Positions 1 through 64,000 of a stretch of 64,000 nucleotides of DNA are shown in pieces. Positions within the stretch are counted from its first letter, which is position 1. Each line of letters begins with the position of its first letter. This DNA is from Amycolatopsis sp. cg9. GTDB taxonomy: Bacteria; Actinomycetota; Actinomycetes; Mycobacteriales; Pseudonocardiaceae. A model generated the notes under the pieces. The model saw only the letters and a program-made list of their open reading frames with translations, had not been told where the DNA came from and searched no databases. The translations under genes were made by a program, and so were the position numbers. The stretch is from assembly GCF_041346945.1 (NCBI RefSeq), contig NZ_CP166850.1:2046001-2110000 (forward strand), given 5' to 3'.

Positions 1-1803
<1,803 letters not shown>

Positions 1804-2031
1804 GCCCGAACCTCCTCGCGGGCCGGGCGGCTCCCTGGTGGGCACCGGAGAGCCCCCGCGTCCCATGATTTGAAGTGGAGCCTACCGGGGGTTGGACGGC
1901 CCGCCACCCTCTTGACGTGGGGCGGACCCCGGCCGGCGGCGGCGCGGAAGTAAATCTTCCGTAACACCAACGAAATGCGCGGAGCCCTTCCTCCCGAGTG
2001 ATGCAGCGCACGCCTGGGTATCGTCAAGATC

Positions 2032-2622
2032 GTGCGAAAGCCAGCTGTGACGAGCGTCCCGATCGCGACCCTGATGGCCGAGCGGTGGAGCCCGCGGGCC
2101 TACGACGAGTCCGCCGTGGTCACCGCCGAGCAGGTCCGGGCCCTGCTGGAAGCGGCCCGCTGGGCCCCGTCGTTCGGCAACACCCAGCCGGCCCGGTACC
2201 TGGTCGGCGTCCGCGGGACCCCGGCGTTCGACGCGATCCTGTCGACGCTGAACTCGGGCAACCGGGCGTGGGCGCACCGCGCGGGGCTGCTGCTGATCGG
2301 CGTGATCGTGACGACGAACGAGAAGGGCGACGTGCCCTACGCCGAGTACGGGCTCGGGCTGGCCTCGGAGAACCTCGTGCTGCAGGCCGTGGAGCTGGGG
2401 CTGATCGCGCACCAGATGGCGGGGTTCTCCCCGGACGCGGTGCGGGACTCGTTCGGCCTGCCGGACGACGCCGTCCCGAAGGTGGCCATCGCGGTGGGGT
2501 CGGCGGCGTCACCCGATGTGCTGGAAGAGGACTGGCGGATCGAGCGCGAGAAGGCCGAGCGGGTGCGGCTGCCGCTGGCGGAGTTCGCGTTCACCGATCG
2601 GTGGGGTACGCCGGCGCTGTAA
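2032..2622 (+). CDS. Nitroreductase-family flavoprotein
   Basis: A 196-residue protein of the FMN-dependent nitroreductase fold. The N-terminal segment ATLMAERWSPRAYD and the ARWAPSFGNTQPARY segment (about residues 37-52) match the FMN-phosphate-binding part of the family. GLIAHQMAGF and the late IAVG strand are also typical. Such enzymes reduce nitro-aromatics or quinones with NAD(P)H; the real substrate is unknown. I use GTG 2032. A second in-frame GTG is at 2047, and neither has a clear Shine-Dalgarno sequence. The gene diverges from ask; the 228 bp between them (1804-2031) must hold both promoters, but I see no distinct operator there. Confidence 0.8.
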   Translation: MRKPAVTSVPIATLMAERWSPRAYDESAVVTAEQVRALLEAARWAPSFGNTQPARYLVGVRGTPAFDAILSTLNSGNRAWAHRAGLLLIGVIVTTNEKGDVPYAEYGLGLASENLVLQAVELGLIAHQMAGFSPDAVRDSFGLPDDAVPKVAIAVGSAASPDVLEEDWRIEREKAERVRLPLAEFAFTDRWGTPAL

Positions 2623-2663
2623 CCGCGGCCGCCGAATCGCGACTCCTCCGGCAGGAGGTGGCG

Positions 2664-3245
2664 ATGGACGAGACGCGCAACGAGGCGTCGGGCAGCGGCT
2701 TCGGGCAGTTCGGCACCGTCTACGGGAACGTGACGGTCAACGCCGGCCCGGCGCCCGAACCACCGCGGCAACCGCCCGCGACCGGGCCCGGCCCGGCCGC
2801 CGCGGGACGGCTGGCCGCGCGACTGATGGCCCAGCTCGACCGGAGGTTCGGCAGCCACGCCGGCGGTTACGCCGGCATCCACGCGGAACTGGCCGCGTTG
2901 CCGGCGGAGGACGCCGCGGCCGTGCTCCGGTACCTGCCGACCGAGCACATCAACGCGCTGCTGCGCGAGCTGCCCCGGCCGCTTTGCCTCGGCGTACTGC
3001 CGCTGCTGGGCCTCGACTACCTCCGCGAGCTCGCGGACCAGGAGCCCATGGCCTTCGCCGACGGCAGGCTGCTCTGCTACTCGCGCACCGAAGACGTGCT
3101 CGAGCTGCTGCGTGAGCTCCCGGCGACCACCGCGATGACGCTGCTCGAGAACCTCCACCGGGGCCGGCGCGAGATCGGCGACCAGGAGCACCGGGAGCGC
3201 ATCGCGGCGGCCACCCGGATCTGGGACGCGCTCGTCCGCCCCTAG
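2664..3245 (+). CDS. Hypothetical protein with Gly/Val-rich N-terminal motif
   Basis: I do not recognise this 193-residue protein. The ATG at 2664 follows a strong GGAGG (2654-2658). The N-terminus has the pattern SGFGQFGTVYGNVTVNAG, resembling the short beta-strand GtVxGnV signatures seen in actinobacterial proteins linked to effector or NTPase systems; that link is inference. A Pro/Ala-rich linker (about residues 31-50) follows, then an all-helical Leu-rich domain (about 55-193) with repeating pieces such as LRYLPTEHINALLRELP and DVLELLRELPATTAMTLLENL. There is no signal peptide or membrane segment. It ends tail to tail with the next gene, with 4 bp of overlap (CTAG). Confidence 0.65.
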   Translation: MDETRNEASGSGFGQFGTVYGNVTVNAGPAPEPPRQPPATGPGPAAAGRLAARLMAQLDRRFGSHAGGYAGIHAELAALPAEDAAAVLRYLPTEHINALLRELPRPLCLGVLPLLGLDYLRELADQEPMAFADGRLLCYSRTEDVLELLRELPATTAMTLLENLHRGRREIGDQEHRERIAAATRIWDALVRP

Positions 3246-3610
3246 GAGGCCCCGCCCACCCGGCGGATGACTTTCGCGAGGATGCCCGACACGACGAGCC
3301 AGAACACCGCCGCGATGCCGTAGTTCACCAGGACGCGCAGCTTTTCGTCACTCGGCGTGAACAGGTCGCTGAACCCCAGCGCCAGGCCGTCCGCCCAGGA
3401 CTTCACGAACGAGACGATGCCGTTGTCCGGGTTGGCCGAGCCGACCGTGAAGATCACGTGGATCACCAGGAACGCCGCGAAGACCAGTCCTACCCAGCGG
3501 ACGATCGACGCCACCACCGACGCCACGCGGCCCCCGGTCCGGCGCCAGTCGACGGGAGCCCGGCGGGAGACCTCGGTCTCTTCCGACGACGACTCTGCGT
3601 GCTCAGCCAT
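3242..3610 (-). CDS. Small membrane protein, function unknown
   Basis: A 122-residue protein with an acidic, Ser/Glu-rich N-terminus (about residues 1-15), then an amphipathic stretch, a membrane segment at about 35-55 (VGLVFAAFLVIHVIFTV), a loop and a second membrane segment at about 93-113 (LVNYGIAAVFWLVVSGILA), and a basic tail. The layout suggests two transmembrane helices with both ends inside. No catalytic motif is visible. It lies upstream of and divergent from leuA. Its stop overlaps the neighbouring stop by 4 bp. Confidence 0.65.
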   Translation of the reverse strand: MAEHAESSSEETEVSRRAPVDWRRTGGRVASVVASIVRWVGLVFAAFLVIHVIFTVGSANPDNGIVSFVKSWADGLALGFSDLFTPSDEKLRVLVNYGIAAVFWLVVSGILAKVIRRVGGAS

Positions 3611-3714
3611 GCCCGCAGTTTCGCACGGCCACCGTCCAATTGCTACCCACAGGTAACCCCGGGAAGGGACCGCCCGGCTTCCCTCGGGCGGCGTTCCGTG
3701 GTTATGGTGGAGCC

Positions 3715-3742
3715 GTGGCGCGTGCTCTCCTGCTTCGCTGCC

Positions 3743-3756
<14 letters not shown>
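3715..3756 (+). CDS. leuA leader peptide (13 aa, three consecutive Leu codons)
   Basis: A short reading frame, GTG at 3715 to TGA at 3754-3756, encodes MARALLLRCRDGA. Three successive leucine codons of different types (CTC CTG CTT, 3727-3735) sit in the middle, directly upstream of leuA. GGTGGAG precedes the GTG at close spacing. Leu-rich leader peptides before leuA are known in actinobacteria and act by ribosome-mediated attenuation: stalling at Leu codons when charged leucyl-tRNA is scarce changes downstream RNA folding. The flanking hairpins fit that model. Expression of the peptide is inferred. Confidence 0.75.
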
Positions 3757-6553
<2,797 letters not shown>

Positions 6554-6563
<10 letters not shown>

Positions 6564-7456
6564 CCGGTCGGGTCCGCCGGCTTGCCCGCGTCGGCCACCT
6601 CCGTCATGTAGCGCCACGCGTCCGGGCGGCTGCCGTCCACGTCGTCCACCCCGTACTCCTTCGCCAGCTGGCCGCTGCTCACCGTCTGTCCCGACCACCG
6701 CTGACGCGACGGATCCGCGGCCAGTGCCACCACCGTCCGGCCGCAGAACGTCGGGGTCTCCGAGATCGCGAAGTGCGGGACCTTTTCGCACGCGTCGCGC
6801 CAGTTCGACTCCGTCACGCCGTAGCTGTCCAGCATCATCTCCGAGCGCAGGTAGCCCGGGGTGAACGCGACTGCCGTGCAGGAGTGCGCCGCCAGCTCCG
6901 CCGCCTCGCCGATCGCCAGCAGGTGGGCCGACGCCTTCGCCAGGTAGAACGGCAGCGAAGTCCCTTCGCGGTACTTCGCGTTGTACTCGGCCGTGCCGTC
7001 GGTCAGCTCCACCACCAAGCCGCCCGGCCTGCCGATGACCAGCGGCAGCAGGAAGTGGCTGGTGATCAGGTGCGCGTCGATGCCGAGCCGGATCATGCGC
7101 AGGCCGGCCTCGAGGTCGTGCTCCCAGATCGGCTGGCCCCAGCCGAGGTGCTGGTCGCCGCCCCACAGGCCGTCGACCAGGATGTCGAGCGGGCCCACGC
7201 GCCGGGCCAGCGCCTCGACCTCCGCCGGCACCAGGTGGTCGACGCGGGTCGCCTCCGCCCGGCCGCCCGCGCGCTCGATCAGCTCGGCCGTCTCCTCGAT
7301 CGTTTCGGGACGGTCCACTTCGGACCGCCCGGCGCGGGTGGTCCGGCCGGTGACGTGCACGAAGGCGCCCGCGCGGCCCAGCTCCACCGCGATCGCCCGG
7401 CTCGCGCCGCGCGTCCCGCCCGCGACCAGCGCGACTTTTCCGGAAAGTTCGTTCAT
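6554..7456 (-). CDS. SDR-family oxidoreductase
   Basis: A 300-residue NAD(P)-dependent short-chain dehydrogenase/reductase. The N-terminal glycine motif is KVALVAGGTRGASRAIA (about residues 7-23), a variant of TGxxxGxG in which the last Gly is Ala. The active-site region has YNAKYREG and FYLAKASAHLLA, which supplies the YxxxK pair. The distal region contains a GYLRSEMM segment. The substrate is unknown. The ATG at 7456 lies 15 bp from a strong palindrome that is a likely operator. The 3' end overlaps the WYL regulator gene by 10 bp, tail to tail. Confidence 0.85.
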
Positions 7457-7471
7457 GCCGTCAGCGTCGCG

Positions 7472-7502
7472 GCGAACCATGACAACTCCTGTCATGGTTC
7501 GC
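7472..7502. promoter_or_regulatory. Operator-like 13-bp inverted repeat upstream of the SDR gene
   Basis: GCGAACCATGACA (7472-7484) and TGTCATGGTTCGC (7490-7502) form a perfect inverted repeat around ACTCC. It lies between the divergent SDR and DedA genes, 15 bp before the SDR start codon. It has the position and symmetry of a repressor site of a dimeric HTH protein. No regulator gene is immediately adjacent except the WYL gene beyond the SDR. Confidence 0.6.
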
Positions 7503-7585
7503 GAAGTCTGTGGGTGACCTGTCGGGTTGCTGTGAGTCCCCGGTGATCGGGAGTGCTTCGGACCGGGCGGGCGGTTAATGGAGGT

Positions 7586-8137
7586 GTGGACGGATCGACG
7601 ACGGGACTGGTGCTGTTGTTCGTCGTCTCGCTGGTGCCGCTGCTGCCCACCGAGGTGACGCTCCTCGGCATGGGCATCGCGGCGGCGCAGGGCGGGACGT
7701 CGCTGGCGCTGGTGATCGCCGTGGCGAGTGCCGGGTGCCTGGCGTCCGACCAGGCGCTCTACGCCCTCGGCCGGTTCGGTGGCCGGGCGGCGCTGGACCG
7801 GCTGGGCCGGCGGAAGAAGATCGCCGCCGGCCTCGGCTGGCTCGACGGGCGGCTGCAGCGCCACCCCCGGCCGGTGCTGGTGGTCGCCCGCTGGCTCCCG
7901 TCGGGCGGGACGATCGGCGCCCTCCTCGCCGGATCGCTCCGGTGGCCGATGGCGGAGTTCTTCACCGCTTCGGCCATCGGCGTCACACTCTGGACGTCCT
8001 ACGTGGCCTTCCTCGGCTACGCGGGCGGCCGGATCGTCACCGAACCCGGGATCAGCCTGCTGCTCTCCCTGGCGGTAGCCCTGGTCCTGGGTTCGGTGAT
8101 CACCTTCAGCGTGAAACGGTCGGCTGGAGCGCTTTGA
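7586..8137 (+). CDS. Small DedA/VTT-like membrane protein
   Basis: About 183 residues with hydrophobic segments at both ends and a middle part resembling DedA (SNARE-associated/VTT) proteins: LVPLLPTEVTLLGMGIAAAQGG, then ASDQALYALGRFGG, the re-entrant-loop-like RWLPSGGTIGALLAG (about residues 102-116), and two C-terminal helices. DedA proteins include lipid scramblases and undecaprenyl-phosphate transporters; the exact role here is unknown. The start is uncertain: GTG 7586 has GGAGG unusually close (7580-7584), and GTG 7553 in frame is an alternative. The last 32 bp overlap the peroxiredoxin gene on the other strand. Confidence 0.6.
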   Translation: MDGSTTGLVLLFVVSLVPLLPTEVTLLGMGIAAAQGGTSLALVIAVASAGCLASDQALYALGRFGGRAALDRLGRRKKIAAGLGWLDGRLQRHPRPVLVVARWLPSGGTIGALLAGSLRWPMAEFFTASAIGVTLWTSYVAFLGYAGGRIVTEPGISLLLSLAVALVLGSVITFSVKRSAGAL

Positions 8138-8726
8138 GGATGTCCGCCGGTTCGGTCCGCGTGACGAAGTCCGGGTGGACGTCGACGAACCGGAGCACCC
8201 GGTCCCGGTCGACCACGACGACCGCCGGGTGGAACAGTTCCCAGGTGCCGTTGACCTCTTCGAGGTTCGTGCCGAGCGTCTCCATGGCCTCGCGCACCGG
8301 CGCGGAAACCGGGTAGCTCAGCCGCAGCCCGCGCGCGACCGTGCTGCCGACGTCCGAGAGCACCGGGAACCCCAGTTCGGGCACCACGCCGTCCGGCTTC
8401 TGGGGGCTGATCGCCGCCAGGGTCGCGCCGAGCTTCTCCAGCTCCGGCAGCAGTTCCCGCTGGTAGGTGCGCAGGGTCAGGTTGCAGTACGGGCACCACT
8501 GCCCGCGGTAGAACACGAGCACCGCCGGCCCGTCCGCCACGAGTTCGCTCAGGCTCGTCGCTGTGCCATCGGCCGCCGGCAGCGTGAAGTCGTCGATCTT
8601 GGCGCCGACCTCGGCGAAGTCCGTCGCGGCCCGGCGCCGGTCGGCTTCGAGGACGGCGAAGATCTCCGGCGGCAGCAGGCCGCGGAGGTGGTCGTTCACA
8701 CCGGTCAGGGCGTTGTCGAGCGTCAT
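8106..8726 (-). CDS. AhpC/TSA-type peroxiredoxin-like protein
   Basis: A 206-residue thioredoxin-fold protein. VLVFYRGQWCPYCNLTLR places a CPYC redox motif at Cys78 and Cys81, in the position of the peroxidatic Cys of peroxiredoxins. The sequence after it (LPELEKLGATLAAISPQKPD) and the region reading FPVLSDVGSTVARGLRLSYPV are typical of the AhpC/TSA redoxin family. It likely reduces peroxides in the cytosol. The ATG at 8726 is preceded by AGGGGGA. The gene diverges from a TetR regulator, and twin TGTAC-N6-GTACA sites lie between them, so repression by that TetR with induction by an unknown signal is likely. Confidence 0.85.
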   Translation of the reverse strand: MTLDNALTGVNDHLRGLLPPEIFAVLEADRRRAATDFAEVGAKIDDFTLPAADGTATSLSELVADGPAVLVFYRGQWCPYCNLTLRTYQRELLPELEKLGATLAAISPQKPDGVVPELGFPVLSDVGSTVARGLRLSYPVSAPVREAMETLGTNLEEVNGTWELFHPAVVVVDRDRVLRFVDVHPDFVTRTEPADILKALQPTVSR

Positions 8727-8743
8727 GGATCCCCCTAGCTTGT

Positions 8744-8786
8744 TGTACTGATCGGTACAGTGCGTCAAACTGTACTATTCAGTACA
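8744..8786. promoter_or_regulatory. Twin TetR-type operators TGTAC-N6-GTACA
   Basis: Two copies of the same palindrome, TGTAC-TGATCG-GTACA (8744-8759) and TGTAC-TATTCA-GTACA (8771-8786), lie 27 bp apart in the 59-bp region between the peroxiredoxin and tetR genes. The second includes the A of the tetR start codon. TACTAT at 8773-8778 could be a -10 box, giving a leaderless tetR mRNA. Binding by the adjacent TetR protein is inferred from position. Confidence 0.7.
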
Positions 8787-9391
8787 TGGAGACGCAAGCG
8801 GCGGCCTCGACCCCGCGCGGCAAGCGGACGCGGGACGCGATCGTCGACGCGGCGGCGGGACTGATGTACGTCGACGGCGTCGCGGGCACGAGCGTCGACA
8901 AGGTGCTCGCCGCGAGCGGGGCCGGGAAATCGCAGATGTACCACTACTTCAAGAACAAGGAGCAGCTGGTCGCGGCCGTGATCGACCGGTACCTCGAGCA
9001 GATCCTCGCCAACCAGCCGGCGATCTTCACGCTGTCGTCGTGGGCCGACCTCGAAACGTGGACCGAGCAACTGCTGGACATCCACCGCCGCGCGGGCACG
9101 CCGGTCGCCTGCCCGCTGGGCAACCTCGCCGGCGAGGTCGGCGACAACCCGAAGCTCGCGCCGTTGGTCGACCAGGCCTACCGCAAGTGGGAGTCCCACC
9201 TGGAGCGCGGGCTGACCACGTTGCGGGACAAGGGAGAGCTCGCGCCGGACGCCGACCCGGCCCGGCTGGCGCAGGCGGCGATGACGTCCGTCCAAGGTGG
9301 ACTGCTGCTGGCCCACATCCGGCACGACCTCACGGCGTTGGAGGACGCGCTCGGCATCGCGCTGACCTACCTGCGCGGCTTCAAGCGGTGA
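8786..9391 (+). CDS. TetR/AcrR-family regulator
   Basis: A 201-residue repressor. The N-terminal TetR HTH is at about residues 14-60 (TRDAIVDAAAGLMYVDGVAGTSVDKVLAASGAGKSQMYHYFKNKEQL in segments), followed by an all-helical ligand-binding domain. No Shine-Dalgarno sequence precedes the ATG at 8786, and a -10-like TACTAT ends 7 nt before it, so the mRNA may be leaderless. It is divergent from the peroxiredoxin gene with shared operators, which suggests autorepression and control of that gene. The 3' end overlaps the LysR gene tail to tail by 11 bp. Confidence 0.9.
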   Translation: METQAAASTPRGKRTRDAIVDAAAGLMYVDGVAGTSVDKVLAASGAGKSQMYHYFKNKEQLVAAVIDRYLEQILANQPAIFTLSSWADLETWTEQLLDIHRRAGTPVACPLGNLAGEVGDNPKLAPLVDQAYRKWESHLERGLTTLRDKGELAPDADPARLAQAAMTSVQGGLLLAHIRHDLTALEDALGIALTYLRGFKR

Positions 9392-10286
9392 GCTGGGCGA
9401 CTTCCGCGGCCAGTTCCTCGATCACCTTGGCGACCGCCGGGCGCTGCAGCGCGCCCGTGCGGCACACCGCCTCGACCAGCCGGGCCGCGCGGATCCCGGC
9501 CAGCGGCCTGCTGACCAGGCCGCCGCCGCGGCGGGTGTCGATCGTGTAGCGCGGCACCAGCGCGATGCCGTGGCCGGCCGCGACCAGCCGTTCGGTGATC
9601 CGGAAGTCGTTGATCCGCTGGACGACGACCGGGCGCACGCCGGTGCGGATGGTCAGCGAGCGCAGCACGTCGTCCACCGGGAAGCCGTGGTCGACGCCGA
9701 TCCAGCGTTCGTCGGCCAGCTCCGCCAGGTCCACGCGCCGCTTGGCCGCCAGCCGGTGCCCGACCGGCAGCGCGACGTCGAGCGGCTCGCGCAGCAGCGG
9801 CACGACGTCCAGGCGGTCGTGGTCGAACTCCGGCGCGTGCTCGTCGCGGTGCGCCACGACGACGTCGTAGTCCGCGACCAGGCCCGGCACCTCCGGCGGG
9901 GTCATGTCGACGTCCCGGACGTCGACCTCCAGGCCGTCGTGGCCGGCGACGCGGGTCAGCAGGCCCGGCAGCAGCATCAGCCCGGCCGACTGGAAGATCG
10001 CGAGCCGCACCCGCCCGCGCGGCGCGCTGCGGTAGGTGTCCAATTCGGACTCGGCCCGCTCGAGCGCGGCCAGCACCTCGTCGGCGCGGGCGACCAGCGC
10101 CCGGCCCGCGTCGGTCAGCCGCAGCCCCCGGCCGGCCGGTTCGGTGAGCGGCAGCCCGACCTCGCCCTGCAGCGCGCGCAACTGCTGCGAGACGGCCGAC
10201 GGCGTGCAGTGCAGCGCCCGCGCGGCCGCCGTCACGCTCCCGCGGTCGGCGAACTCCCGCAGCGTGCGCAGCCGGCCCAGATCCAC
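9381..10286 (-). CDS. LysR-family transcriptional regulator
   Basis: A 301-residue LTTR. The N-terminal winged HTH (about residues 1-60) has the characteristic GSVTAAARALHCTPSAVSQQLRALQ segment. The C-terminal periplasmic-binding-like effector domain spans about 90-295. It starts with GTG (10286). It is the second gene after the EamA transporter on the same strand, with 24 bp between them. A T-N11-A LysR-type site is just upstream of its start, and a nearly identical one lies upstream of the second EamA gene, so it probably controls itself and one or both exporters. Confidence 0.9.
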   Translation of the reverse strand: MDLGRLRTLREFADRGSVTAAARALHCTPSAVSQQLRALQGEVGLPLTEPAGRGLRLTDAGRALVARADEVLAALERAESELDTYRSAPRGRVRLAIFQSAGLMLLPGLLTRVAGHDGLEVDVRDVDMTPPEVPGLVADYDVVVAHRDEHAPEFDHDRLDVVPLLREPLDVALPVGHRLAAKRRVDLAELADERWIGVDHGFPVDDVLRSLTIRTGVRPVVVQRINDFRITERLVAAGHGIALVPRYTIDTRRGGGLVSRPLAGIRAARLVEAVCRTGALQRPAVAKVIEELAAEVAQLTA

Positions 10287-10299
10287 GGCGCCAGCGTAC

Positions 10300-10316
10300 G
10301 TGAAGCACCGCTACAC
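10300..10316. promoter_or_regulatory. LysR-type box 1
   Basis: GTGAAGCACCGCTACAC is an imperfect dyad containing T-N11-A, 14 bp before the lysR start codon. It also covers the last codons of the upstream EamA gene. A near copy is at 11374-11389. Confidence 0.5.
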
Positions 10317-11240
10317 AGTGGGTACGCATTCGACGGCCGCGACTTCACGGTCGTGGCGCAGCCGGGCGACCGTCCCGGCGCCGACCAGCGCGACGATCCC
10401 GGCGACGCAGCCGAGCGTGAGCCCGGACGGCGTGAGGCGGTGGTCGGCGAGCTGCATGAGGTAGGCGAAGAGCGGCGAAAGGGTCAGCAGGATCGACGCG
10501 GTGATCGGCTCGGTCCGCTCGATGCCGACCTGCAGCAGGTACAGCGGCAGCGCGACACCGAACAGGGCGATCAGCGCCGACGGCACGAGCGCCGCCCCGA
10601 CGCCCGGTGCGCCGTCGAACGCGACCAGCACCCACGTCACGGCCAGGATCAGGAAGAACCGCAGTGCGAGCACCCGCCGCGGCGGCAGCGCGGCATCGCT
10701 CAGCCGCTTCGAGTAGAGCACGTTCGCCACCGAGCCGACGCCGGTGAGGAGTACCAGCGCCACCCCGGCGAGCGTCTCGCCCGGCGTCCGCTCGAGCGCG
10801 CCGCGGCCGGTGAACGAGCCCCAGACGAGCAGCCCGATCAGCACGGCGATCCCGGCCGCGACCCACGCCTCCGCCCGCAGGGTCGGCGCACCCCGGCGCA
10901 GCAAGGGGTTCAGCACCAGGGTCAGCACCGGGCCGAGCGCGATGCCGACGACGTTGACCACCGCCGGTTCGAGGTACCGCAACGCGAACAGCATCGACAG
11001 CCAGGTGACGGCGGTCGTCACGTTGATCATCACGACGTCGCCGCGCAGCTCCCGGACCGGGCGGAACGTCGCGGCGGCGCCGTCCCGCAGCAGCGCGAAC
11101 CCCAGGAACACCACCGCGGCGAGGCCGAACGACACCGCGGCGACGGTGGCCGGGCGGAGCTGCTCCAGCTGGTTGCCGGCGAAGACGTCGAGCGCCGCGG
11201 TCAGTGCCGCGAACCCGGTCAGCGGTAGTACCCCACGCAT
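10311..11240 (-). CDS. EamA/DMT-superfamily transporter
   Basis: A 309-residue inner-membrane protein with about ten hydrophobic helices in two EamA repeats (about residues 1-140 and 155-295). Short basic loops and the conserved end-of-repeat glycines (VGIALGPVLTLVLNPLLRRG, ERTEPITASILLTLSPL) are typical of drug/metabolite exporters. The substrate is unknown; amino acids or small metabolites are usual for the family. It is upstream of the lysR gene on the same strand and divergent from a second EamA gene. The 205 bp between the two EamA genes hold one LysR-type box. Confidence 0.85.
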   Translation of the reverse strand: MRGVLPLTGFAALTAALDVFAGNQLEQLRPATVAAVSFGLAAVVFLGFALLRDGAAATFRPVRELRGDVVMINVTTAVTWLSMLFALRYLEPAVVNVVGIALGPVLTLVLNPLLRRGAPTLRAEAWVAAGIAVLIGLLVWGSFTGRGALERTPGETLAGVALVLLTGVGSVANVLYSKRLSDAALPPRRVLALRFFLILAVTWVLVAFDGAPGVGAALVPSALIALFGVALPLYLLQVGIERTEPITASILLTLSPLFAYLMQLADHRLTPSGLTLGCVAGIVALVGAGTVARLRHDREVAAVECVPTV

Positions 11241-11373
11241 CGGCTTTCCCCCAGTCGTCGACGACGGCGGAGATCGTCACCGGAGCCGGGCCGCGCGGTC
11301 AACACCGCTCCGGCGCCGCGGGCGGCCGCCGAGCGGACACGCCAGCGATCGGTGCAGGTCAGCGCGTTTTTCG

Positions 11374-11389
11374 TGAAGCCCCGCTACAA
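11374..11389. promoter_or_regulatory. LysR-type box 2
   Basis: GTGAAGCCCCGCTACA matches the box near lysR (10300-10315) at 15 of 16 positions and keeps T-N11-A. It lies 57 bp before the + strand EamA start, in the divergent promoter region of the two exporter genes. Confidence 0.5.
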
Positions 11390-11445
11390 AGTCCTTGCAG
11401 ATATTCTCGCTGGTCCTTCACGATCGCCGTTGCGAAAGTGGAGGC

Positions 11446-12342
11446 ATGCCCGCTCGTGACCGCCTGCTCGCCGTGCTCGTCGCCGTCCTCTGGGGACTCA
11501 ACTTCCTCGCCATCCACGCCACGCTCGGCCAGTTCCCGCCGGTGTTCGCGGGCGCGCTGCGGTTCGCCGTCATCGCCGTGCCGACGATCCTGTTCGTGCC
11601 GTGGCCGAAGGTGAAGGTGCGGTACCTGCTCGGCTACGGCCTCGGGTTCGGCACCGGGCAGTTCGCGTTCCTGTTCATCGCGATGGACACCGGGATGCCG
11701 ACCGGGCTCGCGTCGCTGGTGCTGCAGGCGTCGGCGCCGTTCACGGTGCTGCTCGGCGCCGTCTTCCTGCGCGAACGCGTCACGCCGCACCAGCTGGCCG
11801 GCATCGCGCTGGCCGTCGCCGGGATGGTCGCGATCGCGTGGCAGCAGTCCGGGCACGCCGCCCTGCTGCCGATGGTGCTGACCCTGCTGGGCGCGCTGAG
11901 CTGGGCGTTCGGCAACCTGAGCACGCGCCGCGCCGAGCCGGACAACCCGCTGCACTTCACGCTGTGGATGTCGGTGGTGCCGCCGCTGCCGATGTTCGCG
12001 CTCTCGCTGGTCATGGAGGGCCCGGCCGCGCAGTGGCGTTCACTGACGACGTTGGGCACCCCGACCGGGCTGACCGCGCTCGGCGGCCTGACCTACGTCG
12101 TGCTGATCGGCACCGTCGTCGGCTCGGGCCTGTGGACGACACTGATGCGGCGCAACCCGGCCGGCGTCGTTTCGCCGTTCTCGCTGCTGGTGCCGGTGGT
12201 CGGGCTGTCGGCGTCGTTCGTCTTCCTCGGCGAGCGGCCGACCGGGCTGGAGATCGGTGCGGCCGCCGTCGTGATCGCCGGCGTGCTGCTGGGCTCGCTC
12301 CGGTTCACGCGCAAGCCCGAACCGGAGCTGGTGACGGTCTAG
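11446..12342 (+). CDS. EamA/DMT-superfamily transporter (YedA/RhaT-like)
   Basis: A 298-residue membrane protein with ten predicted helices in two EamA repeats. The opening LLAVLVAVLWGLNFLAIHATLGQFPPVFAGALRF, in pieces, is the classic first-helix signature of the family, and FLRERVTPHQLAGIALAVAGM marks the end of repeat one. Export of an amino acid or related metabolite is likely from family knowledge. The ATG at 11446 follows GGAGG at 11440. An upstream LysR-type box suggests control by the nearby LysR. It ends tail to tail with the DedA gene in a CTAG overlap. Confidence 0.85.
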   Translation: MPARDRLLAVLVAVLWGLNFLAIHATLGQFPPVFAGALRFAVIAVPTILFVPWPKVKVRYLLGYGLGFGTGQFAFLFIAMDTGMPTGLASLVLQASAPFTVLLGAVFLRERVTPHQLAGIALAVAGMVAIAWQQSGHAALLPMVLTLLGALSWAFGNLSTRRAEPDNPLHFTLWMSVVPPLPMFALSLVMEGPAAQWRSLTTLGTPTGLTALGGLTYVVLIGTVVGSGLWTTLMRRNPAGVVSPFSLLVPVVGLSASFVFLGERPTGLEIGAAAVVIAGVLLGSLRFTRKPEPELVTV

Positions 12343-12986
12343 GCCGCCGTCTCCTCCTGCTTCGGGGTCTCTTCTTCGCCCTCGTGGGCGCGGCCGAGGC
12401 GCTTCTTCATGACGAAGAAGACGACGATGCCGATGACGACCGCGGCGACCAGGCCGAACTTGGAGAACCGGCCGAGCCACTCTTCGGCGACGACGCCGAG
12501 GTAGTAGACGAGCACGGTGGTGCCGCCGGCCCACACGATGCCGCCGGCCGCGTTCGCCAGCAGGAACTTCGGGTAGTGCATGCGCAGCGACCCGGCGAGC
12601 GGGCCCGCGAGGATGCGCAGGAACGCGATGAACCGGCCGAGGAAGACGGCCCACACGCCGCGCTTGTCGAAGATGCGTTCGGCGTTGGCGAGGTGCGTCG
12701 GGCCGAAGTGCTTCGGGAATTTCCGGCCGGCCCAGGCGAACAGGCGCTGGCCACCGGTTTTCCCGATGAAATACCCGATGCTGTCACCGATGATGGCGCC
12801 GGCGCTGGCCAGGACGGCGATCCAGAGCGGGCTCAGGGTGTCGTGCTGCGAGGCCAGCAAGGCCGCGCTGACCAGCACGATTTCCCCGGGGAGCGGGATG
12901 CCGAGGCTCTCGATCATGATCACCGCGCCGACGATCAGGTACACCGAGAGCGGCGGGATCGCCTCCAGCCATTGGTCGATGTGCAC
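12339..12986 (-). CDS. DedA-family membrane protein
   Basis: A 215-residue DedA/VTT protein. Membrane segments flank the conserved E-LPGE motif (ESLGIPLPGEIVLVSAALLA, about residues 26-45), GDSIGYFIGKTGG, and the re-entrant FLGRFIAFLRILAGPLAG motif (about 115-132). The C-terminus is charged and cytosolic. Family members move lipids such as undecaprenyl phosphate across the membrane or help keep the proton motive force. It starts with GTG at 12986. It overlaps the EamA stop by 4 bp. Confidence 0.9.
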   Translation of the reverse strand: MHIDQWLEAIPPLSVYLIVGAVIMIESLGIPLPGEIVLVSAALLASQHDTLSPLWIAVLASAGAIIGDSIGYFIGKTGGQRLFAWAGRKFPKHFGPTHLANAERIFDKRGVWAVFLGRFIAFLRILAGPLAGSLRMHYPKFLLANAAGGIVWAGGTTVLVYYLGVVAEEWLGRFSKFGLVAAVVIGIVVFFVMKKRLGRAHEGEEETPKQEETAA

Positions 12987-13093
12987 TGTTCGTACCCCCT
13001 GGTACTCCGGAATCTGCTTTCCGCAGGGTACCGGGGGCGGGGCGCCCGGGGCGGCCTACTCAGGTATTGCGCAGGGTCCTACTTGAGTCGGGG

Positions 13094-13738
13094 TCAATCG
13101 AGCGCGGCGAGGGCCGGCGCGACCGGAAAGTCCCCGGAAACGACGTCGAACCCGCGGTTTTCGGTGAGCGGCTCGGCCAGCGTCCCGACGAGCACGGCGG
13201 CGACGTCCTGCCTCGCGATCCGCCCGGGTTCCAGGTGCCCGGCGACCTTGACCCGGCCGTTGGCGGGCCCGTCGGTGAGCGTCCCGGGCCGGACGATGGT
13301 CCAGGTCAGCGCCGACTTCCGGAGGGCGCTGTCGGAGATCTGCTTGGCGAAGAGGATCGACCGGACGAGGCGGTCGCCCTGGTCGGGCGAGTCGGCGAAC
13401 TGGGCGGAAAGCTGGATGTAGCGCGGCACCCCGGCCCGCTCGGCGGCGCGGATGGCGGTGATGGCGCCGTCGCGGTCGACGAGGTTCACCGATTCGGGCT
13501 CCGGATCGGGCGCGCCGATGGCGTTGATGACGACGTCGGAGTTCTTGAGGACTTCGACGAGGTCGTCCGGATCGGCGGTGACGTCGGCGAGCACGGGCTT
13601 GGCGTTCTCGATGCCGCGGAGCAGTTCGGCCCGCTTCCGGCTGCGCAGGCCGGCTTTGACGTGGTGCCCCCTCGCGGCGAGCAGGCGGACTACGTGGAAG
13701 CCGGTTCGCCCGGTCGAGCCCAGCACGGTGACCTGCAT
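13094..13738 (-). CDS. NAD(P)-binding, NmrA-like protein
   Basis: A 214-residue Rossmann protein. The N-terminus MQVTVLGSTGRTGFHVVRLL is an atypical-SDR dinucleotide site (GxxGxxG), followed by acidic and basic strand ends and VVINAIGAP. It is close to the SDR_a5/NmrA group, whose members are often redox sensors or flavin/quinone reductases. The usual YxxxK pair is not obvious. The ATG at 13738 is preceded by GGGAGGA. Its upstream region carries two perfect actinobacterial DnaA boxes in inverted orientation. Confidence 0.8.
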   Translation of the reverse strand: MQVTVLGSTGRTGFHVVRLLAARGHHVKAGLRSRKRAELLRGIENAKPVLADVTADPDDLVEVLKNSDVVINAIGAPDPEPESVNLVDRDGAITAIRAAERAGVPRYIQLSAQFADSPDQGDRLVRSILFAKQISDSALRKSALTWTIVRPGTLTDGPANGRVKVAGHLEPGRIARQDVAAVLVGTLAEPLTENRGFDVVSGDFPVAPALAALD

Positions 13739-13773
13739 GGGGTCGATCCTCCCGCAGATGGGGGTGGTTCGCC

Positions 13774-13818
13774 GGTCCACAGAGTTGTCCACAGGCTTCA
13801 CCCCCATGTGGACAACTC
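13774..13818. promoter_or_regulatory. DnaA-box pair in an inverted repeat
   Basis: TTGTCCACA (13785-13793) and TGTGGACAA (13807-13815) are two perfect matches to the actinobacterial DnaA box, arranged as 12-bp inverted arms GAGTTGTCCACA/TGTGGACAACTC around 13 nt. A third, weaker GGTCCACA is at 13774-13781. They lie 36-80 bp upstream of the NmrA-like gene. DnaA binding is inferred from the motif match alone. Confidence 0.5.
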
Positions 13819-13828
13819 GGGGACCTGC

Positions 13829-15007
13829 TCAGCCGCCCAAAGCTGCCGCCCGGGAGCGCAGGTAGCGCTCCTCCGGCACGCTCAACGTCCGCTCGGCCGC
13901 GGCCAGGTACGCCTCCCGCGCGCCCGCCGGATCCCCCGCCAGCTCCAGCAAGTGCCCTCGCACCGCGTCGACCCGGTGGTGCGCGGCCAGCGCCGGGTCC
14001 GAAGCCGCGGCGGACACCTCCGCCAGCCCCGCCGCCGGACCCGACACCTGCGCCAGCGCCACCACCCGGTTCAGCGTCACCATCGGTCCTGGGGCCACCA
14101 CCCGCAACAGGTCGTACAGCGTCAGGATCTGCGCCCAGTCCGTCGTCTCCGTCGACGCCGCCTCGTCGTGGACCGCCGCGATCGCCGCCTGGAGCTGGTA
14201 CGGGCCCACCGGGGACGTCGACAGCGCGTCCGTGATCAGGGAAACCCCCTCCGCGATGAACTCGCGGTTCCACCGGGACCGGTCCTGGAGAGCCAGCGGC
14301 ACCAGCTCCCCCGACGCCGAAACCCGCGCCGGGCGGCGGGCGTCGGTCAGGAGCATCAGCGCCAGCAAGCCCGTCACCTCGCCGTCCTCCGGCAGCGCCG
14401 AACGCAGCTGCCGGGTCAGCCGGATCGCCTCCGTCGTCAGCTCGACGCGGTTCACCGCGTCGCCGGAACTGGCCGTGTGGCCCTCCGTGAAGATCAGGTA
14501 CAGCACGTCCAGCACCCCGGCCGGCGACTCCGAAGTGACGAACCGCTCGCCGCGGAGAGACCGCTTCGCGCGGCTGATGCGCTGGCCGATGGTGGCCTCC
14601 GGGACCAGGAACGCCCGCGCGATCTCCGCCGTCGTCAGGCCGCCGACCGCGCGCAGCGTCAACGCCACCTGCGACGGCCGCGAGAGCGACGGGTGGCAGC
14701 AGAGCAGCAGCAACGTCAGCGTGTCGTCGACGCCGACCGGCTCCGGGTCCGGGGGCTCGGCCATGGCCATCGTCGCTTCACGACGCTGCCGGGCCGTCTC
14801 GCTGCGCAGCTGCTCGATGCGCCGGCGGGAGGCCGTCGTGATCAGCCAGCCCTTGGGGTTGTCCGGCAGCCCGGAAGCCGGCCACTGCTGGGACGCCGCC
14901 AGCAGCGCCTCCTGGACCGCGTCCTCGCACGCGTCGAAGTCGCCGTAGCGGCGGACCAGCGCCGAGAGGACCTGCGGGGCCAGCGAACGCAGGAGCTCGG
15001 CGGTCAC
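13829..15007 (-). CDS. ECF42-type RNA polymerase sigma factor with C-terminal extension
   Basis: A 392-residue sigma factor. Region 2 is near residues 10-80 (YGDFDACEDAVQEALLAASQQWP) and region 4 near 105-165 (LLLCCHPSLSRPSQVALTLRAVGG then TTAEIARAFLVPEATIGQRISRAK). A long helical TPR-like C-terminal domain of about 200 residues follows. This architecture and the overlapping upstream DGPF/YCII gene are the hallmarks of the ECF42 group, which has no classical anti-sigma factor. GTG 15007 overlaps the YCII stop as GTGA. It probably drives its own operon and the divergent SnoaL gene. Confidence 0.9.
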   Translation of the reverse strand: MTAELLRSLAPQVLSALVRRYGDFDACEDAVQEALLAASQQWPASGLPDNPKGWLITTASRRRIEQLRSETARQRREATMAMAEPPDPEPVGVDDTLTLLLLCCHPSLSRPSQVALTLRAVGGLTTAEIARAFLVPEATIGQRISRAKRSLRGERFVTSESPAGVLDVLYLIFTEGHTASSGDAVNRVELTTEAIRLTRQLRSALPEDGEVTGLLALMLLTDARRPARVSASGELVPLALQDRSRWNREFIAEGVSLITDALSTSPVGPYQLQAAIAAVHDEAASTETTDWAQILTLYDLLRVVAPGPMVTLNRVVALAQVSGPAAGLAEVSAAASDPALAAHHRVDAVRGHLLELAGDPAGAREAYLAAAERTLSVPEERYLRSRAAALGG

Positions 15008-15363
15008 CGAAGCCCCATCACCGGCCGGACCTCGACCACCCCGAACGCCGCCTCGGGGATGCGGCCGGCGATCTCGGTCGCGCGTTCGAGGTTCTCGCAG
15101 TCCAGCAGGTAGAAGCCGGCGAGGAACTCCTTGGCCTCGGCGAACGGGCCGTCCGTCGTCAGGACGCCGCCATCGCCGGCCCGGACCTGCTTCGTCTCCT
15201 CCGGGAACGCCAGCCGCTCGGACACGATGCGCTCGCCGGACGCGTCGAGGTCGTCGTTGAGCTGCCGGTAGTACGCGAGCCCGGCCGCGCGCTGCTCCTC
15301 GGTCATGCCCGCCCACGCCGCGCGGGACTCGGGGTTGCCGTAGATCAACACCACGTACTTCAA
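15004..15363 (-). CDS. YCII/DGPF-domain protein
   Basis: A 119-residue protein starting MKYVVLIYGNPE with the DGPF signature TTDGPFAEAKEFLAGFYLLDC at about residues 69-89. DGPF proteins are the conserved partners of ECF42 sigma factors and may act on or sense small molecules; the mechanism is not established. It is the first gene of the operon and overlaps the sigma gene by 4 bp. The upstream region carries two facing TGTCGA elements. Confidence 0.9.
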   Translation of the reverse strand: MKYVVLIYGNPESRAAWAGMTEEQRAAGLAYYRQLNDDLDASGERIVSERLAFPEETKQVRAGDGGVLTTDGPFAEAKEFLAGFYLLDCENLERATEIAGRIPEAAFGVVEVRPVMGLR

Positions 15364-15379
15364 AAAACCTCCCGCAGGA

Positions 15380-15419
15380 TGTCGAAATCCACGCGGCGGC
15401 GACTACGTCCCTTTCGACA
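15380..15419. promoter_or_regulatory. Facing TGTCGA elements between DGPF and SnoaL genes
   Basis: TGTCGAAA (15380-15387) and TTTCGACA (15412-15419) form an inverted pair in the 85-bp divergent region. TGTCGA is the reported -35 type element of ECF42 promoters. CGAC and CGTC motifs occur between the arms, but not at an ideal 16-17 bp spacing, so assignment as two promoters is tentative. Confidence 0.4.
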
Positions 15420-15448
15420 GGCAGGCACCACCACCTCAGGAGGATGGC

Positions 15449-15880
15449 ATGACCGAGCACGACGACAAGCTGATTCGCGACCTCGTGGCCGCCCGCGCCA
15501 AGGCGATCACCGAGCGTGACGCCGAGGCGCTCGCCGGGCAGTGCGTGCCGGAACTGCTCGCGTACACCCTGGCCCCGCCGCTCGCGCACCACGGCGAAGA
15601 CGTCGAGGCGCGCAAGGCCTGGTTCGCGAGCTTCGACGGCCCGATCGAGTACGAGGTCCGCGACCTCGAAGTCGTCGTCGGGGGCGACGTCGCCTACAGC
15701 CACTCGCTCAACCGGCTGTCGACGACGCCGAAGGGCATGCCGCAGAAGTTCGAGCTCTGGTTCCGCTCGACCACGGGCTTCCGCCGCGAAAACGGCGAAT
15801 GGCGGATCGCCCACGTCCACGACTCGACGCCGTTCCACATGGACGGCACGATGAGCGCCGCCCTGGACCTGAAGCCCTAG
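15449..15880 (+). CDS. SnoaL-like/NTF2-fold protein
   Basis: A 143-residue protein with the alpha+beta barrel pattern of the SnoaL-like family: an N-terminal helix (LIRDLVAARAKAITERDAEAL), a pocket strand (ALAPPLAHHGEDVEARKAWFASF), and paired strands ending RRENGEWRIAHVHDSTPFHMDG. These proteins are small-molecule isomerases, hydrolases or stress proteins. The ATG at 15449 follows AGGAGGA. It is divergent from the DGPF/ECF42 pair and may belong to that regulon. It ends at a strong hairpin. Confidence 0.8.
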   Translation: MTEHDDKLIRDLVAARAKAITERDAEALAGQCVPELLAYTLAPPLAHHGEDVEARKAWFASFDGPIEYEVRDLEVVVGGDVAYSHSLNRLSTTPKGMPQKFELWFRSTTGFRRENGEWRIAHVHDSTPFHMDGTMSAALDLKP

Positions 15881-15890
15881 GAACGAAAGC

Positions 15891-15920
15891 GGCCGGCCGG
15901 GAGAAGACTCCCGGCCGGCC
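15891..15920. terminator. Bidirectional hairpin terminator
   Basis: A perfect 13-bp stem, GGCCGGCCGGGAG (15891-15903) with CTCCCGGCCGGCC (15908-15920) and loop AAGA, lies between the convergent SnoaL gene and the peptide ABC operon. No T run follows, as is common in actinomycetes. Confidence 0.75.
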
Positions 15921-15927
15921 ACCACCC

Positions 15928-17040
15928 TCAGAGGATTTCGGCGGAGGTGCCGACGTCCGGCGGGCCCAGGTCGGGGTTCAGCGCCCCGGTGAGCTCCACC
16001 AGTTCCGGCTCCACCTCGTGCGGCTGGATGCGCCCGTCGCGGATGTCCTCCGCGTAGTGGCACGCCACCCGGTGCCCGCTGCCGATTTCGCGCAGCTGCG
16101 GGCGGTCGGTGTCGCACAGGCTCGCCTGCCGCCACGGGCAGCGCGTGTGGAAGCGGCAGCCCGACGGCGGGTTGGCGGGCGAGGGCAGGTCACCGGCGAG
16201 CAGGATCTGCTCGCGCGTGTCCTCGACCTGCGGGTCCGGCACCGGGATGGCCGACAGCAGCGCCCGCGTGTACGGGTGCAGCGGGTCCCGGTACAGCGAA
16301 TCCGCGTCGGTCTCCTCGACCAGCGCGCCCAGGTACATCACGCCGATGCGGTCGGAGATGTGCCGGACCACCGCGAGGTCGTGCGCGATCACCAGGTAGG
16401 TCAGCCCGAGCTGGTCCTGCAGGTCCTCCAGCAGGTTGACCACCTGGGCCTGCACCGACACGTCCAGCGCGGACACCGGCTCGTCGGCGACGATCAGGTC
16501 CGGCTCCACGGCCAGCGCCCGCGCGATGCCGATGCGCTGGCGCTGCCCGCCCGAGAACTCGTGCGGGTACTTCCGCAGCGCCGTCTCCGGCAGGCCGACC
16601 GCGGACAGGAGCTGGCGCAGCCGCTGCTGCGTGGCTTCCTTGTCCTGGTCGAGGCCGTGCGCGTGCATGCCTTCCAGCAGAATGGATTCCACCGACTGGC
16701 GGGGGTCCAAACTGGACAGCGGGTCCTGGAAGATCATCTGCATCCGGCGCCGGGCCTTCCGCAGTTCCTCGCCCTTCAGGGCCGCGACGTCGGTGCCGTC
16801 GAAGACCACCTGGCCGGCGGTCGGCTCGTTGAGCCGGAGGATCGCGCGGCCCAGCGTGGACTTGCCGCACCCGGATTCGCCCACCAGGCCGTAGGTTTCC
16901 CCGCGGCGGATGGCCAGGTCGACGCCGTCGACCGCGAACACGTGCCCGACCGTCCGGTCGATCACGATGCCGCGCTTGATCGGGAAGTGCACCTTGAGGT
17001 CGCTGACCTCGAGCAGCACCTCACCAGCAGGACGGGTCAT
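15928..17040 (-). CDS. Peptide/nickel-type ABC transporter ATP-binding protein (OppF/DppF)
   Basis: A 370-residue ATPase that powers uptake of peptides or similar solutes with the permeases downstream in numbering. Walker A is GESGCGKST (about residues 54-62), the signature is FSGGQRQR, and Walker B is [12 protein letters not shown]. The C-terminal oligopeptide/dipeptide extension has the Cys motif CRFHTRCPW...C (about residues 297-312), which in relatives can hold an Fe-S cluster. The ATG at 17040 overlaps the stop of the preceding ATPase gene (ATGA). It is the last gene of a five-gene operon read right to left. Confidence 0.93.
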
Positions 17041-18032
17041 CGGGTTCCTCCTCCCGCCGCGACCGGCGGCCGCACGGGGTTGTGACAGCGCAGCAGCCCG
17101 CCGCGGTCGGGGACCAGCTGCGGCTGGACCTCGCGGCACGCGGGCACCGCGTTGGGGCAGCGCGGCGCGAACGCGCACCCGTGGTCCCACGGGATGTTGT
17201 CGGCCACCGAGCCCCGGATGGGGATCAGCTTCTCGCCGCGGCCCGCGTCGAGGCGCGGGATCGACGCGAGGAGGCCGTGCGTGTACGGGTGCCGCGGCTC
17301 GGCGAACAGCTGGTGCCGCTGCGCGCGCTCCACGATCTTGCCGCCGTAGAGCACGTTGACCTCGTCGCAGAGCCCGGCGACGACGCCGAGGTCGTGCGTG
17401 ATCATGATCAGCGCGGTGCCGGTGTCCTGCACCAGTTCCCGCAGCAGCGCCAGGATCTGGGCCTGGATGGTGACGTCCAGCGCCGTGGTCGGCTCGTCGG
17501 CGATGAGCAGCCGCGGCCGGCACGCCAGCGCGATCGCGATCAGCGCGCGCTGCCGCATCCCGCCGGAAAGCTGGTGCGGGTACTCGGTGAGCCGCCGCGA
17601 CGGGTCGGGGATGCCGACCTTGTCGAGCAGGTCCACCGCTTCGACGGACGCCGCCTTGCGCGACATCCCGCGGTGGCGTTCCAGCACCTCGGTGATCTGC
17701 AGCCCGATCGGGATGACCGGGTTCAGCGAGGACAGCGGGTCCTGGAAGACCATGCCGAGGTCGCGGCCGCGGCGGTCACGCATGTCCTTGTCGGACAGCG
17801 TGAGCAGGTCGGTGCCTTCGAAGCGCACCGAACCGCTCACCTTGTTGCCGCGGCGGGCGAGCAGCCGCATGATCGCCAGCGACGTCACGGACTTGCCGCA
17901 GCCGGACTCGCCGACCAGACCGACCGTCTGGCCCGGCTCGACGTCGAAGCTCACGCCGTCCACCGCGGTGAACGACTTCTCGCCGCGCCGGACGAAGTCG
18001 ACCGTCAGGTCGCGGACTTCAAGGAGTGCCAT
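17037..18032 (-). CDS. Peptide/nickel-type ABC transporter ATP-binding protein (OppD/DppD)
   Basis: A 331-residue ATPase partner of the preceding protein. Walker A is GESGCGKSV (about residues 41-49), the signature is LSGGMRQR, and Walker B is [12 protein letters not shown]. The C-terminal oligo/dipeptide domain carries the [14 protein letters not shown] cysteine cluster. Two different ATPases in one operon are typical for Opp/Dpp systems. It lies 6 bp after the DppC gene and overlaps the OppF gene by 4 bp. Confidence 0.93.
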
Positions 18033-18038
18033 GGGTTC

Positions 18039-18968
18039 TCACCGCCTGTTCTTCGGGTCGAGGGCTTCGCGGAGGGACTCGCCGAGCAGCGTGAACCCGA
18101 GCGCGACCACGATGATCGCGATGGCCGGGTAGTACGCGAGCTCCGGGCGGATGTCGAGGAACTGGCGCGCGGCCTTGCCGAGCATCAGCCCCCATTCCGC
18201 CCGCGACGGGTCCGGGTCGCCCAGACCGAGGAACGACAGCGCCGCGGCCTCGAGGATGGCGGTCGCCAGGGTCAGCGTCGCCTGCACGATGACCGGGCCG
18301 AGCGAGTTCGGCAGCATGTGCCGGAACACGATCGTCCCGCGCTTCACGCCCAGCGACGTCGCCGCCAGCACGTGGTCGGCGTCGCGCTGGGCCAGCATGG
18401 AACCGCGCAGCAGCCGGGCGAAGATCGGCACGCCGACCATCGACACGGCCAGGATGACCGTCCACTGGCTCGGCTTGGCGAACAGCGCCGCGATCGAGAT
18501 GGCCAGCAGCAGCGAGGGAAACGACAGCATGACGTCGACCAGTCGCATGAGGACGGTGTCGACCCAGCCGCCGAACGCGCCCGCGAGCCCGCCGATGATG
18601 ACGCCGATGAGCACGCCGATCACGGTGGCGAGCACGCCGACGATCAGCGTCTGCTGGGCACCGACGATCAGCCGGGACAGGAAGTCGCGGCCGAAGTCGT
18701 CGACGCCGAGCGGGTACCCGGGCATCGAGCCGGGGATGATGCCCCGGCCGAGCTGCACCTGGTCCTGCATCGCGCGGTCGAGCGGGTCCTTGGGCGCGAG
18801 CAGCGGCGCGAAGATCGCCAGGAGGAAGAACAGGCCGGTGATGACCCCGCCGGTGATCGCGACCGGGCTGCGCAGCATCCGGCGGAACGCTTCGCCGCCG
18901 ATGCTGCGCCCGCTCGCCGCGGCGAGCTTGTCGATCGGTTCCTTCTTCTTGTTGAGCAGAGTGTTCAT
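18039..18968 (-). CDS. Peptide ABC transporter permease (DppC/OppC)
   Basis: A 309-residue membrane permease. A cytosolic N-terminus (about residues 1-35) is followed by the first helix (VAITGGVITGLFFLLAIFAPLL) and the OppC-specific N-domain with the DDFGRDFLSRLIVGAQQTL motif. The BPD_transp_1 domain has about five helices and the EAA-like loop (RLLRGSMLAQRDADHVLAATSLGVKRGTIVFRHMLPN, in pieces), which docks with the ATPases. It overlaps the DppB gene by 4 bp, so the permease pair is translated together. Confidence 0.93.
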   Translation of the reverse strand: MNTLLNKKKEPIDKLAAASGRSIGGEAFRRMLRSPVAITGGVITGLFFLLAIFAPLLAPKDPLDRAMQDQVQLGRGIIPGSMPGYPLGVDDFGRDFLSRLIVGAQQTLIVGVLATVIGVLIGVIIGGLAGAFGGWVDTVLMRLVDVMLSFPSLLLAISIAALFAKPSQWTVILAVSMVGVPIFARLLRGSMLAQRDADHVLAATSLGVKRGTIVFRHMLPNSLGPVIVQATLTLATAILEAAALSFLGLGDPDPSRAEWGLMLGKAARQFLDIRPELAYYPAIAIIVVALGFTLLGESLREALDPKNRR

Positions 18969-19966
18969 CGCACACGCACCCTCGGGTCGATGATCCCGTA
19001 CGAGATGTCGACCAGCATGTTCACCAGGACGTAGACCACGGCCCCGAACAGCAGCAGCGCCTGCAGCCGCGGGTAGTCACGCCGCTCGATGCCTTCGGCC
19101 AGCAGGAACCCGAGGCCGCGGAAGTTGAACACCCGCTCGGTCAGCACCGCGCCGCCGAGCAGCGCGCCGGTCTGCAGGCCGATGGTGGTGACCACCGGCA
19201 GCAGGCCGTTGCGCAGCACGTGCCGGCGGCGGACCACCTGCTGGGTGAGGCCCTTCGAGTTGGCCGTGCGGATGAAGTCCTCGTTGAGCACTTCGAGCAC
19301 GGACGCCCGGGTGATCCGGGTGATCACCGCGAGCGGGATCGTGGCCAGCGCGAACGCGGGGAGGATCAGGTGCCGGATCGCGTCCCAGACGGCGTCCCAC
19401 TCGCTCGTCATGATGCCGTCGAGGATCGCGAAGTTCGTGATGGCCGTGGCGTCGAGGCCGGTCGTCTGCCTGCCCTGCGACGGCAGTCCCAGCGGCGAAG
19501 CCAGCAGGTCCTGCATCATGTAGCCGAGGAAGAACACCGGCACCGCGACGCCGATCAGGCTCAGCAGGATGACACCGTTGTCGACCGGCCCGCCGCGGTA
19601 GCGCGCCGACAGGTAACCGGCCGGGATACCGACGATGATCGCGATGATCATGGCCGTGAAGCCGAGCTCGATGGTCGCCGGCAGGAAGGTGGTGATCTCG
19701 CCCATGACGGGCTGGGTCGACACCAGGGAGTTGCCGAAGTCGCCGGTGAAGGCGCGGCCGAGGAACCCGAAGTACTGCAGGATGATCGGCTGATCGAGCC
19801 CGAGTACGTGGTTGAGGTCGGCGATCTTCTCGGGCGTTGCCTTGTCACCCAGCAGCGCGGCTGCGGGACCGCCGGGCAGGGAACGCAACCATGCGAAGAC
19901 CAGGATGGACAGGATGAGGAGCGTCGGGATCGCTTGTAGCAGCCGACGCACGAGAAAACGGAGCAC
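18965..19966 (-). CDS. Peptide ABC transporter permease (DppB/OppB)
   Basis: A 333-residue permease with the usual N-terminal signature MLRFLVRRLLQAIPTLLILS, a periplasmic loop with GLDQPIILQYFGFLGRAFTGDFG, and six membrane helices. The EAA loop near residues 225-260 contains RASVLEVLNEDFIRTANSKGL. It forms the channel with the DppC protein. It is separated from the binding-protein gene by an 87-bp gap holding a 12-bp hairpin. Confidence 0.93.
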   Translation of the reverse strand: MLRFLVRRLLQAIPTLLILSILVFAWLRSLPGGPAAALLGDKATPEKIADLNHVLGLDQPIILQYFGFLGRAFTGDFGNSLVSTQPVMGEITTFLPATIELGFTAMIIAIIVGIPAGYLSARYRGGPVDNGVILLSLIGVAVPVFFLGYMMQDLLASPLGLPSQGRQTTGLDATAITNFAILDGIMTSEWDAVWDAIRHLILPAFALATIPLAVITRITRASVLEVLNEDFIRTANSKGLTQQVVRRRHVLRNGLLPVVTTIGLQTGALLGGAVLTERVFNFRGLGFLLAEGIERRDYPRLQALLLFGAVVYVLVNMLVDISYGIIDPRVRVR

Positions 19967-19999
19967 GTGCAGTCCTTTGTCGCCAGCCCGGGATCAGGC

Positions 20000-20033
20000 G
20001 CAAGGGGTGGGCGCGGTAGCACCCACCCCTTGC
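20000..20033. terminator. Intra-operon hairpin between binding protein and permeases
   Basis: GCAAGGGGTGGG (20000-20011) and CCCACCCCTTGC (20022-20033) form a perfect 12-bp stem with a 10-nt loop, 21 bp after the binding-protein stop. Hairpins at this position often stabilise the binding-protein mRNA or stop part of the transcription, giving more binding protein than permease. That role is inferred. Confidence 0.65.
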
Positions 20034-20053
20034 CTTTGGCTGAAATCCAGCAA

Positions 20054-21730
20054 TCAGCTCACGGTCACGGTGTTGAAGCGCTCATCGGTGAGCGGGCTCG
20101 CCACCAGACCCTTGACCTTCGGGCCGACCACGATCGCCGGCGTCGGGTACGCGATCGGGACCGCCGGGAGGAAGTCCATGATCTTCTTGTTCACTTCCTG
20201 GTACGCCTTGGCGTGCGCGTCACCGGCGGGCGAAGCGTCCGCCGCGGCCAGCGCCGAGAACAGCTCGGCGTTGTTGAAGCCGAACTCCTTCTTCTCGCGG
20301 CCGAAGAACGTGCCCACGAAGTTGCCGGCGTCGTTGTAGTCACCGGTCCAGCCGAGCAGGTGCAGGTCCTGCTTGCCGAACTTCTGCACGTCGTCCTTGT
20401 AGCCACCGTTCCACGGCTCGGCGTGCGCCTCGATGTTGATGCCGATCTTCTTCAGGTCCTCGGAGATCGCCGTGAACGTGTCCGCCGGGTTCGGCATGTA
20501 CGGGCGGCTGACCTCGGTCGGGTAGTAGAACTTCAGCGTCATGCCCTCGGCACCGGCCGCCTTCAGCAGGTCCTTGGCCTTCTGCTGGTCGTACGGGTAC
20601 TTGGTGACGTCGTCGGTGTAGCCCGAGATGACCTTCGGGACGAACTCGGTCGCGACCTCGGAACCCTCGGCCAGCTTGGACTTCACGAACTGCTCGCGGT
20701 TGATGCCGTAGGCCAGTGCCTGGCGGACCCGCGGGTCCTTCAGCTTCGCCGCGTTCGGGCCGGACTGGTTGATGCCCAGGTACAGCACGTTGAACGACGG
20801 GCGGATGAGGACCTGCTCGCCGTCGTTGCGCAGCAGGCCGTAGTCCGCCGGGTTCGGGTAGTCGTAGCCGTTGATGTCGCCGGCCTTCAGCGCCTGCTTG
20901 CGGGCGTTCTCGTCCGGGATGACCTTGAAGATCAGCTTGTCGAGCTTCGCCGGGGACGGGCTGCTGTCGTTGCGCACCAGGGTGATCTCACCCTTGGCCT
21001 GGTCCCAGCTCTCGAACTTGAACGGGCCGGTGCCGACCGGGTGCTTGTTCGCGTACTCGCTGTAGGTGAACGAGTCGCCGCTCTGGGTGACCGTGTCGCC
21101 GTTGTACTGCTTGATCGCCGTCGGGCTCTGGATGGAGAACGACGGGAGGGTGAACGCCGCCGGGAACGCGCCCTTGGCCTTGTTCAGGTTCAGGACCGCG
21201 GTCGTCGGGTCCTTCGCCTCGCAGCTCTTGTAGACCGGGTCGCCGCCCGCGTCGCCCTCGTTCTTGGCGAAGCCCTCGAAGACGTCGCCGTAGTAGATCA
21301 TCTGGCTCTGGGCGGCGGCGCCCTTCATGTTGTACCAGCGGTCGAAGTTGGCGCAGACCGCCGTCGCGTCCATCGCGGTGCCGTCGGAGAACTTGACGCC
21401 CGACTTGAGGGTGAACGTCCAGGTCTTGCCCTCGTTGCTCGACTCCCACTTCTCGGCGAGGGAGGGTTCGAGGTCAGCGGTGCCCGGCTTGTTCTGGATC
21501 AGCGTGTCGAAGATCTGCCGCGTGATGCGGAAGGTCTCACCCTCGTCGTTGAACGCGGGGTCGAACAGCTTCGGGTTGCCGGCCGCACCGAAGATCATCG
21601 TGCCCCCGGTACCACCCCCGGCGCCTTCTTCACGCTTGGATTCCGCACAGGCGGACAGCGAAACCGCGAGCGCGCCGGCGAGCCCGATCAGGGCCACGCG
21701 GCGTGTTCGGGTCAGCCGCAATTGCTGCAT
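20054..21730 (-). CDS. Peptide-type ABC transporter substrate-binding lipoprotein
   Basis: A 558-residue SBP_bac_5 family lipoprotein. The signal peptide ends in the lipobox LSAC with Cys28. The family features GTGPFKFESWDQAKGEITLVRN (about residues 225-246), RVRQALAYGINRE and WTGDYNDAGNFV are present. It captures the solute outside the membrane and delivers it to the permeases; peptides are the usual ligand but this cannot be read from the sequence. It is the first gene of the operon. The promoter must lie in 21731-22047. Confidence 0.92.
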   Translation of the reverse strand: MQQLRLTRTRRVALIGLAGALAVSLSACAESKREEGAGGGTGGTMIFGAAGNPKLFDPAFNDEGETFRITRQIFDTLIQNKPGTADLEPSLAEKWESSNEGKTWTFTLKSGVKFSDGTAMDATAVCANFDRWYNMKGAAAQSQMIYYGDVFEGFAKNEGDAGGDPVYKSCEAKDPTTAVLNLNKAKGAFPAAFTLPSFSIQSPTAIKQYNGDTVTQSGDSFTYSEYANKHPVGTGPFKFESWDQAKGEITLVRNDSSPSPAKLDKLIFKVIPDENARKQALKAGDINGYDYPNPADYGLLRNDGEQVLIRPSFNVLYLGINQSGPNAAKLKDPRVRQALAYGINREQFVKSKLAEGSEVATEFVPKVISGYTDDVTKYPYDQQKAKDLLKAAGAEGMTLKFYYPTEVSRPYMPNPADTFTAISEDLKKIGINIEAHAEPWNGGYKDDVQKFGKQDLHLLGWTGDYNDAGNFVGTFFGREKKEFGFNNAELFSALAAADASPAGDAHAKAYQEVNKKIMDFLPAVPIAYPTPAIVVGPKVKGLVASPLTDERFNTVTVS

Positions 21731-22047
21731 CTGGCACCCCTTGGGAGATGTTTCGGGTTCAAAGTCACCGTCCGGTCGGTCAGGAACTCGACGGACGATC
21801 GTGTGTTCGCCGACACTAGCGGGAACTCGGCTCGCACTTAAGCACGTGAGGTTACGATCGCGCTACGTGGACGTCGATTTGACCGCAATGTGTCCGTAAA
21901 TCACGACAGAATGTGACCGTTTGTGCGTTACGGATGCGCCCGGTACCGGATCACTAACTCAGATGGCGGTACCCACGTTAGGCCGGTCGTGTTCGGGCAC
22001 TGGATCGATCCGGGCCGGCCGGGCACGCAGGGTGACCGGTCCGTTCC
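21731..22047. promoter_or_regulatory. Promoter region of the peptide ABC operon, with direct repeats
   Basis: This 317-bp non-coding stretch lies between the 3' end of the kinase gene and the binding-protein gene, both on the minus strand. It holds two direct repeats, AATGTGTCCGT (21887-21897) and AATGTGACCGT (21910-21920), 23 bp apart, about 160-190 bp upstream of the start codon. It is noticeably richer in A+T around 21840-21960 than the genes. I could not assign a convincing -35/-10 pair. Confidence 0.4.
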
Positions 22048-22551
22048 CTACGAAAGTCGGGTTCCGGCCGCTCCGGGGGTGCCGTCGACGGCGAACCAGC
22101 CGCGCTCGAACCGTTGCCAGCGCCCCAAATCGGCCCGTGCGGCCTCCCCGTCCCGGCCGACGGCGTTGGCCAGCCGCTCGCCTTCCGAGCCGCCGGAGAC
22201 CCAGCAGAGGTGCGAAAGCAGGGTTCTTGCCGAAGCCCGGCCGCTCGACACCCCCTCCAGCACCAGGACGTCCGGCACGACCACCCGGACGAGCTCACCC
22301 GGGCGGGGAACCCCCGTGGACCAGTCCGTGCGCCGGTAAACCCCCGGAACACCCGCCGACAGGGGACTCAGGACGCCGTCGACGAGCCGCGGCCACCACG
22401 AAACCGGGTCGTCCCAGGTGGCGAAGGCGTCGGTGCTGATCAGCTCGGTGCGACACCCGCGGGCGCGCAGCGCGGCCACGACCCGGGCGGCCAGTGTGGA
22501 CTTCCCCGCGCCGGACGGCCCGTCGATGGCGAGCACGCGGACCGAGCCCAA
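22048..22551 (-). CDS. Uridine-kinase-like P-loop protein
   Basis: About 167 residues. RVLAIDGPSGAGKSTLAARVV supplies a Walker A motif (GPSGAGKST, residues 11-19). The region around STDAFATWDDPVSWWPRL and VLVLEGVSSGR fits the uridine kinase/AAA_18 family used by actinobacteria as nucleoside kinase-like proteins. The substrate is not proven. The start is doubtful: TTG at 22551 is the first standard start, but plausible coding (ALIEALLAAPARLGS) continues in frame upstream, possibly from a CTG, and GTG 22536 is another option. It is the last gene of the polysaccharide operon on this strand. Confidence 0.7.
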   Translation of the reverse strand: MGSVRVLAIDGPSGAGKSTLAARVVAALRARGCRTELISTDAFATWDDPVSWWPRLVDGVLSPLSAGVPGVYRRTDWSTGVPRPGELVRVVVPDVLVLEGVSSGRASARTLLSHLCWVSGGSEGERLANAVGRDGEAARADLGRWQRFERGWFAVDGTPGAAGTRLS

Positions 22552-22588
22552 CCGGGCCGGAGCGGCCAGCAGGGCTTCGATCAGGGCG

Positions 22589-23023
22589 TCACTTGCTGAC
22601 GCGCTCGACTTCCGGGAGCCCTTTGACGTCGTCGGGAGCCGAGACGCGGGACTCGAGCCCGGCGATCAGCTGCTCCAGGTCGCGCCGGGTGTCTTCGAGC
22701 TCGCAGCGCAGCAGCGCGATCTCCTCGACCGACGTGCGCACCTCTTCCTCGAGGTGCCCGACCTCGGTGGACAGGTGCAGCGACACGAGCGCCAGCACGA
22801 CGCCGGCCAGGAGGAAGACGAAGTTCGACGGGGTTTCCACCCCGGTCAGCTTGGCCAGGAAATCCGCGGCCGACGGGACCACGGCCAAGACGACGACGCC
22901 GATGGAGACGATCAGCCACACACCCGCGTACTTCTCGCGCAGCTTGCGCCGCCGCATCATCTCGATGACGACGAACAGCACCAGGCATGCGATGACGATG
23001 CTGAGGATGCGCCAACCGACCAT
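22589..23023 (-). CDS. DUF2304-domain membrane protein
   Basis: A 144-residue protein. Three hydrophobic segments are at about residues 4-21, 36-53 and 66-84, separated by the basic RRRKLREKYAGVWL motif typical of DUF2304. A cytosolic coiled-coil tail rich in Glu/Leu (about 88-125) follows. DUF2304 proteins almost always sit next to a GT2 polyprenyl-phosphate glycosyltransferase and are thought to assist it or move its lipid product. That neighbour is present 13 bp upstream. Confidence 0.85.
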   Translation of the reverse strand: MVGWRILSIVIACLVLFVVIEMMRRRKLREKYAGVWLIVSIGVVVLAVVPSAADFLAKLTGVETPSNFVFLLAGVVLALVSLHLSTEVGHLEEEVRTSVEEIALLRCELEDTRRDLEQLIAGLESRVSAPDDVKGLPEVERVSK

Positions 23024-23036
23024 CTTCGGTAGCTCC

Positions 23037-23780
23037 TTATGCCGAGTCTGAGGAGTCGACGGCCGGGCGGCGGCGGACCAGCGCCAGCAGCAGCGCGAGG
23101 CCGGCGCGGCCCAGGTAGACGGCCGACTTGACGGGCGAGTGGCTGGGCGTGCCGCCCGCGCGCTCGCGCATGATGACCGGGATCTCCTTGATGGTCAGCT
23201 TGGCCCGGATGGCCATGACAAGCGACTCCACCGTGTCGCCCAGGTACTCCGCCGGGTAGTAGCCGGCGAACAGCCGGATCGCCCGCGGGCCCATCGCCTT
23301 GAACCCCGACGTGACGTCGGTGAGCTTGGTCTTCGCCAGGCGCGAGAACACCAGCGACAGCACGACCATCGCGTACTTGCGCGGCCCGCTGGCCTTGTAG
23401 GCGCCCTTGCCGGCGAACCGGGAGCCGATCACGATGTCCGCGTCGTCCAGGCCGCGCAGCAGCGCGTCGAGCTCGTCCGGGTCGTGCTGGCCGTCCGCGT
23501 CCACCTGCACGACGACGTCGTAGCCGCGGGCGGCGGCGTACCGGAAGCCGGTGCGCATCGCGCCGCCGACCCCGAGGTTCACCGCGAGCCGGGCCACCTC
23601 GGCGCCGGCCGCGCGGGCCAGCTGCGCGGTGTCGTCCACCGAGCCGTCGTCGACGACCAGCAGATCGCCGCCCGGCAAAGCCCGCTTGACCTGCGCGATG
23701 ACCGACGCGACGCTCGCCGATTCGTTGAGCGCGGGCATCACGATGAGCACCCGGCGGCTGGTCACGGAGGTGGTGGACAC
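23037..23780 (-). CDS. GT2 glycosyltransferase, polyprenyl-phosphate mannosyltransferase-like
   Basis: A 247-residue GT-A enzyme. VLIVMPALNESASVASVI opens the fold, LLVVDDGSVDDT is the nucleotide-sugar motif, and VQVDADGQHDPDEL contains the DxD metal motif (about residues 92-95). GSRFAGKG follows. It most resembles dolichol/polyprenyl-phosphate mannose synthases, transferring a sugar from NDP-sugar to a lipid phosphate on the cytosolic face. The lipid-linked sugar is probably used by the membrane enzymes of this cluster. It is followed by DUF2304 and preceded by DUF6541. Confidence 0.88.
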   Translation of the reverse strand: MSTTSVTSRRVLIVMPALNESASVASVIAQVKRALPGGDLLVVDDGSVDDTAQLARAAGAEVARLAVNLGVGGAMRTGFRYAAARGYDVVVQVDADGQHDPDELDALLRGLDDADIVIGSRFAGKGAYKASGPRKYAMVVLSLVFSRLAKTKLTDVTSGFKAMGPRAIRLFAGYYPAEYLGDTVESLVMAIRAKLTIKEIPVIMRERAGGTPSHSPVKSAVYLGRAGLALLLALVRRRPAVDSSDSA

Positions 23781-23797
23781 GCGATCACTCTAGCCTT

Positions 23798-25765
23798 TCA
23801 CTGCCCGTTACCGGCCGCGGACCCGGGCGCCGCACCGGCCGCGACGACGCCCTGCTGGCCCTCGATCTCGTAGATCTTCGCGCCCGCGTTGCGGTAGACC
23901 AGCTTGAACCCGGGGCTGGTGTCGAGGTGCTGGAGCCCGACGTCGTTCTGCGTCGTCGGGGTCACCTTGCCCGCCCCGACGAACGCGTAGCGGACCTTCA
24001 GGTCGGTGAGCAGCTCGCGCACCTTCGGGTACTTCTCGACGTCGTTGGCGAAGACGCTCAGGTAGCCCGCGTCGGTGTCGAACTCGGCGCCGTAGAAGTT
24101 CCACTGCGTCGGCATCACGCCGGCCAGCGCGTACATCCAGACGGAGCCGTCGGCCTTGTCGTTCAGCACGCGCTCGCCCGGCGCGGTGTGCTGCGCGAGC
24201 CAGGTGAACGCGGCCTCTTCGTCCTTGCTGACCGTCGGGCCGCCGCTGTAGTTCAGCTGCAGGCGGGCGGCGTTGCGGCCGATGTAGCCACCGCGGCTCA
24301 GCCCGCCGACGACCAGCGCCAGTACCACCACGCCGACCAGGGTGAGCGTGGCCGGCTTGAGCTTCGGCAGGCGCGGGGCGACCTTCTCGGCGAACCAGCC
24401 GGACGCCGTGTGCACGAACTCGCCGAACGCGACGCAGCCGGCCAGCGGCACCAAGGCCGCGACCCGCCAGTTGTCGTTGTAGAACGGGCTGCTCAGCGTG
24501 TGCACCAGGTCGGTCTCGAGGGACACGGTCGCGGCGAACAGCCCGCCGAGCACGACGTACGCGCCGACCATCCACAGCATCCGGCGGTGCTTGACCAGCA
24601 GGAAGACGCCGATGATCGCGGGGACGCCGATCCACCACTGCGGGAACGCCGCCATCGGCGAGAACGTGATCGTCTCGCCGACCGCGCCGCTCACGGTCGC
24701 TTCGTTCGCCCAGTACGCGCTGGTCACGCCGCCGGCGTTGTACAGCGACGGGAGCACCACCGGGATGCCGAGCGCGGCGGCCAGCACCACGGTCGCGAGC
24801 AGCGACGGCAGCGAACGGCGCCAGGTGATCGCTTCGAAGCGGAACACCACCGCGGCGAGGATCAGCAGGAAGTAGACGATGACGACGAACACGACGCTGG
24901 TGTGCAGGCCGGCGAGCCCGGCGACACCGACGCCGATGGCGACCGGGCCCGCGATCGCGCGGGGCTCCAGCAGGTGCCGGGCCACCGCGAGCATGGCCGG
25001 GATCAGGGCGACGCCGGCGACGAACGGCCACAGCGGGCCCCGCCACAGCGAGTCGTACGGGAACACCGTGAAGCAGGCCGACACCGCGGCCGCCGAGGCC
25101 ACCCCGATCGGCGGCATCCGCCAGGCGTGGCACATCGCGGCGACGCCGAGCGGCACGGTCAGCACGACCGCGAGCGCCGCCAGGTTCAGCGTCGGCATGA
25201 TCGTCAGGCCGCCCTTGCCGAAGACCAGGGCGAGCAGCGCGTGGTAGGTGTCCGGGTAGAAGTAGTGCGTCTCGTCCGGCAGGTTCGCGATCGTGCCGAC
25301 GGTCGACGGCCGGGCGTCGCCGTGCTCGGCGATCCAGCGGACCAGGTTGGCGTGGAACGGCGCGTCCCAGCCCTGCTGGACGTTGCCGACGTTCCGGATG
25401 CCCCGGAGGAACGTGACGGTGCCGATGCCGGCGCCGGCGAGGACGCCGAGGCCGATCAGGACGTGGTCGCGGATGCTGCGCTCGGGCCGCTCCGGCTCGT
25501 CCCAGTCCGGGTGGCGGCGGCGCGTGAACCGGGTCACGGCGAAGGCCAGCGCGAACCCGACGGCCGAGAGCACGAGCGTCCACAGCGCGACGTTCGGCAT
25601 CGACCAGCGGATGCCGAACCTGCCGAGCACCGGGATGCCGATGGCGACGAGGCCGAAGGTGAGCATCGGCGCGGCGGCGGCCAGCGTCCAGCCGCGCAGC
25701 CGGATCGCGGCACCGAAGACCAGACCCGGCAACCAGAACGCGAGCAAAACGAGTAGCACGTTCAT
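23798..25765 (-). CDS. DUF6541 polytopic membrane protein (putative glycosyltransferase-like)
   Basis: A 655-residue membrane protein. About 13 hydrophobic helices fill residues 1-500, and a soluble extracytoplasmic domain occupies about 510-640 (FTWLAQHTAPGERVLNDKADGS, then LTDLKVRYAFVGAGK). This arrangement is like GT-C glycosyltransferases that use polyprenyl-phosphate sugars. DUF6541 has no proven reaction. The gene context (GT2 donor synthase, DUF2304, flippase) supports a role in a cell-surface glycopolymer. The protein ends in a low-complexity Ala/Gly tail. Confidence 0.8.
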   Translation of the reverse strand: MNVLLVLLAFWLPGLVFGAAIRLRGWTLAAAAPMLTFGLVAIGIPVLGRFGIRWSMPNVALWTLVLSAVGFALAFAVTRFTRRRHPDWDEPERPERSIRDHVLIGLGVLAGAGIGTVTFLRGIRNVGNVQQGWDAPFHANLVRWIAEHGDARPSTVGTIANLPDETHYFYPDTYHALLALVFGKGGLTIMPTLNLAALAVVLTVPLGVAAMCHAWRMPPIGVASAAAVSACFTVFPYDSLWRGPLWPFVAGVALIPAMLAVARHLLEPRAIAGPVAIGVGVAGLAGLHTSVVFVVIVYFLLILAAVVFRFEAITWRRSLPSLLATVVLAAALGIPVVLPSLYNAGGVTSAYWANEATVSGAVGETITFSPMAAFPQWWIGVPAIIGVFLLVKHRRMLWMVGAYVVLGGLFAATVSLETDLVHTLSSPFYNDNWRVAALVPLAGCVAFGEFVHTASGWFAEKVAPRLPKLKPATLTLVGVVVLALVVGGLSRGGYIGRNAARLQLNYSGGPTVSKDEEAAFTWLAQHTAPGERVLNDKADGSVWMYALAGVMPTQWNFYGAEFDTDAGYLSVFANDVEKYPKVRELLTDLKVRYAFVGAGKVTPTTQNDVGLQHLDTSPGFKLVYRNAGAKIYEIEGQQGVVAAGAAPGSAAGNGQ

Positions 25766-25848
25766 CGAATTCGCAGTCCAAACCTTACCGGCGTTTCACG
25801 CCGTTTCCCGTCCCCACCGGCGGGTTCGCATCGCACCTTACTGGGCCG

Positions 25849-27153
25849 CTACGAAGACGTTTCACCGGTGCCCGGGGTTGTCCCCGAAACCGTTTCCGGT
25901 GCTTTCCGGAGGACGAACGCGAGCACCACGGCCAGGCCGAGCGTCGGGGCGGCGGCCAGCGCGACGACCGCGCGGAACACGGTGTCGCCGGGCAGCAGCA
26001 CCAGCAGCAGGGACGCCGTGCCGGTGACGATCGCCCAGGTGACCAGCACCAGCCGGGCCTGGGTGCGGGCCACGAGCACCGCCGTGAGCAGCTGCATCGG
26101 CACCAGCAGCACCGACGACCAGACGAGCCCGGCGACCGACCAGCCGTCGATGTCGTACTTCGGGCCGCTGACGAACCGCACCGCCCACGGCCCGATCCAC
26201 AGCCCGACCAGCGCGCCGAGCGCGGCCAGCACCAGCGCCGCGGCGGCGCCGAGAGCCAGCACGCGGCGCAACCGGTGGCGGCCTTCCTCGGTGACCGAGA
26301 GCCGGACGACGAACGGCACGGCCAGCGACTGCACCGGCCCGATCAGCGTCAGCGGCAGCCGCGCGATGACCAGCGCGGCGAACAGGGCACCGACGCGGTC
26401 GCCGTCGCCGCCCGGGGCGAGCAGGCCGACCAGCGCGGGGTAGCCGGTGATGACCGCCGCGGTCAGCGCCGCGCCGACCAGGAGCATGCCCATCCGGCGG
26501 CCGGTGACGCCCCAGCCGTCGCCCTCGACGTGGACGTCCAGCAGCTGCCGGGCCGGGCGGGCGAACAGCAGCCAGGCGAACGACCCGGCCGCGACCGCGA
26601 CGGCCAGCGAGACGACGTTGTAGGCGACCGAGACGAACAGCACGCCCAGGATCAGCGCCCGGATCGCCGGTTCGGCGACCACGAGCAGCGAGAAGGCCTT
26701 CACCTTGTGCTGCCCGATGAGCAGCCCGCGCGTGCCGAACTGGCAGGCGAAGGCGACCCCGCCGCACAGCACGATCACGGCCAGCGACCAGTCGCCGTGG
26801 AAGAGCTTGTCGTTGACCGGCGGGATCAGCAGGGCGAGCGAAAAAGCGGCCGCGACCAGCATGCCGACGGCGACCGCGCGCAGCGCCGGGCGCCCCGCCC
26901 TGCCGCCGGTCAGCGCGGCTACGGCGGACTGGCGCGAGAGCTCCTGCTCCAGCGGCGAGAGCGTGCTGCCGAGGCCCATCACCAGGCCCCAGAAGGTGAC
27001 GAAGACGGCGTAGTCCGGCGGGGACAGCAGCCGCTGGCAGGCGACGGTGAGGACGTAGCCAAGGCCGATCGACACGATCAGCGAGCCGCCGAGGCTGCCC
27101 GCGGTGGTGCGTCCGCTGCGGGCGGGGGCCGGGGTGTCCACCTCCGCGCTCAT
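25849..27153 (-). CDS. Polysaccharide-export flippase-like protein (Wzx/MurJ-like)
   Basis: A 434-residue protein with about 12 membrane helices and short basic loops. The opening GSLGGSLIVSIGLGYVLTVACQRLLSPPDYAVF resembles the first helix of lipopolysaccharide or O-antigen flippases of the MOP superfamily. It probably moves a lipid-linked saccharide outward. The ATG at 27153 overlaps the stop of the upstream GT2 gene (ATGA), so the two are coupled. Confidence 0.8.
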   Translation of the reverse strand: MSAEVDTPAPARSGRTTAGSLGGSLIVSIGLGYVLTVACQRLLSPPDYAVFVTFWGLVMGLGSTLSPLEQELSRQSAVAALTGGRAGRPALRAVAVGMLVAAAFSLALLIPPVNDKLFHGDWSLAVIVLCGGVAFACQFGTRGLLIGQHKVKAFSLLVVAEPAIRALILGVLFVSVAYNVVSLAVAVAAGSFAWLLFARPARQLLDVHVEGDGWGVTGRRMGMLLVGAALTAAVITGYPALVGLLAPGGDGDRVGALFAALVIARLPLTLIGPVQSLAVPFVVRLSVTEEGRHRLRRVLALGAAAALVLAALGALVGLWIGPWAVRFVSGPKYDIDGWSVAGLVWSSVLLVPMQLLTAVLVARTQARLVLVTWAIVTGTASLLLVLLPGDTVFRAVVALAAAPTLGLAVVLAFVLRKAPETVSGTTPGTGETSS

Positions 27154-28169
27154 CGGCGGCGGAGCTTGGTCCGCACGGCCATGGCCAGTCCACGGAGGAC
27201 ACCGGCGCCGAAACCGCCGGCGAACACCGGCAGCAGCTTGGTGACCGCGCGGGCCTCGGGGCCGGTCGCGCCGCACTTCTTGACGACCTCGCCCGCCGCG
27301 ACCGCGCCGAGCACGCCGGCGGCCAGCGTCGTCTTCGGCTTCTTCGCGGCGAAGGCCAGGCCGATCACACCGGCCGCGAGCGCGCCGAACAGGGCGTTGC
27401 GGGCCGGACCGGGCGAAGCGATGTAGGAGTCCACGTAGGTCGTGCCGCGGAAGTAGGCCTGCTGCGTGAACTTCTTGAAGGAGTCGCGCCCGTTGTAGGT
27501 CGCGGACAGCTCCGGGGCCAGCCAGATCCGCTCGCGCTCGGCGATCCACCGCAGCATGCGGGTGTCGTCGCTGGCGAAGCGGATGTCGTCGAACAGCGAC
27601 GCGAACGCCGTCACCGAGCCTTCGAGGAGGCCGCGGCGGGCGCAGAAGAACGTCGTGCCCTTCGGGTAGACGTCGAACTCCTCGATGCCGTACGACATCA
27701 GCCGCGGGTTCGCGCAGTACTTGCGCCACGGCACCTTGACCAGCCCGGCCATGAAGCCGGCGTACGGGTTGTGCTCGGAAGCGACGTTGATGTGGCCGTT
27801 CCAGACCGCGCGCTCGGGGTGGTCGACGAGCTGGTCGCGCAGGAACGTCAGGGTGTGCTCGTCGACGATGACGCGGCTGTCGAGCAGCGCGATCCACTCG
27901 CCGGACGACTTGGCGATGCCCGCGCTCCTGGCCTCGAACCGGCCGGCGTTGGCCTGGCTGAGCACCGTGATGCCGTGGCGTTCGCGCAGGTCGTCGAGCC
28001 GCGACGGGGTGGCGTCGGTGCTGCCGTCGTCGACCACGACGACCTCGATCGGCCAGCTCGCGGCCGACGCCGAAGCGAGCAGCGCGCCGACACTGCGTTC
28101 GATCCAGTCCTGCTCGTTGTAGACCGGGATCACGACGCTGAGCGAGGGGAGGAGCGGGTTCGCACTCAC
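27150..28169 (-). CDS. GT2 glycosyltransferase
   Basis: A 339-residue enzyme. SVVIPVYNEQDWIERSVGALL and VVVVDDGSTDATPSRL form the GT-A nucleotide-binding region. ALLDSRVIVDEHTL replaces the usual DxD with DSR. The acceptor region includes RFASDDTRMLRWIAE, which supplies an ED-like acidic pair. The last 90 residues hold hydrophobic Ala/Gly helices that could anchor it to the membrane. It starts with GTG at 28169; the upstream frame is open but lacks coding character. The sugar and acceptor are unknown. Confidence 0.85.
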   Translation of the reverse strand: MSANPLLPSLSVVIPVYNEQDWIERSVGALLASASAASWPIEVVVVDDGSTDATPSRLDDLRERHGITVLSQANAGRFEARSAGIAKSSGEWIALLDSRVIVDEHTLTFLRDQLVDHPERAVWNGHINVASEHNPYAGFMAGLVKVPWRKYCANPRLMSYGIEEFDVYPKGTTFFCARRGLLEGSVTAFASLFDDIRFASDDTRMLRWIAERERIWLAPELSATYNGRDSFKKFTQQAYFRGTTYVDSYIASPGPARNALFGALAAGVIGLAFAAKKPKTTLAAGVLGAVAAGEVVKKCGATGPEARAVTKLLPVFAGGFGAGVLRGLAMAVRTKLRRR

Positions 28170-28253
28170 CGTGCCGAGGCTACCCGGCGGCCCCCGCGGC
28201 GGGTCGGCCAGTATCCTTACGCCACCGCACCCGATCCGAAATGGGCTCCTCTG

Positions 28254-29351
28254 GTGATTTCCTTCATTCTCGGCACCACCGCGGAACTGATCAAGATCGC
28301 GCCCGTGTACCACGGGATCCGCGAGCGCGGGATGCGGCCGAAGATCTGGTTCACCGCCCAGCACGTCGACGAGGTCGCGGACGTCCTCGCGGACTTGAAC
28401 ATGCCGGAGCCCGACGTCTGGCTGGTGCCGGAGGACAAGGCCCACAACCTCGAGTCGCCGGCGCAGGTGCCCGGCTGGGCCGCGCAGGTGCTGCGCACCG
28501 CCTGGAGCCGCCGCCACGAGCTGCGCGCCGCACTGACCGAGGACGGCCGCCCGCCGCTGGTGCTGGTGCACGGCGACACGTTCACCACGCCGTACGGCTC
28601 GCTGATCGGGAAGCGGATCCTCAAGTCCCGCGTCGGCCACGTCGAGGCGGGCGCGCGGTCGGGCAGCATCCTCTCGCCGCTGCCGGAAGAGCTGAACCGC
28701 AAGATCGCGGCGAAGATCGTCGACATCCACTTCGCGCCGAGCATCCGCGAGGTCAACAACCTCCGCAACGCCCGCGGCGTCGTCGTCGACACCGAAGCCA
28801 ACACGGCGATCGACGCGATGCGCCTGGCCATCAACCAACCGCTCGACGTGCCGAACCTGCCGGAGAAGTTCGGCCTGGCCACGCTGCACCGCTTCGAGCT
28901 GGTCTCGCGCCCGGACAAGTACCGCGAGGCGCTGGAGATCCTGCGCGAGCAGAGCCGCAAGATGCCGATCCTGTACATGGCCGGGGCGCCGGAGCGCGAG
29001 AAGATCCGCGCGCTGGGCATCGGGAACATCTTCGACGACCAGTTCATCGTCCAGCCGAAGATGCGCTACCTGAAGTTCCTGCCGCTGGTCGCGCGCGCCG
29101 AGTACGTCGTCACCGACTCGGGCGGCCTGTCGGCGGAGTGCTACTACCTCGGCCTCCCCTGCGCGGTGCACCGCGAGCGCACGGAAACCCCGCAGCACCT
29201 GGGCGAAACGGTCGTGCTGACCGAGATGCGCGGCGACAAGCTGCAGAACTTCCTCGACACGTACCAGAACCGGCGCGGTGAGTCCTGGATGGACAAGTAC
29301 CACCCGTCCGAGATCGTCGTGGACACCCTGGCGCAGCTCGGCTACTGCTGA
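28254..29351 (+). CDS. UDP-GlcNAc 2-epimerase-like protein
   Basis: A 365-residue protein of the UDP-N-acetylglucosamine 2-epimerase/GT-B fold. ISFILGTTAELIKIAPV is the N-terminal glycine loop, HVEAGARSG (about residues 131-139) and TDSGGLSAECYYLGLP (about 287-302) are the hallmark motifs. RTETPQHLGETVVL follows, close to the family RxxTERPE motif. It would make UDP-ManNAc or a related sugar for the adjacent surface-polymer genes. The GTG at 28254 starts the protein directly at the first strand. It is divergent from the GT2 gene with an 84-bp gap. Confidence 0.85.
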   Translation: MISFILGTTAELIKIAPVYHGIRERGMRPKIWFTAQHVDEVADVLADLNMPEPDVWLVPEDKAHNLESPAQVPGWAAQVLRTAWSRRHELRAALTEDGRPPLVLVHGDTFTTPYGSLIGKRILKSRVGHVEAGARSGSILSPLPEELNRKIAAKIVDIHFAPSIREVNNLRNARGVVVDTEANTAIDAMRLAINQPLDVPNLPEKFGLATLHRFELVSRPDKYREALEILREQSRKMPILYMAGAPEREKIRALGIGNIFDDQFIVQPKMRYLKFLPLVARAEYVVTDSGGLSAECYYLGLPCAVHRERTETPQHLGETVVLTEMRGDKLQNFLDTYQNRRGESWMDKYHPSEIVVDTLAQLGYC

Positions 29352-29464
29352 CCCGGACGGCTTCCGCCGTTCGAGTGTTTTCCCCTCCGCACGTGATCAA
29401 GCGTGACTAGGGTCCGAAGCGAGGTCACCTGAACGTGTGATCTCACGGGACTGGGGGGATCTCG

Positions 29465-32400
29465 ATGCGGTTTCAGCTGTTGGGGGCGGTGACCGCGCGG
29501 CGAGACGGGGCCGATGTCCCGCTGGGCGGGCCGAAGCCCCGCACGCTGCTCGCGGCGCTCCTGCTGGCGGAAGGCCGGGTGCTGCACGCCGACCGGCTGA
29601 TCTCGATCATCTGGGACGAGACGCCGCCGGACAGCGCGCCGGCGTTGCTGCACACCTACGTTTCGACGCTGCGGCGGGCGTTCCAGCAGCCGGACGGGGA
29701 ACCGGGCGCGATCCGCACCGAACAGAGCGGCTACCGGATCGAGCTGACCGGCTGCACCGTCGACCTGCTGGAGTTCGCCCGCCTGGCAGCCGAGGGGGAC
29801 GCGGCGGCCGGCGCGGGCGACCACGAAACCGCAGAACGGCGCTACGACCAAGCGCTCGACCAGTGGCAGGGCCCGGCCCTCGGCGGCCTCAAGTCCCGGT
29901 TCGCCGCGACGGAAGCCGCCCGGCTCGCGGACCAGCGGCTGGACGTGCTGGAGAAGCGCCTCGACTCCGCGTTCGCGCTCGGCCGCGGCGCGGAGCTGGT
30001 CAACGAGCTGACGGCGCTGGTCGCGGAGCACCCCCTCCGCGAGCGCCTCCGCGGGCAGCTGATGACGGCGTTGTGGACGGCCGGACGGCAAGCGGACGCC
30101 CTGCGGTGCTACCAAACCGGACGCGGCCTGCTCGTGGAGGAGCTCGGCGTCGAACCCGGGCCGGAGCTGCGCGCACTGCACCAGCGGATCCTGCGCGGCG
30201 ACGCGGTGCCGCCCGAGCCCGGCGCACCGGCCGCGCCGAAGTCCGAAGGGGAACCGGCGCCCGAGAACGGCGGCCCGTGCCTGCTTCCCCCGGACATCAC
30301 CGACTTCACCGGCCGGAGCACCGAGACGTCGACGCTCACCAAGCCGTCCGCGCGCCGGGTGGCGATCTCCGGGAAACCCGGCGCCGGCAAGAGTTCGCTG
30401 GCCGTGCACGTGAGCCACCTGCTGCGGGCCCGGTTCCCCGACGGCCAGCTCTACGTCGCCCTGCGCGGTGCGCAGCAGTCGCCGGTGGATCCCGTCGAGG
30501 TGCTCGGCCGGTTCCTGCGCGCTTTGGGCGCCCCCGACGGGGAACTCCCGGTGGGTCTCGACGAGCGCGTCGAGCTGTACCGGGCCCTTTCGGCGTCGAA
30601 GCGGCTGCTCGTCGTGCTCGACGACGCCGCGGACGAGCGGCAGGTGCGGCCGCTGCTGCCCAGCGGGGACGGCTGCCTGTGCGTGCTCACCAGCCGGGTG
30701 CGGCTGGCGGCGCTGGACTCGACGGAGCACATCGACCTGCGGGTCCTCGACGACGAGACCGGGCTCGCCCTGCTCACCCAGATCGTCGGCGGCACCCGGA
30801 TCGCCGCCGAACCCGACGCGGCCCGCACGCTCGTCCACCTCTGCGGCAACCTGCCGCTGGCCGTGCGCATCATCGGCGCCCGCCTCGCCGCGCGGCCGGA
30901 CTGGCGGCCGTCGCGGCTGGTGCCGAGGCTGCGCGAACAACGGAAGTTCCTGAACGAACTGGCGATCGGCGACCTCGAAGTCCGCGGCAGCCTCGCCCTT
31001 TCCTACCGCGGTCTCGGGGACCGGGAGCGGTCCGCGCTGCGCCGGCTCGGCTGGCTGGGTGTGCCGGACTTCGGCGCCTGGCTGGTGAGCGTGCTGCTGT
31101 CGGTGCCGCAGGACGACGCCGAGGACATCGTCGAAGGACTGGTCCGCGCCCAGCTGCTGGACGTGGTCAGCAACGACGGATCGGGCGTCACCCGGTACCG
31201 CCTGCACGACCTCATCCGCGTGTTCGGCTGGGAACGCGCGGAGGCGGAAGAGGACGCCGAGCAGCTGCGGCTCGCGGTCCGGCAGGCCACCGACGAGTGG
31301 TACCGGCTGGTCGAGTGGGCGTCGGGCGGCACCCCGGTGCGCGCGCTGCGGCCCGCCTCGCCGGGTCCGGCGACGACCCCCGAGCTGGTGCGCACCGACA
31401 CCCTCGGCGAGCCGCTCGCCTGGTTCGACGCCGAGCAGGCGGCGCTGGTGCACATCGTCGAACGCGCCAGTGAACTCGGGCTGGCCGACACGGCCGTGCG
31501 GCTGGCCACCGCGCTGTGTTCGTCGTCCTTCGCCGTGGAGAACCACTTCCACCACTGGTGGCGGACCCACACGGCCGCGCTCGAAGCGGCCCGGCGAGCG
31601 GGCGACCTCTCCGGTCAGGGCCTGCTGCTGTCCGGCCTCGGCTGGCTGCGCAGCGAGCAGGACCGGCTCGACGAAGCCGCCGACTACTACGCGCAGGCCC
31701 TCCAGGCGTACGCCGAGGTCGACGACGCCCGCGGCACGGCGGTCACGAGGCTGATGCTGAGCAGCGTCCGGCGCGAGCAGGCCCGGCTCCCCGAAGCGTT
31801 GGAGCTGCTGGGGGAAGCGCTTCCGGTGCTGAACGAGCTCGACGACCCCCGTGCGGAGGCCAGGGGGCACCACGGCCGCGGCATGGTCCTGACCGAGCTC
31901 GGCCGACTGCCCGAAGCCCGCCACGAGCTGGAGCTCGCCCTCGCCCGGTACCGGGCGCTGCCGGACGACCACGGCGTCGCGCTCGTCCTGCGGTCCACCG
32001 GCATCGTGCACCGCGCGGCCGGCCGGCTCGTCGAGGCCGAACTGGCGTGCGCGCGGAGCCTGACCCTGCTGCGGGAAGTCGGCGACCGGCTGATGATCGC
32101 CTACGCCACCCAGGCCCTCGTGAAGGTCCACCTCAGGCAGGGCCGCCGGGACACCGCCGAGCTGCACGCGGAACTCGAAGACGCGCTGGCCACGTGCCGC
32201 GAAATGCAGGACGGCTTCGGCCAGGCGCTGATGCTCCGGACCCTGGGCGAGCTCGACCTCGTCCGCGGCGAACCGGACTCCGCTCGTCGGCACCTCGAAC
32301 TCGCCCTCACCTGGTGCGACGCGCTTTCCCTCCCGCTGTGGCGCGCGCGCAACCTGCGGGACCTCGCGGCGGCCCAGCGAGCGCTGGGCAGGCACGCGGA

Positions 32401-32524
32401 ATCCGACGCCACCCACGCCGAAGCGCAGGCCCTCTTCACGAGGTACGGCGCGCGGGAGGCCACCGAACCCCGGATGGCCGTGAAGACCGCTTCCGGGAAA
32501 GCGGTCTTCACGGAACACCACTAG
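29465..32524 (+). CDS. SARP/AfsR-type regulator with NB-ARC and TPR domains
   Basis: A 1,019-residue regulator. An OmpR-type winged-helix DNA-binding domain (about residues 1-95; MRFQLLGAVTARRDG start) is followed by a BTAD helical domain (about 96-240). The STAND/NB-ARC ATPase has Walker A GKPGAGKSS near residue 305 and Walker B LLVVLDDA. A long TPR region spans about 640-1000. AfsR-type SARPs activate secondary-metabolite or developmental genes by binding heptamer direct repeats at 11-bp spacing. Such an array lies 2.6 kb away at 35112-35173. The ATG at 29465 follows a GGGGGGA. A 13-bp hairpin is embedded in its last codons. Confidence 0.9.
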   Translation: MRFQLLGAVTARRDGADVPLGGPKPRTLLAALLLAEGRVLHADRLISIIWDETPPDSAPALLHTYVSTLRRAFQQPDGEPGAIRTEQSGYRIELTGCTVDLLEFARLAAEGDAAAGAGDHETAERRYDQALDQWQGPALGGLKSRFAATEAARLADQRLDVLEKRLDSAFALGRGAELVNELTALVAEHPLRERLRGQLMTALWTAGRQADALRCYQTGRGLLVEELGVEPGPELRALHQRILRGDAVPPEPGAPAAPKSEGEPAPENGGPCLLPPDITDFTGRSTETSTLTKPSARRVAISGKPGAGKSSLAVHVSHLLRARFPDGQLYVALRGAQQSPVDPVEVLGRFLRALGAPDGELPVGLDERVELYRALSASKRLLVVLDDAADERQVRPLLPSGDGCLCVLTSRVRLAALDSTEHIDLRVLDDETGLALLTQIVGGTRIAAEPDAARTLVHLCGNLPLAVRIIGARLAARPDWRPSRLVPRLREQRKFLNELAIGDLEVRGSLALSYRGLGDRERSALRRLGWLGVPDFGAWLVSVLLSVPQDDAEDIVEGLVRAQLLDVVSNDGSGVTRYRLHDLIRVFGWERAEAEEDAEQLRLAVRQATDEWYRLVEWASGGTPVRALRPASPGPATTPELVRTDTLGEPLAWFDAEQAALVHIVERASELGLADTAVRLATALCSSSFAVENHFHHWWRTHTAALEAARRAGDLSGQGLLLSGLGWLRSEQDRLDEAADYYAQALQAYAEVDDARGTAVTRLMLSSVRREQARLPEALELLGEALPVLNELDDPRAEARGHHGRGMVLTELGRLPEARHELELALARYRALPDDHGVALVLRSTGIVHRAAGRLVEAELACARSLTLLREVGDRLMIAYATQALVKVHLRQGRRDTAELHAELEDALATCREMQDGFGQALMLRTLGELDLVRGEPDSARRHLELALTWCDALSLPLWRARNLRDLAAAQRALGRHAESDATHAEAQALFTRYGAREATEPRMAVKTASGKAVFTEHH
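32480..32511. terminator. Hairpin inside the 3' end of the SARP gene
   Basis: GTGAAGACCGCTT (32480-32492) and AAGCGGTCTTCAC (32499-32511) form a perfect 13-bp stem with a 6-nt loop. It is entirely coding (last residues of the SARP) and sits at the convergent junction with the PIG-L gene, so it probably ends transcription from both sides. Confidence 0.6.
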
Positions 32525-33435
32525 CAGCCGTTGAAGTCGCCCGGCGGCACCCAGGGGATGCCCGGCCAGAAGATGCGTCCTTCCGGCCGGTACTGCTTGC
32601 CCATCACGTTGTCCCACGACCAGGGGCTGATCTGGTAGTCGAACGGCTTGTAGGCGTTCCAGATCCGCTGCTTGCGGTCCCGCCAGTAGCCGCCGACGTT
32701 GTCCGGGTAGTCGGTGATGACGTAGCCCTGGTACTCGTCGCGGCGGATCAGGGTGTTGCCGGCGCCGTCGACGTCCGCGTCGGCCGCGAGGATCGCCCCG
32801 GCGACGTGGTCGACGTTGTCGGCCACGCCGTCACCGCGCCTTTCCCGGTGCCCGATGGTGCTTTGCGTGCGCAGGTAGTCGGGCTGGACGTAGTCGATGA
32901 TCGAGCGCAGCATGCCGACGAACGAGTCCTTCGTGTACGCCGGCCGGTAGTCGATCGGCTCAGCGACGTACGAGTCGTCGTGCAGCATCCGGTACAGGTC
33001 ACCGCAGTTGTCCTCGGGCCCGGCGGCCGCGTGGATGTAGGTGAACACGAGGTGGACGTTGGTCCCGTCGAGGTGGTCCACGGCGACGGGGTGGCCGCCG
33101 AACCACATTTCCTCGTAAGTCCAGGAGTTCGGCACGCCCGCCGTCTCGGCGTAGGCGGCGTGCTCCCCCTGCACCCGGTTGTCGGCGTAGTCCATGCCGC
33201 ACGGATCGTGGCTCTCACACGGGATTTCCCCCGCGGTGAGGTAGGTGACCCACACGTTGTACCCGGCCTGCACGTCGGACGCGATGTCCGGGTTCATGAA
33301 CAGCAGGTCGTCGTCCTGGTGCGCGGAGAAGCTGAGCGTCGTGGTGGTGTCCGCGGAAGCGGGACTGTGCACCGCGGCGACGGTCGCCGCGGCCAGCACC
33401 AGCGCGGCGAGCGGCCGCGCGATCTTCGTGCGCAT
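32521..33435 (-). CDS. Secreted PIG-L family deacetylase-like protein
   Basis: A 304-residue secreted protein. A signal peptide (about residues 1-28, ending SPASA) is followed at once by SFSAHQDDDLLFMNPDI, the metal-binding AHPDDE motif of PIG-L/LmbE deacetylases in the form AHQDDD common in secreted versions. A later His motif lies in NVHLVFTYIHAAAG. Family members remove acetyl groups from GlcNAc-type sugars, so an extracellular or cell-wall amino sugar is a reasonable substrate. The ATG at 33435 follows AAAGGAAG. It lies 17 bp downstream of the endopeptidase gene, so the two may be one operon. Confidence 0.85.
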   Translation of the reverse strand: MRTKIARPLAALVLAAATVAAVHSPASADTTTTLSFSAHQDDDLLFMNPDIASDVQAGYNVWVTYLTAGEIPCESHDPCGMDYADNRVQGEHAAYAETAGVPNSWTYEEMWFGGHPVAVDHLDGTNVHLVFTYIHAAAGPEDNCGDLYRMLHDDSYVAEPIDYRPAYTKDSFVGMLRSIIDYVQPDYLRTQSTIGHRERRGDGVADNVDHVAGAILAADADVDGAGNTLIRRDEYQGYVITDYPDNVGGYWRDRKQRIWNAYKPFDYQISPWSWDNVMGKQYRPEGRIFWPGIPWVPPGDFNGC

Positions 33436-33452
33436 GACGTGCTTCCTTTCGT

Positions 33453-34400
33453 TCACTGGCCCCAGTTTTCGATGTCGGGGGCGCCCATGTCGGTGTTCCA
33501 GTACCAGTGGGTCAGGGTGCCGTCGGTGGCACGGCCGTAGACGTTTTCCTGGCTGTCGGTGGCGAACCCGGTGGGGTTGGCGCCGAGGTTGCCGCCCCAG
33601 TTGTCGTGGCGGGGCTGGTTGTCTTCGGGGGTCCAGTACCAGTGGCCGAGCTGGTTGTCCGGGGTGCGGGCGAACACGTGCTGCTGGTCCTGCCACACGT
33701 ACGCCACCGGGTTGCCCTGGATCGCCGCCCCCAGCGGCTCGTCGACCACCTCTTCGGCCGGGGTCCAGTAGAAGTGCTTCAACGTCCCGTCGGTGCCACG
33801 CGCGAACACGTGCTGCTGCTCGCCGAACGCGTACCCGGTCGGGTCACCGGCGAGCGTGCTCGACCCCCAGATCCCGTAGTTGGGGTCCGCGTCGGTCGGC
33901 GTCCAGTACCAGTGCGCCAAGTGCCCGTCGGTCGTCCGGGCGAAGACGTGCTGCTGATCGCCCCACACGTAGGCCACCGGGTCGCCGGCGACGCTCTGGG
34001 GCTGGGTTTCCTCGACCGTGCCCGTGTCGGGGGTCCAGTAGAGGTGCTTGAGTTTGCCGTCGGTGCCGCGGGCGAAGATGTGCTGCTGGTCCCCGAAGGC
34101 GTAGCCGGTGGGGTTGCCGGCGATGTCGTCGGCGCCCCACTGCTCGAAGTTCGGGTCGGCGTCCGTCGGGTACCAGTACCAGTGCCCGATGGTGTTGTCG
34201 GTCAGCCGCGCGAAGACGTGCTGGGTGTCGCCCGAAACGAACGCGACCGGTTCCCCGGCGAGCGCCGCGGGGTAGGACTCCGATTCGATGGACTCACCCG
34301 CGTTGTACGAGTGCAGCAGCGAGCCGTCCGCGCCCTTGGAGAACAGGTGCTCCTGGGTCCCGTACCGGTACGACGCCGAGGCCGCGATGCCCTCGTCGCC
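33453..34400 (-). repeat. 948-bp inverted duplication, copy 1 (DUF346 propeller)
   Basis: This segment encodes the last ~315 residues of the endopeptidase. Its translation differs from copy 2 (35885-36832) at only about 14 residues, with no length difference. Similarity runs through the stop codon to TGAACGAAAG and then ends. The two copies are in opposite orientation, 1.5 kb apart. Confidence 0.9.
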
Positions 34401-35039
34401 CATCGGGGCCGGCTGGCCGATGTCGTCGACGATGTTGCGGTAGCGCATCGGGGTGAACGTCCGGATGTAGGACTGCGCGGTCCACGCCCGCTCGACCGCG
34501 GGGTTGCCGTAGTCGAACTCCTCGCGGACGATCGGCTGCGTCTTCGCGGCGTCGTTCCAGGCGAGGAAGAGCGCGATGTGCCCGTCACGCCACAGCGCGT
34601 CGCCGGGCAGCAGGTCCGCCCAGCCGATGGCGTCCATCCGCGTCGGGAGGCTGTAGGTGGTCAGGCTCGTGCTGAGGTTCCAGGCCATCGACACGAACCC
34701 GGAGCAGTCCTGGCGGTAGGTGCCGTACTGGTTGGTGTGGTACGCGGACTGGCTGTACATCACGTGCTCGTCGATCCACGACCTCGATCTGGTCAGCACC
34801 TCGGAGCGCGTGATCTGGCCGTTCTCGACCGAGGTCATCGCCCGCGCGGCGGCCTTCGGATGACTCGGCACGCCCGCAGTGCCTTCGTGCGGGAGCGCAC
34901 CCGGGTGGGCGGGGTCGTAGTACGCGGCGGCGGCCGCCGGGCCGAGCGGGTGGGCCTGTGCGATCGCGGGAGCGGCACCGGCGATCGCGAGCGAGGTCAG
35001 CACGGCGGCCAGGACGGCGCCGGTGCGCTGGACGGTCAT
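33453..35039 (-). CDS. Secreted NlpC/P60-like peptidase with seven-repeat DUF346-type propeller
   Basis: A 528-residue secreted protein. The signal peptide covers about residues 1-31. The NlpC/P60-like catalytic region (about 70-200) has QDCSGFVSMAW with Cys112 and DGHIALF with His154, in the order of Cys-His peptidases that cut peptidoglycan stem peptides. From about 214 to 528 there are seven repeats of about 45 residues, each with a (H)VFAR-x-(T/P)D-x-x-L-x-HWYW core. This matches the DUF346 repeats of PLL-type seven-bladed lectins, so glycan binding is likely. The ATG at 35039 follows GGGAGGA. It is divergent from a glucosaminidase gene with the same propeller. Confidence 0.85.
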   Translation of the reverse strand: MTVQRTGAVLAAVLTSLAIAGAAPAIAQAHPLGPAAAAAYYDPAHPGALPHEGTAGVPSHPKAAARAMTSVENGQITRSEVLTRSRSWIDEHVMYSQSAYHTNQYGTYRQDCSGFVSMAWNLSTSLTTYSLPTRMDAIGWADLLPGDALWRDGHIALFLAWNDAAKTQPIVREEFDYGNPAVERAWTAQSYIRTFTPMRYRNIVDDIGQPAPMGDEGIAASASYRYGTQEHLFSKGADGSLLHSYNAGESIESESYPAALAGEPVAFVSGDTQHVFARLTDNTIGHWYWYPTDADPNFEQWGADDIAGNPTGYAFGDQQHIFARGTDGKLKHLYWTPDTGTVEETQPQSVAGDPVAYVWGDQQHVFARTTDGHLAHWYWTPTDADPNYGIWGSSTLAGDPTGYAFGEQQHVFARGTDGTLKHFYWTPAEEVVDEPLGAAIQGNPVAYVWQDQQHVFARTPDNQLGHWYWTPEDNQPRHDNWGGNLGANPTGFATDSQENVYGRATDGTLTHWYWNTDMGAPDIENWGQ

Positions 35040-35111
35040 GGGGTTCCTCCCGGGTGAACGCTCCGCCGTCCTCGGTGCGGCGGAGTCGCCGGGAAACCGT
35101 GTCGCGGCAGG

Positions 35112-35173
35112 CTTCAAGTCCGCCCCAAAACCGCTTCAACGCGACTTGCAGGCGGCTTGGAGCCGACTTGGAG
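35112..35173. promoter_or_regulatory. Heptamer array on an 11-bp phase, SARP-operator-like
   Basis: Heptamers CTTCAAG (35112), CTTCAAC (35134), CTTGCAG (35145), CTTGGAG (35156) and CTTGGAG (35167) all fall on one 11-bp register; the position at 35123 is degenerate. They lie in the 179-bp divergent region between the two propeller hydrolases. SARP-family activators bind direct heptamer repeats with exactly this spacing, and a SARP gene is nearby. Binding is inferred. Confidence 0.55.
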
Positions 35174-35218
35174 ACCGGGCTTCCAGGCTTGGCCCATCGC
35201 CACGACCTGGAGGACACC

Positions 35219-36832
35219 ATGACCCGCACCACCACCCGGATCACCGTCGGCGGGCTCGGCGCGCTGATCAGCACGCTGGCCCTCGTCGCGCCCGCTACGG
35301 CCGCCCAGCCGACGACGAGCGACCCGGGTACGAGCACCACGACCCAGGAAGAACAGCGGTCGGCCGCGATGAGAGACGCGGCCGTCAAGGCCGGCTTCCA
35401 GGACGACTACGTCGCCGCGGCCGGCCCCGCCGCGCAACGGGTCCGCGACGACTTCGACATCCCGGCTTCGGTGACCGCCGCCCAGTCCATCCTGGAGTCG
35501 GACTGGGGCCGCAGCACGCTCTCGGTCAACGACCGGAACTACTTCGGCTTCAAGTGCACCTCGCCGACCAACCCCGGCCCGTTCGCGAAGGGCTGCGCCC
35601 CGTACCCGACCACCGAGTGCGTGCCGGCGCCCTGCCACCCGGTCAACGCGTACTTCCGCTCCTACGACTCGATGGAGAACTCGTTCCGCGACTACGGACG
35701 GCTCCTCACCACCAGCTCGATCTACTCGAGCGCGCTCCCGTACCGCCACGACCCGGACGCCTTCATCCGGGAGGTGAGCCGGCACTACGCCACCGACCCC
35801 AACTACGCGAACAAGGTCATCTCCCTGATGAACACCTACAACCTCTACCGCTTCGACTCGGGCACGGCGCCAGGCGCTTCGCTCGGCGACGAGGGCATCG
35901 CGGCCTCGGCGTCCTACCGGTACGGGACCCAGGAGCACATGTTCTCCCGCGGCGCCGACGGAGCCTTGCTGCACTCCTACAACGCGGGTGAGTCGATCGA
36001 GTCCGAGTCCTACCCGGGTGCGTTGGCGGGCGAGCCGGTGGCGTTCGTCGCGGGCGACACGCAGCACGTCTTCGCCCGGCTGACCGACAACACGATCGGC
36101 CACTGGTACTGGTACCCCACCGACGCCGACCCGAACTTCGAGCAGTGGGGCGCCGACGACATCGCCGGCAACCCCACCGGCTACGCCTTCGGGGACCAGC
36201 AGCACATCTTCGCCCGCGGCACCGACGGCAAACTCAAGCACCTGTACTGGACCCCCGACACGGGCACGGTCGAGGAAACCCAGACCCAGTCCGTCGCGGG
36301 TGACCCCGTCGCCTACGTCTGGGGCGACCAGCAGCACGTCTTCGGCCGCACCACCGACGGCCACCTCGCCCACTGGTACTGGACCCCCACCGACGCCGAT
36401 CCCAACTACGGCACCTGGGGTTCCAGCACACTGGCCGGTGACCCGACCGGGTACGCGTTCGGGGAACAGCAGCACGTCTACGCCCGCGGCACCGACGGCA
36501 CACTCAAGCACTTCTACTGGTCCCCCGACGAAGAGGTGGTCGACGAACCCCTCGGCGCGCAGATCCAGGGCAACCCGGTCGCCTACGTCTGGAACGACCA
36601 GCAGCACGTGTTCGCCCGCACCCCGGACAACCAGCTCGGCCACTGGTACTGGACCCCCGAAGACAACCAGCCCCGCCACGACAACTGGGGCGGCAACCTC
36701 GGCGCCAACCCCACCGGGTTCGCCACCGACAGCCAGGAAAACATCTACGGCCGTGCCACCGACGGCACCCTGACCCACTGGTACTGGAACACCGACATGG
36801 GCGCCCCCGACATCGAAAACTGGGGCCAGTGA
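35219..36832 (+). CDS. Secreted GH73-like glucosaminidase with seven-repeat DUF346-type propeller
   Basis: A 537-residue secreted protein. After a signal peptide (about residues 1-29, ending ATAA) comes a glucosaminidase/FlgJ-like domain (about 50-215): TAAQSILESDWGRS carries the likely catalytic Glu93, and NYFGFKC, YDSMENSFRDYGRLL and DPNYANKVISLM are family features. It would cleave the peptidoglycan glycan strand. Residues about 223-537 are the seven-repeat propeller, about 95% identical to that of the divergent NlpC/P60 protein. The ATG at 35219 follows GGAGG. A 16-bp terminator hairpin follows the stop. Confidence 0.88.
   Translation: MTRTTTRITVGGLGALISTLALVAPATAAQPTTSDPGTSTTTQEEQRSAAMRDAAVKAGFQDDYVAAAGPAAQRVRDDFDIPASVTAAQSILESDWGRSTLSVNDRNYFGFKCTSPTNPGPFAKGCAPYPTTECVPAPCHPVNAYFRSYDSMENSFRDYGRLLTTSSIYSSALPYRHDPDAFIREVSRHYATDPNYANKVISLMNTYNLYRFDSGTAPGASLGDEGIAASASYRYGTQEHMFSRGADGALLHSYNAGESIESESYPGALAGEPVAFVAGDTQHVFARLTDNTIGHWYWYPTDADPNFEQWGADDIAGNPTGYAFGDQQHIFARGTDGKLKHLYWTPDTGTVEETQTQSVAGDPVAYVWGDQQHVFGRTTDGHLAHWYWTPTDADPNYGTWGSSTLAGDPTGYAFGEQQHVYARGTDGTLKHFYWSPDEEVVDEPLGAQIQGNPVAYVWNDQQHVFARTPDNQLGHWYWTPEDNQPRHDNWGGNLGANPTGFATDSQENIYGRATDGTLTHWYWNTDMGAPDIENWGQ
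35885..36832 (+). repeat. 948-bp inverted duplication, copy 2 (DUF346 propeller)
   Basis: This copy encodes the propeller of the glucosaminidase and mirrors 33453-34400 on the other strand without insertions or deletions. The start of strong similarity is sharp, at the GDEGIAASASYRYG segment, just after the catalytic domains, which are unrelated. Confidence 0.9.
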
Positions 36833-36836
36833 ACGA

Positions 36837-36872
36837 AAGCGGGCCGTTCACGAAGACGTGAACGGCCCGCTT
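36837..36872. terminator. Strong bidirectional hairpin terminator
   Basis: AAGCGGGCCGTTCACG (36837-36852) pairs perfectly with CGTGAACGGCCCGCTT (36857-36872) around AAGA. It lies between the convergent glucosaminidase and pseudoprotease genes. It is the longest perfect stem in the window (16 bp). Confidence 0.85.
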
Positions 36873-36884
36873 CGGCTCAGCCGA

Positions 36885-38924
36885 TCAGAGGAACACCGCC
36901 TGCGCGGCGCTGAGCGTGCCGCCGCTGTTCCACTTGCCGCCGCGGTTGTCGAGCGCGCCGTTCTGCCCCGCGTGCCAGTAGAACAGGCCGGTGTTCGAGT
37001 TCCCGTAGTCGTAGCTGGCGATCACGTCCGCCCGGCCGTCACCGTCGATGTCCGGCGCCGTCCACTGCGACTTGGCCCACGACCAGTTCCCCGCGCCGCT
37101 GTCCCACTTGGTGACCGGGGCGTCGAAGCCGTCGCCCGTCGCGTGCCAGGTCGAGAACGTGGTGTCGGCGTTGCCGTTGTCGTAGGCCGCGCCGATGTCG
37201 ATGCGGCCGTCACCGTCGAAGTCGCCGGTCACGAAGCGCGCCTTGGCCGGGGTGAAGGTCAGGCCGTTCCACTTCACGCCCTTGTCGTCGAACTTGCCGG
37301 CCGCGTTCGCGGTCCAGAGGAACAGGTTCGCCGTGTTGTTGCGGTAGTCGTAGAAGGACGCCAGGTCGGCGCGGCCGTCTCCGGTGAAGTCACCCGCCAC
37401 CCACGTCGACTGGGCCAGGCCCCAGACCCCGGCGGCCGTGGTCCACTGGGTCACCGGCGCGTCGATCCCGGTCGCCGTGGCGTGCCAGGTGAGGAACGAC
37501 ATGCTCGCGTTCCCGTTGTCGTAGGCGGCACCGATGTCGGTGCGGCCGTCGCCGTCGAAGTCGCCGGCCACGAAGCGCGCCTTGCTCGGCGAGAAGTTCG
37601 CGCTGTCCCACTTGACGCCCTGCGCGTCGAACCCGCCGGCGGCGTTGGCGTACCAGAGCCAGATGGTCGAACTGTTGTTGAGGTAGTCGTAGATCATCGC
37701 GAAGTCGCTTCGGCCGTCGCCGTTGAAGTCACCGGTCAGCCAGCGCGCCTGGCCGGCGTTCACGGCGCCGTTCCCGCTGTCCCACTTGAGCGCGGGGTTG
37801 CCGAGGATCGGGGACTCGGCCGACCCCGGGCCGAGCGAGGGCCAGACGTAGAGGCCGGTCCGCGCGTTCTTGAAGTCGTACACCGCGCCGACGTCTTCCA
37901 GGCCGTCACCGGTGAAGTCGGTGCCCTTGGACAGCGGCGTCGTGGCCGAGACGACGGCCGACGGCGCACCGGCCGGGCCGGTCGCCGGGGTGGCGACGAC
38001 GCGGTAGTACCGCGTCTGCTTCGCCGGCAGCTGCTGCTGGGTGTACGACAGCGACGAGGTCGTGGTGAGCAGGTGGGCGGCGTCGACCGGGACGTCGGAG
38101 GTCGCCGAACCGTAGACGGCGTAGCTGGCGTTGTCCGCCGCCGGCAGCCCGGGCCAGCTCACGACGATCGTGTGGCCGATGCCCTTGGCCGTGGGGGTGA
38201 CGACCGTCTGCCGGATCCAGGCGACGACGTCGTCGGTCCGGGCCGCGGTGCTCCCCTGCCGGGTCTCGGTCTCGCCGAAGCAGCCGTGCTGCCAGGAAGC
38301 GCTGCTGACACCGACCAGTTCCGCGCGGCCGGAGACCTCGCGGAACGCCGGGCCCCCGGCGTCGCCGCGGCAGGTGTCCGCGCCGGCGTCCCCGGTGAGG
38401 CTCGCCGTGGTGGCGGTGTTCGCGCCGGCGGTGAAGACCGCGCTGTGCAGCTTGTCGGGCACCCACTCGGTGTCGGTGCGGCCGAAGCCCGCGACCCGCA
38501 GCTTCTCGCCGGTGGCGGGCGCCGTGGCCGACAGCGAAATCGGGGTGACGTCGGTGATCGGGGCCGCGAGCCGGGCCAGCGCGAGGTCGCGGCCGGCGGC
38601 GACCACCAGCCCGGAGACACCGACGGCGTGCCCGGCGGTCCCGGCGAGGTCGGTCCGCCCGACGACGGCCGTGGTCGCCTTCGCCGGCGCCCCGCCCTGC
38701 GGGTTCTCCGGGAAGCAGCTGGCGGCCGTGGCGACCCAGTCCGGCGCGACGAGCACGCCGCTGCAGGCCCGGCCGTCCATGCTGAGCTTGGCGGTGAAGC
38801 CGTAGGTCCCGTCGGCGGCGACCGAGCTGTGCGACACCGCCGACGCCGGTACGGCGGCGAGCAGCCCGGTCACCAGCAGCACACCGCCGATCGCCGTTCT
38901 GCCTGCTGTACGTGAGCGATCCAC
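36885..38924 (-). CDS. Secreted trypsin-fold pseudoprotease with FG-GAP repeats
   Basis: A 679-residue secreted protein. The signal peptide covers about residues 1-29. A trypsin-like S1 fold (about 35-240) has RACSGVLVAPDWVATAASC, where the catalytic His of TAAHC is Ser69; the Asp is kept (GRDLALARL, Asp113); and CRGDAGGPAF has Ala189 in place of the catalytic Ser. The enzyme should therefore be inactive. A fibronectin-III-like segment (about 245-330) is followed by six FG-GAP/VCBS repeats with DxDGDGxxD calcium motifs (about 333-679). Binding or scaffolding in the cell wall is more likely than proteolysis. It converges on the glucosaminidase gene. Confidence 0.85.
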   Translation of the reverse strand: MDRSRTAGRTAIGGVLLVTGLLAAVPASAVSHSSVAADGTYGFTAKLSMDGRACSGVLVAPDWVATAASCFPENPQGGAPAKATTAVVGRTDLAGTAGHAVGVSGLVVAAGRDLALARLAAPITDVTPISLSATAPATGEKLRVAGFGRTDTEWVPDKLHSAVFTAGANTATTASLTGDAGADTCRGDAGGPAFREVSGRAELVGVSSASWQHGCFGETETRQGSTAARTDDVVAWIRQTVVTPTAKGIGHTIVVSWPGLPAADNASYAVYGSATSDVPVDAAHLLTTTSSLSYTQQQLPAKQTRYYRVVATPATGPAGAPSAVVSATTPLSKGTDFTGDGLEDVGAVYDFKNARTGLYVWPSLGPGSAESPILGNPALKWDSGNGAVNAGQARWLTGDFNGDGRSDFAMIYDYLNNSSTIWLWYANAAGGFDAQGVKWDSANFSPSKARFVAGDFDGDGRTDIGAAYDNGNASMSFLTWHATATGIDAPVTQWTTAAGVWGLAQSTWVAGDFTGDGRADLASFYDYRNNTANLFLWTANAAGKFDDKGVKWNGLTFTPAKARFVTGDFDGDGRIDIGAAYDNGNADTTFSTWHATGDGFDAPVTKWDSGAGNWSWAKSQWTAPDIDGDGRADVIASYDYGNSNTGLFYWHAGQNGALDNRGGKWNSGGTLSAAQAVFL

Positions 38925-39082
38925 CAGAGTTCCCCCTCATCGTTTCGCGAAGCGCTTTCCGCCCCTCGGGGCACATCGCGAAAGGTAGACAAGTTTTTAC
39001 CGAGCAAGGCGGTGACACATATCACATTTTGCCTATGGGGTGGTCAAGTAGCATCCGAATCGGAATTCAGGGGAGGAAATAC

Positions 39083-39559
39083 GTGAAATCTGTCAATCGC
39101 CCGTTCGGCGCACTTGTGCTGACCGCCGCCGCGCTCGTCGCCGGCCCCACCGCGGCCACCGCGGCCGCCGACGACACGCCCCCGCCCATCGTCGAGGACT
39201 ACGACTACCCGGGCGCCGACCAGATCTTCGCCGAGCACGGGATCCGCCTGCTCAAGGGCGACGGCCACATCCTGTTCGCCGACTGCGCCACCAGCGGAAA
39301 CCGGGTCGAGGTGTGGAGCCGCACCAACGACGCGACGTTCTGCTTCCGCGTCACGGCGAACAAGGGTTACCTGAGCCTCGACCTCGCCAAGGTCTACCTC
39401 ATCAAGGCCGACGACCACGCCCTCAAGGCGACGATGATCGTGAAGGGCGTCCCGAAGGTCGTCGACATCGAAAAGAACAGCTGGACTTCGGTCGGCGAGG
39501 GCGCGGACCCGCAGAACGGGCCGTCATCGCTCGTCGAGCTCAATTCCGGCCCGGCCTGA
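39083..39559 (+). CDS. Small secreted protein, function unknown
   Basis: A 158-residue protein. A signal peptide (about residues 1-28, ending ATAAA) precedes an acidic segment (DDTPPPIVEDYDYPGADQIFAEHGIRLLKGDGHILFADC) and a beta-rich C-terminal part with two cysteines (FADC, TFCFRV), which may form a disulfide. I do not recognise a family. The GTG at 39083 is preceded by GGGAGG at 39071. It is divergent from the pseudoprotease gene; the 158 bp between them are comparatively A+T-rich and include an 8-bp inverted repeat (38943-38950 with 38976-38983). It ends at a hairpin with TTTAT after it. Confidence 0.65.
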   Translation: MKSVNRPFGALVLTAAALVAGPTAATAAADDTPPPIVEDYDYPGADQIFAEHGIRLLKGDGHILFADCATSGNRVEVWSRTNDATFCFRVTANKGYLSLDLAKVYLIKADDHALKATMIVKGVPKVVDIEKNSWTSVGEGADPQNGPSSLVELNSGPA

Positions 39560-39573
39560 TCGCATTCTTACGT

Positions 39574-39604
39574 GCGGCTCACCGGTCAGGTACCGGTGAG
39601 CCGC
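39574..39604. terminator. Bidirectional hairpin terminator
   Basis: GCGGCTCACCGGT (39574-39586) and ACCGGTGAGCCGC (39592-39604) form a perfect 13-bp stem, followed on the + strand by TTTATC. It serves the secreted-protein gene and overlaps the last six codons of the immunity-candidate gene on the other strand. Confidence 0.75.
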
Positions 39605-40050
39605 TTTATCGCTGTCGAAAAATTTCGTCCGGACAGTTCGGTCATCTTCTCGAAGAATTCGAGCCCTCCGGTGACGATGGCTGAAAGCAACTCCTCTTCA
39701 CCGGCGACCGAGGTGCGGCGGAAGTCCTTCCCGGCCACCGTGATCCGAAGCAGGTTCCGCGGGACCGGCTCGAGCGAAATGTCGATCGACTGATCCGGGA
39801 ACGACGTCACGGCTCGCCCGTCCCGGCGGTAGTCGCCGATGAGCTGAGCGACGAAGATCCACAACAGCTCGATGGTCGAGTACAGGTCTTCGTCGAGCAG
39901 GGCGACCCCGTTGACGGTCAACAAGATCGCGCCACCCGGATCGTCGACCCGCTGCTTCGGCGGCAACTCGGTGCAGTCGAGAACGTCGACGAAGCAGAAG
40001 TCCCGCTGCCCGACGTCGAGTACGGTCCGTACCCGCTCCACCGTGCCCAT
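39586..40050 (-). CDS. Candidate immunity protein for the upstream ALF-repeat toxin
   Basis: A 154-residue cytosolic protein with no signal peptide. It has an alpha+beta pattern: FCFVDVLDCTELPPKQRVDD, LLTVNGVALLDEDLYSTIELLWIFVAQLI, then strands ending LLRITVAGKDFRR, and a C-terminal helix. I do not recognise the family. It starts (ATG 40050) 8 bp after the stop of a polymorphic-toxin-like gene on the same strand, which is the standard position of an immunity gene. The function is inferred from that position only. Confidence 0.55.
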   Translation of the reverse strand: MGTVERVRTVLDVGQRDFCFVDVLDCTELPPKQRVDDPGGAILLTVNGVALLDEDLYSTIELLWIFVAQLIGDYRRDGRAVTSFPDQSIDISLEPVPRNLLRITVAGKDFRRTSVAGEEELLSAIVTGGLEFFEKMTELSGRNFSTAIKRLTGT

Positions 40051-40058
40051 CACACCTC

Positions 40059-43000
40059 TTACTTCGGGTAGAACTGCACGACCTTGCCACCGTCGACCGT
40101 ACCTCGGTACATCACGCCGTTGACGAGGCCTTCGATTTTGGTACTGGCGTTGGTACCGCCGTTCGCGATGATCTTCGCTTGGTTCTGGGTGAGTACCTGG
40201 CGGATCGCGTCCTCGATGTCCGGGATGGTCATCCGCGCGTCGAAGAAGCTTTGATCCGTCTTGAAGCTGCCGTCCCAGTACTTCGGGTGGTGTCGTTCGA
40301 GGATGTGCTTGAGGTAGTCCTGGTTCAGCCTCGCCTCTTGACCGCCGACCTGGAACGCCTTGCTCGTCCAGCCCGACAACACACCCAACGACCGCCCGGG
40401 GTACAAACCCAGCTTGTCGACGACCACTCCGGCCGCGCGAAGCTTCAGCATCCGCTGCAGCAGCCTGCTGAACGGCTTCCCGATGCCCGCTTCCTGCGTG
40501 ATCATCAGGTGGCCGCCGAGGGCCTTCAGCTGGCTCCGCAGCGCAGCGCTGCACGAGCCGCCCTTCTCGCAGTACTCCCGCAGCAGCAGGTCCGAGAACT
40601 CGGCGCCGAGGGGTTTCGCGCTCTCGTACTCGTCCGCGTGCTCGGTGATCCACGCGTCGAAGTTGCGCCCGATCGCTTCGCACGCCGACAGCCCGTAGTC
40701 CGCGAACGGCAACACGAGCCCGTTGACCAGGCAGGTGCCGTCGGTGAACAGCACCGTCACACCGTTCTCGAACTCGGCGACCCGGAAGCGCTGCGGGGGT
40801 CCGTTCAACTGCTCGTTGTTGTGCGTCCGCAGGAACACCTCGACCGCTTCGGCCGCGGCGTCCGCCGCCTCCGACGCGCTCTTGCCCGCGTCAGCGGCTG
40901 CCTTCCGGGCGTCTTCGGCCTCGCTCGCGGCCCACTGGGCCATCGAGCGGGCGACCGCGGCCGAGTGCGCCGCCTTCGCCGCGGAGTCCGCGGCCCGGGC
41001 CGCGGCCTGCTGCGCCGTCGCGGCCGCCTGCCGTGCCTGCTTCGCCGACAGCGCCGCCTGTTCCGCCGACGCCTGCGCCGCGGCGGCGGACGCCTTGGCC
41101 TGGTTCGCGTAGTTCCCGGCCTCGGTGGCCGACTGGCGCGCCTGCGCCGCATAGCCCGCGGCCTCGTCGGCCGCGTGGCGCGCGGTTGCCGCGGCCGCGG
41201 CCGCCCACGAAGCGGACTCCTGGGCCGACGCCGCGGACGCCGCCGCTTCGGAGACGTAGCGCTGGACGACCGCGACGTGCGCGGCGGTGTCCTGGTCCCG
41301 GCGCTGCGCCTGGGCCTTGCCGACCTCCAAGAACGCACGCAGCTCGTCGTCCGGGCCGGCGAGGGTGATCTGCGCCGCCGCCTTGACCTCGGGGCCGCCG
41401 GTCGCCAGCGCCTGCGCGACGGCGATGCGGTCGTCCTTCTGCGCGGCGGAGAACTGGCCGGTGCGCAGGAACGCCCGCCGGTCGTCGGCCGAGCCGTCGA
41501 GCGCGGCCTGCGCGGCTTCCTTGGTGGCCGGGCCGCCGGAAGCCAGCAGCTGCGCGATCGCCGTCCGCTCGTCGTGCTCCTTGCCCGGGTACGGCTGGGT
41601 CTTCAGGAACTCGTTGACCTGGCCGTCGGTCCCGCTCAACGCGGCGAGCGCGGCCTGGGCCAGCGCGGTGTTCTCGCTCTGGGCGAGGTGGCCGACCCGC
41701 GCGCGGTCGTCCTGGAACGCGGCGGCGGTCAGGCCGCCGGCGACGTACGCGACGACGTCGTCGTCGGAGCCGCCGAGCACCGCTTCGGCACGGGCCCGGC
41801 TGATCGGCCCGGCTGCCGACAGCTGCTTGACGGCGATCTTGCGGCCGTCGGTGACCACGGTCGCCCGGGGTGCGCCGGGCGCCGCGGCTTCGGCCAGCAA
41901 GCGCTTCGCTTCGGCGTCCATCCGATCGGATTCCGGGGTGTCCCACGGCACTTCGGCCGGGATCACCGCGGTTTCGGTGCGCAGGGCCTGGGCGAGCTCG
42001 ACGGCTTCGTCGGTTTCCGTCGCCAGGCGCTCGGCCTCCGCGTGGCGGGCCACCTCCTGGGTCCGGCTCGCTTGCGCGGCCGCCGCTGTCGCCGCGTCGG
42101 CGGCTTCCTTGGCGGCCCGGGCGTGCGCTTCCGACTCGGTCGCCGCCTTGTCGGCTTCACCGGCGTGCGCCGCCGCTTCGTCCGCGGCCGCCGCGGCCGC
42201 GTCGGCGTGCTGGGCCGCGCTGAGGGCGGCCGTACGCGCTTCCTGGGCGGCCGATGCGGCCTCGGCGGCCAGCGCACCGGCCGCGTTCGCGGCCCGGGTG
42301 GCCCGCGCCGCCGCCCGCTTGGCGTCGGCCGCGGCCCTCTTGGCCCGCTCGGCCTGCGCTCCCGCCGCGGCGGACTGGCCGGCGGCCGCGTCCGCCGCGT
42401 CGCCCGCCTTCTGCGCGTTCGAGGCGGCCGAGGACGCCGCCTGCACCGCCGCGCCCGCGGCCCTGGCCGCGTCGCCGACCGCCACCGCGGCGTCCGCCGC
42501 GAGCCGGGCGCTGGCCGCGGCCTGCCGAGCTCCGATGGCGGCCTTGCGGGCGTCGTCGGCCTTGCCGGCGTCGGTCCTCGCGTCGGCCGCCGCGCGCTGC
42601 GCCGCACCCGCGGCCCGGCCGGCGAGCACCGCGGCCACGGCCGCGCGCTGGGCCGCGGTGGCCGCGACCTTGGCCGCCTGCGTCGCCTCGTTGGCCGCGC
42701 CGATGGCCTCCCGCGCCGCCGCGGCGGCCCGCGTCGCGGCGTCGGCCGCCCGGCCGGCCGCGTTCGCCGCCTTGACCGAGTCGTCCTTCGCCGCGGCCGT
42801 TTCCGCCGCCGCCGTCTCGGCGGCCTGGCGAGCCAGGTCGGCGGCTTGGACCGCCCGCTCCGACGCCTGCTTCGCGAGCGTCGTTTCGGTCGCCGCGCGT
42901 TCGCTTTCTTCCTTCGCCGCCGCCGCGAGGCTGGCCACGGTCGCGACTTCGTCGTCCCGCTCGCGAGCCGCGTACTGGCCGCTCTCCAGGAACTCCTGCA

Positions 43001-43655
43001 GTTCCTGCCGCGTGCCGGACAACGCGATCTGCGCGGCGCGCTTCACCTCCGGCCCGCCGACCGCGAGGATCTGCGCCGCCAGCACCCGCTCGTCGTGCGC
43101 CAGCGCCGCGTCGTGCCCCGACAGCACGAAGCGCGAGAGGTCCGCGACGGTGCCGTTCAACGCCGCCTGGGCCGCTTCCTTCACGCCGGGGCCGCCGACG
43201 GCCATCAGCTGCGCGACCCGGACCCGCGTGTCCTGTTCCCACGGAGCGCGGATGCCGGTGGTGAGGAAGGCCTTGATCTCCTCCGGGGTGCCGGACAGGG
43301 CGGCCTGCGCGGCCGTCTTCAGCGCCGGTCCCGCGGTGGCCAGCAGCTGCGCCACCTGAACCCGGTCGTCCTGCGCGGTGGTGCTCGCGAGGCCGGTGGT
43401 CAAGAACTGCCGGACGGCTTCGTCGGTCCCGCTCAGCGCGGCCACGGCCGCTTCCTTGACGCCGGGACCACCGGTGCGCCACGCGTCGACGGTCCGGGCC
43501 CGGTCGGTCAGGACCGGCGTGGGGTCGTCGGGGTCGGTGACGTCCGCGAGCGCGGGTGGCGCGAGGAGCCCGGCCAGCAACGAAAAGAGGAACGCGACGA
43601 TCGCCGCGTTCCTCAAGAGCCCGATTCCCCGTCTCGACGACGATCTCGGCTTCAT
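40059..43655 (-). CDS. Exported ALF-repeat polymorphic toxin-like protein
   Basis: A 1,198-residue secreted protein. The signal peptide covers about residues 1-38 (FLFSLLAGLLAPPALA). Four ALF-type repeats (about 45-205; GGPxVKxAAxxALxGTxxxxxxFLxTG) are followed by a very long Ala-rich coiled coil (about 206-590), four more ALF repeats (about 600-790), a second coiled coil (about 800-940) and a pre-toxin region with several Cys. The final ~90 residues (HILERHHPKYWDGS, then MYRGTVDGGKVVQFYP) have the His-rich look of a small nuclease toxin, possibly of the BECR/EndoU type; this is not certain. ATG 43655 is preceded by GGGGGTTG. A small immunity-like gene follows. Confidence 0.8.
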   Translation of the reverse strand: MKPRSSSRRGIGLLRNAAIVAFLFSLLAGLLAPPALADVTDPDDPTPVLTDRARTVDAWRTGGPGVKEAAVAALSGTDEAVRQFLTTGLASTTAQDDRVQVAQLLATAGPALKTAAQAALSGTPEEIKAFLTTGIRAPWEQDTRVRVAQLMAVGGPGVKEAAQAALNGTVADLSRFVLSGHDAALAHDERVLAAQILAVGGPEVKRAAQIALSGTRQELQEFLESGQYAARERDDEVATVASLAAAAKEESERAATETTLAKQASERAVQAADLARQAAETAAAETAAAKDDSVKAANAAGRAADAATRAAAAAREAIGAANEATQAAKVAATAAQRAAVAAVLAGRAAGAAQRAAADARTDAGKADDARKAAIGARQAAASARLAADAAVAVGDAARAAGAAVQAASSAASNAQKAGDAADAAAGQSAAAGAQAERAKRAAADAKRAAARATRAANAAGALAAEAASAAQEARTAALSAAQHADAAAAAADEAAAHAGEADKAATESEAHARAAKEAADAATAAAAQASRTQEVARHAEAERLATETDEAVELAQALRTETAVIPAEVPWDTPESDRMDAEAKRLLAEAAAPGAPRATVVTDGRKIAVKQLSAAGPISRARAEAVLGGSDDDVVAYVAGGLTAAAFQDDRARVGHLAQSENTALAQAALAALSGTDGQVNEFLKTQPYPGKEHDERTAIAQLLASGGPATKEAAQAALDGSADDRRAFLRTGQFSAAQKDDRIAVAQALATGGPEVKAAAQITLAGPDDELRAFLEVGKAQAQRRDQDTAAHVAVVQRYVSEAAASAASAQESASWAAAAAATARHAADEAAGYAAQARQSATEAGNYANQAKASAAAAQASAEQAALSAKQARQAAATAQQAAARAADSAAKAAHSAAVARSMAQWAASEAEDARKAAADAGKSASEAADAAAEAVEVFLRTHNNEQLNGPPQRFRVAEFENGVTVLFTDGTCLVNGLVLPFADYGLSACEAIGRNFDAWITEHADEYESAKPLGAEFSDLLLREYCEKGGSCSAALRSQLKALGGHLMITQEAGIGKPFSRLLQRMLKLRAAGVVVDKLGLYPGRSLGVLSGWTSKAFQVGGQEARLNQDYLKHILERHHPKYWDGSFKTDQSFFDARMTIPDIEDAIRQVLTQNQAKIIANGGTNASTKIEGLVNGVMYRGTVDGGKVVQFYPK

Positions 43656-43759
43656 CGCGGTCAACCCCCCAGTCGGCGAACGTCGTTCGCCCGGGGAATC
43701 GCCGCCACCGAAGTGGACCGCGCAGCCGCTGCGGCATCCCTCCCCGGACGCCGGATCGG

Positions 43760-43788
43760 ACTTTAAGGGCGGCCCACCCGCGGGTCAA
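43760..43788 (-). promoter_or_regulatory. Promoter of the ALF toxin gene
   Basis: On the minus strand TTGACC (43788-43783) and TAAAGT (43765-43760) are separated by 17 bp, a good housekeeping -35/-10 pair, about 105 bp upstream of the toxin start codon. The hairpin arms CCGCGGGT/ACCCGCGG (43778-43785 and 43798-43805) overlap the -35 and could end recR transcription. Confidence 0.55.
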
Positions 43789-43838
43789 TGATTCTTTACC
43801 CGCGGCACCGGGCTACCGGTGATCTTCCGTCGAACGGC

Positions 43839-44435
43839 CTAGAGCGCCCGGCGACCGGAAAGCGCCCGCCCGAGCGTCAGCTCGTCGGCGAACTCGAGGT
43901 CGCCGCCCATCGGGAGGCCCGAGGCCAGCCGCGTCACCGTCAGGCCCGGGAAGTCGCGCAGCATCCGGACGAGGTACGTCGCGGTCGCCTCGCCCTCGGT
44001 GTTGGGGTCGGTCGCGATGATGATCTCGGTGATGTCGTGCTCACCGATCCGCTTGAGCAGCTCGCGCATCCGCAGCTGCTCCGGGCCGATGCCCGACAAC
44101 GGGTCGAGCGCGCCGCCCAGGACGTGGTAGCGGCCCTTGAACTCGCGCGTGCGCTCGACCGCCAGGACGTCCTTGGGCTCCTCGACCACGCAGATGACCG
44201 TGAGGTCGCGGCGCTCGTCGCGGCAGATGCGGCAGGTCGGGTGCTCGGAGACGTTGCCGCAGATCTCGCAGAACTGCACGCCCTCCTTGACCTTGCCGAG
44301 CACGTCCTGCAGCCGCGCGATGTCGGCCGGGTCGGTGCCCAGCAGGTGGAACGCGATCCGCTGGGCGCTCTTCGGCCCGACCCCGGGCAGCCGCCCGAGC
44401 TCGTCGATCAGGTCCTGGACGACACCTTCGTACAA
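43839..44435 (-). CDS. recR: Recombination mediator protein RecR
   Basis: A 198-residue protein acting with RecF/RecO to load RecA at gaps. The N-terminal HhH region is [21 protein letters not shown]. The zinc-finger cysteines are in [17 protein letters not shown] (about residues 55-71). The TOPRIM domain contains [15 protein letters not shown] and [14 protein letters not shown]. The start is a TTG at 44435, chosen because the protein then begins [14 protein letters not shown] exactly like mycobacterial RecR. It lies 5 bp after ybaB, the usual actinobacterial arrangement. Confidence 0.97.
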
Positions 44436-44440
44436 GTTCG

Positions 44441-44800
44441 TCAGCCGCCGAAGCCGAGGCTGCCGAGGTCCGGCATGCCGCCACCGCCGCCGAGCCCGCC
44501 GGCCAGCGGGCCGAGCTTCTGCTCGGTGAGCTTCTGCGCGCTCGCCGACGCGTCGCGCACCGCCGCGACGATCAGGTCGGACAGCGTCTCGACGTCGTCC
44601 GGGTCGACCACCTTCGGGTCGATCTGCAGGCTCTTCAGCTGGCTGTCACCGGAGACGGTCGCGGTGACCAGCCCGCCGCCGGCGGTACCGGTGACCTCGG
44701 TGTTGGCGAGCTCCTCCTGGGCCTCGACGAGCTTCTGCTGCATCTGCTGGGCCTGCTGCATCAGCTGGGAAATGTCGAAGCCGCCGCCGGGTTGCACCAT
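44441..44800 (-). CDS. YbaB/EbfC-family nucleoid-associated protein
   Basis: A 119-residue small DNA-binding protein. The helical core [28 protein letters not shown] is followed by the strand region [27 protein letters not shown] and a second helix, as in YbaB dimers. The Gly-rich C-terminal tail is variable in the family. It is co-transcribed with recR, 5 bp apart. ATG 44800 gives the standard length. Confidence 0.93.
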
Positions 44801-44887
44801 GATCGCACTCGGTCCTCTCTGCACGCCTGTGTCCCCACCAGGGTAGTCGCGCCACGCGGGGTGCCGGGCTGTGGCACCGTGGTCGCC

Positions 44888-45721
44888 GTGCGACGCGCGA
44901 TTGTCCCCCTGTTGCTGGCCGGTGCCCTGCTGCTCACGGGCTGCTCCGACGACACCCCGGCGGCCCCGGCGCCCGCTCCCGTCACCACGCGGACGGTCAC
45001 CCCGGCCCCGACGACAGTGACCCCTTCGCCGACGCCGTCTTCGTCTTCGGTGTCTTCGGTGGCCCCCGCGCCGGGCAAGGTCGTCGTGCTCGACCCCGGA
45101 CACAACGGCGGCAACGCGTCCCACCCGGCGGAGATCAACCGCCTCGTCCCGGCCGGGCGTGGCCAGACCAAGCCGTGCAACACCACCGGCACCGCGACCA
45201 ACGCGGGCTACCCGGAGCACGCGTTCACGTTCGACGTCGCCCGGCGGGTCGGGGATGTGCTGGCCGGCAAGGGAATCCGGGTCGTCTACACGCGGCAGGA
45301 CGACACGGGCGTCGGCCCCTGCGTCGACCGCCGCGCCGCGATCGGCAACGAGGCGAACGCGGACGCCGTCGTGTCGATCCACGCCGACGGCTCGACCGCG
45401 GCCGGCGCGAACGGCTTCCACGTCGCGTATTCGTCCCCGCCGTTGAACGCGGCCCAGGGCGCGCCGTCCCTGCGGCTGGCGCAGGTGCTGCGCGACACGA
45501 TGCGCACGGGCGGCTTCAGCACGTCCAACTACATCGGCGGCAACGGCCTCTCGGCCCGCTCGGACCTGGGCGGCTTGAACCTGTCGACCCGCCCGGCGGC
45601 CCTGGTGGAGTGCGGCAACATGCGCAACGCGGCCGAAGCGGCCCGGATGACGAGCGCGGAGGGCAGACAGGGGTTCGCCGCCTCGATCGCCGCGGCGATC
45701 GAGGCCTACCTGGCTTCCTGA
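44888..45721 (+). CDS. N-acetylmuramoyl-L-alanine amidase, lipoprotein
   Basis: A 277-residue Amidase_3 enzyme that cleaves the MurNAc-L-Ala bond of peptidoglycan. The signal peptide ends in the lipobox LLTGC (Cys19), so it is anchored outside the membrane. A Thr/Ser/Pro linker (about residues 25-60) leads to the catalytic domain: [10 protein letters not shown] (zinc His), SIHADG (second zinc His) and the catalytic Glu in [13 protein letters not shown] 44888 is used; an in-frame GTG at 44861 is possible. It is divergent from ybaB and ends before a block of palindromic repeats. Confidence 0.92.
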
Positions 45722-45751
45722 GCACCACGGCCCGTGGGTGGCGGCTGTGGT

Positions 45752-45805
45752 GTCGCGAATGACTCATTGGGGACCACTGAGGTCGCGAATGAGTCATTCG
45801 CGACC
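45752..45805. repeat. Palindromic repeat pair in the amidase-dnaX junction
   Basis: GTCGCGAATGA(C/G)TCATT occurs twice, at 45752-45768 and 45782-45798. The second copy is part of a perfect palindrome GGTCGCGAATGA-g-TCATTCGCGACC (45781-45805). It lies between convergent genes and may serve as a two-way terminator or as a dispersed REP-like element. Confidence 0.6.
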
Positions 45806-45823
45806 TTTGGCGGAACGCTTCGG

Positions 45824-47992
45824 TCAGTCCAGGGGGCGGGCGCCGAGGTGGTCGGAGATGAGCTTGCGGGCCACCTCGTCCGGGTCCTGGTCCGGCGGGG
45901 GTGGGGGCGGCGGCGGGGCCGGGCTGGCGTCCTCGTTGTAGAGGTCCTCGTCGTCCTCGTCGGAGGGTTCCGGGGGCAGCGGGATGTCCGGTTCGCTCGT
46001 CGTGACCTTGGGCCGCGCGGGCGAGGGCGGGGTCGCCGGGCGGGCCGGGGCTTCGGCGGGCGGGGCGGCCGCGGTGGACTGGCGCGTGAACGAGCGCTCC
46101 GGTGCGGGTGCCGCCTGCTGGGCGCGGGCCGCGGGGGCGGCCGGGGCGTTGCCGTGGACGCAGCGGACCTGCCAGTCGCCGCCGAGGACGTCGGACAGGG
46201 CGCCGGCGATCTTGCGGGCGTTGTCCTGGTCGGAGAGGCGGCGGGACAGGGGCTCGGACTTGTGCGTGAGCGTGACGGCGTGGCCCTCGACGCTCGCCAC
46301 CGTCGCCTGGGTCAGCATCGCTTCGAGGCTGCGCCCGCCGGTGAACTTGCGCAGGGCGGTCATGAGCTGCGGCCAGATGTTCCGGATCGCGGCGGCGTCC
46401 ATCGCGCCGTCCGCCGCGGGTGCGGCCGGCGCGGGTGCGGCTTGCGCAGCGGGTGCGGCTTCCGGGGCGGGCGTGCCGCCACCGGGCGTGCGCGGGGTGC
46501 CCCAACCACCATCGGCGGACTGGGCGGCGGGAGCACCGGCCGCCGGAGCGGGCGTGCCACCGCCAGGCGTGCGCGGGGCGCCCCAACCGCCATCGGCGGA
46601 GGGCGCGGGCGCAGCCGGGGCGGACGAGCCGCTCTCCGCGGACTGGGCCCCGGCCGCCGCAGCCGAAGCCCCGGCCCCCGCCGAAGCCGCAGCAGCCGGG
46701 CGCGCGGGAGCGGGCTCGACCGGCTCCGCCACCGGCGCCGGCCCGGCCGAAGCCGCGCGCTGCGAGGGACGCGAGAACTTCCCCTCCGCCGCCCGCACCG
46801 GCGGCTCGACGCCACCCTCGGCCGGGGCCGCCGGTGCCGTCGCGCGGCGCTCCAGCCGCTCGATGCGGGCCAGCAGCGCCTTCTCCGCGTCCGTCACCGA
46901 CGGCAGCAGCATCCGGGCGGCCAGCAGTTCCAGCACGAGCCGCGGGGAAGTCGCGCCGCGCATCTCCAGGAGTCCATTGTGGACGATGTCAGCGTAGCGC
47001 GACAGCGTCGCCAGGCCGATCCGCTCGGCCTGCGCCACCATCCGCGTCAGTTCCTCCTCCGGCGCGGACACCAGCCCGCCCGCGGAATCCGGGACCGCGC
47101 GCAGCAGCACCAGGTCGCGCAGCCGGTCGAGCAGGTCCGTGGCGAACCGGCGCGGGTCGTGGCCGGCTTCGGCGAGCTTCTCGACCGTGCCGAACACCGT
47201 CGCGGCGTCCTCGGTCGACAGCGCGTCCACCATGTCGTCGATCAGCGCGACGTCGGTGACGCCCAGCAGCGCCACCGCCCGGCTGTACGACACGCCTTCC
47301 GGCCCGGCGCCGGCGAGCAGCTGGTCGAGCACCGACTGCGTGTCGCGCGCCGACCCGCCGCCCGCGCGGATGACCAGCGGGTACACCGACGGCTCGACCT
47401 CGACGCCCTCCGCGGCGATGTTGCGCTCCAGCAGCGCCCGCATCGAGCTCGGCGGGATCAGCCGGAACGGGTAGTGGTGCGTGCGCGAGCGGATGGTGGT
47501 GAGCACCTTGTCCGGCTCGGTGGTGGCGAAGATGAAGATGACGTGTTCCGGCGGCTCTTCCACGATCTTCAGCAGGGCGTTGAAGCCCTGCGTGGTGACC
47601 ATGTGCGCCTCGTCGATGATGAACACGCGGTAGCGCGACTCGGCCGGCGCGTAGAACGCCTTGTCCCGCAGCTCGCGGGCGTCGTCGACACCACCGTGGC
47701 TCGCCGCGTCCAGCTCCGTGACGTCGACGCTGCCCGACCCCTCGGGCGCGAGCGCCTTGCAGGAGTTGCACTCGCCGCACGGGTCCGGCGTCGGGCCCTT
47801 GGCGCAGTTCAGCGAGCGCGCCATGATGCGCGCGCTCGACGTCTTGCCGCAGCCGCGCGGGCCGGAGAAGAGGTAGGCGTGGTTGATCCGCCCGGCGGAC
47901 AGCGCCGTGCGGAGGGGATCGGTCACATGCTCCTGACCGACGACCTCGGCGAAGGTCGCCGGACGGTACTTGCGGTACAGCGCGAGAGCCAC
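45824..47992 (-). CDS. dnaX: DNA polymerase III subunit gamma/tau
   Basis: A 722-residue clamp-loader ATPase. Walker A is GPRGCGKTSS (about residues 44-53), the zinc cysteines are in CGECNSC with an earlier Cys (LNC), Walker B is IIDEAHM, and the SRC-type motif is RSRTHHY. The collar region ends near residue 380. A long Ala/Pro-rich linker (about 390-560) precedes the tau C-terminal domain (WPQLMTALRKFTGGRSLEAML). I see no slippery site for a short gamma product. It starts with GTG at 47992. Confidence 0.97.
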   Translation of the reverse strand: MALALYRKYRPATFAEVVGQEHVTDPLRTALSAGRINHAYLFSGPRGCGKTSSARIMARSLNCAKGPTPDPCGECNSCKALAPEGSGSVDVTELDAASHGGVDDARELRDKAFYAPAESRYRVFIIDEAHMVTTQGFNALLKIVEEPPEHVIFIFATTEPDKVLTTIRSRTHHYPFRLIPPSSMRALLERNIAAEGVEVEPSVYPLVIRAGGGSARDTQSVLDQLLAGAGPEGVSYSRAVALLGVTDVALIDDMVDALSTEDAATVFGTVEKLAEAGHDPRRFATDLLDRLRDLVLLRAVPDSAGGLVSAPEEELTRMVAQAERIGLATLSRYADIVHNGLLEMRGATSPRLVLELLAARMLLPSVTDAEKALLARIERLERRATAPAAPAEGGVEPPVRAAEGKFSRPSQRAASAGPAPVAEPVEPAPARPAAAASAGAGASAAAAGAQSAESGSSAPAAPAPSADGGWGAPRTPGGGTPAPAAGAPAAQSADGGWGTPRTPGGGTPAPEAAPAAQAAPAPAAPAADGAMDAAAIRNIWPQLMTALRKFTGGRSLEAMLTQATVASVEGHAVTLTHKSEPLSRRLSDQDNARKIAGALSDVLGGDWQVRCVHGNAPAAPAARAQQAAPAPERSFTRQSTAAAPPAEAPARPATPPSPARPKVTTSEPDIPLPPEPSDEDDEDLYNEDASPAPPPPPPPPDQDPDEVARKLISDHLGARPLD

Positions 47993-48035
47993 GCCGCGAG
48001 ACTACCGGGCACCACCGACAACCTTCGCCGTGCGG

Positions 48036-49586
48036 TCAGGGCAGCTGCGCCAGGAGCGCGTTCACCTTGGCCACGTGCTCGGCGGTGAAGGCGTCGCGCG
48101 CCCGCGCCTTCGCCAGCTCGCCGTCCAGGTACGGCTGCAGGAACGAGTCCGGGCCGTCGAGGACGCCCTGGGCGACCGCGTTGACCTCGGGTCCGTCCGA
48201 CAGCGTCTGCGTCACCAGGACGCGCAGGTCGATCAGGTGCGCGGCGTACCGACCGTGGGCGAGGAACTCGCGGACGTCGGCGACGGTGCCGTCCAGCGCG
48301 TGCTGGGCCGCCGACTTCGTCGCGGTACCGCCCGCCGCCATGATCTGGTCGACCTCGACGCGGTCGTCGGTGTCGCGGCCCGGGTAGTCCCCGGTGCGCA
48401 GCAGCGCGGCCACGGCGGAGTACGGCCCGGCGAGCGCGTCACGGGCGGCCTGCCGCAGCCCGGGGCGGGCCTTCGGGTCGGCCGCGATCGCCGCGACGGC
48501 GGCGCGGTCGTCGGTCTCCTGCGCGGCCGCGAGCCCGCCGCGCACGAACGTGACGACGTCGTCGTCGGAACCGCTCAACGCGACGCGGGCCGCGTTCTTG
48601 ACGGCGGCGCTGCCGTGACGCAGCAGGTAGGCCGACGCGCGGCGGCCGTTCGGCACGGTCAGCGCCGGGTCCGCCGCGTCGGTGAGCAGCTTGTCGTTGT
48701 CGGCCTTGGCCTGCGCCGCGCGGGCGGCGGCGTCACGGGCCTGCTGCTCCGCGGCGGCCGCCGCGGCCGCCGCGACCTGCGCGTCTTGCTGGGCCTCGGC
48801 CTGCTGGCCGGCGAGCCGGTCGGTGTTCGCCCGGCGCGCGTCCGAGGCGATGGTCGTGGCGCGGCTCTTGGCCAGCTGGACGCCGATGGCGCTGTGGTTG
48901 GCCGCGGCGGCCTTGCCGTAGTCGACCTGCGCCTGGACCGCGGCGAGCTCGGTGTCCCCGTTCGCGGCGACCTGACGCCACAGCGAGAGGAAGTACCGGA
49001 CGTCGTCCGGGGTGCCGTCGAGCGCGGTCTGCGCGGCGGCCTTGACCTCGGGACCACCGGCCGCGAGGGCCTGGTTCGCCGTGATCCGCTCGTCGGTGTC
49101 GCGCGCCTGCCGCAGGCCGGTCTCGAGGAAGGCGCGGACATCGGCGGCCGTGCCGTCGAGGGCCTTCTGGGCCCGGGCGTTGACGGTCGGGCCGCCGGTG
49201 CTCATGGCCTGGCCGACCGCGATCCGGTCGTCCGCGATCCGCGCCTGGGGCAGCCCGGTGGCGAGGAAGGCCCGGATGTCCTCGACGGTGCCGTCCAGTG
49301 CCTGCTGCGCGGCGCGCTTGGTGACCGGGCCGCCGCTCGCCACGGCCTGGTTGACCAGGACGCGGTCGTCGTCGTTCTTCGCCTGGTACTGGCCGGTGGT
49401 CAGGAAGCTCCGCAGGTCGGCGGGTGAGCCGAGGAGTGCCGCTTCGGCGGCGCGGCTCACGCCGGGTCCGCCGGTCTCCAGCAGCGAAACGGCCTGGGCC
49501 CGGTCGGGCAGGACGTCCGCGGCCGCCGGCGTCGCCACGGCGACGGCGGCGAGTGCCACAGCCGCGATCAATGCGTTCGCACGCAA
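48036..49586 (-). CDS. Exported ALF-repeat protein without toxin domain
   Basis: A 516-residue secreted protein. The start is TTG 49586, preceded by GAGGGGG at 8 nt, giving a signal peptide MRANALIAAVALAAVAVATPAAA. Four ALF repeats (about residues 25-200; LETGGPGVSRAAEAALLGSPADLRSFLTTGQY is the first) are followed by an Ala-rich coiled coil (about 200-285) and further ALF repeats (about 300-500). It ends after a helix with no recognisable effector domain. It resembles the stalk of the toxin-like protein 4.4 kb away. No immunity-like gene follows; dnaX is 43 bp downstream. Confidence 0.8.
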   Translation of the reverse strand: MRANALIAAVALAAVAVATPAAADVLPDRAQAVSLLETGGPGVSRAAEAALLGSPADLRSFLTTGQYQAKNDDDRVLVNQAVASGGPVTKRAAQQALDGTVEDIRAFLATGLPQARIADDRIAVGQAMSTGGPTVNARAQKALDGTAADVRAFLETGLRQARDTDERITANQALAAGGPEVKAAAQTALDGTPDDVRYFLSLWRQVAANGDTELAAVQAQVDYGKAAAANHSAIGVQLAKSRATTIASDARRANTDRLAGQQAEAQQDAQVAAAAAAAAEQQARDAAARAAQAKADNDKLLTDAADPALTVPNGRRASAYLLRHGSAAVKNAARVALSGSDDDVVTFVRGGLAAAQETDDRAAVAAIAADPKARPGLRQAARDALAGPYSAVAALLRTGDYPGRDTDDRVEVDQIMAAGGTATKSAAQHALDGTVADVREFLAHGRYAAHLIDLRVLVTQTLSDGPEVNAVAQGVLDGPDSFLQPYLDGELAKARARDAFTAEHVAKVNALLAQLP

Positions 49587-49641
49587 GAAGAACCCCCTCG
49601 ATCGATGATCGTTCCGCTCCCTTATCGCGGAGCCGGTCGGA

Positions 49642-50517
49642 ATGTTTCCGATAACCTCGGACTCCGTGAGTCGTTCGCGGAAGACCGGGCCGGTGCCCGG
49701 GCGGTACCCGGTGCGGTTCGGGACGGCGGAGCTGCTCCGGGACGCCGACCGCGGCAACGCGTGGCTGCTGTCGGTGGACGGGGTCGCGCAGTCGTACGTC
49801 GACCTCGACGCCCCGGCCTCCCTGGAGTTCGACTACGTCCGGCGGTTCGGCGACGTGGTGGACCTGCTGCCGCCGGGTCCCGTCGACGCGCTGCACATCG
49901 GCGGCGCGGCGTGCACCCTCCCGAGGTACGTCGCGGCGACGCGGCCGGGCTCGCGGCAGCTGGTGTTCGACGCCGACGGCGAGCTGGTCGACCTGGTCCG
50001 CGCCCAGCTGGGCCTGCGGATCCCGGGCCTGCGGGTCCGGATCACCGACGGCCGCACGGGCCTGGCGACCCGCCGCGAGGACACGGCGGACCTGGTGGTG
50101 GTCGACGCGTTCGAGCGCGCGACGCTGGCGGGCGGCCTGGCCACGCTGGAGGCGACGCGCGCGATCGCGGGCGTCCTGCGCACCCCGGGCACCTACCTGG
50201 CGAACATCACGGACGGCTCGGGCCTGCCGTTCGCCCGCCGCTTCCTGGCGACGTTGCGGGAGGTCTTCCCGGAGGTCCTGGTGCTGGCGGACCCGGCGGT
50301 CCTGAAGGGCCGCCGCTTCGGCAACCTGGTGTTCGCAGCCTCAGCGACCCCACTCCCCACGACGGAACTCGAGCGCCGAACGGCCTCAGCGGCATTCCCG
50401 GCAAGGTGCGTACACGGCCCCGGGCTGCACAAACTGACAGGCCGGGCAGCGGTGATCACGGACGCGGACACCCCACCACCCCCCAAACCCCCGGAAGACG
50501 TCCTGGGCCTGTTCTGA
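49642..50517 (+). CDS. Spermidine-synthase-like methyltransferase-fold protein
   Basis: A 291-residue protein with the fold of spermidine synthase/SAM enzymes. LEFDYVRRFGDVVDLL precedes the motif-I strand ALHIGGAACTLPRYVA (about residues 83-98), QLVFDADGELVDLVR is the acidic ribose-binding strand, and DLVVVDAFERAT is the motif-IV region. Several such orphan proteins in actinobacteria have no proven aminopropyl transfer and may be methyltransferase-like. ATG 49642 has GGAG 9 nt upstream; GTG 49666 is an alternative. It is divergent from the ALF-repeat gene with a 55-bp gap. Confidence 0.75.
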   Translation: MFPITSDSVSRSRKTGPVPGRYPVRFGTAELLRDADRGNAWLLSVDGVAQSYVDLDAPASLEFDYVRRFGDVVDLLPPGPVDALHIGGAACTLPRYVAATRPGSRQLVFDADGELVDLVRAQLGLRIPGLRVRITDGRTGLATRREDTADLVVVDAFERATLAGGLATLEATRAIAGVLRTPGTYLANITDGSGLPFARRFLATLREVFPEVLVLADPAVLKGRRFGNLVFAASATPLPTTELERRTASAAFPARCVHGPGLHKLTGRAAVITDADTPPPPKPPEDVLGLF

Positions 50518-50579
50518 AACTCGCACGCTCTCACTCGCGCGGGGCCCTCCCAACCGGCACGTGCGGCACCGTGGGGGTT

Positions 50580-50598
50580 CCGGGGGCTCGGCCCCCGG
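50580..50598. terminator. Hairpin terminator after the spermidine-synthase-like gene
   Basis: CCGGGGGC (50580-50587) and GCCCCCGG (50591-50598) form an 8-bp stem with a TCG loop, followed by GCAAAAGG. It ends the + strand gene 62 bp after its stop. A second small stem GGGGC-GAA-GCCCC is at 50628-50640. Confidence 0.6.
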
Positions 50599-50661
50599 GC
50601 AAAAGGACGAAGTGCAGGCCCGGCGAAGGGGCGAAGCCCCGAGAGCCGGAGCCGAAAAGAA

Positions 50662-50750
50662 GGGGACCCCGCGCACCCGCCAGAGCCTGCTTATCCTTGC
50701 TGCCTTCCGGCCCTGGGGAGGTTCACAGGGTGGACGCCGCGCGGGGTCCG
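50662..50750 (-). ncRNA. ffs: Signal recognition particle RNA (small bacterial type)
   Basis: On the minus strand the conserved SRP core is intact: GTGAACCTCCCCAGG, then GGCCGGAAGGCAGCAAGG with the GGAA apical region, and AAGCAGGC. The flanks GGACCCCGCG and CGCGGGGTCC close a long terminal stem. A -10-like TAGACT (50762-50757) fits a start at about 50750, and a TTCTTTT run follows the stem. The RNA scaffolds Ffh for membrane targeting. The ends are accurate only to a few bases. Confidence 0.92.
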
Positions 50751-50773
50751 TGGATCAGTCTAGCGGAGGCCTC

Positions 50774-51373
50774 TCAAGCCCCGGCGCCGGCCTGCGCTCG
50801 GGCCTTCTTGAACGTGTTGTGCAGCACCGCCAGCAGCGCGTCCCGCACCGAGAGCTTCTGCCGCGCGTCGAACGTGATCAGCGGGACGTCCTCGCTGACC
50901 GCCAGCGCCCACCGGATGTCCTCGAGGTTGTGGCCCAGTGCCCCGTCGAACATGTTCACCGCCACCACGAACGGCAGGCCCGCGTTCTCGAAGTAGTCGA
51001 CCGCCGGGTAGCAGTCGTCCATGCGGCGGGTGTCCACGATCACCAGCGCGCCCAGTGCGCCGTGGACCAGGTCCTGCCACATGAAGCCGAAGCGGTCCTG
51101 GCCGGGGGTGCCGAACAGGTACAGCTTGACCTCGTCGTCGATCGTGATGCAGCCGAAGTCCAGCGCGACCGTCGTGGTGGTCTTGGCCGGGACGTGGCCG
51201 GTGCGGTCCACCGAAGCCGCCACCGACGTGATCGCGGCTTCGGTCGTCAGCGGCTTGATTTCCGAGATCGCGCCGACCGCCGTCGTCTTGCCGACGCCGA
51301 AGCCGCCCGCGATGACGATCTTGACCGGGGCCGGCGGGCGGGCCGCCGGTTCAGTGAATGGCTTCGAGTCCAC
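50774..51373 (-). CDS. Conservon small GTPase-like protein CvnD
   Basis: A 199-residue Ras/MglA-like ATP/GTP-binding protein. The P-loop is GGFGVGKTT (about residues 23-31), the G3-like motif is FGTPGQDRF, and VAVNMFDG is in the position of NKxD. Conservon GTPases interact with the roadblock and kinase-like partners at the membrane. GTG 51373 lies inside the end of the DUF742 gene (23-bp overlap). It is the last gene of cvnABCD and ends 24 bp before the SRP RNA. Confidence 0.92.
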   Translation of the reverse strand: MDSKPFTEPAARPPAPVKIVIAGGFGVGKTTAVGAISEIKPLTTEAAITSVAASVDRTGHVPAKTTTTVALDFGCITIDDEVKLYLFGTPGQDRFGFMWQDLVHGALGALVIVDTRRMDDCYPAVDYFENAGLPFVVAVNMFDGALGHNLEDIRWALAVSEDVPLITFDARQKLSVRDALLAVLHNTFKKARAQAGAGA

Positions 51374-51707
51374 GAATGACCCTTTCGATCATGCCCAGGT
51401 CGTGCTTGTTGTGGTTCCCCGGCCGCCGGACGACGACGTAGCCCAGCTCGGCGAGGTCGGCCACCAGCACGCGGGCGACGCCGATGTGGAGCCCGAGCAT
51501 GGCGGCCACCTCGGCGACCGACATGGTGCTCCGGCAGAGGGAAACGATTTCCTGCCGCTCGAAGGTGAGCTTCGGGTGCGATGCCGCACCGAGGCGGGAC
51601 GTCATGACCTGCGCCTCGATCTCGAGGGTCTGGTCCACCGGCTGGGCCCGCCCCGAGGTCATCAGGTACGGCCGCAGCAGGGAGATGTCCGGCTCCTCGG
51701 TCATCAC
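51351..51707 (-). CDS. Conservon DUF742 protein CvnC
   Basis: A 118-residue winged-helix-like protein. ISLLRPYLMTSGR is the family signature at about residues 9-21, and the helix pair MSVAEVAAMLGLHIGVARVLVADLAELG resembles an HTH. It is the third gene of the conservon and links the roadblock protein and the GTPase. The start is GTG 51707 or ATG 51704; both overlap the roadblock stop (GTGATGA). Confidence 0.92.
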   Translation of the reverse strand: MMTEEPDISLLRPYLMTSGRAQPVDQTLEIEAQVMTSRLGAASHPKLTFERQEIVSLCRSTMSVAEVAAMLGLHIGVARVLVADLAELGYVVVRRPGNHNKHDLGMIERVIRGLEAIH

Positions 51708-52138
51708 GCACCCACGGTGTTCTTGAGCTCCTCGATCAGGCCCGGCGTGAGGACTTCGGTGGCGCGGTTGGCGAACATCGCCATCTCGTAGGCGATCGTG
51801 CCGAGGCTGGCCTGCTTGTTGGCGAGGACGCCGAGCGAGCAGCCGATGCTGATGGTGCAGACCAGCAGGTACCCGTGCTCCAGCTCGATGATCACCTTGT
51901 CCGGCGAGCCGAGCGGGTGGCTTTCGGAGACGCCGTGCGCCAGGCCGAGCATGGCGGAAGAGATCGCGGCGAGGCGGTCGGCGTTGGAGCGCTCGAGCTC
52001 CGAAGACACCGCGATCAGCAAGCCGTCGGCCGAGACCGCGATGGCGGCGATCGCGCCCGCGGTGTGCTGCGCGAAGCGGCTCACCAGCCAGTTGAAGTTC
52101 TGGGCTTCGACACTGACTCCAGGTGCGGGGATGCTCAT
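51704..52138 (-). CDS. Conservon roadblock/LC7 protein CvnB
   Basis: A 144-residue roadblock/LC7-domain protein. FNWLVSRFAQHTAGAIAAIAVSADGLLIAVS is the first helix-strand unit, and MAMFANRATEVLTPGLIEEL is the last helix. Roadblock proteins regulate small GTPases, here presumably CvnD. It overlaps the kinase-like gene by 4 bp. Confidence 0.93.
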   Translation of the reverse strand: MSIPAPGVSVEAQNFNWLVSRFAQHTAGAIAAIAVSADGLLIAVSSELERSNADRLAAISSAMLGLAHGVSESHPLGSPDKVIIELEHGYLLVCTISIGCSLGVLANKQASLGTIAYEMAMFANRATEVLTPGLIEELKNTVGA

Positions 52139-54954
52139 TTCCTGCTCTCTTCTCCTCGTTCCATCACACGACCGGCGACCACGCCTTGGGGCGGGCTGTC
52201 TGCCGTTACCACGTCCGCCTTGGCGAGGCCGGCGGCGAACGCGTCGAACGCCGCTCGCTCGGCCGCCGGGTCCCGCTTGCTGCGGTTGACGACGGCTCGG
52301 GCGATCGGCCGCCCCGCGGGCTGCTGGCGCAGGCCGGGGGCGAGCTGGGCACCGGGGACGCGGCGGACCAGGCCGTCCCGGGACGGCGGGGTCGCGGCGG
52401 GCGGCGCCACGGCGCGGGGCGCTCCGCCGGGCATCGCCGAGTCACCGGGGACGCGCACCGGCAGCGACGCGCCATCGCCCGGCGACGACACCGACGCGGC
52501 CGGGGCCGGCGCCGCACTTTCACGTGAAAGTGCGGCTCCCAGGTCGGCACTTTCACGTGAAAGTGCGGTCGGCGGCGAGGCGGGCGGTGCGGTCTCCATC
52601 GCGCTGACCTCGGCGGCCTTGGCGAACGCGCTCTGGAAGCCGTCCATGGCGAGCTTGGTCGCGTCGGGGTCGTGCCGCGGCTTGCCCTCGGCCGACGGCG
52701 CCGTCGTGCCCGGCTCGGGCAGCTGGGCACCGCGGACGCGGCGGCGGAGGCCACCCCGGGTCTCGGGTTCGGGGTCGGCCGCGGGCGGCTCGGCGGGTTC
52801 GGCGTCCGGCCACACCGGTTCGAGCTGGTTGAACCAGCGGAAGCCGTTGCCGTTGCCGAGCAGGGCCGGGATCGCCGGCGCCGGCAGTTCGGCCGGGCGC
52901 GCCACCGGCCGCAGCTCGTCCAAAGTGGACAAGGACGTCGCCGCGGCGGCCACCGCGGCGGCTTCGGCGGGACGCGGTTTCGGTGCGGGTGACACCTGCG
53001 CCGGGATCGCCGGCACCGGCTCGGTCTTCGGGAGCAGCCCGGTGCGGTGGCTGAACAGCGACGGCGGGATCGTCAGCCGCGCGGTCACGCCGCCGGTGGT
53101 CGGCGTCGCGAGCAGTTCGACGCCCAGTTCGTGGCGCCGCGCCAGGCGGCCGACCACGAACAGGCCGAGCACGCTGGTCGGCGCGAGCTCGAGGCGCTCG
53201 CGCTCGACGAGCCGCTTGTTCTCCTCGGCCAGCTTCTCCGCGGTCATGCCGATGCCGTGGTCGACGACGTTCACCAGGCACGAGCCGTCGGCGAGGAGCA
53301 TCGTGTCCACCTCGACCATCGACCCCGGCGGCGAGAACGACGTCGCGTTCTCCAGCAGCTCGGCGAACACCAGCACCAGGTCGGCGCCGAGGGCCGAGGA
53401 CAGCAGGATTTCGGCGACGACGCCGAGCTTCACCCGCTGGTAGTCCTCGATTTCGGCGAGCGCGGAGCGCAGCGCCGTCGACAGCCCGATCGGGCCGGCG
53501 ATGCGGGTTTCGTCGCGGGTGCCGGAGACGACGAGCAGGTTGTCCGCGTTCCGGCGGAGGCGGGTGGAGAGGTGGTCGAGCCGGTAGAGGCTGGCCAGCA
53601 GCCGGGTGTCCTGCTCGTTGCGCTCGACCTCGTCGATCAGCGCCAGCTGGCGGCCGACGAGGTTCTGCGTGCGCTTGGCGACGTTCGCGAACATCAGGCT
53701 GGTGTTGCGCCGGGTGAGCGCCTGCCGCTCGACCAGCTCGGCCGCGGTGGTCTGGACCCGGTTGAACGCGGCGGCCAGCTTGCCGAGCTCGTCGTCGGAG
53801 ACGACGTCGATGGTGGCCAGCCGCGGGACCTGTTCCTCGGCCTCTTCGGTGTCGGTCACGCGGACGAGCTCGGTGCCGGCCAGGTCGGCGACCGACGTCG
53901 CCGCCGTGGTCAGCCGCCGCAGCGGCTGCGCGATCGAGCGGGCGACCGCGACGGCGAGGAAGGCGACCAGCAGGAACAGCGCGGCCGCGCCGATGCCGAC
54001 CGTCCAGGCCAGCCGGGTGCCGGCGTCGGCGCGGCCGGTCGCCGCGTCGGCGATTTCGCCGGTGACCTTCTCCTGCACGAGTTTCCGCTGCCCCGCCTGG
54101 GCTTCCGACGCGCTCAGGACGTCGGCGACGTACTGGATCGTCCCGGCCGAGTCGCGGGGGTTGTCGATCTGGGCGGCGAGGTCGTTGATCCGGCGGCCCG
54201 CTTCGCTCTGCTCGACGTTGACGACCAGCGCGGACTGCGAACGGTCGGTCTCGTCGTCGGCCTGCTGGACGAACCGGTCGGTGAAGATCGGCGCCTGCTG
54301 GGTCGCGTCGTCCAAGATGGACCGGCCGGCCTCGGGCGACACCGCGGTCACGATCAACGCCATGCCGCGCAACGAGTTCTCCTCGTTGGCGCGCAGCAGC
54401 GCCTCCAGCGCGGTCAGCTCCCGCGTGCCCTCGGCGTCGCTGGTCAGCTGCGGGACGAGCCGCAGCGAGTCGATCACCGCGCCGATCACCGCGTGGTAGG
54501 TGCGGGCGACGCTGTCGAGCGCGACGCCGCGGCGCTCCGCGTTCTGCCGGAGCTCGTTCAGCGAGCCGACCCGGGTCAGCGCGGCGGCCAGCTCGTCCGG
54601 CGCGTCGGAACCCAGCGACGACCGCACGTTCTCGACCGCCGCGTTCACCGCCTTCTGCTGCTGCAGCATCCGGTCGGCGGACATCGACGGCGTGGCGACG
54701 TAGGCGCCGGTCAGCAGCCGCTCGCGCTGCAGCTGCCAGACCAGGCCGCCGAGCTGCTGGGTGTGCCGCGCGACCGTCGCCGACTGCGCCGCGGCCACGG
54801 CGCTGGTCGCCTGCGTCAGCACGAACGGCACCGATACCAGCACCACCGCGACCAGCGGTGGCAGGAGCAGCAGGTTCAGCTTGCCGCGAATGCCGAGCCG
54901 GGCGAGGAAACCCCCGCCGCCCGCACGTTTCGCGGTCGCCCCGCCGTGCTTCAT
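52135..54954 (-). CDS. Conservon histidine-kinase-like sensor CvnA
   Basis: A 939-residue membrane sensor. TM1 is at about residues 29-50, an extracellular nitrate-sensor-like (NIT) helical domain at about 60-305, TM2 at about 318-338 (AAALFLLVAFLAVAVA), a HAMP segment at 340-395, a dimerisation region (ANVAKRTQNLVGRQLALIDEVERNEQD) and HATPase_c at about 500-620 (FAELLENATSFSPPG N-box, VVDHGIGM G1-box). A phospho-acceptor His of classical type is not evident, as usual for CvnA. The C-terminal 300 residues are Pro/Ala-rich. Two identical 20-bp palindromes are inserted in frame in that tail (ALSRES sequences). Confidence 0.92.
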   Translation of the reverse strand: MKHGGATAKRAGGGGFLARLGIRGKLNLLLLPPLVAVVLVSVPFVLTQATSAVAAAQSATVARHTQQLGGLVWQLQRERLLTGAYVATPSMSADRMLQQQKAVNAAVENVRSSLGSDAPDELAAALTRVGSLNELRQNAERRGVALDSVARTYHAVIGAVIDSLRLVPQLTSDAEGTRELTALEALLRANEENSLRGMALIVTAVSPEAGRSILDDATQQAPIFTDRFVQQADDETDRSQSALVVNVEQSEAGRRINDLAAQIDNPRDSAGTIQYVADVLSASEAQAGQRKLVQEKVTGEIADAATGRADAGTRLAWTVGIGAAALFLLVAFLAVAVARSIAQPLRRLTTAATSVADLAGTELVRVTDTEEAEEQVPRLATIDVVSDDELGKLAAAFNRVQTTAAELVERQALTRRNTSLMFANVAKRTQNLVGRQLALIDEVERNEQDTRLLASLYRLDHLSTRLRRNADNLLVVSGTRDETRIAGPIGLSTALRSALAEIEDYQRVKLGVVAEILLSSALGADLVLVFAELLENATSFSPPGSMVEVDTMLLADGSCLVNVVDHGIGMTAEKLAEENKRLVERERLELAPTSVLGLFVVGRLARRHELGVELLATPTTGGVTARLTIPPSLFSHRTGLLPKTEPVPAIPAQVSPAPKPRPAEAAAVAAAATSLSTLDELRPVARPAELPAPAIPALLGNGNGFRWFNQLEPVWPDAEPAEPPAADPEPETRGGLRRRVRGAQLPEPGTTAPSAEGKPRHDPDATKLAMDGFQSAFAKAAEVSAMETAPPASPPTALSRESADLGAALSRESAAPAPAASVSSPGDGASLPVRVPGDSAMPGGAPRAVAPPAATPPSRDGLVRRVPGAQLAPGLRQQPAGRPIARAVVNRSKRDPAAERAAFDAFAAGLAKADVVTADSPPQGVVAGRVMERGEESRK
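52511..52566. repeat. Two perfect palindromes inside the cvnA coding tail
   Basis: GCACTTTCACGTGAAAGTGC occurs at 52514-52533 and again at 52547-52566, 33 bp apart (11 codons, same frame). The first extends to a 26-bp perfect palindrome (52511-52536). Both encode ALSRESA in the low-complexity tail. They look like a dispersed palindromic element inserted and then duplicated. Confidence 0.75.
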
Positions 54955-54979
54955 CCCGCCACCTTCCCGTCTTCCGTTC

Positions 54980-55768
54980 TCACTCGACCGCGGCGACCCG
55001 GCTCACGTGGCCGCGGTGCTGCTCCCGGACCAGGTCCTCGATCCGGGCGCGCAGCGCGAGGAACCGCGGTTCGCGCTTCACCGCCAGGTCGCGCTCGGCG
55101 GGCAGCTCCACCTCGACGTCGGCGGCGATCCGCCCCGGGTCGGAGGCGAGCACGACCACCCGGCCGCCGAGGAACACCGCTTCCTCGACGTCGTGGGTGA
55201 CCATCAGCACCGTCGTGCCCGTGTCGGCCCACACCTGGCGGATCAGCACCTGCATGTCCTCTTTGGTCTGGACGTCCAAGGCGCCGAAGGGTTCGTCCAG
55301 CAGCAGCACATCCGGCTCGCACGCGAGGGCGCGCGCGATCGCGACGCGCTGCTTCTGGCCGCCGGAAAGCTGTTTCGGCAGCGACTTGCGCACGGTGTCC
55401 AGGCCGGTTTCGGCGAGGTACCAGTCGACGCGCTCGGCGCGCTCGGCCGCGTCGAGCGCCAGCAGCTCCAGTCCGAACGCGACGTTCTTCTCGACGTTGC
55501 GCCACGGGTAGAGCGCACCGGACTGGAAGACGAGCCCGCGGTCCGGCCCGGGGCCGGTCACCGGGACGCCGTCGAGCACGATCTCGCCGCCGGTCGGCCG
55601 GTCGAGCCCGGCCACCAGCGACAGCAGCGTCGACTTGCCGGAGCCGCTCGCGCCGACGACGCAGACGAACTCGCCGCGCAGCACTTCGAGGTCCACGCCG
55701 TCGAGCGCGCGGGTCACCCGGCCGCGGACGGTGTAGTCCTTGGCGACGTTCCGCAGTTCCAGCGTCAT
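54980..55768 (-). CDS. Nitrate/sulfonate/taurine-type ABC transporter ATP-binding protein
   Basis: A 262-residue SsuB/TauB-like ATPase. Walker A is GASGSGKST (about residues 41-49), the Q-loop is LVFQSGALYPWRNV, the signature is LSGGQKQR, and Walker B is LLLDEPFGALD. Its role is to energise the permease encoded just upstream. ATG 55768 overlaps the permease stop (ATGA). The substrate cannot be read from the ATPase. Confidence 0.92.
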   Translation of the reverse strand: MTLELRNVAKDYTVRGRVTRALDGVDLEVLRGEFVCVVGASGSGKSTLLSLVAGLDRPTGGEIVLDGVPVTGPGPDRGLVFQSGALYPWRNVEKNVAFGLELLALDAAERAERVDWYLAETGLDTVRKSLPKQLSGGQKQRVAIARALACEPDVLLLDEPFGALDVQTKEDMQVLIRQVWADTGTTVLMVTHDVEEAVFLGGRVVVLASDPGRIAADVEVELPAERDLAVKREPRFLALRARIEDLVREQHRGHVSRVAAVE

Positions 55769-56703
55769 GCCGCCCACTTCCCCACCCGCGTGCGCAGCAG
55801 GCGCAGCAGGACGTCGATGACGAGCCCGGCGATCCCGATGACCACGAGCACGGCGAAGATCTTGTCCGTCTGCAGGAACCGCTGCGCGCGGACGATCCGG
55901 TAGCCGAGGCCCGCCGAGGAGTTGATCAGCTCGGCGACGACGACGAAGTTCCACGCCGCGGCGGCGTTGACCCGGATCGCGTCGATCATGCCCGGCAGCG
56001 AGTGCGGCACGACGACCTTGCGCAGCACCTCGCCCCGGCGCGCGCCGAGCGTGTAGGAGACGTCGAGGAGCGAGCGCGGCACGCCGCGGACGACGTCGGC
56101 GGTCATCAGGGTGTTGAAGAAGACCGTGCCGATGAAGAGGATGGCGATCTTCGACGGCTCGCCGAGGCCGAGCCAGATGATCAGCAGCGGGATGAACGCG
56201 CTCGCCGGCAGGTAGCGCAGCAGCCCGATCAGCGGCTCGAAGAACGCCTGCCCGGCGGCGAAGGTGCCCATCAGGATGCCGAGCGGCACCGAGACCAGCA
56301 CGGCCAGGCCGAAGCCTTCGAGGACGCGCTGGGTGGTCGCCCAGAGGTCGCCGAAGAGCTCGCCGCTGCTCGCCATGTCGAGCCCGGCCTTGAGCACGGC
56401 GGCCGGGGACGGCAGGAACGTCGAGTCGACGGCGCCGCTGACGCTCAGCACGACCCAGGCGAGGAACGGGATCGCGAACGACAGCACCGCCAGCGTCCAG
56501 CGAGCGCCCGCGGAGATGGGCGTGCGCAGGGAAAACAGCGCCGAGGCGCGCTTCGGCGGGGTCCGGCGCGGCAGGGTGGTCCAGGCGGGACGGCCCCGCC
56601 TGGACTCCTGCGCTTCGGCGAGCCGCTGCTCGGCTTCCAGTGCCTCGGCGGCCCGTTCGTCGGCGGTACTCGCCGAGGTGGTGCGCTGGGACGGACCGGT
56701 CAC
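55765..56703 (-). CDS. Nitrate/sulfonate/taurine-type ABC transporter permease
   Basis: A 312-residue permease with an unusually long charged cytosolic N-terminus (about residues 1-55, many Arg/Glu/Ala). Six membrane helices and the EAA loop (VRGVPRSLLDVSYTLGARRGEVLRKVVVPHSLP, in pieces, about 205-237) follow. It resembles SsuC/TauC. GTG 56703 overlaps the binding-protein stop (GTGA); the three genes form a tight operon. Confidence 0.92.
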   Translation of the reverse strand: MTGPSQRTTSASTADERAAEALEAEQRLAEAQESRRGRPAWTTLPRRTPPKRASALFSLRTPISAGARWTLAVLSFAIPFLAWVVLSVSGAVDSTFLPSPAAVLKAGLDMASSGELFGDLWATTQRVLEGFGLAVLVSVPLGILMGTFAAGQAFFEPLIGLLRYLPASAFIPLLIIWLGLGEPSKIAILFIGTVFFNTLMTADVVRGVPRSLLDVSYTLGARRGEVLRKVVVPHSLPGMIDAIRVNAAAAWNFVVVAELINSSAGLGYRIVRAQRFLQTDKIFAVLVVIGIAGLVIDVLLRLLRTRVGKWAA

Positions 56704-57713
56704 TGCGGTGCGGCCTTCACGAACTGGTCGTCGAACAACCCGTCGAGCGACGGCCGCTGCTGGGCGAGCCCGGTGTTCACGATGAAGTCGATGATCTTGT
56801 TCGCCTGGAAGTCGAGGTGCTGCGCGGTGACGCCGGGGGTGAACGCGTCGAGGTTCTGCTGGCGCGTGAAGATCGTGGTGCCGGCGTCGTAAGTCTTGTA
56901 GTCGGCGTCGGAGACGCCGCCGCGCTTGGCCATGATCCCGACGGCCGCGTCCTTGTTGTTCTTGATCCAGGTCAGCGTCTCGAACCAGGTGTTGACCAGC
57001 GCCTGGACGTCCTTCGGGTGGTCCTTGACCAGCTTCTGCGACGTGACGAGGTGGTCCGGGATGGCGCCGGGGAACTCCGCCGACGTCGAGATCGCGCGGC
57101 TGCCGGGGCGCTCCAGCGCCTTCGAGGTGAACGGCGCGAACGCACCCACCGCGTCGACCTGGCCGGCGACGAACGCGGCCGCGGCGGCGTCGGTCGGCAG
57201 GTTGACGAGCTGGATGTCCTTTTCGGACAGCTTCGCCGCCTGGAGCGCGAGCAGCAGCAGGTAGTGGTCCACCGTCCCCTGCTCGACCGCGACCTTCTTG
57301 CCCTTCAGGTCGGCGATCGCGTTGATCCCGTCCCGCGCGATGATCTTGTCGTTGCCGGTGGAGTTGTCGTTCACCAGCACGATCGACAGCTTGGCGCCGC
57401 CGGACGCCGAGGACAGCGTGTCGTTGAGGGTCTGGCTGTTCGCGTCGATCGCGCCGCTGGAGAGGGCGTTGATGCTGTCGGTGTAGTTGTCGAAGTACTT
57501 GAGGTCGACGTTCACGCCGTTCTTGGCGAACAGGCCCTGTTCCTGCGCCACCTGCCAAGGGAACCACCCCGGCCAGGCGCTGAACCCGAGCGTGATCTTG
57601 CCGCCGCTGCCCGAGGCGGAGCTGTCGCTGCACCCGGAGAGCGCGGTGACTCCCACGAGGGTGAGCAAGGTGAGGAGCACCGTCAGCGGACGGGGTCGAG
57701 GACGGGAAATCAC
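56700..57713 (-). CDS. Nitrate/sulfonate/taurine-type substrate-binding lipoprotein
   Basis: A 337-residue SsuA/NMT1-like lipoprotein with lipobox LSGC (Cys28). The mature start KITLGFSAWPGWFPWQVAQEQGLF and GVNVDLKYFDNYTDSINALSSGAID are typical of binding proteins for nitrate, sulfonates, taurine or pyrimidine thiamine precursors. NDNSTGNDKIIARDGI and KKVAVEQGTVDHYLL continue the fold. GTG 57713 has TGGAG 6 nt upstream. A 630-bp non-coding leader region lies upstream. Confidence 0.9.
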   Translation of the reverse strand: MISRPRPRPLTVLLTLLTLVGVTALSGCSDSSASGSGGKITLGFSAWPGWFPWQVAQEQGLFAKNGVNVDLKYFDNYTDSINALSSGAIDANSQTLNDTLSSASGGAKLSIVLVNDNSTGNDKIIARDGINAIADLKGKKVAVEQGTVDHYLLLLALQAAKLSEKDIQLVNLPTDAAAAAFVAGQVDAVGAFAPFTSKALERPGSRAISTSAEFPGAIPDHLVTSQKLVKDHPKDVQALVNTWFETLTWIKNNKDAAVGIMAKRGGVSDADYKTYDAGTTIFTRQQNLDAFTPGVTAQHLDFQANKIIDFIVNTGLAQQRPSLDGLFDDQFVKAAPQ

Positions 57714-58346
57714 AACGAACTCCAGAGTGCGGGGGAAGTGGAGTGGTGCCGTACCTAACGGGGGAATTGCGGTGCTCGGGGCTACAGGTCGTGACGACGA
57801 GCGGGTGGACAGGGCCGAGCTGCGCCACCGCGCACGGTCATCGCTGCTCTCTTCCAGCCGCACCTGATCGGGTCATAGCGAGAGAACGCGAGACAAGGAT
57901 TACCCACCACGATGTGAACGCAGCACTGAGCGTGCCAGGTCAGCCACCCCTTGTCCCTCTCCCGGCGGACACCCTAGCGAGTGACACAAGATCACCACAA
58001 CGCCCCAGCGGTGCATCCGAATGAGTGACCATCAACTGTGTCAACCAGCAACATCGGCCCTTCCGAAGATCAACTTCGAGCTGGTTTCTGTCGGCCGCCC
58101 GGTCAAGATCGGGTCGCGGACCGGCTCCGGTCGCGTGCAGTTGCACGGGCTGTAGTCCTCCGGCGTTACACCTCAGGACGTTGATCACCGAGCGCTACCT
58201 CGCGTCGTTGAACAATCGTTCGGCGTGTTTCGACCACCGGAACGGCAGTCGAACAGGCGTACGACCACGCCGATACCGCATCGATCTCGGATCCGCGAAT
58301 GATTCTCCGGTCGTTAACACGATCGAAACACCGCGACACATTTCGA
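57714..58346. promoter_or_regulatory. Long non-coding region upstream of the ABC operon
   Basis: These 633 bp hold no convincing gene. On the minus strand TTGACA (58044-58039) is a possible -35. The part nearest the operon could fold: GACAAGG (57892-57898) pairs with CCTTGTC (57949-57955) around inner hairpins such as GCAC-N5-GTGC, which hints at a structured 5' leader. I could not match it to a known riboswitch. The 3' end of the GT39 gene abuts at 58347, where the base composition becomes more A+T-rich. Confidence 0.35.
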
Positions 58347-60233
58347 TCAATTGATAGATTTTGTCAGGTCGTAAACCGTCGTGCCCCCGACGGTGATCGG
58401 CGCGAAGTTCTGCTCGACCCAGGATTGGATCTCGCCGGCGGTCCCGCGGCCGCCGCCGAAGCCGCCGCGCCCGCCGGCGACGTAGTAGTGGACGTCGCCG
58501 CTCGCGACGTACCGCTGGAACTGCTCGAGCGTCGGCGCCGGGTCGCTGCCGCTGAAGCCGCCGATCGCGAGCACCGGGCGTCCGCTCGCGAGGGCCAGCC
58601 CGGCCGACTCCATCGCGCCGCTCTGCGCCGCCGCCCACTTCGTCGTCGTGCCCTTGAGCAGGTCGATCACCGCGGTGTCGGTCCGGCCGCCGCCGAAACC
58701 GCCGCCACCGAAGCCGCGACCGCTCGCGGCGGCCGGGCCGGAGGACGGCGTCCCGCCCGAATGCGCGGTCGCCGCCGTGGCCAGCGTGAACGCCGTCGTC
58801 CCGAGCAGCGCGCCGCACAGGCCGAGCACGGCCACGACCGGGCCGAGCCGCCGGATCCGGTCGGCGCCGAAGAGCAGCGCGAGCACGGCGGCCGCGCTCA
58901 GCACGAGCAGCGCGTAGCGCACCCACGGCTGCCAGTCCGGCGTGCGGGCGAGGAGCACGAACCCCCAGACCGCGGTCACCGCGACCAGGACGGCGAGCAC
59001 CGCGCGAGCCGTGAAGTTCGCCCGGCCGCGCCACAGCTCCCGCGCGGAAATCCCCAGCGTGGCGGCGATCCCCGGCGCCAGCGCGACCGTGTAGTACGGG
59101 TGGATGATCCCGCTCATGTAGCTGAACACCAGCGCGGTGACGACCAGCCAGCCACCCCACAGCAGCAGCGCCGCCCGCGTCCGGTCGGTGCGCGGCGCGC
59201 GGCGCGTGAACCACAGGCCGGCGACCAGCCCGATGACCGCGGCGGGCAGCAGCCACGACGCCTCGCCGCCGAACTCGCCGCTGAACAACCGCGTCAGCCC
59301 GGTCTCGCCGCCGAAGCCGCCACCGAAGCCGCGTCCACCGGCGGGGAGCTCCGCCCCGGACGGCGGGGTGATCGCTCCGCCACCGCCGCCACCCCGGCCT
59401 TCGCCGAAGATCCGGCCGAGCCCGTTGTAGCCGAAGGCCAGTTCCAGCACGGTATTGTCGGTGGAGCCGCTGATGTAGGGCCGGTCGGCGGCCGGCCACA
59501 GCGCGACGACCGCGATCCACCAGCCCGCGGAGACGAGCACCGCCCCCGCCGCGGCGAACAGCTGCCAGATCCGCCGCCCGAGCGACGTCGGCGCCGCGAC
59601 GGCGTACGCGAGCACGAACGCGGGCAGCACGAGGAACGCCTGCAGCATCTTGTCGAGGAAGCCGAACCCGATCGCGACCCCGGCGAGCAGCAGCCAGGCC
59701 GTGCTCCCGCGTTCGAGCGCGCGCACGACGCAGTACGCGCCGGCGACGAGCAGCAGCACGAGGAAGGCGTCGGGGTTGTCGTAGCGGAACATGAGCGCGG
59801 CGACCGGCGTCAGCGCGAGCCCGGCCCCGGCCAGCAACCCGGCCCCCGGCCCGGAAAGCCGCCGCACAGCCAGGTACAGCAGCCCGACCGACGCCACACC
59901 GGCGAGCGCGTTCGGGACGAGCAGGCTCCAGCTGGAGAAGCCGAAGAGCCGCCCGGACAACCCCATGATCCACAGGGAGAAGGGCGGTTTGTCGACGGTG
60001 ACGACGTTGCCCGGGTCTAGCGAACCGAAGAACAACGCCTTCCAGCTCCACGTGCCGGCCTGCGCGGCCATCGCGTAGAAGTCGTTGGCCCAGCCGGTTT
60101 TCGCCAGGTCCCACAGGTAGAGCAGCCCGGTTCCGAGCAGCAGCGCACCCACGGAAGGCTTGACCCACCGCGGTTCCCCGGCGGCCGGGGGAACGGGCTG
60201 GGCGTGCACCGGCGCCGGCAGCGTGGTCGTCAT
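58347..60233 (-). CDS. GT39-like membrane glycosyltransferase (ArnT/PMT type)
   Basis: A 628-residue membrane protein of the GT-C superfamily. About 11-13 helices are visible. The first extracellular loop contains NDFYAMAAQAGTWSWKALFFGSLDPGN and the helix start VTVDKPPFSLWIMGLSGRLFG, features of the actinobacterial ArnT-like family. Glycine-rich GGGFGGG inserts occur at about residues 285-320 and 525-545, and the C-terminal domain is outside. It would transfer a sugar from a polyprenyl-phosphate donor to a surface acceptor. ATG 60233 follows GGTGAGG. It is near a PhoPR-like system, but on its own transcript. Confidence 0.85.
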   Translation of the reverse strand: MTTTLPAPVHAQPVPPAAGEPRWVKPSVGALLLGTGLLYLWDLAKTGWANDFYAMAAQAGTWSWKALFFGSLDPGNVVTVDKPPFSLWIMGLSGRLFGFSSWSLLVPNALAGVASVGLLYLAVRRLSGPGAGLLAGAGLALTPVAALMFRYDNPDAFLVLLLVAGAYCVVRALERGSTAWLLLAGVAIGFGFLDKMLQAFLVLPAFVLAYAVAAPTSLGRRIWQLFAAAGAVLVSAGWWIAVVALWPAADRPYISGSTDNTVLELAFGYNGLGRIFGEGRGGGGGGAITPPSGAELPAGGRGFGGGFGGETGLTRLFSGEFGGEASWLLPAAVIGLVAGLWFTRRAPRTDRTRAALLLWGGWLVVTALVFSYMSGIIHPYYTVALAPGIAATLGISARELWRGRANFTARAVLAVLVAVTAVWGFVLLARTPDWQPWVRYALLVLSAAAVLALLFGADRIRRLGPVVAVLGLCGALLGTTAFTLATAATAHSGGTPSSGPAAASGRGFGGGGFGGGRTDTAVIDLLKGTTTKWAAAQSGAMESAGLALASGRPVLAIGGFSGSDPAPTLEQFQRYVASGDVHYYVAGGRGGFGGGRGTAGEIQSWVEQNFAPITVGGTTVYDLTKSIN

Positions 60234-60291
60234 GAGCCTCACCGTGTCGGCGCCGCATGTGGTGAACTTGTGCCGAAGCTGTGCGCGCGCT

Positions 60292-61026
60292 GTGCATCCG
60301 GTCCGATCGGGTGAGGACGCGCTCGAACCGGACCTGCCCGAGCTGGTGCGCCGCGCGGTGCGAGCCGCCCACCGCGCGGGTTTCGACCGATCCTGCCTGC
60401 CCGCACAGGGCCGGCTCTTGCGGTTGCTGGCCGCCGGCGTCCACGGCGGCGCGATCGGCGAGACCGGCACCGGCTTCGGCGTGGGCCTCGCCTGGCTCGC
60501 CGCCGGCGCCGGGCCAGGTACGACGGTGGTCAGCGTGGAGCGGGACGCCGACCGGCTCGCGGCCGCGTCGGAGGTCTTCGCCGGCGTGCCGAACGTGACG
60601 GTCCGGCACGGCGACTGGACCGACCTGGCCGCGGTGGCCCCGTTCGACCTGCTGGTGCTGGACGGCGGCGGTCAGGGCAAGAGCGCCGAACCGCCGCTGG
60701 AACCGCGCCGCTGGTTGCGGCCGTGGGGCACCCTCGTCGTCGACGACTTCACTCCGATGACGTCGTGGCCGCCGACGTACGGCGGCGCGCCCGACACCGC
60801 GCGGCTGCACTGGCTGCGGCACCCGGACCTGCTCGCGACCGAACTGCGGCTGGCCCCGGTGCCGCCACGGTCGTGGCCCGGCTCACGCGGGCGCCGGCGC
60901 CACCGGGAACGTGATCTCGAACTCCGTGCGGCCCGGCCGGCTCTGCACCCCGACGCGGCCGCCGTGCGCGCCGACCACCGCGGCCACGATCGCCAGCCCG
61001 AGCCCCGTGCTCCCGGCGGCCCGTGA
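60292..61026 (+). CDS. Class I SAM methyltransferase, apparent 3' frameshift
   Basis: About 244 residues as read, resembling O-methyltransferases. GAIGETGTGFGVGLAWLA is the SAM-binding glycine motif (about residues 54-71), VVSVERDADRLAAASEVF is the acidic strand, and LLVLDGGGQGKSAEPPLEPRRWLRPWGTLVVDD follows. After LRLAP (about 60860) the reading frame turns into Arg-rich sequence antisense to the kinase gene, whereas the +1 frame reads GAATVVARLTRAP and stops at 60914. This suggests a lost base near 60861-60866. The start is uncertain: GTG 60292, or ATG 60232, which overlaps the divergent GT39 start. Confidence 0.6.
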   Translation: MHPVRSGEDALEPDLPELVRRAVRAAHRAGFDRSCLPAQGRLLRLLAAGVHGGAIGETGTGFGVGLAWLAAGAGPGTTVVSVERDADRLAAASEVFAGVPNVTVRHGDWTDLAAVAPFDLLVLDGGGQGKSAEPPLEPRRWLRPWGTLVVDDFTPMTSWPPTYGGAPDTARLHWLRHPDLLATELRLAPVPPRSWPGSRGRRRHRERDLELRAARPALHPDAAAVRADHRGHDRQPEPRAPGGP

Positions 61027-62412
61027 CCGCGAATTGTCGCCGCGGGCGAAGCGCTCGAAGACGTCCGGGAGGATGTCCGGCGGGATGCCGGGGCCGTCGT
61101 CGGCCACGCGGAGGCGGACCGTTCCGTCCGAAGTGGACAAAGTGGTCGTCACGGTCGTGCCCGCCGGGGTGTGCGTGCGCGCGTTGGCCAGCACGTTGAT
61201 CACCACCTGGTGCAGCTGACCGGCGTCGCCGCGGACGCCGATCGGCTCGCCCGGGACGTCCATCAGCCACTTGTGGTCCGGGCCCGCGACGTGCGCGTCC
61301 GCGACCGCGTCGGCCACCAGGCGGCACAGGTCCACCCACTCGTGCACCACCGGGCGGCCGGAGTCGAGGCGCGCGAGCAGGAGCAGGTCCTCGACCAGCG
61401 TCGTCATCCTGCGCGACTCCGACTCGACGCGGCTCATCGCGAACGCGACGTCCGGCGGCACCTGCTCGCCGCCGCGGCGGGTCAGCTCGGCGTAGCCGCG
61501 GATCGCCGCCAGCGGCGTGCGCAGCTCGTGGCTCGCGTCCGCGACGAACTGGCGGACCCGGTTCTCGCTCGCGTGCCGCGCGGTGAGCGCGTTCGCGACG
61601 TGCTGCAGCATCCGGTTCAGCGCCGACCCGACCTTGCCGACCTCGGTGTTCGGGTCGGTGTCGGGCTCCGGGACGCGTTCCGACAGCGCGACTTCGCCGC
61701 GGTCGAGCGGCAGTTCGGAGACGCGCGTCGCGGTCGCGGCCAGCCGGTCGAGCGGCTGCATCGTGCGCCGGATCGTCGCCGCGCCGACCGCACCCGCCAC
61801 CAGGATCCCGGCGAGCGCGACGCCGCCGAGGATGAACCCGAGCCGCCACAGCGTTTCGTTGACGTCCTTGAGCGGCAGGCCGATCACGGTGCGCTCGCCG
61901 CCGGGCGACGCGGTCGACAGGACGCGGTATTCGCCGAGGCTGCCGCCGAGGTCGACGGTGTGCGACTTGCCGTCGGCCGGCAGCGCGAGCAGCGTCGTCA
62001 CCTGGTCGCGGCTGATCGGCTTGAGCGGTGGCCGGCGCTTGCCCTGCCCGGTGCCGGTGGGCGCGGTGCCGGCGGTGAAGTCCAGGACGTTCGCCCGGAC
62101 CACCCCGGCGGTCACGGTGACCGCGAGGGTGCCGTCGCCCTGCCCGAGCACCCGCAGCGGGTCGGGCGGCGGCGTGTCGCCGTACACCCAGGGCGGGGGC
62201 TCGCCGTTGTGCTTGCCGCGGTCGCTCGTCGCGGCCAGCCGCTTGTCCTGCTGGCCCACGAGGAACTCGCTCAGCGCGAACTCCGTGACCACGCCGACGA
62301 CCAGGCACACCAGCGCGAGCAGCGCGGCGAGCTGGACGATCAGCCGCCGCCGCAACGACCACGGCCGCCGCGCCCGGAACCGCCGCCGCTCAGCCCGCTG
62401 GCTTGAGGACAT
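60883..62412 (-). CDS. Sensor histidine kinase, PhoR/TcrY-like
   Basis: A 509-residue sensor. TM1 is at about residues 24-46, an extracellular sensor at about 47-190, TM2 at about 191-212 and HAMP at about 213-270. HisKA has ADASHELRTPLAAIRGYAEL with phospho-acceptor His295. HATPase_c has the N-box NVLANARTHTP, G1 DDGPGIP and G2 GSTGLGLAIV. It signals to the upstream response regulator, whose stop it overlaps by 23 bp. Its C-terminal end is overlapped antisense by the methyltransferase gene. Confidence 0.93.
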   Translation of the reverse strand: MSSSQRAERRRFRARRPWSLRRRLIVQLAALLALVCLVVGVVTEFALSEFLVGQQDKRLAATSDRGKHNGEPPPWVYGDTPPPDPLRVLGQGDGTLAVTVTAGVVRANVLDFTAGTAPTGTGQGKRRPPLKPISRDQVTTLLALPADGKSHTVDLGGSLGEYRVLSTASPGGERTVIGLPLKDVNETLWRLGFILGGVALAGILVAGAVGAATIRRTMQPLDRLAATATRVSELPLDRGEVALSERVPEPDTDPNTEVGKVGSALNRMLQHVANALTARHASENRVRQFVADASHELRTPLAAIRGYAELTRRGGEQVPPDVAFAMSRVESESRRMTTLVEDLLLLARLDSGRPVVHEWVDLCRLVADAVADAHVAGPDHKWLMDVPGEPIGVRGDAGQLHQVVINVLANARTHTPAGTTVTTTLSTSDGTVRLRVADDGPGIPPDILPDVFERFARGDNSRSRAAGSTGLGLAIVAAVVGAHGGRVGVQSRPGRTEFEITFPVAPAPA

Positions 62413-63139
62413 ACCCGGCGCCCCGCATGGTGTGGATCATCGGCTCGCGGTCGGCGTCGATCTTCTTGCGCAGGTAGGAGATGTAGAGCTCGACGATGTT
62501 GGCCTGCCCGCCGAAGTCGTAGCTCCAGACGCGGTCCAGGATCTGCGCCTTCGACAGCACCCGCTTCGGGTTGCGCATGAGGTAGCGCAGCAGCTCGAAC
62601 TCGGTCGCGGTCAGCGGCACCAGGTCGCCGCCGCGGTGCACTTCGCGGCTGTCTTCGTCCAGGGTGAGGTCGCCGACCACCAGCTGCGACCCGCTCGCGC
62701 CGGTGACCCCGCCCGCGCGGCGCAGCAACGCGCGCAGGCGCAGGGCGACTTCTTCGAGGCTGAAGGGCTTGGTGACGTAGTCGTCGCCGCCCGCGGTCAG
62801 CCCGGCGATGCGGTCCTCGACCGCGTCCTTCGCCGTCAGGAACAGCACCGGCAGGTTCGGCGCCTCGGACCGCATGCGCCGCAGCACTTCCAGGCCGCTG
62901 AAGTCGGGGAGCATCACGTCCAGGACGACGGCGTCGGGGCGGAAGTCGCGCGCGATCCGGACGGCCTCCGTGCCATCGCCCGCGCTGCGCACCTCCCAGC
63001 CCTCCATCCGCAGGGCCATCGACACGAGCTCGGCCAGCGTCGCCTCGTCGTCGACCACGAGCACCCGCACGGGGCTGCCGTCGGCGCGGCGCAGGTCGGC
63101 CTTGCCGGGGCCGGGTGACGTGGCGTTCATAGCGGTCAT
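62390..63139 (-). CDS. OmpR-family response regulator, PhoP/TcrA-like
   Basis: A 249-residue response regulator. The receiver has DDE (about residues 29-31), phospho-Asp74 in VVLDVMLPD, and the KP switch in GGDDYVTKPFSLEEV. The OmpR winged helix (about 155-249) contains LTATEFELLRYLMRNP, RVWSYDFGGQANIVELYISYLRKKID and the MRGAGYVLKP end. Wording is very close to mycobacterial PhoP. ATG 63139 follows GGAAGGTGG. The upstream region carries 11-bp phased CTGTG motifs like mycobacterial PhoP boxes, so autoregulation is likely. Confidence 0.93.
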   Translation of the reverse strand: MTAMNATSPGPGKADLRRADGSPVRVLVVDDEATLAELVSMALRMEGWEVRSAGDGTEAVRIARDFRPDAVVLDVMLPDFSGLEVLRRMRSEAPNLPVLFLTAKDAVEDRIAGLTAGGDDYVTKPFSLEEVALRLRALLRRAGGVTGASGSQLVVGDLTLDEDSREVHRGGDLVPLTATEFELLRYLMRNPKRVLSKAQILDRVWSYDFGGQANIVELYISYLRKKIDADREPMIHTMRGAGYVLKPAG

Positions 63140-63167
63140 GGTGCCACCTTCCCGGCTCGCCGTCAGT

Positions 63168-63257
63168 GTTCGCTGTGCGCTCGCTGTGCGTTCCCTGTGA
63201 GAGTTCGCCCGGTCGAGGCACAGCACCCGCTGACGCCCCGCACAGCTCAAACACAGC
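63168..63257. promoter_or_regulatory. PhoP-box-like motif arrays in the divergent promoter region
   Basis: Three tandem 11-mers, GTTCGCTGTGC, GCTCGCTGTGC and GTTCCCTGTGA, fill 63168-63200. On the other strand CACAGC occurs at 63219, 63241 and 63252, again on an 11-bp phase. GCACAGC-N4-ACACAGC (63240-63257) closely matches the mycobacterial PhoP box (TCACAGC-N4-TCACAGC). One array faces the regulator gene and the other the divergent gene. Confidence 0.65.
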
Positions 63258-63307
63258 CTCGGCGGCGAACCTGATCCGGACCAGTGCGGGCACCACCGGA
63301 GGACACG

Positions 63308-63925
63308 ATGACGACCGAGCCGACGCCGACCACGCCACCCCAGGGTGAGCCGGCCCCAGCCAACTGGGGCGACCCGGCCCCCGCCGCGCCGAAGAAGGGC
63401 TGGTCCGGCAAGAAGACGGCCATCGCGGCCGGCATCGCGTTGGTCATCGCGGCCGGCGGCGGCGCGGCGATCTGGGCGGGCACCAGCAGCGCCGACAACA
63501 CCGCGCAGGGCCCCGGCGGCTTCGGCGGCCCGGGTGGCGGCAACGGCCAGTTCCGCGGCCAGGGCATGCCGGGCGGCGGTTTCGGTGGTGGCATGGCCGC
63601 GATGCGCGACGCCCTGCACGGCGACTTCGTCGTGGCGAACCCCAACGGCGGCTACACGACCGAGCGCCTGCAGACCGGCGACGTGACCGAGCTGAGCGCC
63701 ACTTCGGTGACGCTGACCAGCAAGGACGGCTACAAGCAGACGTACACGATCGACTCGTCGACGCAGAAGACGGGCGACGTGAAGCAGGGCGCGACGAACG
63801 TGACGGTGGTGGCGAAGGTCGAGGGCCAGACGGCGACGGCGACCACGCTGGGCCAGGGCCTCGAAGGCCAGCGCCAGCCGGGCCAGCGCCGCAACGGCGA
63901 CTACTCGGCCCGCCCCACCAACTGA
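63308..63925 (+). CDS. Membrane-anchored protein with Gly-rich linker, DUF5666-like
   Basis: A 205-residue protein. A Pro/Thr-rich cytosolic N-terminus (about residues 1-36), one membrane helix (about 39-58, AIAAGIALVIAAGGGAAIWAG), a Gly-rich linker (GGFGGPGGGNGQFRGQG...GGGFGGG, in pieces, about 70-97) and an extracytoplasmic beta domain (about 100-180) with TERLQTGDVTELSATSVTLTSKDG. The last part resembles DUF5666-type OB-like repeats. The function is unknown. ATG 63308 follows GGAGG. It is divergent from the PhoP-like gene, with PhoP-box-like motifs upstream, so it is a likely regulon member. Confidence 0.75.
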   Translation: MTTEPTPTTPPQGEPAPANWGDPAPAAPKKGWSGKKTAIAAGIALVIAAGGGAAIWAGTSSADNTAQGPGGFGGPGGGNGQFRGQGMPGGGFGGGMAAMRDALHGDFVVANPNGGYTTERLQTGDVTELSATSVTLTSKDGYKQTYTIDSSTQKTGDVKQGATNVTVVAKVEGQTATATTLGQGLEGQRQPGQRRNGDYSARPTN

Positions 63926-63955
63926 CCCGCCCCTCACCCGCTCACCCCAAGCGCC

Positions 63956-64000
63956 CCAATGTGGCGTTGGGTGCGCTCAACGCACCGAACGCCACATTGG
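63956..64000. repeat. Long imperfect palindrome at the window end
   Basis: CCAATGTGGCGTT (63956-63968) pairs with AACGCCACATTGG (63988-64000), and inside it GGTGCG (63970-63975) pairs with CGCACC (63981-63986), with one G-G mismatch between. It follows the DUF5666-like gene by 31 bp and may be its terminator or a dispersed palindromic element. It reaches the last base of the window. Confidence 0.6.

What the first reader, a model, noticed from the sequence alone, without database searches (positions are those of the whole stretch)
33453..36832. Inverted 948-bp duplication giving two different peptidoglycan hydrolases the same propeller
An NlpC/P60-like peptidase and a GH73-like glucosaminidase, divergently transcribed, share a C-terminal domain of about 315 residues that differs at only about 14 positions with no indels, while the catalytic domains are unrelated. 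Similarity ends about 10 nt after the stop codons. This implies recent duplication or ongoing gene conversion between inverted copies, and a shared wall target for two complementary cutting activities.
Basis: seen in the sequence. Interest (0 to 1): 0.7.

Follow-up and report, generated by a model that had tools for sequence, protein, structure and literature searches.

The report
Inverted gene pair sharing one propeller
Two back-to-back genes for different cell-wall-cutting enzymes carry mirror-image copies of one lectin-like propeller; the copies appear to overwrite each other, and in one related species the DNA between them lies flipped.

Summary
In detail: 33446-34405 and 35880-36839 are a 960-nt inverted repeat, 91% identical, without indels; 14 residues of the shared domain differ. 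The domain is a PLL-lectin-type seven-bladed propeller of DUF346 repeats, fused to an NlpC/P60-like and a GH73 hydrolase. The duplication is probably old: silent divergence is 0.59 and 0.84 in two blocks but 0.03 and 0 in two others. At third positions, differences cluster within 3 of 4 testable genomes and in 0 of 50 between-genome pairs. Six of 80 genus genomes carry the pair; grouping the propellers by gene is rejected. The best result: in G065 the 1.5-kb centre is inverted between colinear flanks, both breakpoints inside the propellers, so GH73 instead of NlpC adjoins a PIG-L deacetylase gene. Some other actinomycete proteins pair up similarly. I infer homologous recombination: gene conversion plus occasional crossover, known processes acting here on one domain shared by unrelated enzymes. 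Flipping within a strain, an assembly error in G065 and a shared wall target remain untested.

The parts
33446..34405 (-). inverted repeat arm 1: propeller of the NlpC-type gene, its stop codon and 7 nt past the stop codon
35880..36839 (+). inverted repeat arm 2: propeller of the GH73-type gene, its stop codon and 7 nt past the stop codon
33453..35039 (-). NlpC/P60-like hydrolase with C-terminal seven-bladed DUF346 (PLL-type) propeller, 528 aa
   Evidence: R-x-DCSG and HIALF-type motifs in homologues
35219..36832 (+). GH73 glucosaminidase (catalytic part nearest the GsmA model, below its cut-off) with the same propeller, 537 aa
   Evidence: PF01832 E 9.5e-30 and seven stretches of PF03984; NF038016 E 3.8e-59, 200.6 of 240 bits; fold
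35040..35218 (.). divergent intergenic region, presumably with both promoters; part of the centre that is inverted in G065
   Evidence: promoter role inferred
34406..35879 (.). unique centre between the arms (most of two catalytic regions and the intergenic region); inverted relative to both flanks in G065
36122..36283 (+). low-divergence tract 1 in arm 2, read as converted (1 mismatch in 162 nt; counterpart 34002-34163)
36596..36839 (+). low-divergence tract 2 in arm 2, read as converted, running through the stop codon (1 mismatch in 244 nt; counterpart 33446-33689)
32521..33435 (-). PIG-L family deacetylase with a signal-peptide-like start (my reading), 17 nt downstream of the NlpC-type gene; an in-frame GTG (33456-33454) overlaps the upstream stop
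   Evidence: PF02585 E 4e-8; junction
36837..36872 (+). strong hairpin just after arm 2, probable terminator; a similar inverted sequence follows the distal arm in G042, G048, G065 and G044 (by eye)
   Evidence: (z -7.49)
29465..32524 (+). BTAD/NB-ARC/TPR regulator, left flank
36885..38924 (-). trypsin-like protease with FG-GAP repeats, right flank; found in the stretches fetched from G042 and G048, not in those from G044, G062 and G065

Best explanation
A C-terminal propeller came to be carried by two neighbouring wall-hydrolase genes as an inverted duplication (probably from the NlpC-type to the GH73-type gene; the direction is inferred). Since then the two ~950-nt arms have acted as substrates for homologous recombination. 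Non-reciprocal events (gene conversion) copy patches of one propeller over the other, so one lectin-type propeller serves two unrelated catalytic domains. A crossover between the arms can flip the 1.5-kb centre; this leaves both reading frames intact, exchanges propeller parts between the two genes and changes which hydrolase gene lies directly upstream of the PIG-L deacetylase gene. Shown: the repeat, patchy identity beyond chance, paralogues closer than orthologues in several species, and an inverted centre in one assembled genome. Inferred: RecA-type mechanism, the propeller as anchor to a wall or surface glycan, co-transcription with PIG-L, and selection for keeping both copies alike.
For: dS 0.59, 0.03, 0.84, 0 in successive blocks. 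Longest-run test: global p 0.028 in the window genome, 0.0002 in G042 and G062; no between-genome pair reached 0.05. Clustering at third positions: p 0.0002 in 3 of 4 testable genomes, 0 of 50 between-genome pairs under 0.01. G065 pair: one silent difference in 942 nt. Grouping by gene rejected. The bases at the stop of the window's GH73 copy (TGAACGAAAG) match its PIG-L side, where the distal side of G042, G048 and G065 has TAA. Inversion in G065: window 27000-34400 (+), 33457-36839 (-), 35885-36880 (+), then recR (also 13). Co-oriented alignments of 16.6, 12.1 and 7.5 kb in G042, G048 and G062. For the inferred direction: an NlpC-propeller gene beside the same kind of regulator in G226 and G384, and propeller-free GH73 genes in Actinokineospora and A. 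rifamycinica.
Against: G048 shows no significant tract (global p 1; p 0.06, third positions 0.12) and its copies are closer to orthologues, so conversion is episodic. The last block (712-945) is also the least diverged between species (5-13 of 78 third positions) and has only 7 in G048, so part of tract 2 may be a slow region, although the tests use polymorphic sites only. With all sites, 10 of 50 between-genome pairs also clustered at p under 0.01, 9 of them with the distant G062. Only 1 of 5 resolved genomes is inverted and it could be an assembly error. Propellers differ more between close species at silent sites than the catalytic parts, so another source of variation, perhaps foreign DNA, is not excluded. 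A. rifamycinica's distal arm also ends in TGA, with other bases after it. Nothing here tests binding.
Confidence: 0.78

Rival explanations
1. Recent duplication: the GH73 gene acquired the propeller lately, and separately in each lineage.
For: Within-genome copies are often the most alike, e.g. G062 93.7% against at most 80.0% to the others.
Against: Same junction and same tail-out inverted arrangement in the five resolved species; blocks with dS 0.59 and 0.84 beside blocks near 0 in one pair.
Confidence: 0.05
2. No exchange: purifying selection alone keeps two old copies alike.
For: dN between the copies is low, 0 to 0.04.
Against: Silent sites are identical within tracts yet differ between species. 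G065 has one silent difference in 942 nt while it differs from the other close species at 20-27% of third positions.
Confidence: 0.02
3. Propeller segments are replaced by recombination with DNA from other species, and this, rather than exchange between the two local copies, makes the mosaic.
For: Silent divergence of propellers between the close species is 1.7 to 3.4 times that of the catalytic part of the same gene (my ratios).
Against: Import would not by itself make the two local copies identical to each other; between-genome pairs show no clustering at third positions (0 of 50 under 0.01, 2 under 0.05). It may act in addition.
Confidence: 0.1
4. The inverted order in G065 is an assembly artefact of near-identical arms; only conversion is real.
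For: Arms are 99.9% identical over 942 nt. In A. rifamycinica (G044) two contigs end at the same repeat and the centre was not found.
Against: In G065 the locus lies in one contig of 10.4 Mb, which suggests long reads; the read type is unknown to me.
Confidence: 0.15
5. A dedicated site-specific recombinase inverts the segment as a phase switch.
For: Inverted repeats around a centre that presumably holds promoters.
Against: No recombinase among the 15 window proteins scanned with Pfam (other genes of the window were not scanned); the arms are long homologous coding repeats, not short sites.
Confidence: 0.03

Closest known systems
PLL-family seven-bladed beta-propeller lectins (PLL, PHL; Photorhabdus)
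   Different: Here it is the C-terminal domain of wall hydrolases, 22-24% identical to these lectins; sugar binding unknown. The passages seen of PMC6943638 and PMC12203525 describe lectins without an enzyme part.
GsmA-type GH73 hydrolases (sporangiospore maturation, NF038016)
   Same: Catalytic domain matches with E 3.8e-59.
   Different: 200.6 bits, below the 240 cut-off, and a propeller follows. The GsmA function is known to me here only from the model's name; no paper on it was found's listing.
Concerted evolution of paralogues in prokaryotes (PMC6053082: outline, abstract and three passages seen)
   Same: Paralogues closer to each other than to orthologues; the paper's mtrA pair also involves fusion and domain shuffling.
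   Different: As far as the passages show, mostly whole-gene duplicates such as tuf; here only one domain of two genes with unrelated catalytic parts.
Inversions between oppositely oriented hsdS genes of Mycoplasma pulmonis (as told in passages of PMC3077401)
   Same: Inversion with breakpoints inside two ORFs exchanges protein domains.
   Different: Those act at a site-specific recombination site and reshuffle DNA specificity; here the arms are long and similar, and the exchanged domain is nearly the same on both sides.

Membership tests
PLL-type seven-bladed propeller | seven DUF346/W-motif blades | tested here: met
   7 stretches of PF03984 in each protein
PLL-type seven-bladed propeller | fold | tested here: met
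PLL-type seven-bladed propeller | binds fucose or O-methylated sugars | not testable with these tools
   needs a binding assay
GH73 glucosaminidase | PF01832 above curated cut-off | tested here: met
   104.2 bits against 30.2
GsmA equivalog (NF038016) | score above 240 bits | tested here: not met
   200.6 bits
NlpC/P60 peptidase | PF00877 match | tested here: inconclusive
   no match for the window protein at E 0.1; 4 of the 40 members of A1 match, a set that also holds GH73 and amidase proteins
NlpC/P60 peptidase | conserved Cys and His motifs (motif recalled) | tested here: met
   R-x-DCSG in 11 of 11 homologues checked, an H-x-x-L/I-F motif in 9 of 11
PIG-L deacetylase (PF02585) | score above curated cut-off | tested here: met
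   34.3 bits against 28.2
Concerted evolution by gene conversion | paralogues closer than orthologues | tested here: met
   G065, G062, G042 and, with contig-end caution, G044; not G048; window mixed
Concerted evolution by gene conversion | clustered tracts of identity | tested here: met
   3 of 4 testable genomes
Phase-variable invertible DNA | both orientations exist | tested here: met
   between species only: 4 of 5 resolved genomes one way, G065 the other
Phase-variable invertible DNA | both orientations within one strain | not testable with these tools
   no reads available

The most novel reading that the evidence does not exclude
The locus is a homology-driven reversible switch: flips of the centre alternately place the peptidase-type and the glucosaminidase-type hydrolase gene in one operon with the PIG-L deacetylase, while gene conversion maintains the arms needed for flipping. 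Other actinomycete wall-enzyme pairs with near-identical propellers would use the same device.
Probability: 0.15. Interest if true: 0.75.

Novelty: new variant of a known kind. Interest (0 to 1): 0.52.

Why it matters
It is a natural case in which recombination appears to keep a shared targeting-type domain alike in two unrelated enzymes, with a mosaic of conversion tracts and an inverted relative to study. It gives a small system for asking whether inverted orientation favours homogenisation of a domain. If other pairs prove linked and inverted, it would suggest that several wall-cutting activities of actinomycetes are held to one glycan target.

Tried and rejected
Blade-to-blade conversion as the source of the high silent divergence: some windows of the GH73 copy were 87-90% like another blade, but a codon-permutation test gave p of 0.07 or more in 10 of 11 copies (the eleventh, A. 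rifamycinica, 0.01 uncorrected), so I do not claim it.

Search for similar pairs in 397 genomes of the order with P0041: 28 of 397 matched, 29 of the 37 listed matches only by the N-terminal part, and at most 3 candidates per genome were scored, so it says nothing about how common pairs are.

The centre of the A. rifamycinica locus was sought and not found, so its orientation is unknown.

The structural second look spans the propeller only, not the NlpC-type catalytic part. A plain phmmer search of the propeller against PDB sequences found nothing at E 0.001; the profile found PLL.

Paper searches for such a case listed none that by title or abstract start describes it; (DUF346) listed 15 papers, none on wall hydrolases by title. 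This covers open-licence papers only.

Full report
What is there. Two divergent genes, 33453-35039 (-) and 35219-36832 (+), end in the same domain. The repeat is 960 nt, 91% identical, ungapped, with 85 mismatches; 74 codons differ, 59 silently, and 14 residues of the shared domain differ. The own genome gave no third copy.

Old duplication, young patches. Silent divergence between the window's two propellers is 0.59 (alignment columns 1-234), 0.03 (235-399), 0.84 (400-711) and 0 (712-945). For comparison, the single-copy catalytic parts and PIG-L differ by 0.12-0.30 between the close species, whole propellers by 0.38-0.62. The longest-run test on 313 polymorphic sites of 11 rows gives global p 0.028 for the window pair, 0.0002 for G042 and G062 and 1 for G048; it cannot judge G065, whose copies do not differ at these sites. 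A second test on third positions gives p 0.0002 in G000, G042 and G062 and 0.12 in G048; of 50 between-genome pairs 0 fall under 0.01 and 2 under 0.05. With all sites, 10 of 50 between-genome pairs fell under 0.01, 9 of them with the distant G062. The long identical stretches differ by species: the last 459 nt in G042, 80-326 and 676-905 in G062, all but one base in G065, so I read them as separate events. A caution: the last block is also the least diverged between species.

Species comparison. 14 of 80 genus genomes have some match and 6 carry the pair at 75% or more; 13 of 390 family genomes match at E 1e-20, those 6 among them. Paralogue identity against the best value to another species: G065 99.9 against 91.3; G044 100 against 91.3, but both copies sit at contig ends; G062 93.7 against 80.0; G042 93.5 against 92.1; window 91.2 against 92.1 and 91.0; G048 88.5 against 90.7 and 91.0. 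Holding the five NlpC propellers together costs 359 log units (p-AU 8e-53); the copies of the window, G042 and G048 are poorly resolved among themselves.

The inversion. In G042, G048 and G062 long alignments run through the locus in the window's order. In G065 the left flank with the regulator and PIG-L (window 27000-34400) is followed by 33457-36839 in reverse, then the right end of arm 2 with its hairpin, then recR (proteins). So GH73 adjoins PIG-L and the NlpC-type gene lies distal, and both breakpoints fall inside the arms. The bases after the stop stay with the flank: TGAACGAAAGGAAG on the PIG-L side, the hairpin on the distal side. The window's GH73 stop region carries the PIG-L-side form where the distal side of G042, G048 and G065 has TAA, which fits a conversion tract running past the stop (direction inferred); A. 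rifamycinica's distal arm ends in TGA with other bases after it.

Wider pattern. Picking by eye proteins with equal contig lengths (probably one contig) gave four pairs with different N-terminal domains. Three share a propeller more alike within the pair than with the others I compared: A. silviterrae P0005/P0008 95.1% (72.3% and 72.2% to P0006), Micromonospora sp. URMC 103 P0041/P0152 95.6% (79.4% or less), Actinoplanes sp. NPDC089786 P0035/P0144 80.9% (64.3% or less). P0152 and P0144 are amidases by Pfam, P0005 has the NlpC-type Cys motif; the other N-terminal domains are unassigned (transglycosylase-like is my reading; the source calls P0041 a metalloendopeptidase family protein). In the fourth, Kribbella P0101/P0156, neither is in the other's top five (not compared directly). 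Whether these pairs are adjacent or inverted is unknown. A same-strand tandem pair in G226 and G384 is not homogenised: orthologues 91%, paralogues 49-51%. This fits, but does not prove, a role for orientation or starting similarity.

Left open. Propellers differ at silent sites between the close species 1.7 to 3.4 times as much as the catalytic part of the same gene (my ratios). Reassortment of old copies by conversion may explain it; import of foreign DNA is not excluded, and blade-to-blade conversion was tested without support. Whether flips occur within a strain, whether the G065 order is an assembly error, whether PIG-L expression follows the orientation, and what the propeller binds are unknown. 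Recombination between duplicates and inversion at inverted repeats are established processes; the new element is their action on one domain shared by unrelated wall hydrolases.

Noticed in passing
window 33453-36832 against L044-L049: Silent divergence between close species is 1.7 to 3.4 times as high in the propellers as in the catalytic part of the same gene, and low again in the last ~230 nt.
   Followed up: partly
window 36885-38924; L052-L056, L058, L059: The trypsin-like neighbour carries FG-GAP repeats, while related trypsin domains in G050, G185, G187 and G188 are followed by DUF346 propellers; GH73 domains carry FG-GAP repeats in Lentzea and Nonomuraea. Secreted enzymes seem to swap propeller types.
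   Followed up: partly
window 40059-43664 and 39586-40053: ALF-repeat protein with a weak C-terminal EndoU match (below Pfam's cut-off), followed by a small unmatched ORF; looks like a secreted toxin-type gene with a possible partner.
   Followed up: no
L047 5193-5750: A. rifamycinica has a propeller-free GH73 gene next to the BTAD regulator of this locus.
   Followed up: no
window 36880-43841: No DNA match to this block in the stretches fetched from G065 and A. rifamycinica, where recR follows the distal arm directly; G048 lacks 39036-43830, and G062 has no match beyond 36832.
   Followed up: no
window 44792-45721: An Amidase_3 N-acetylmuramoyl-L-alanine amidase gene lies near recR, another wall hydrolase close by.
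   Followed up: no
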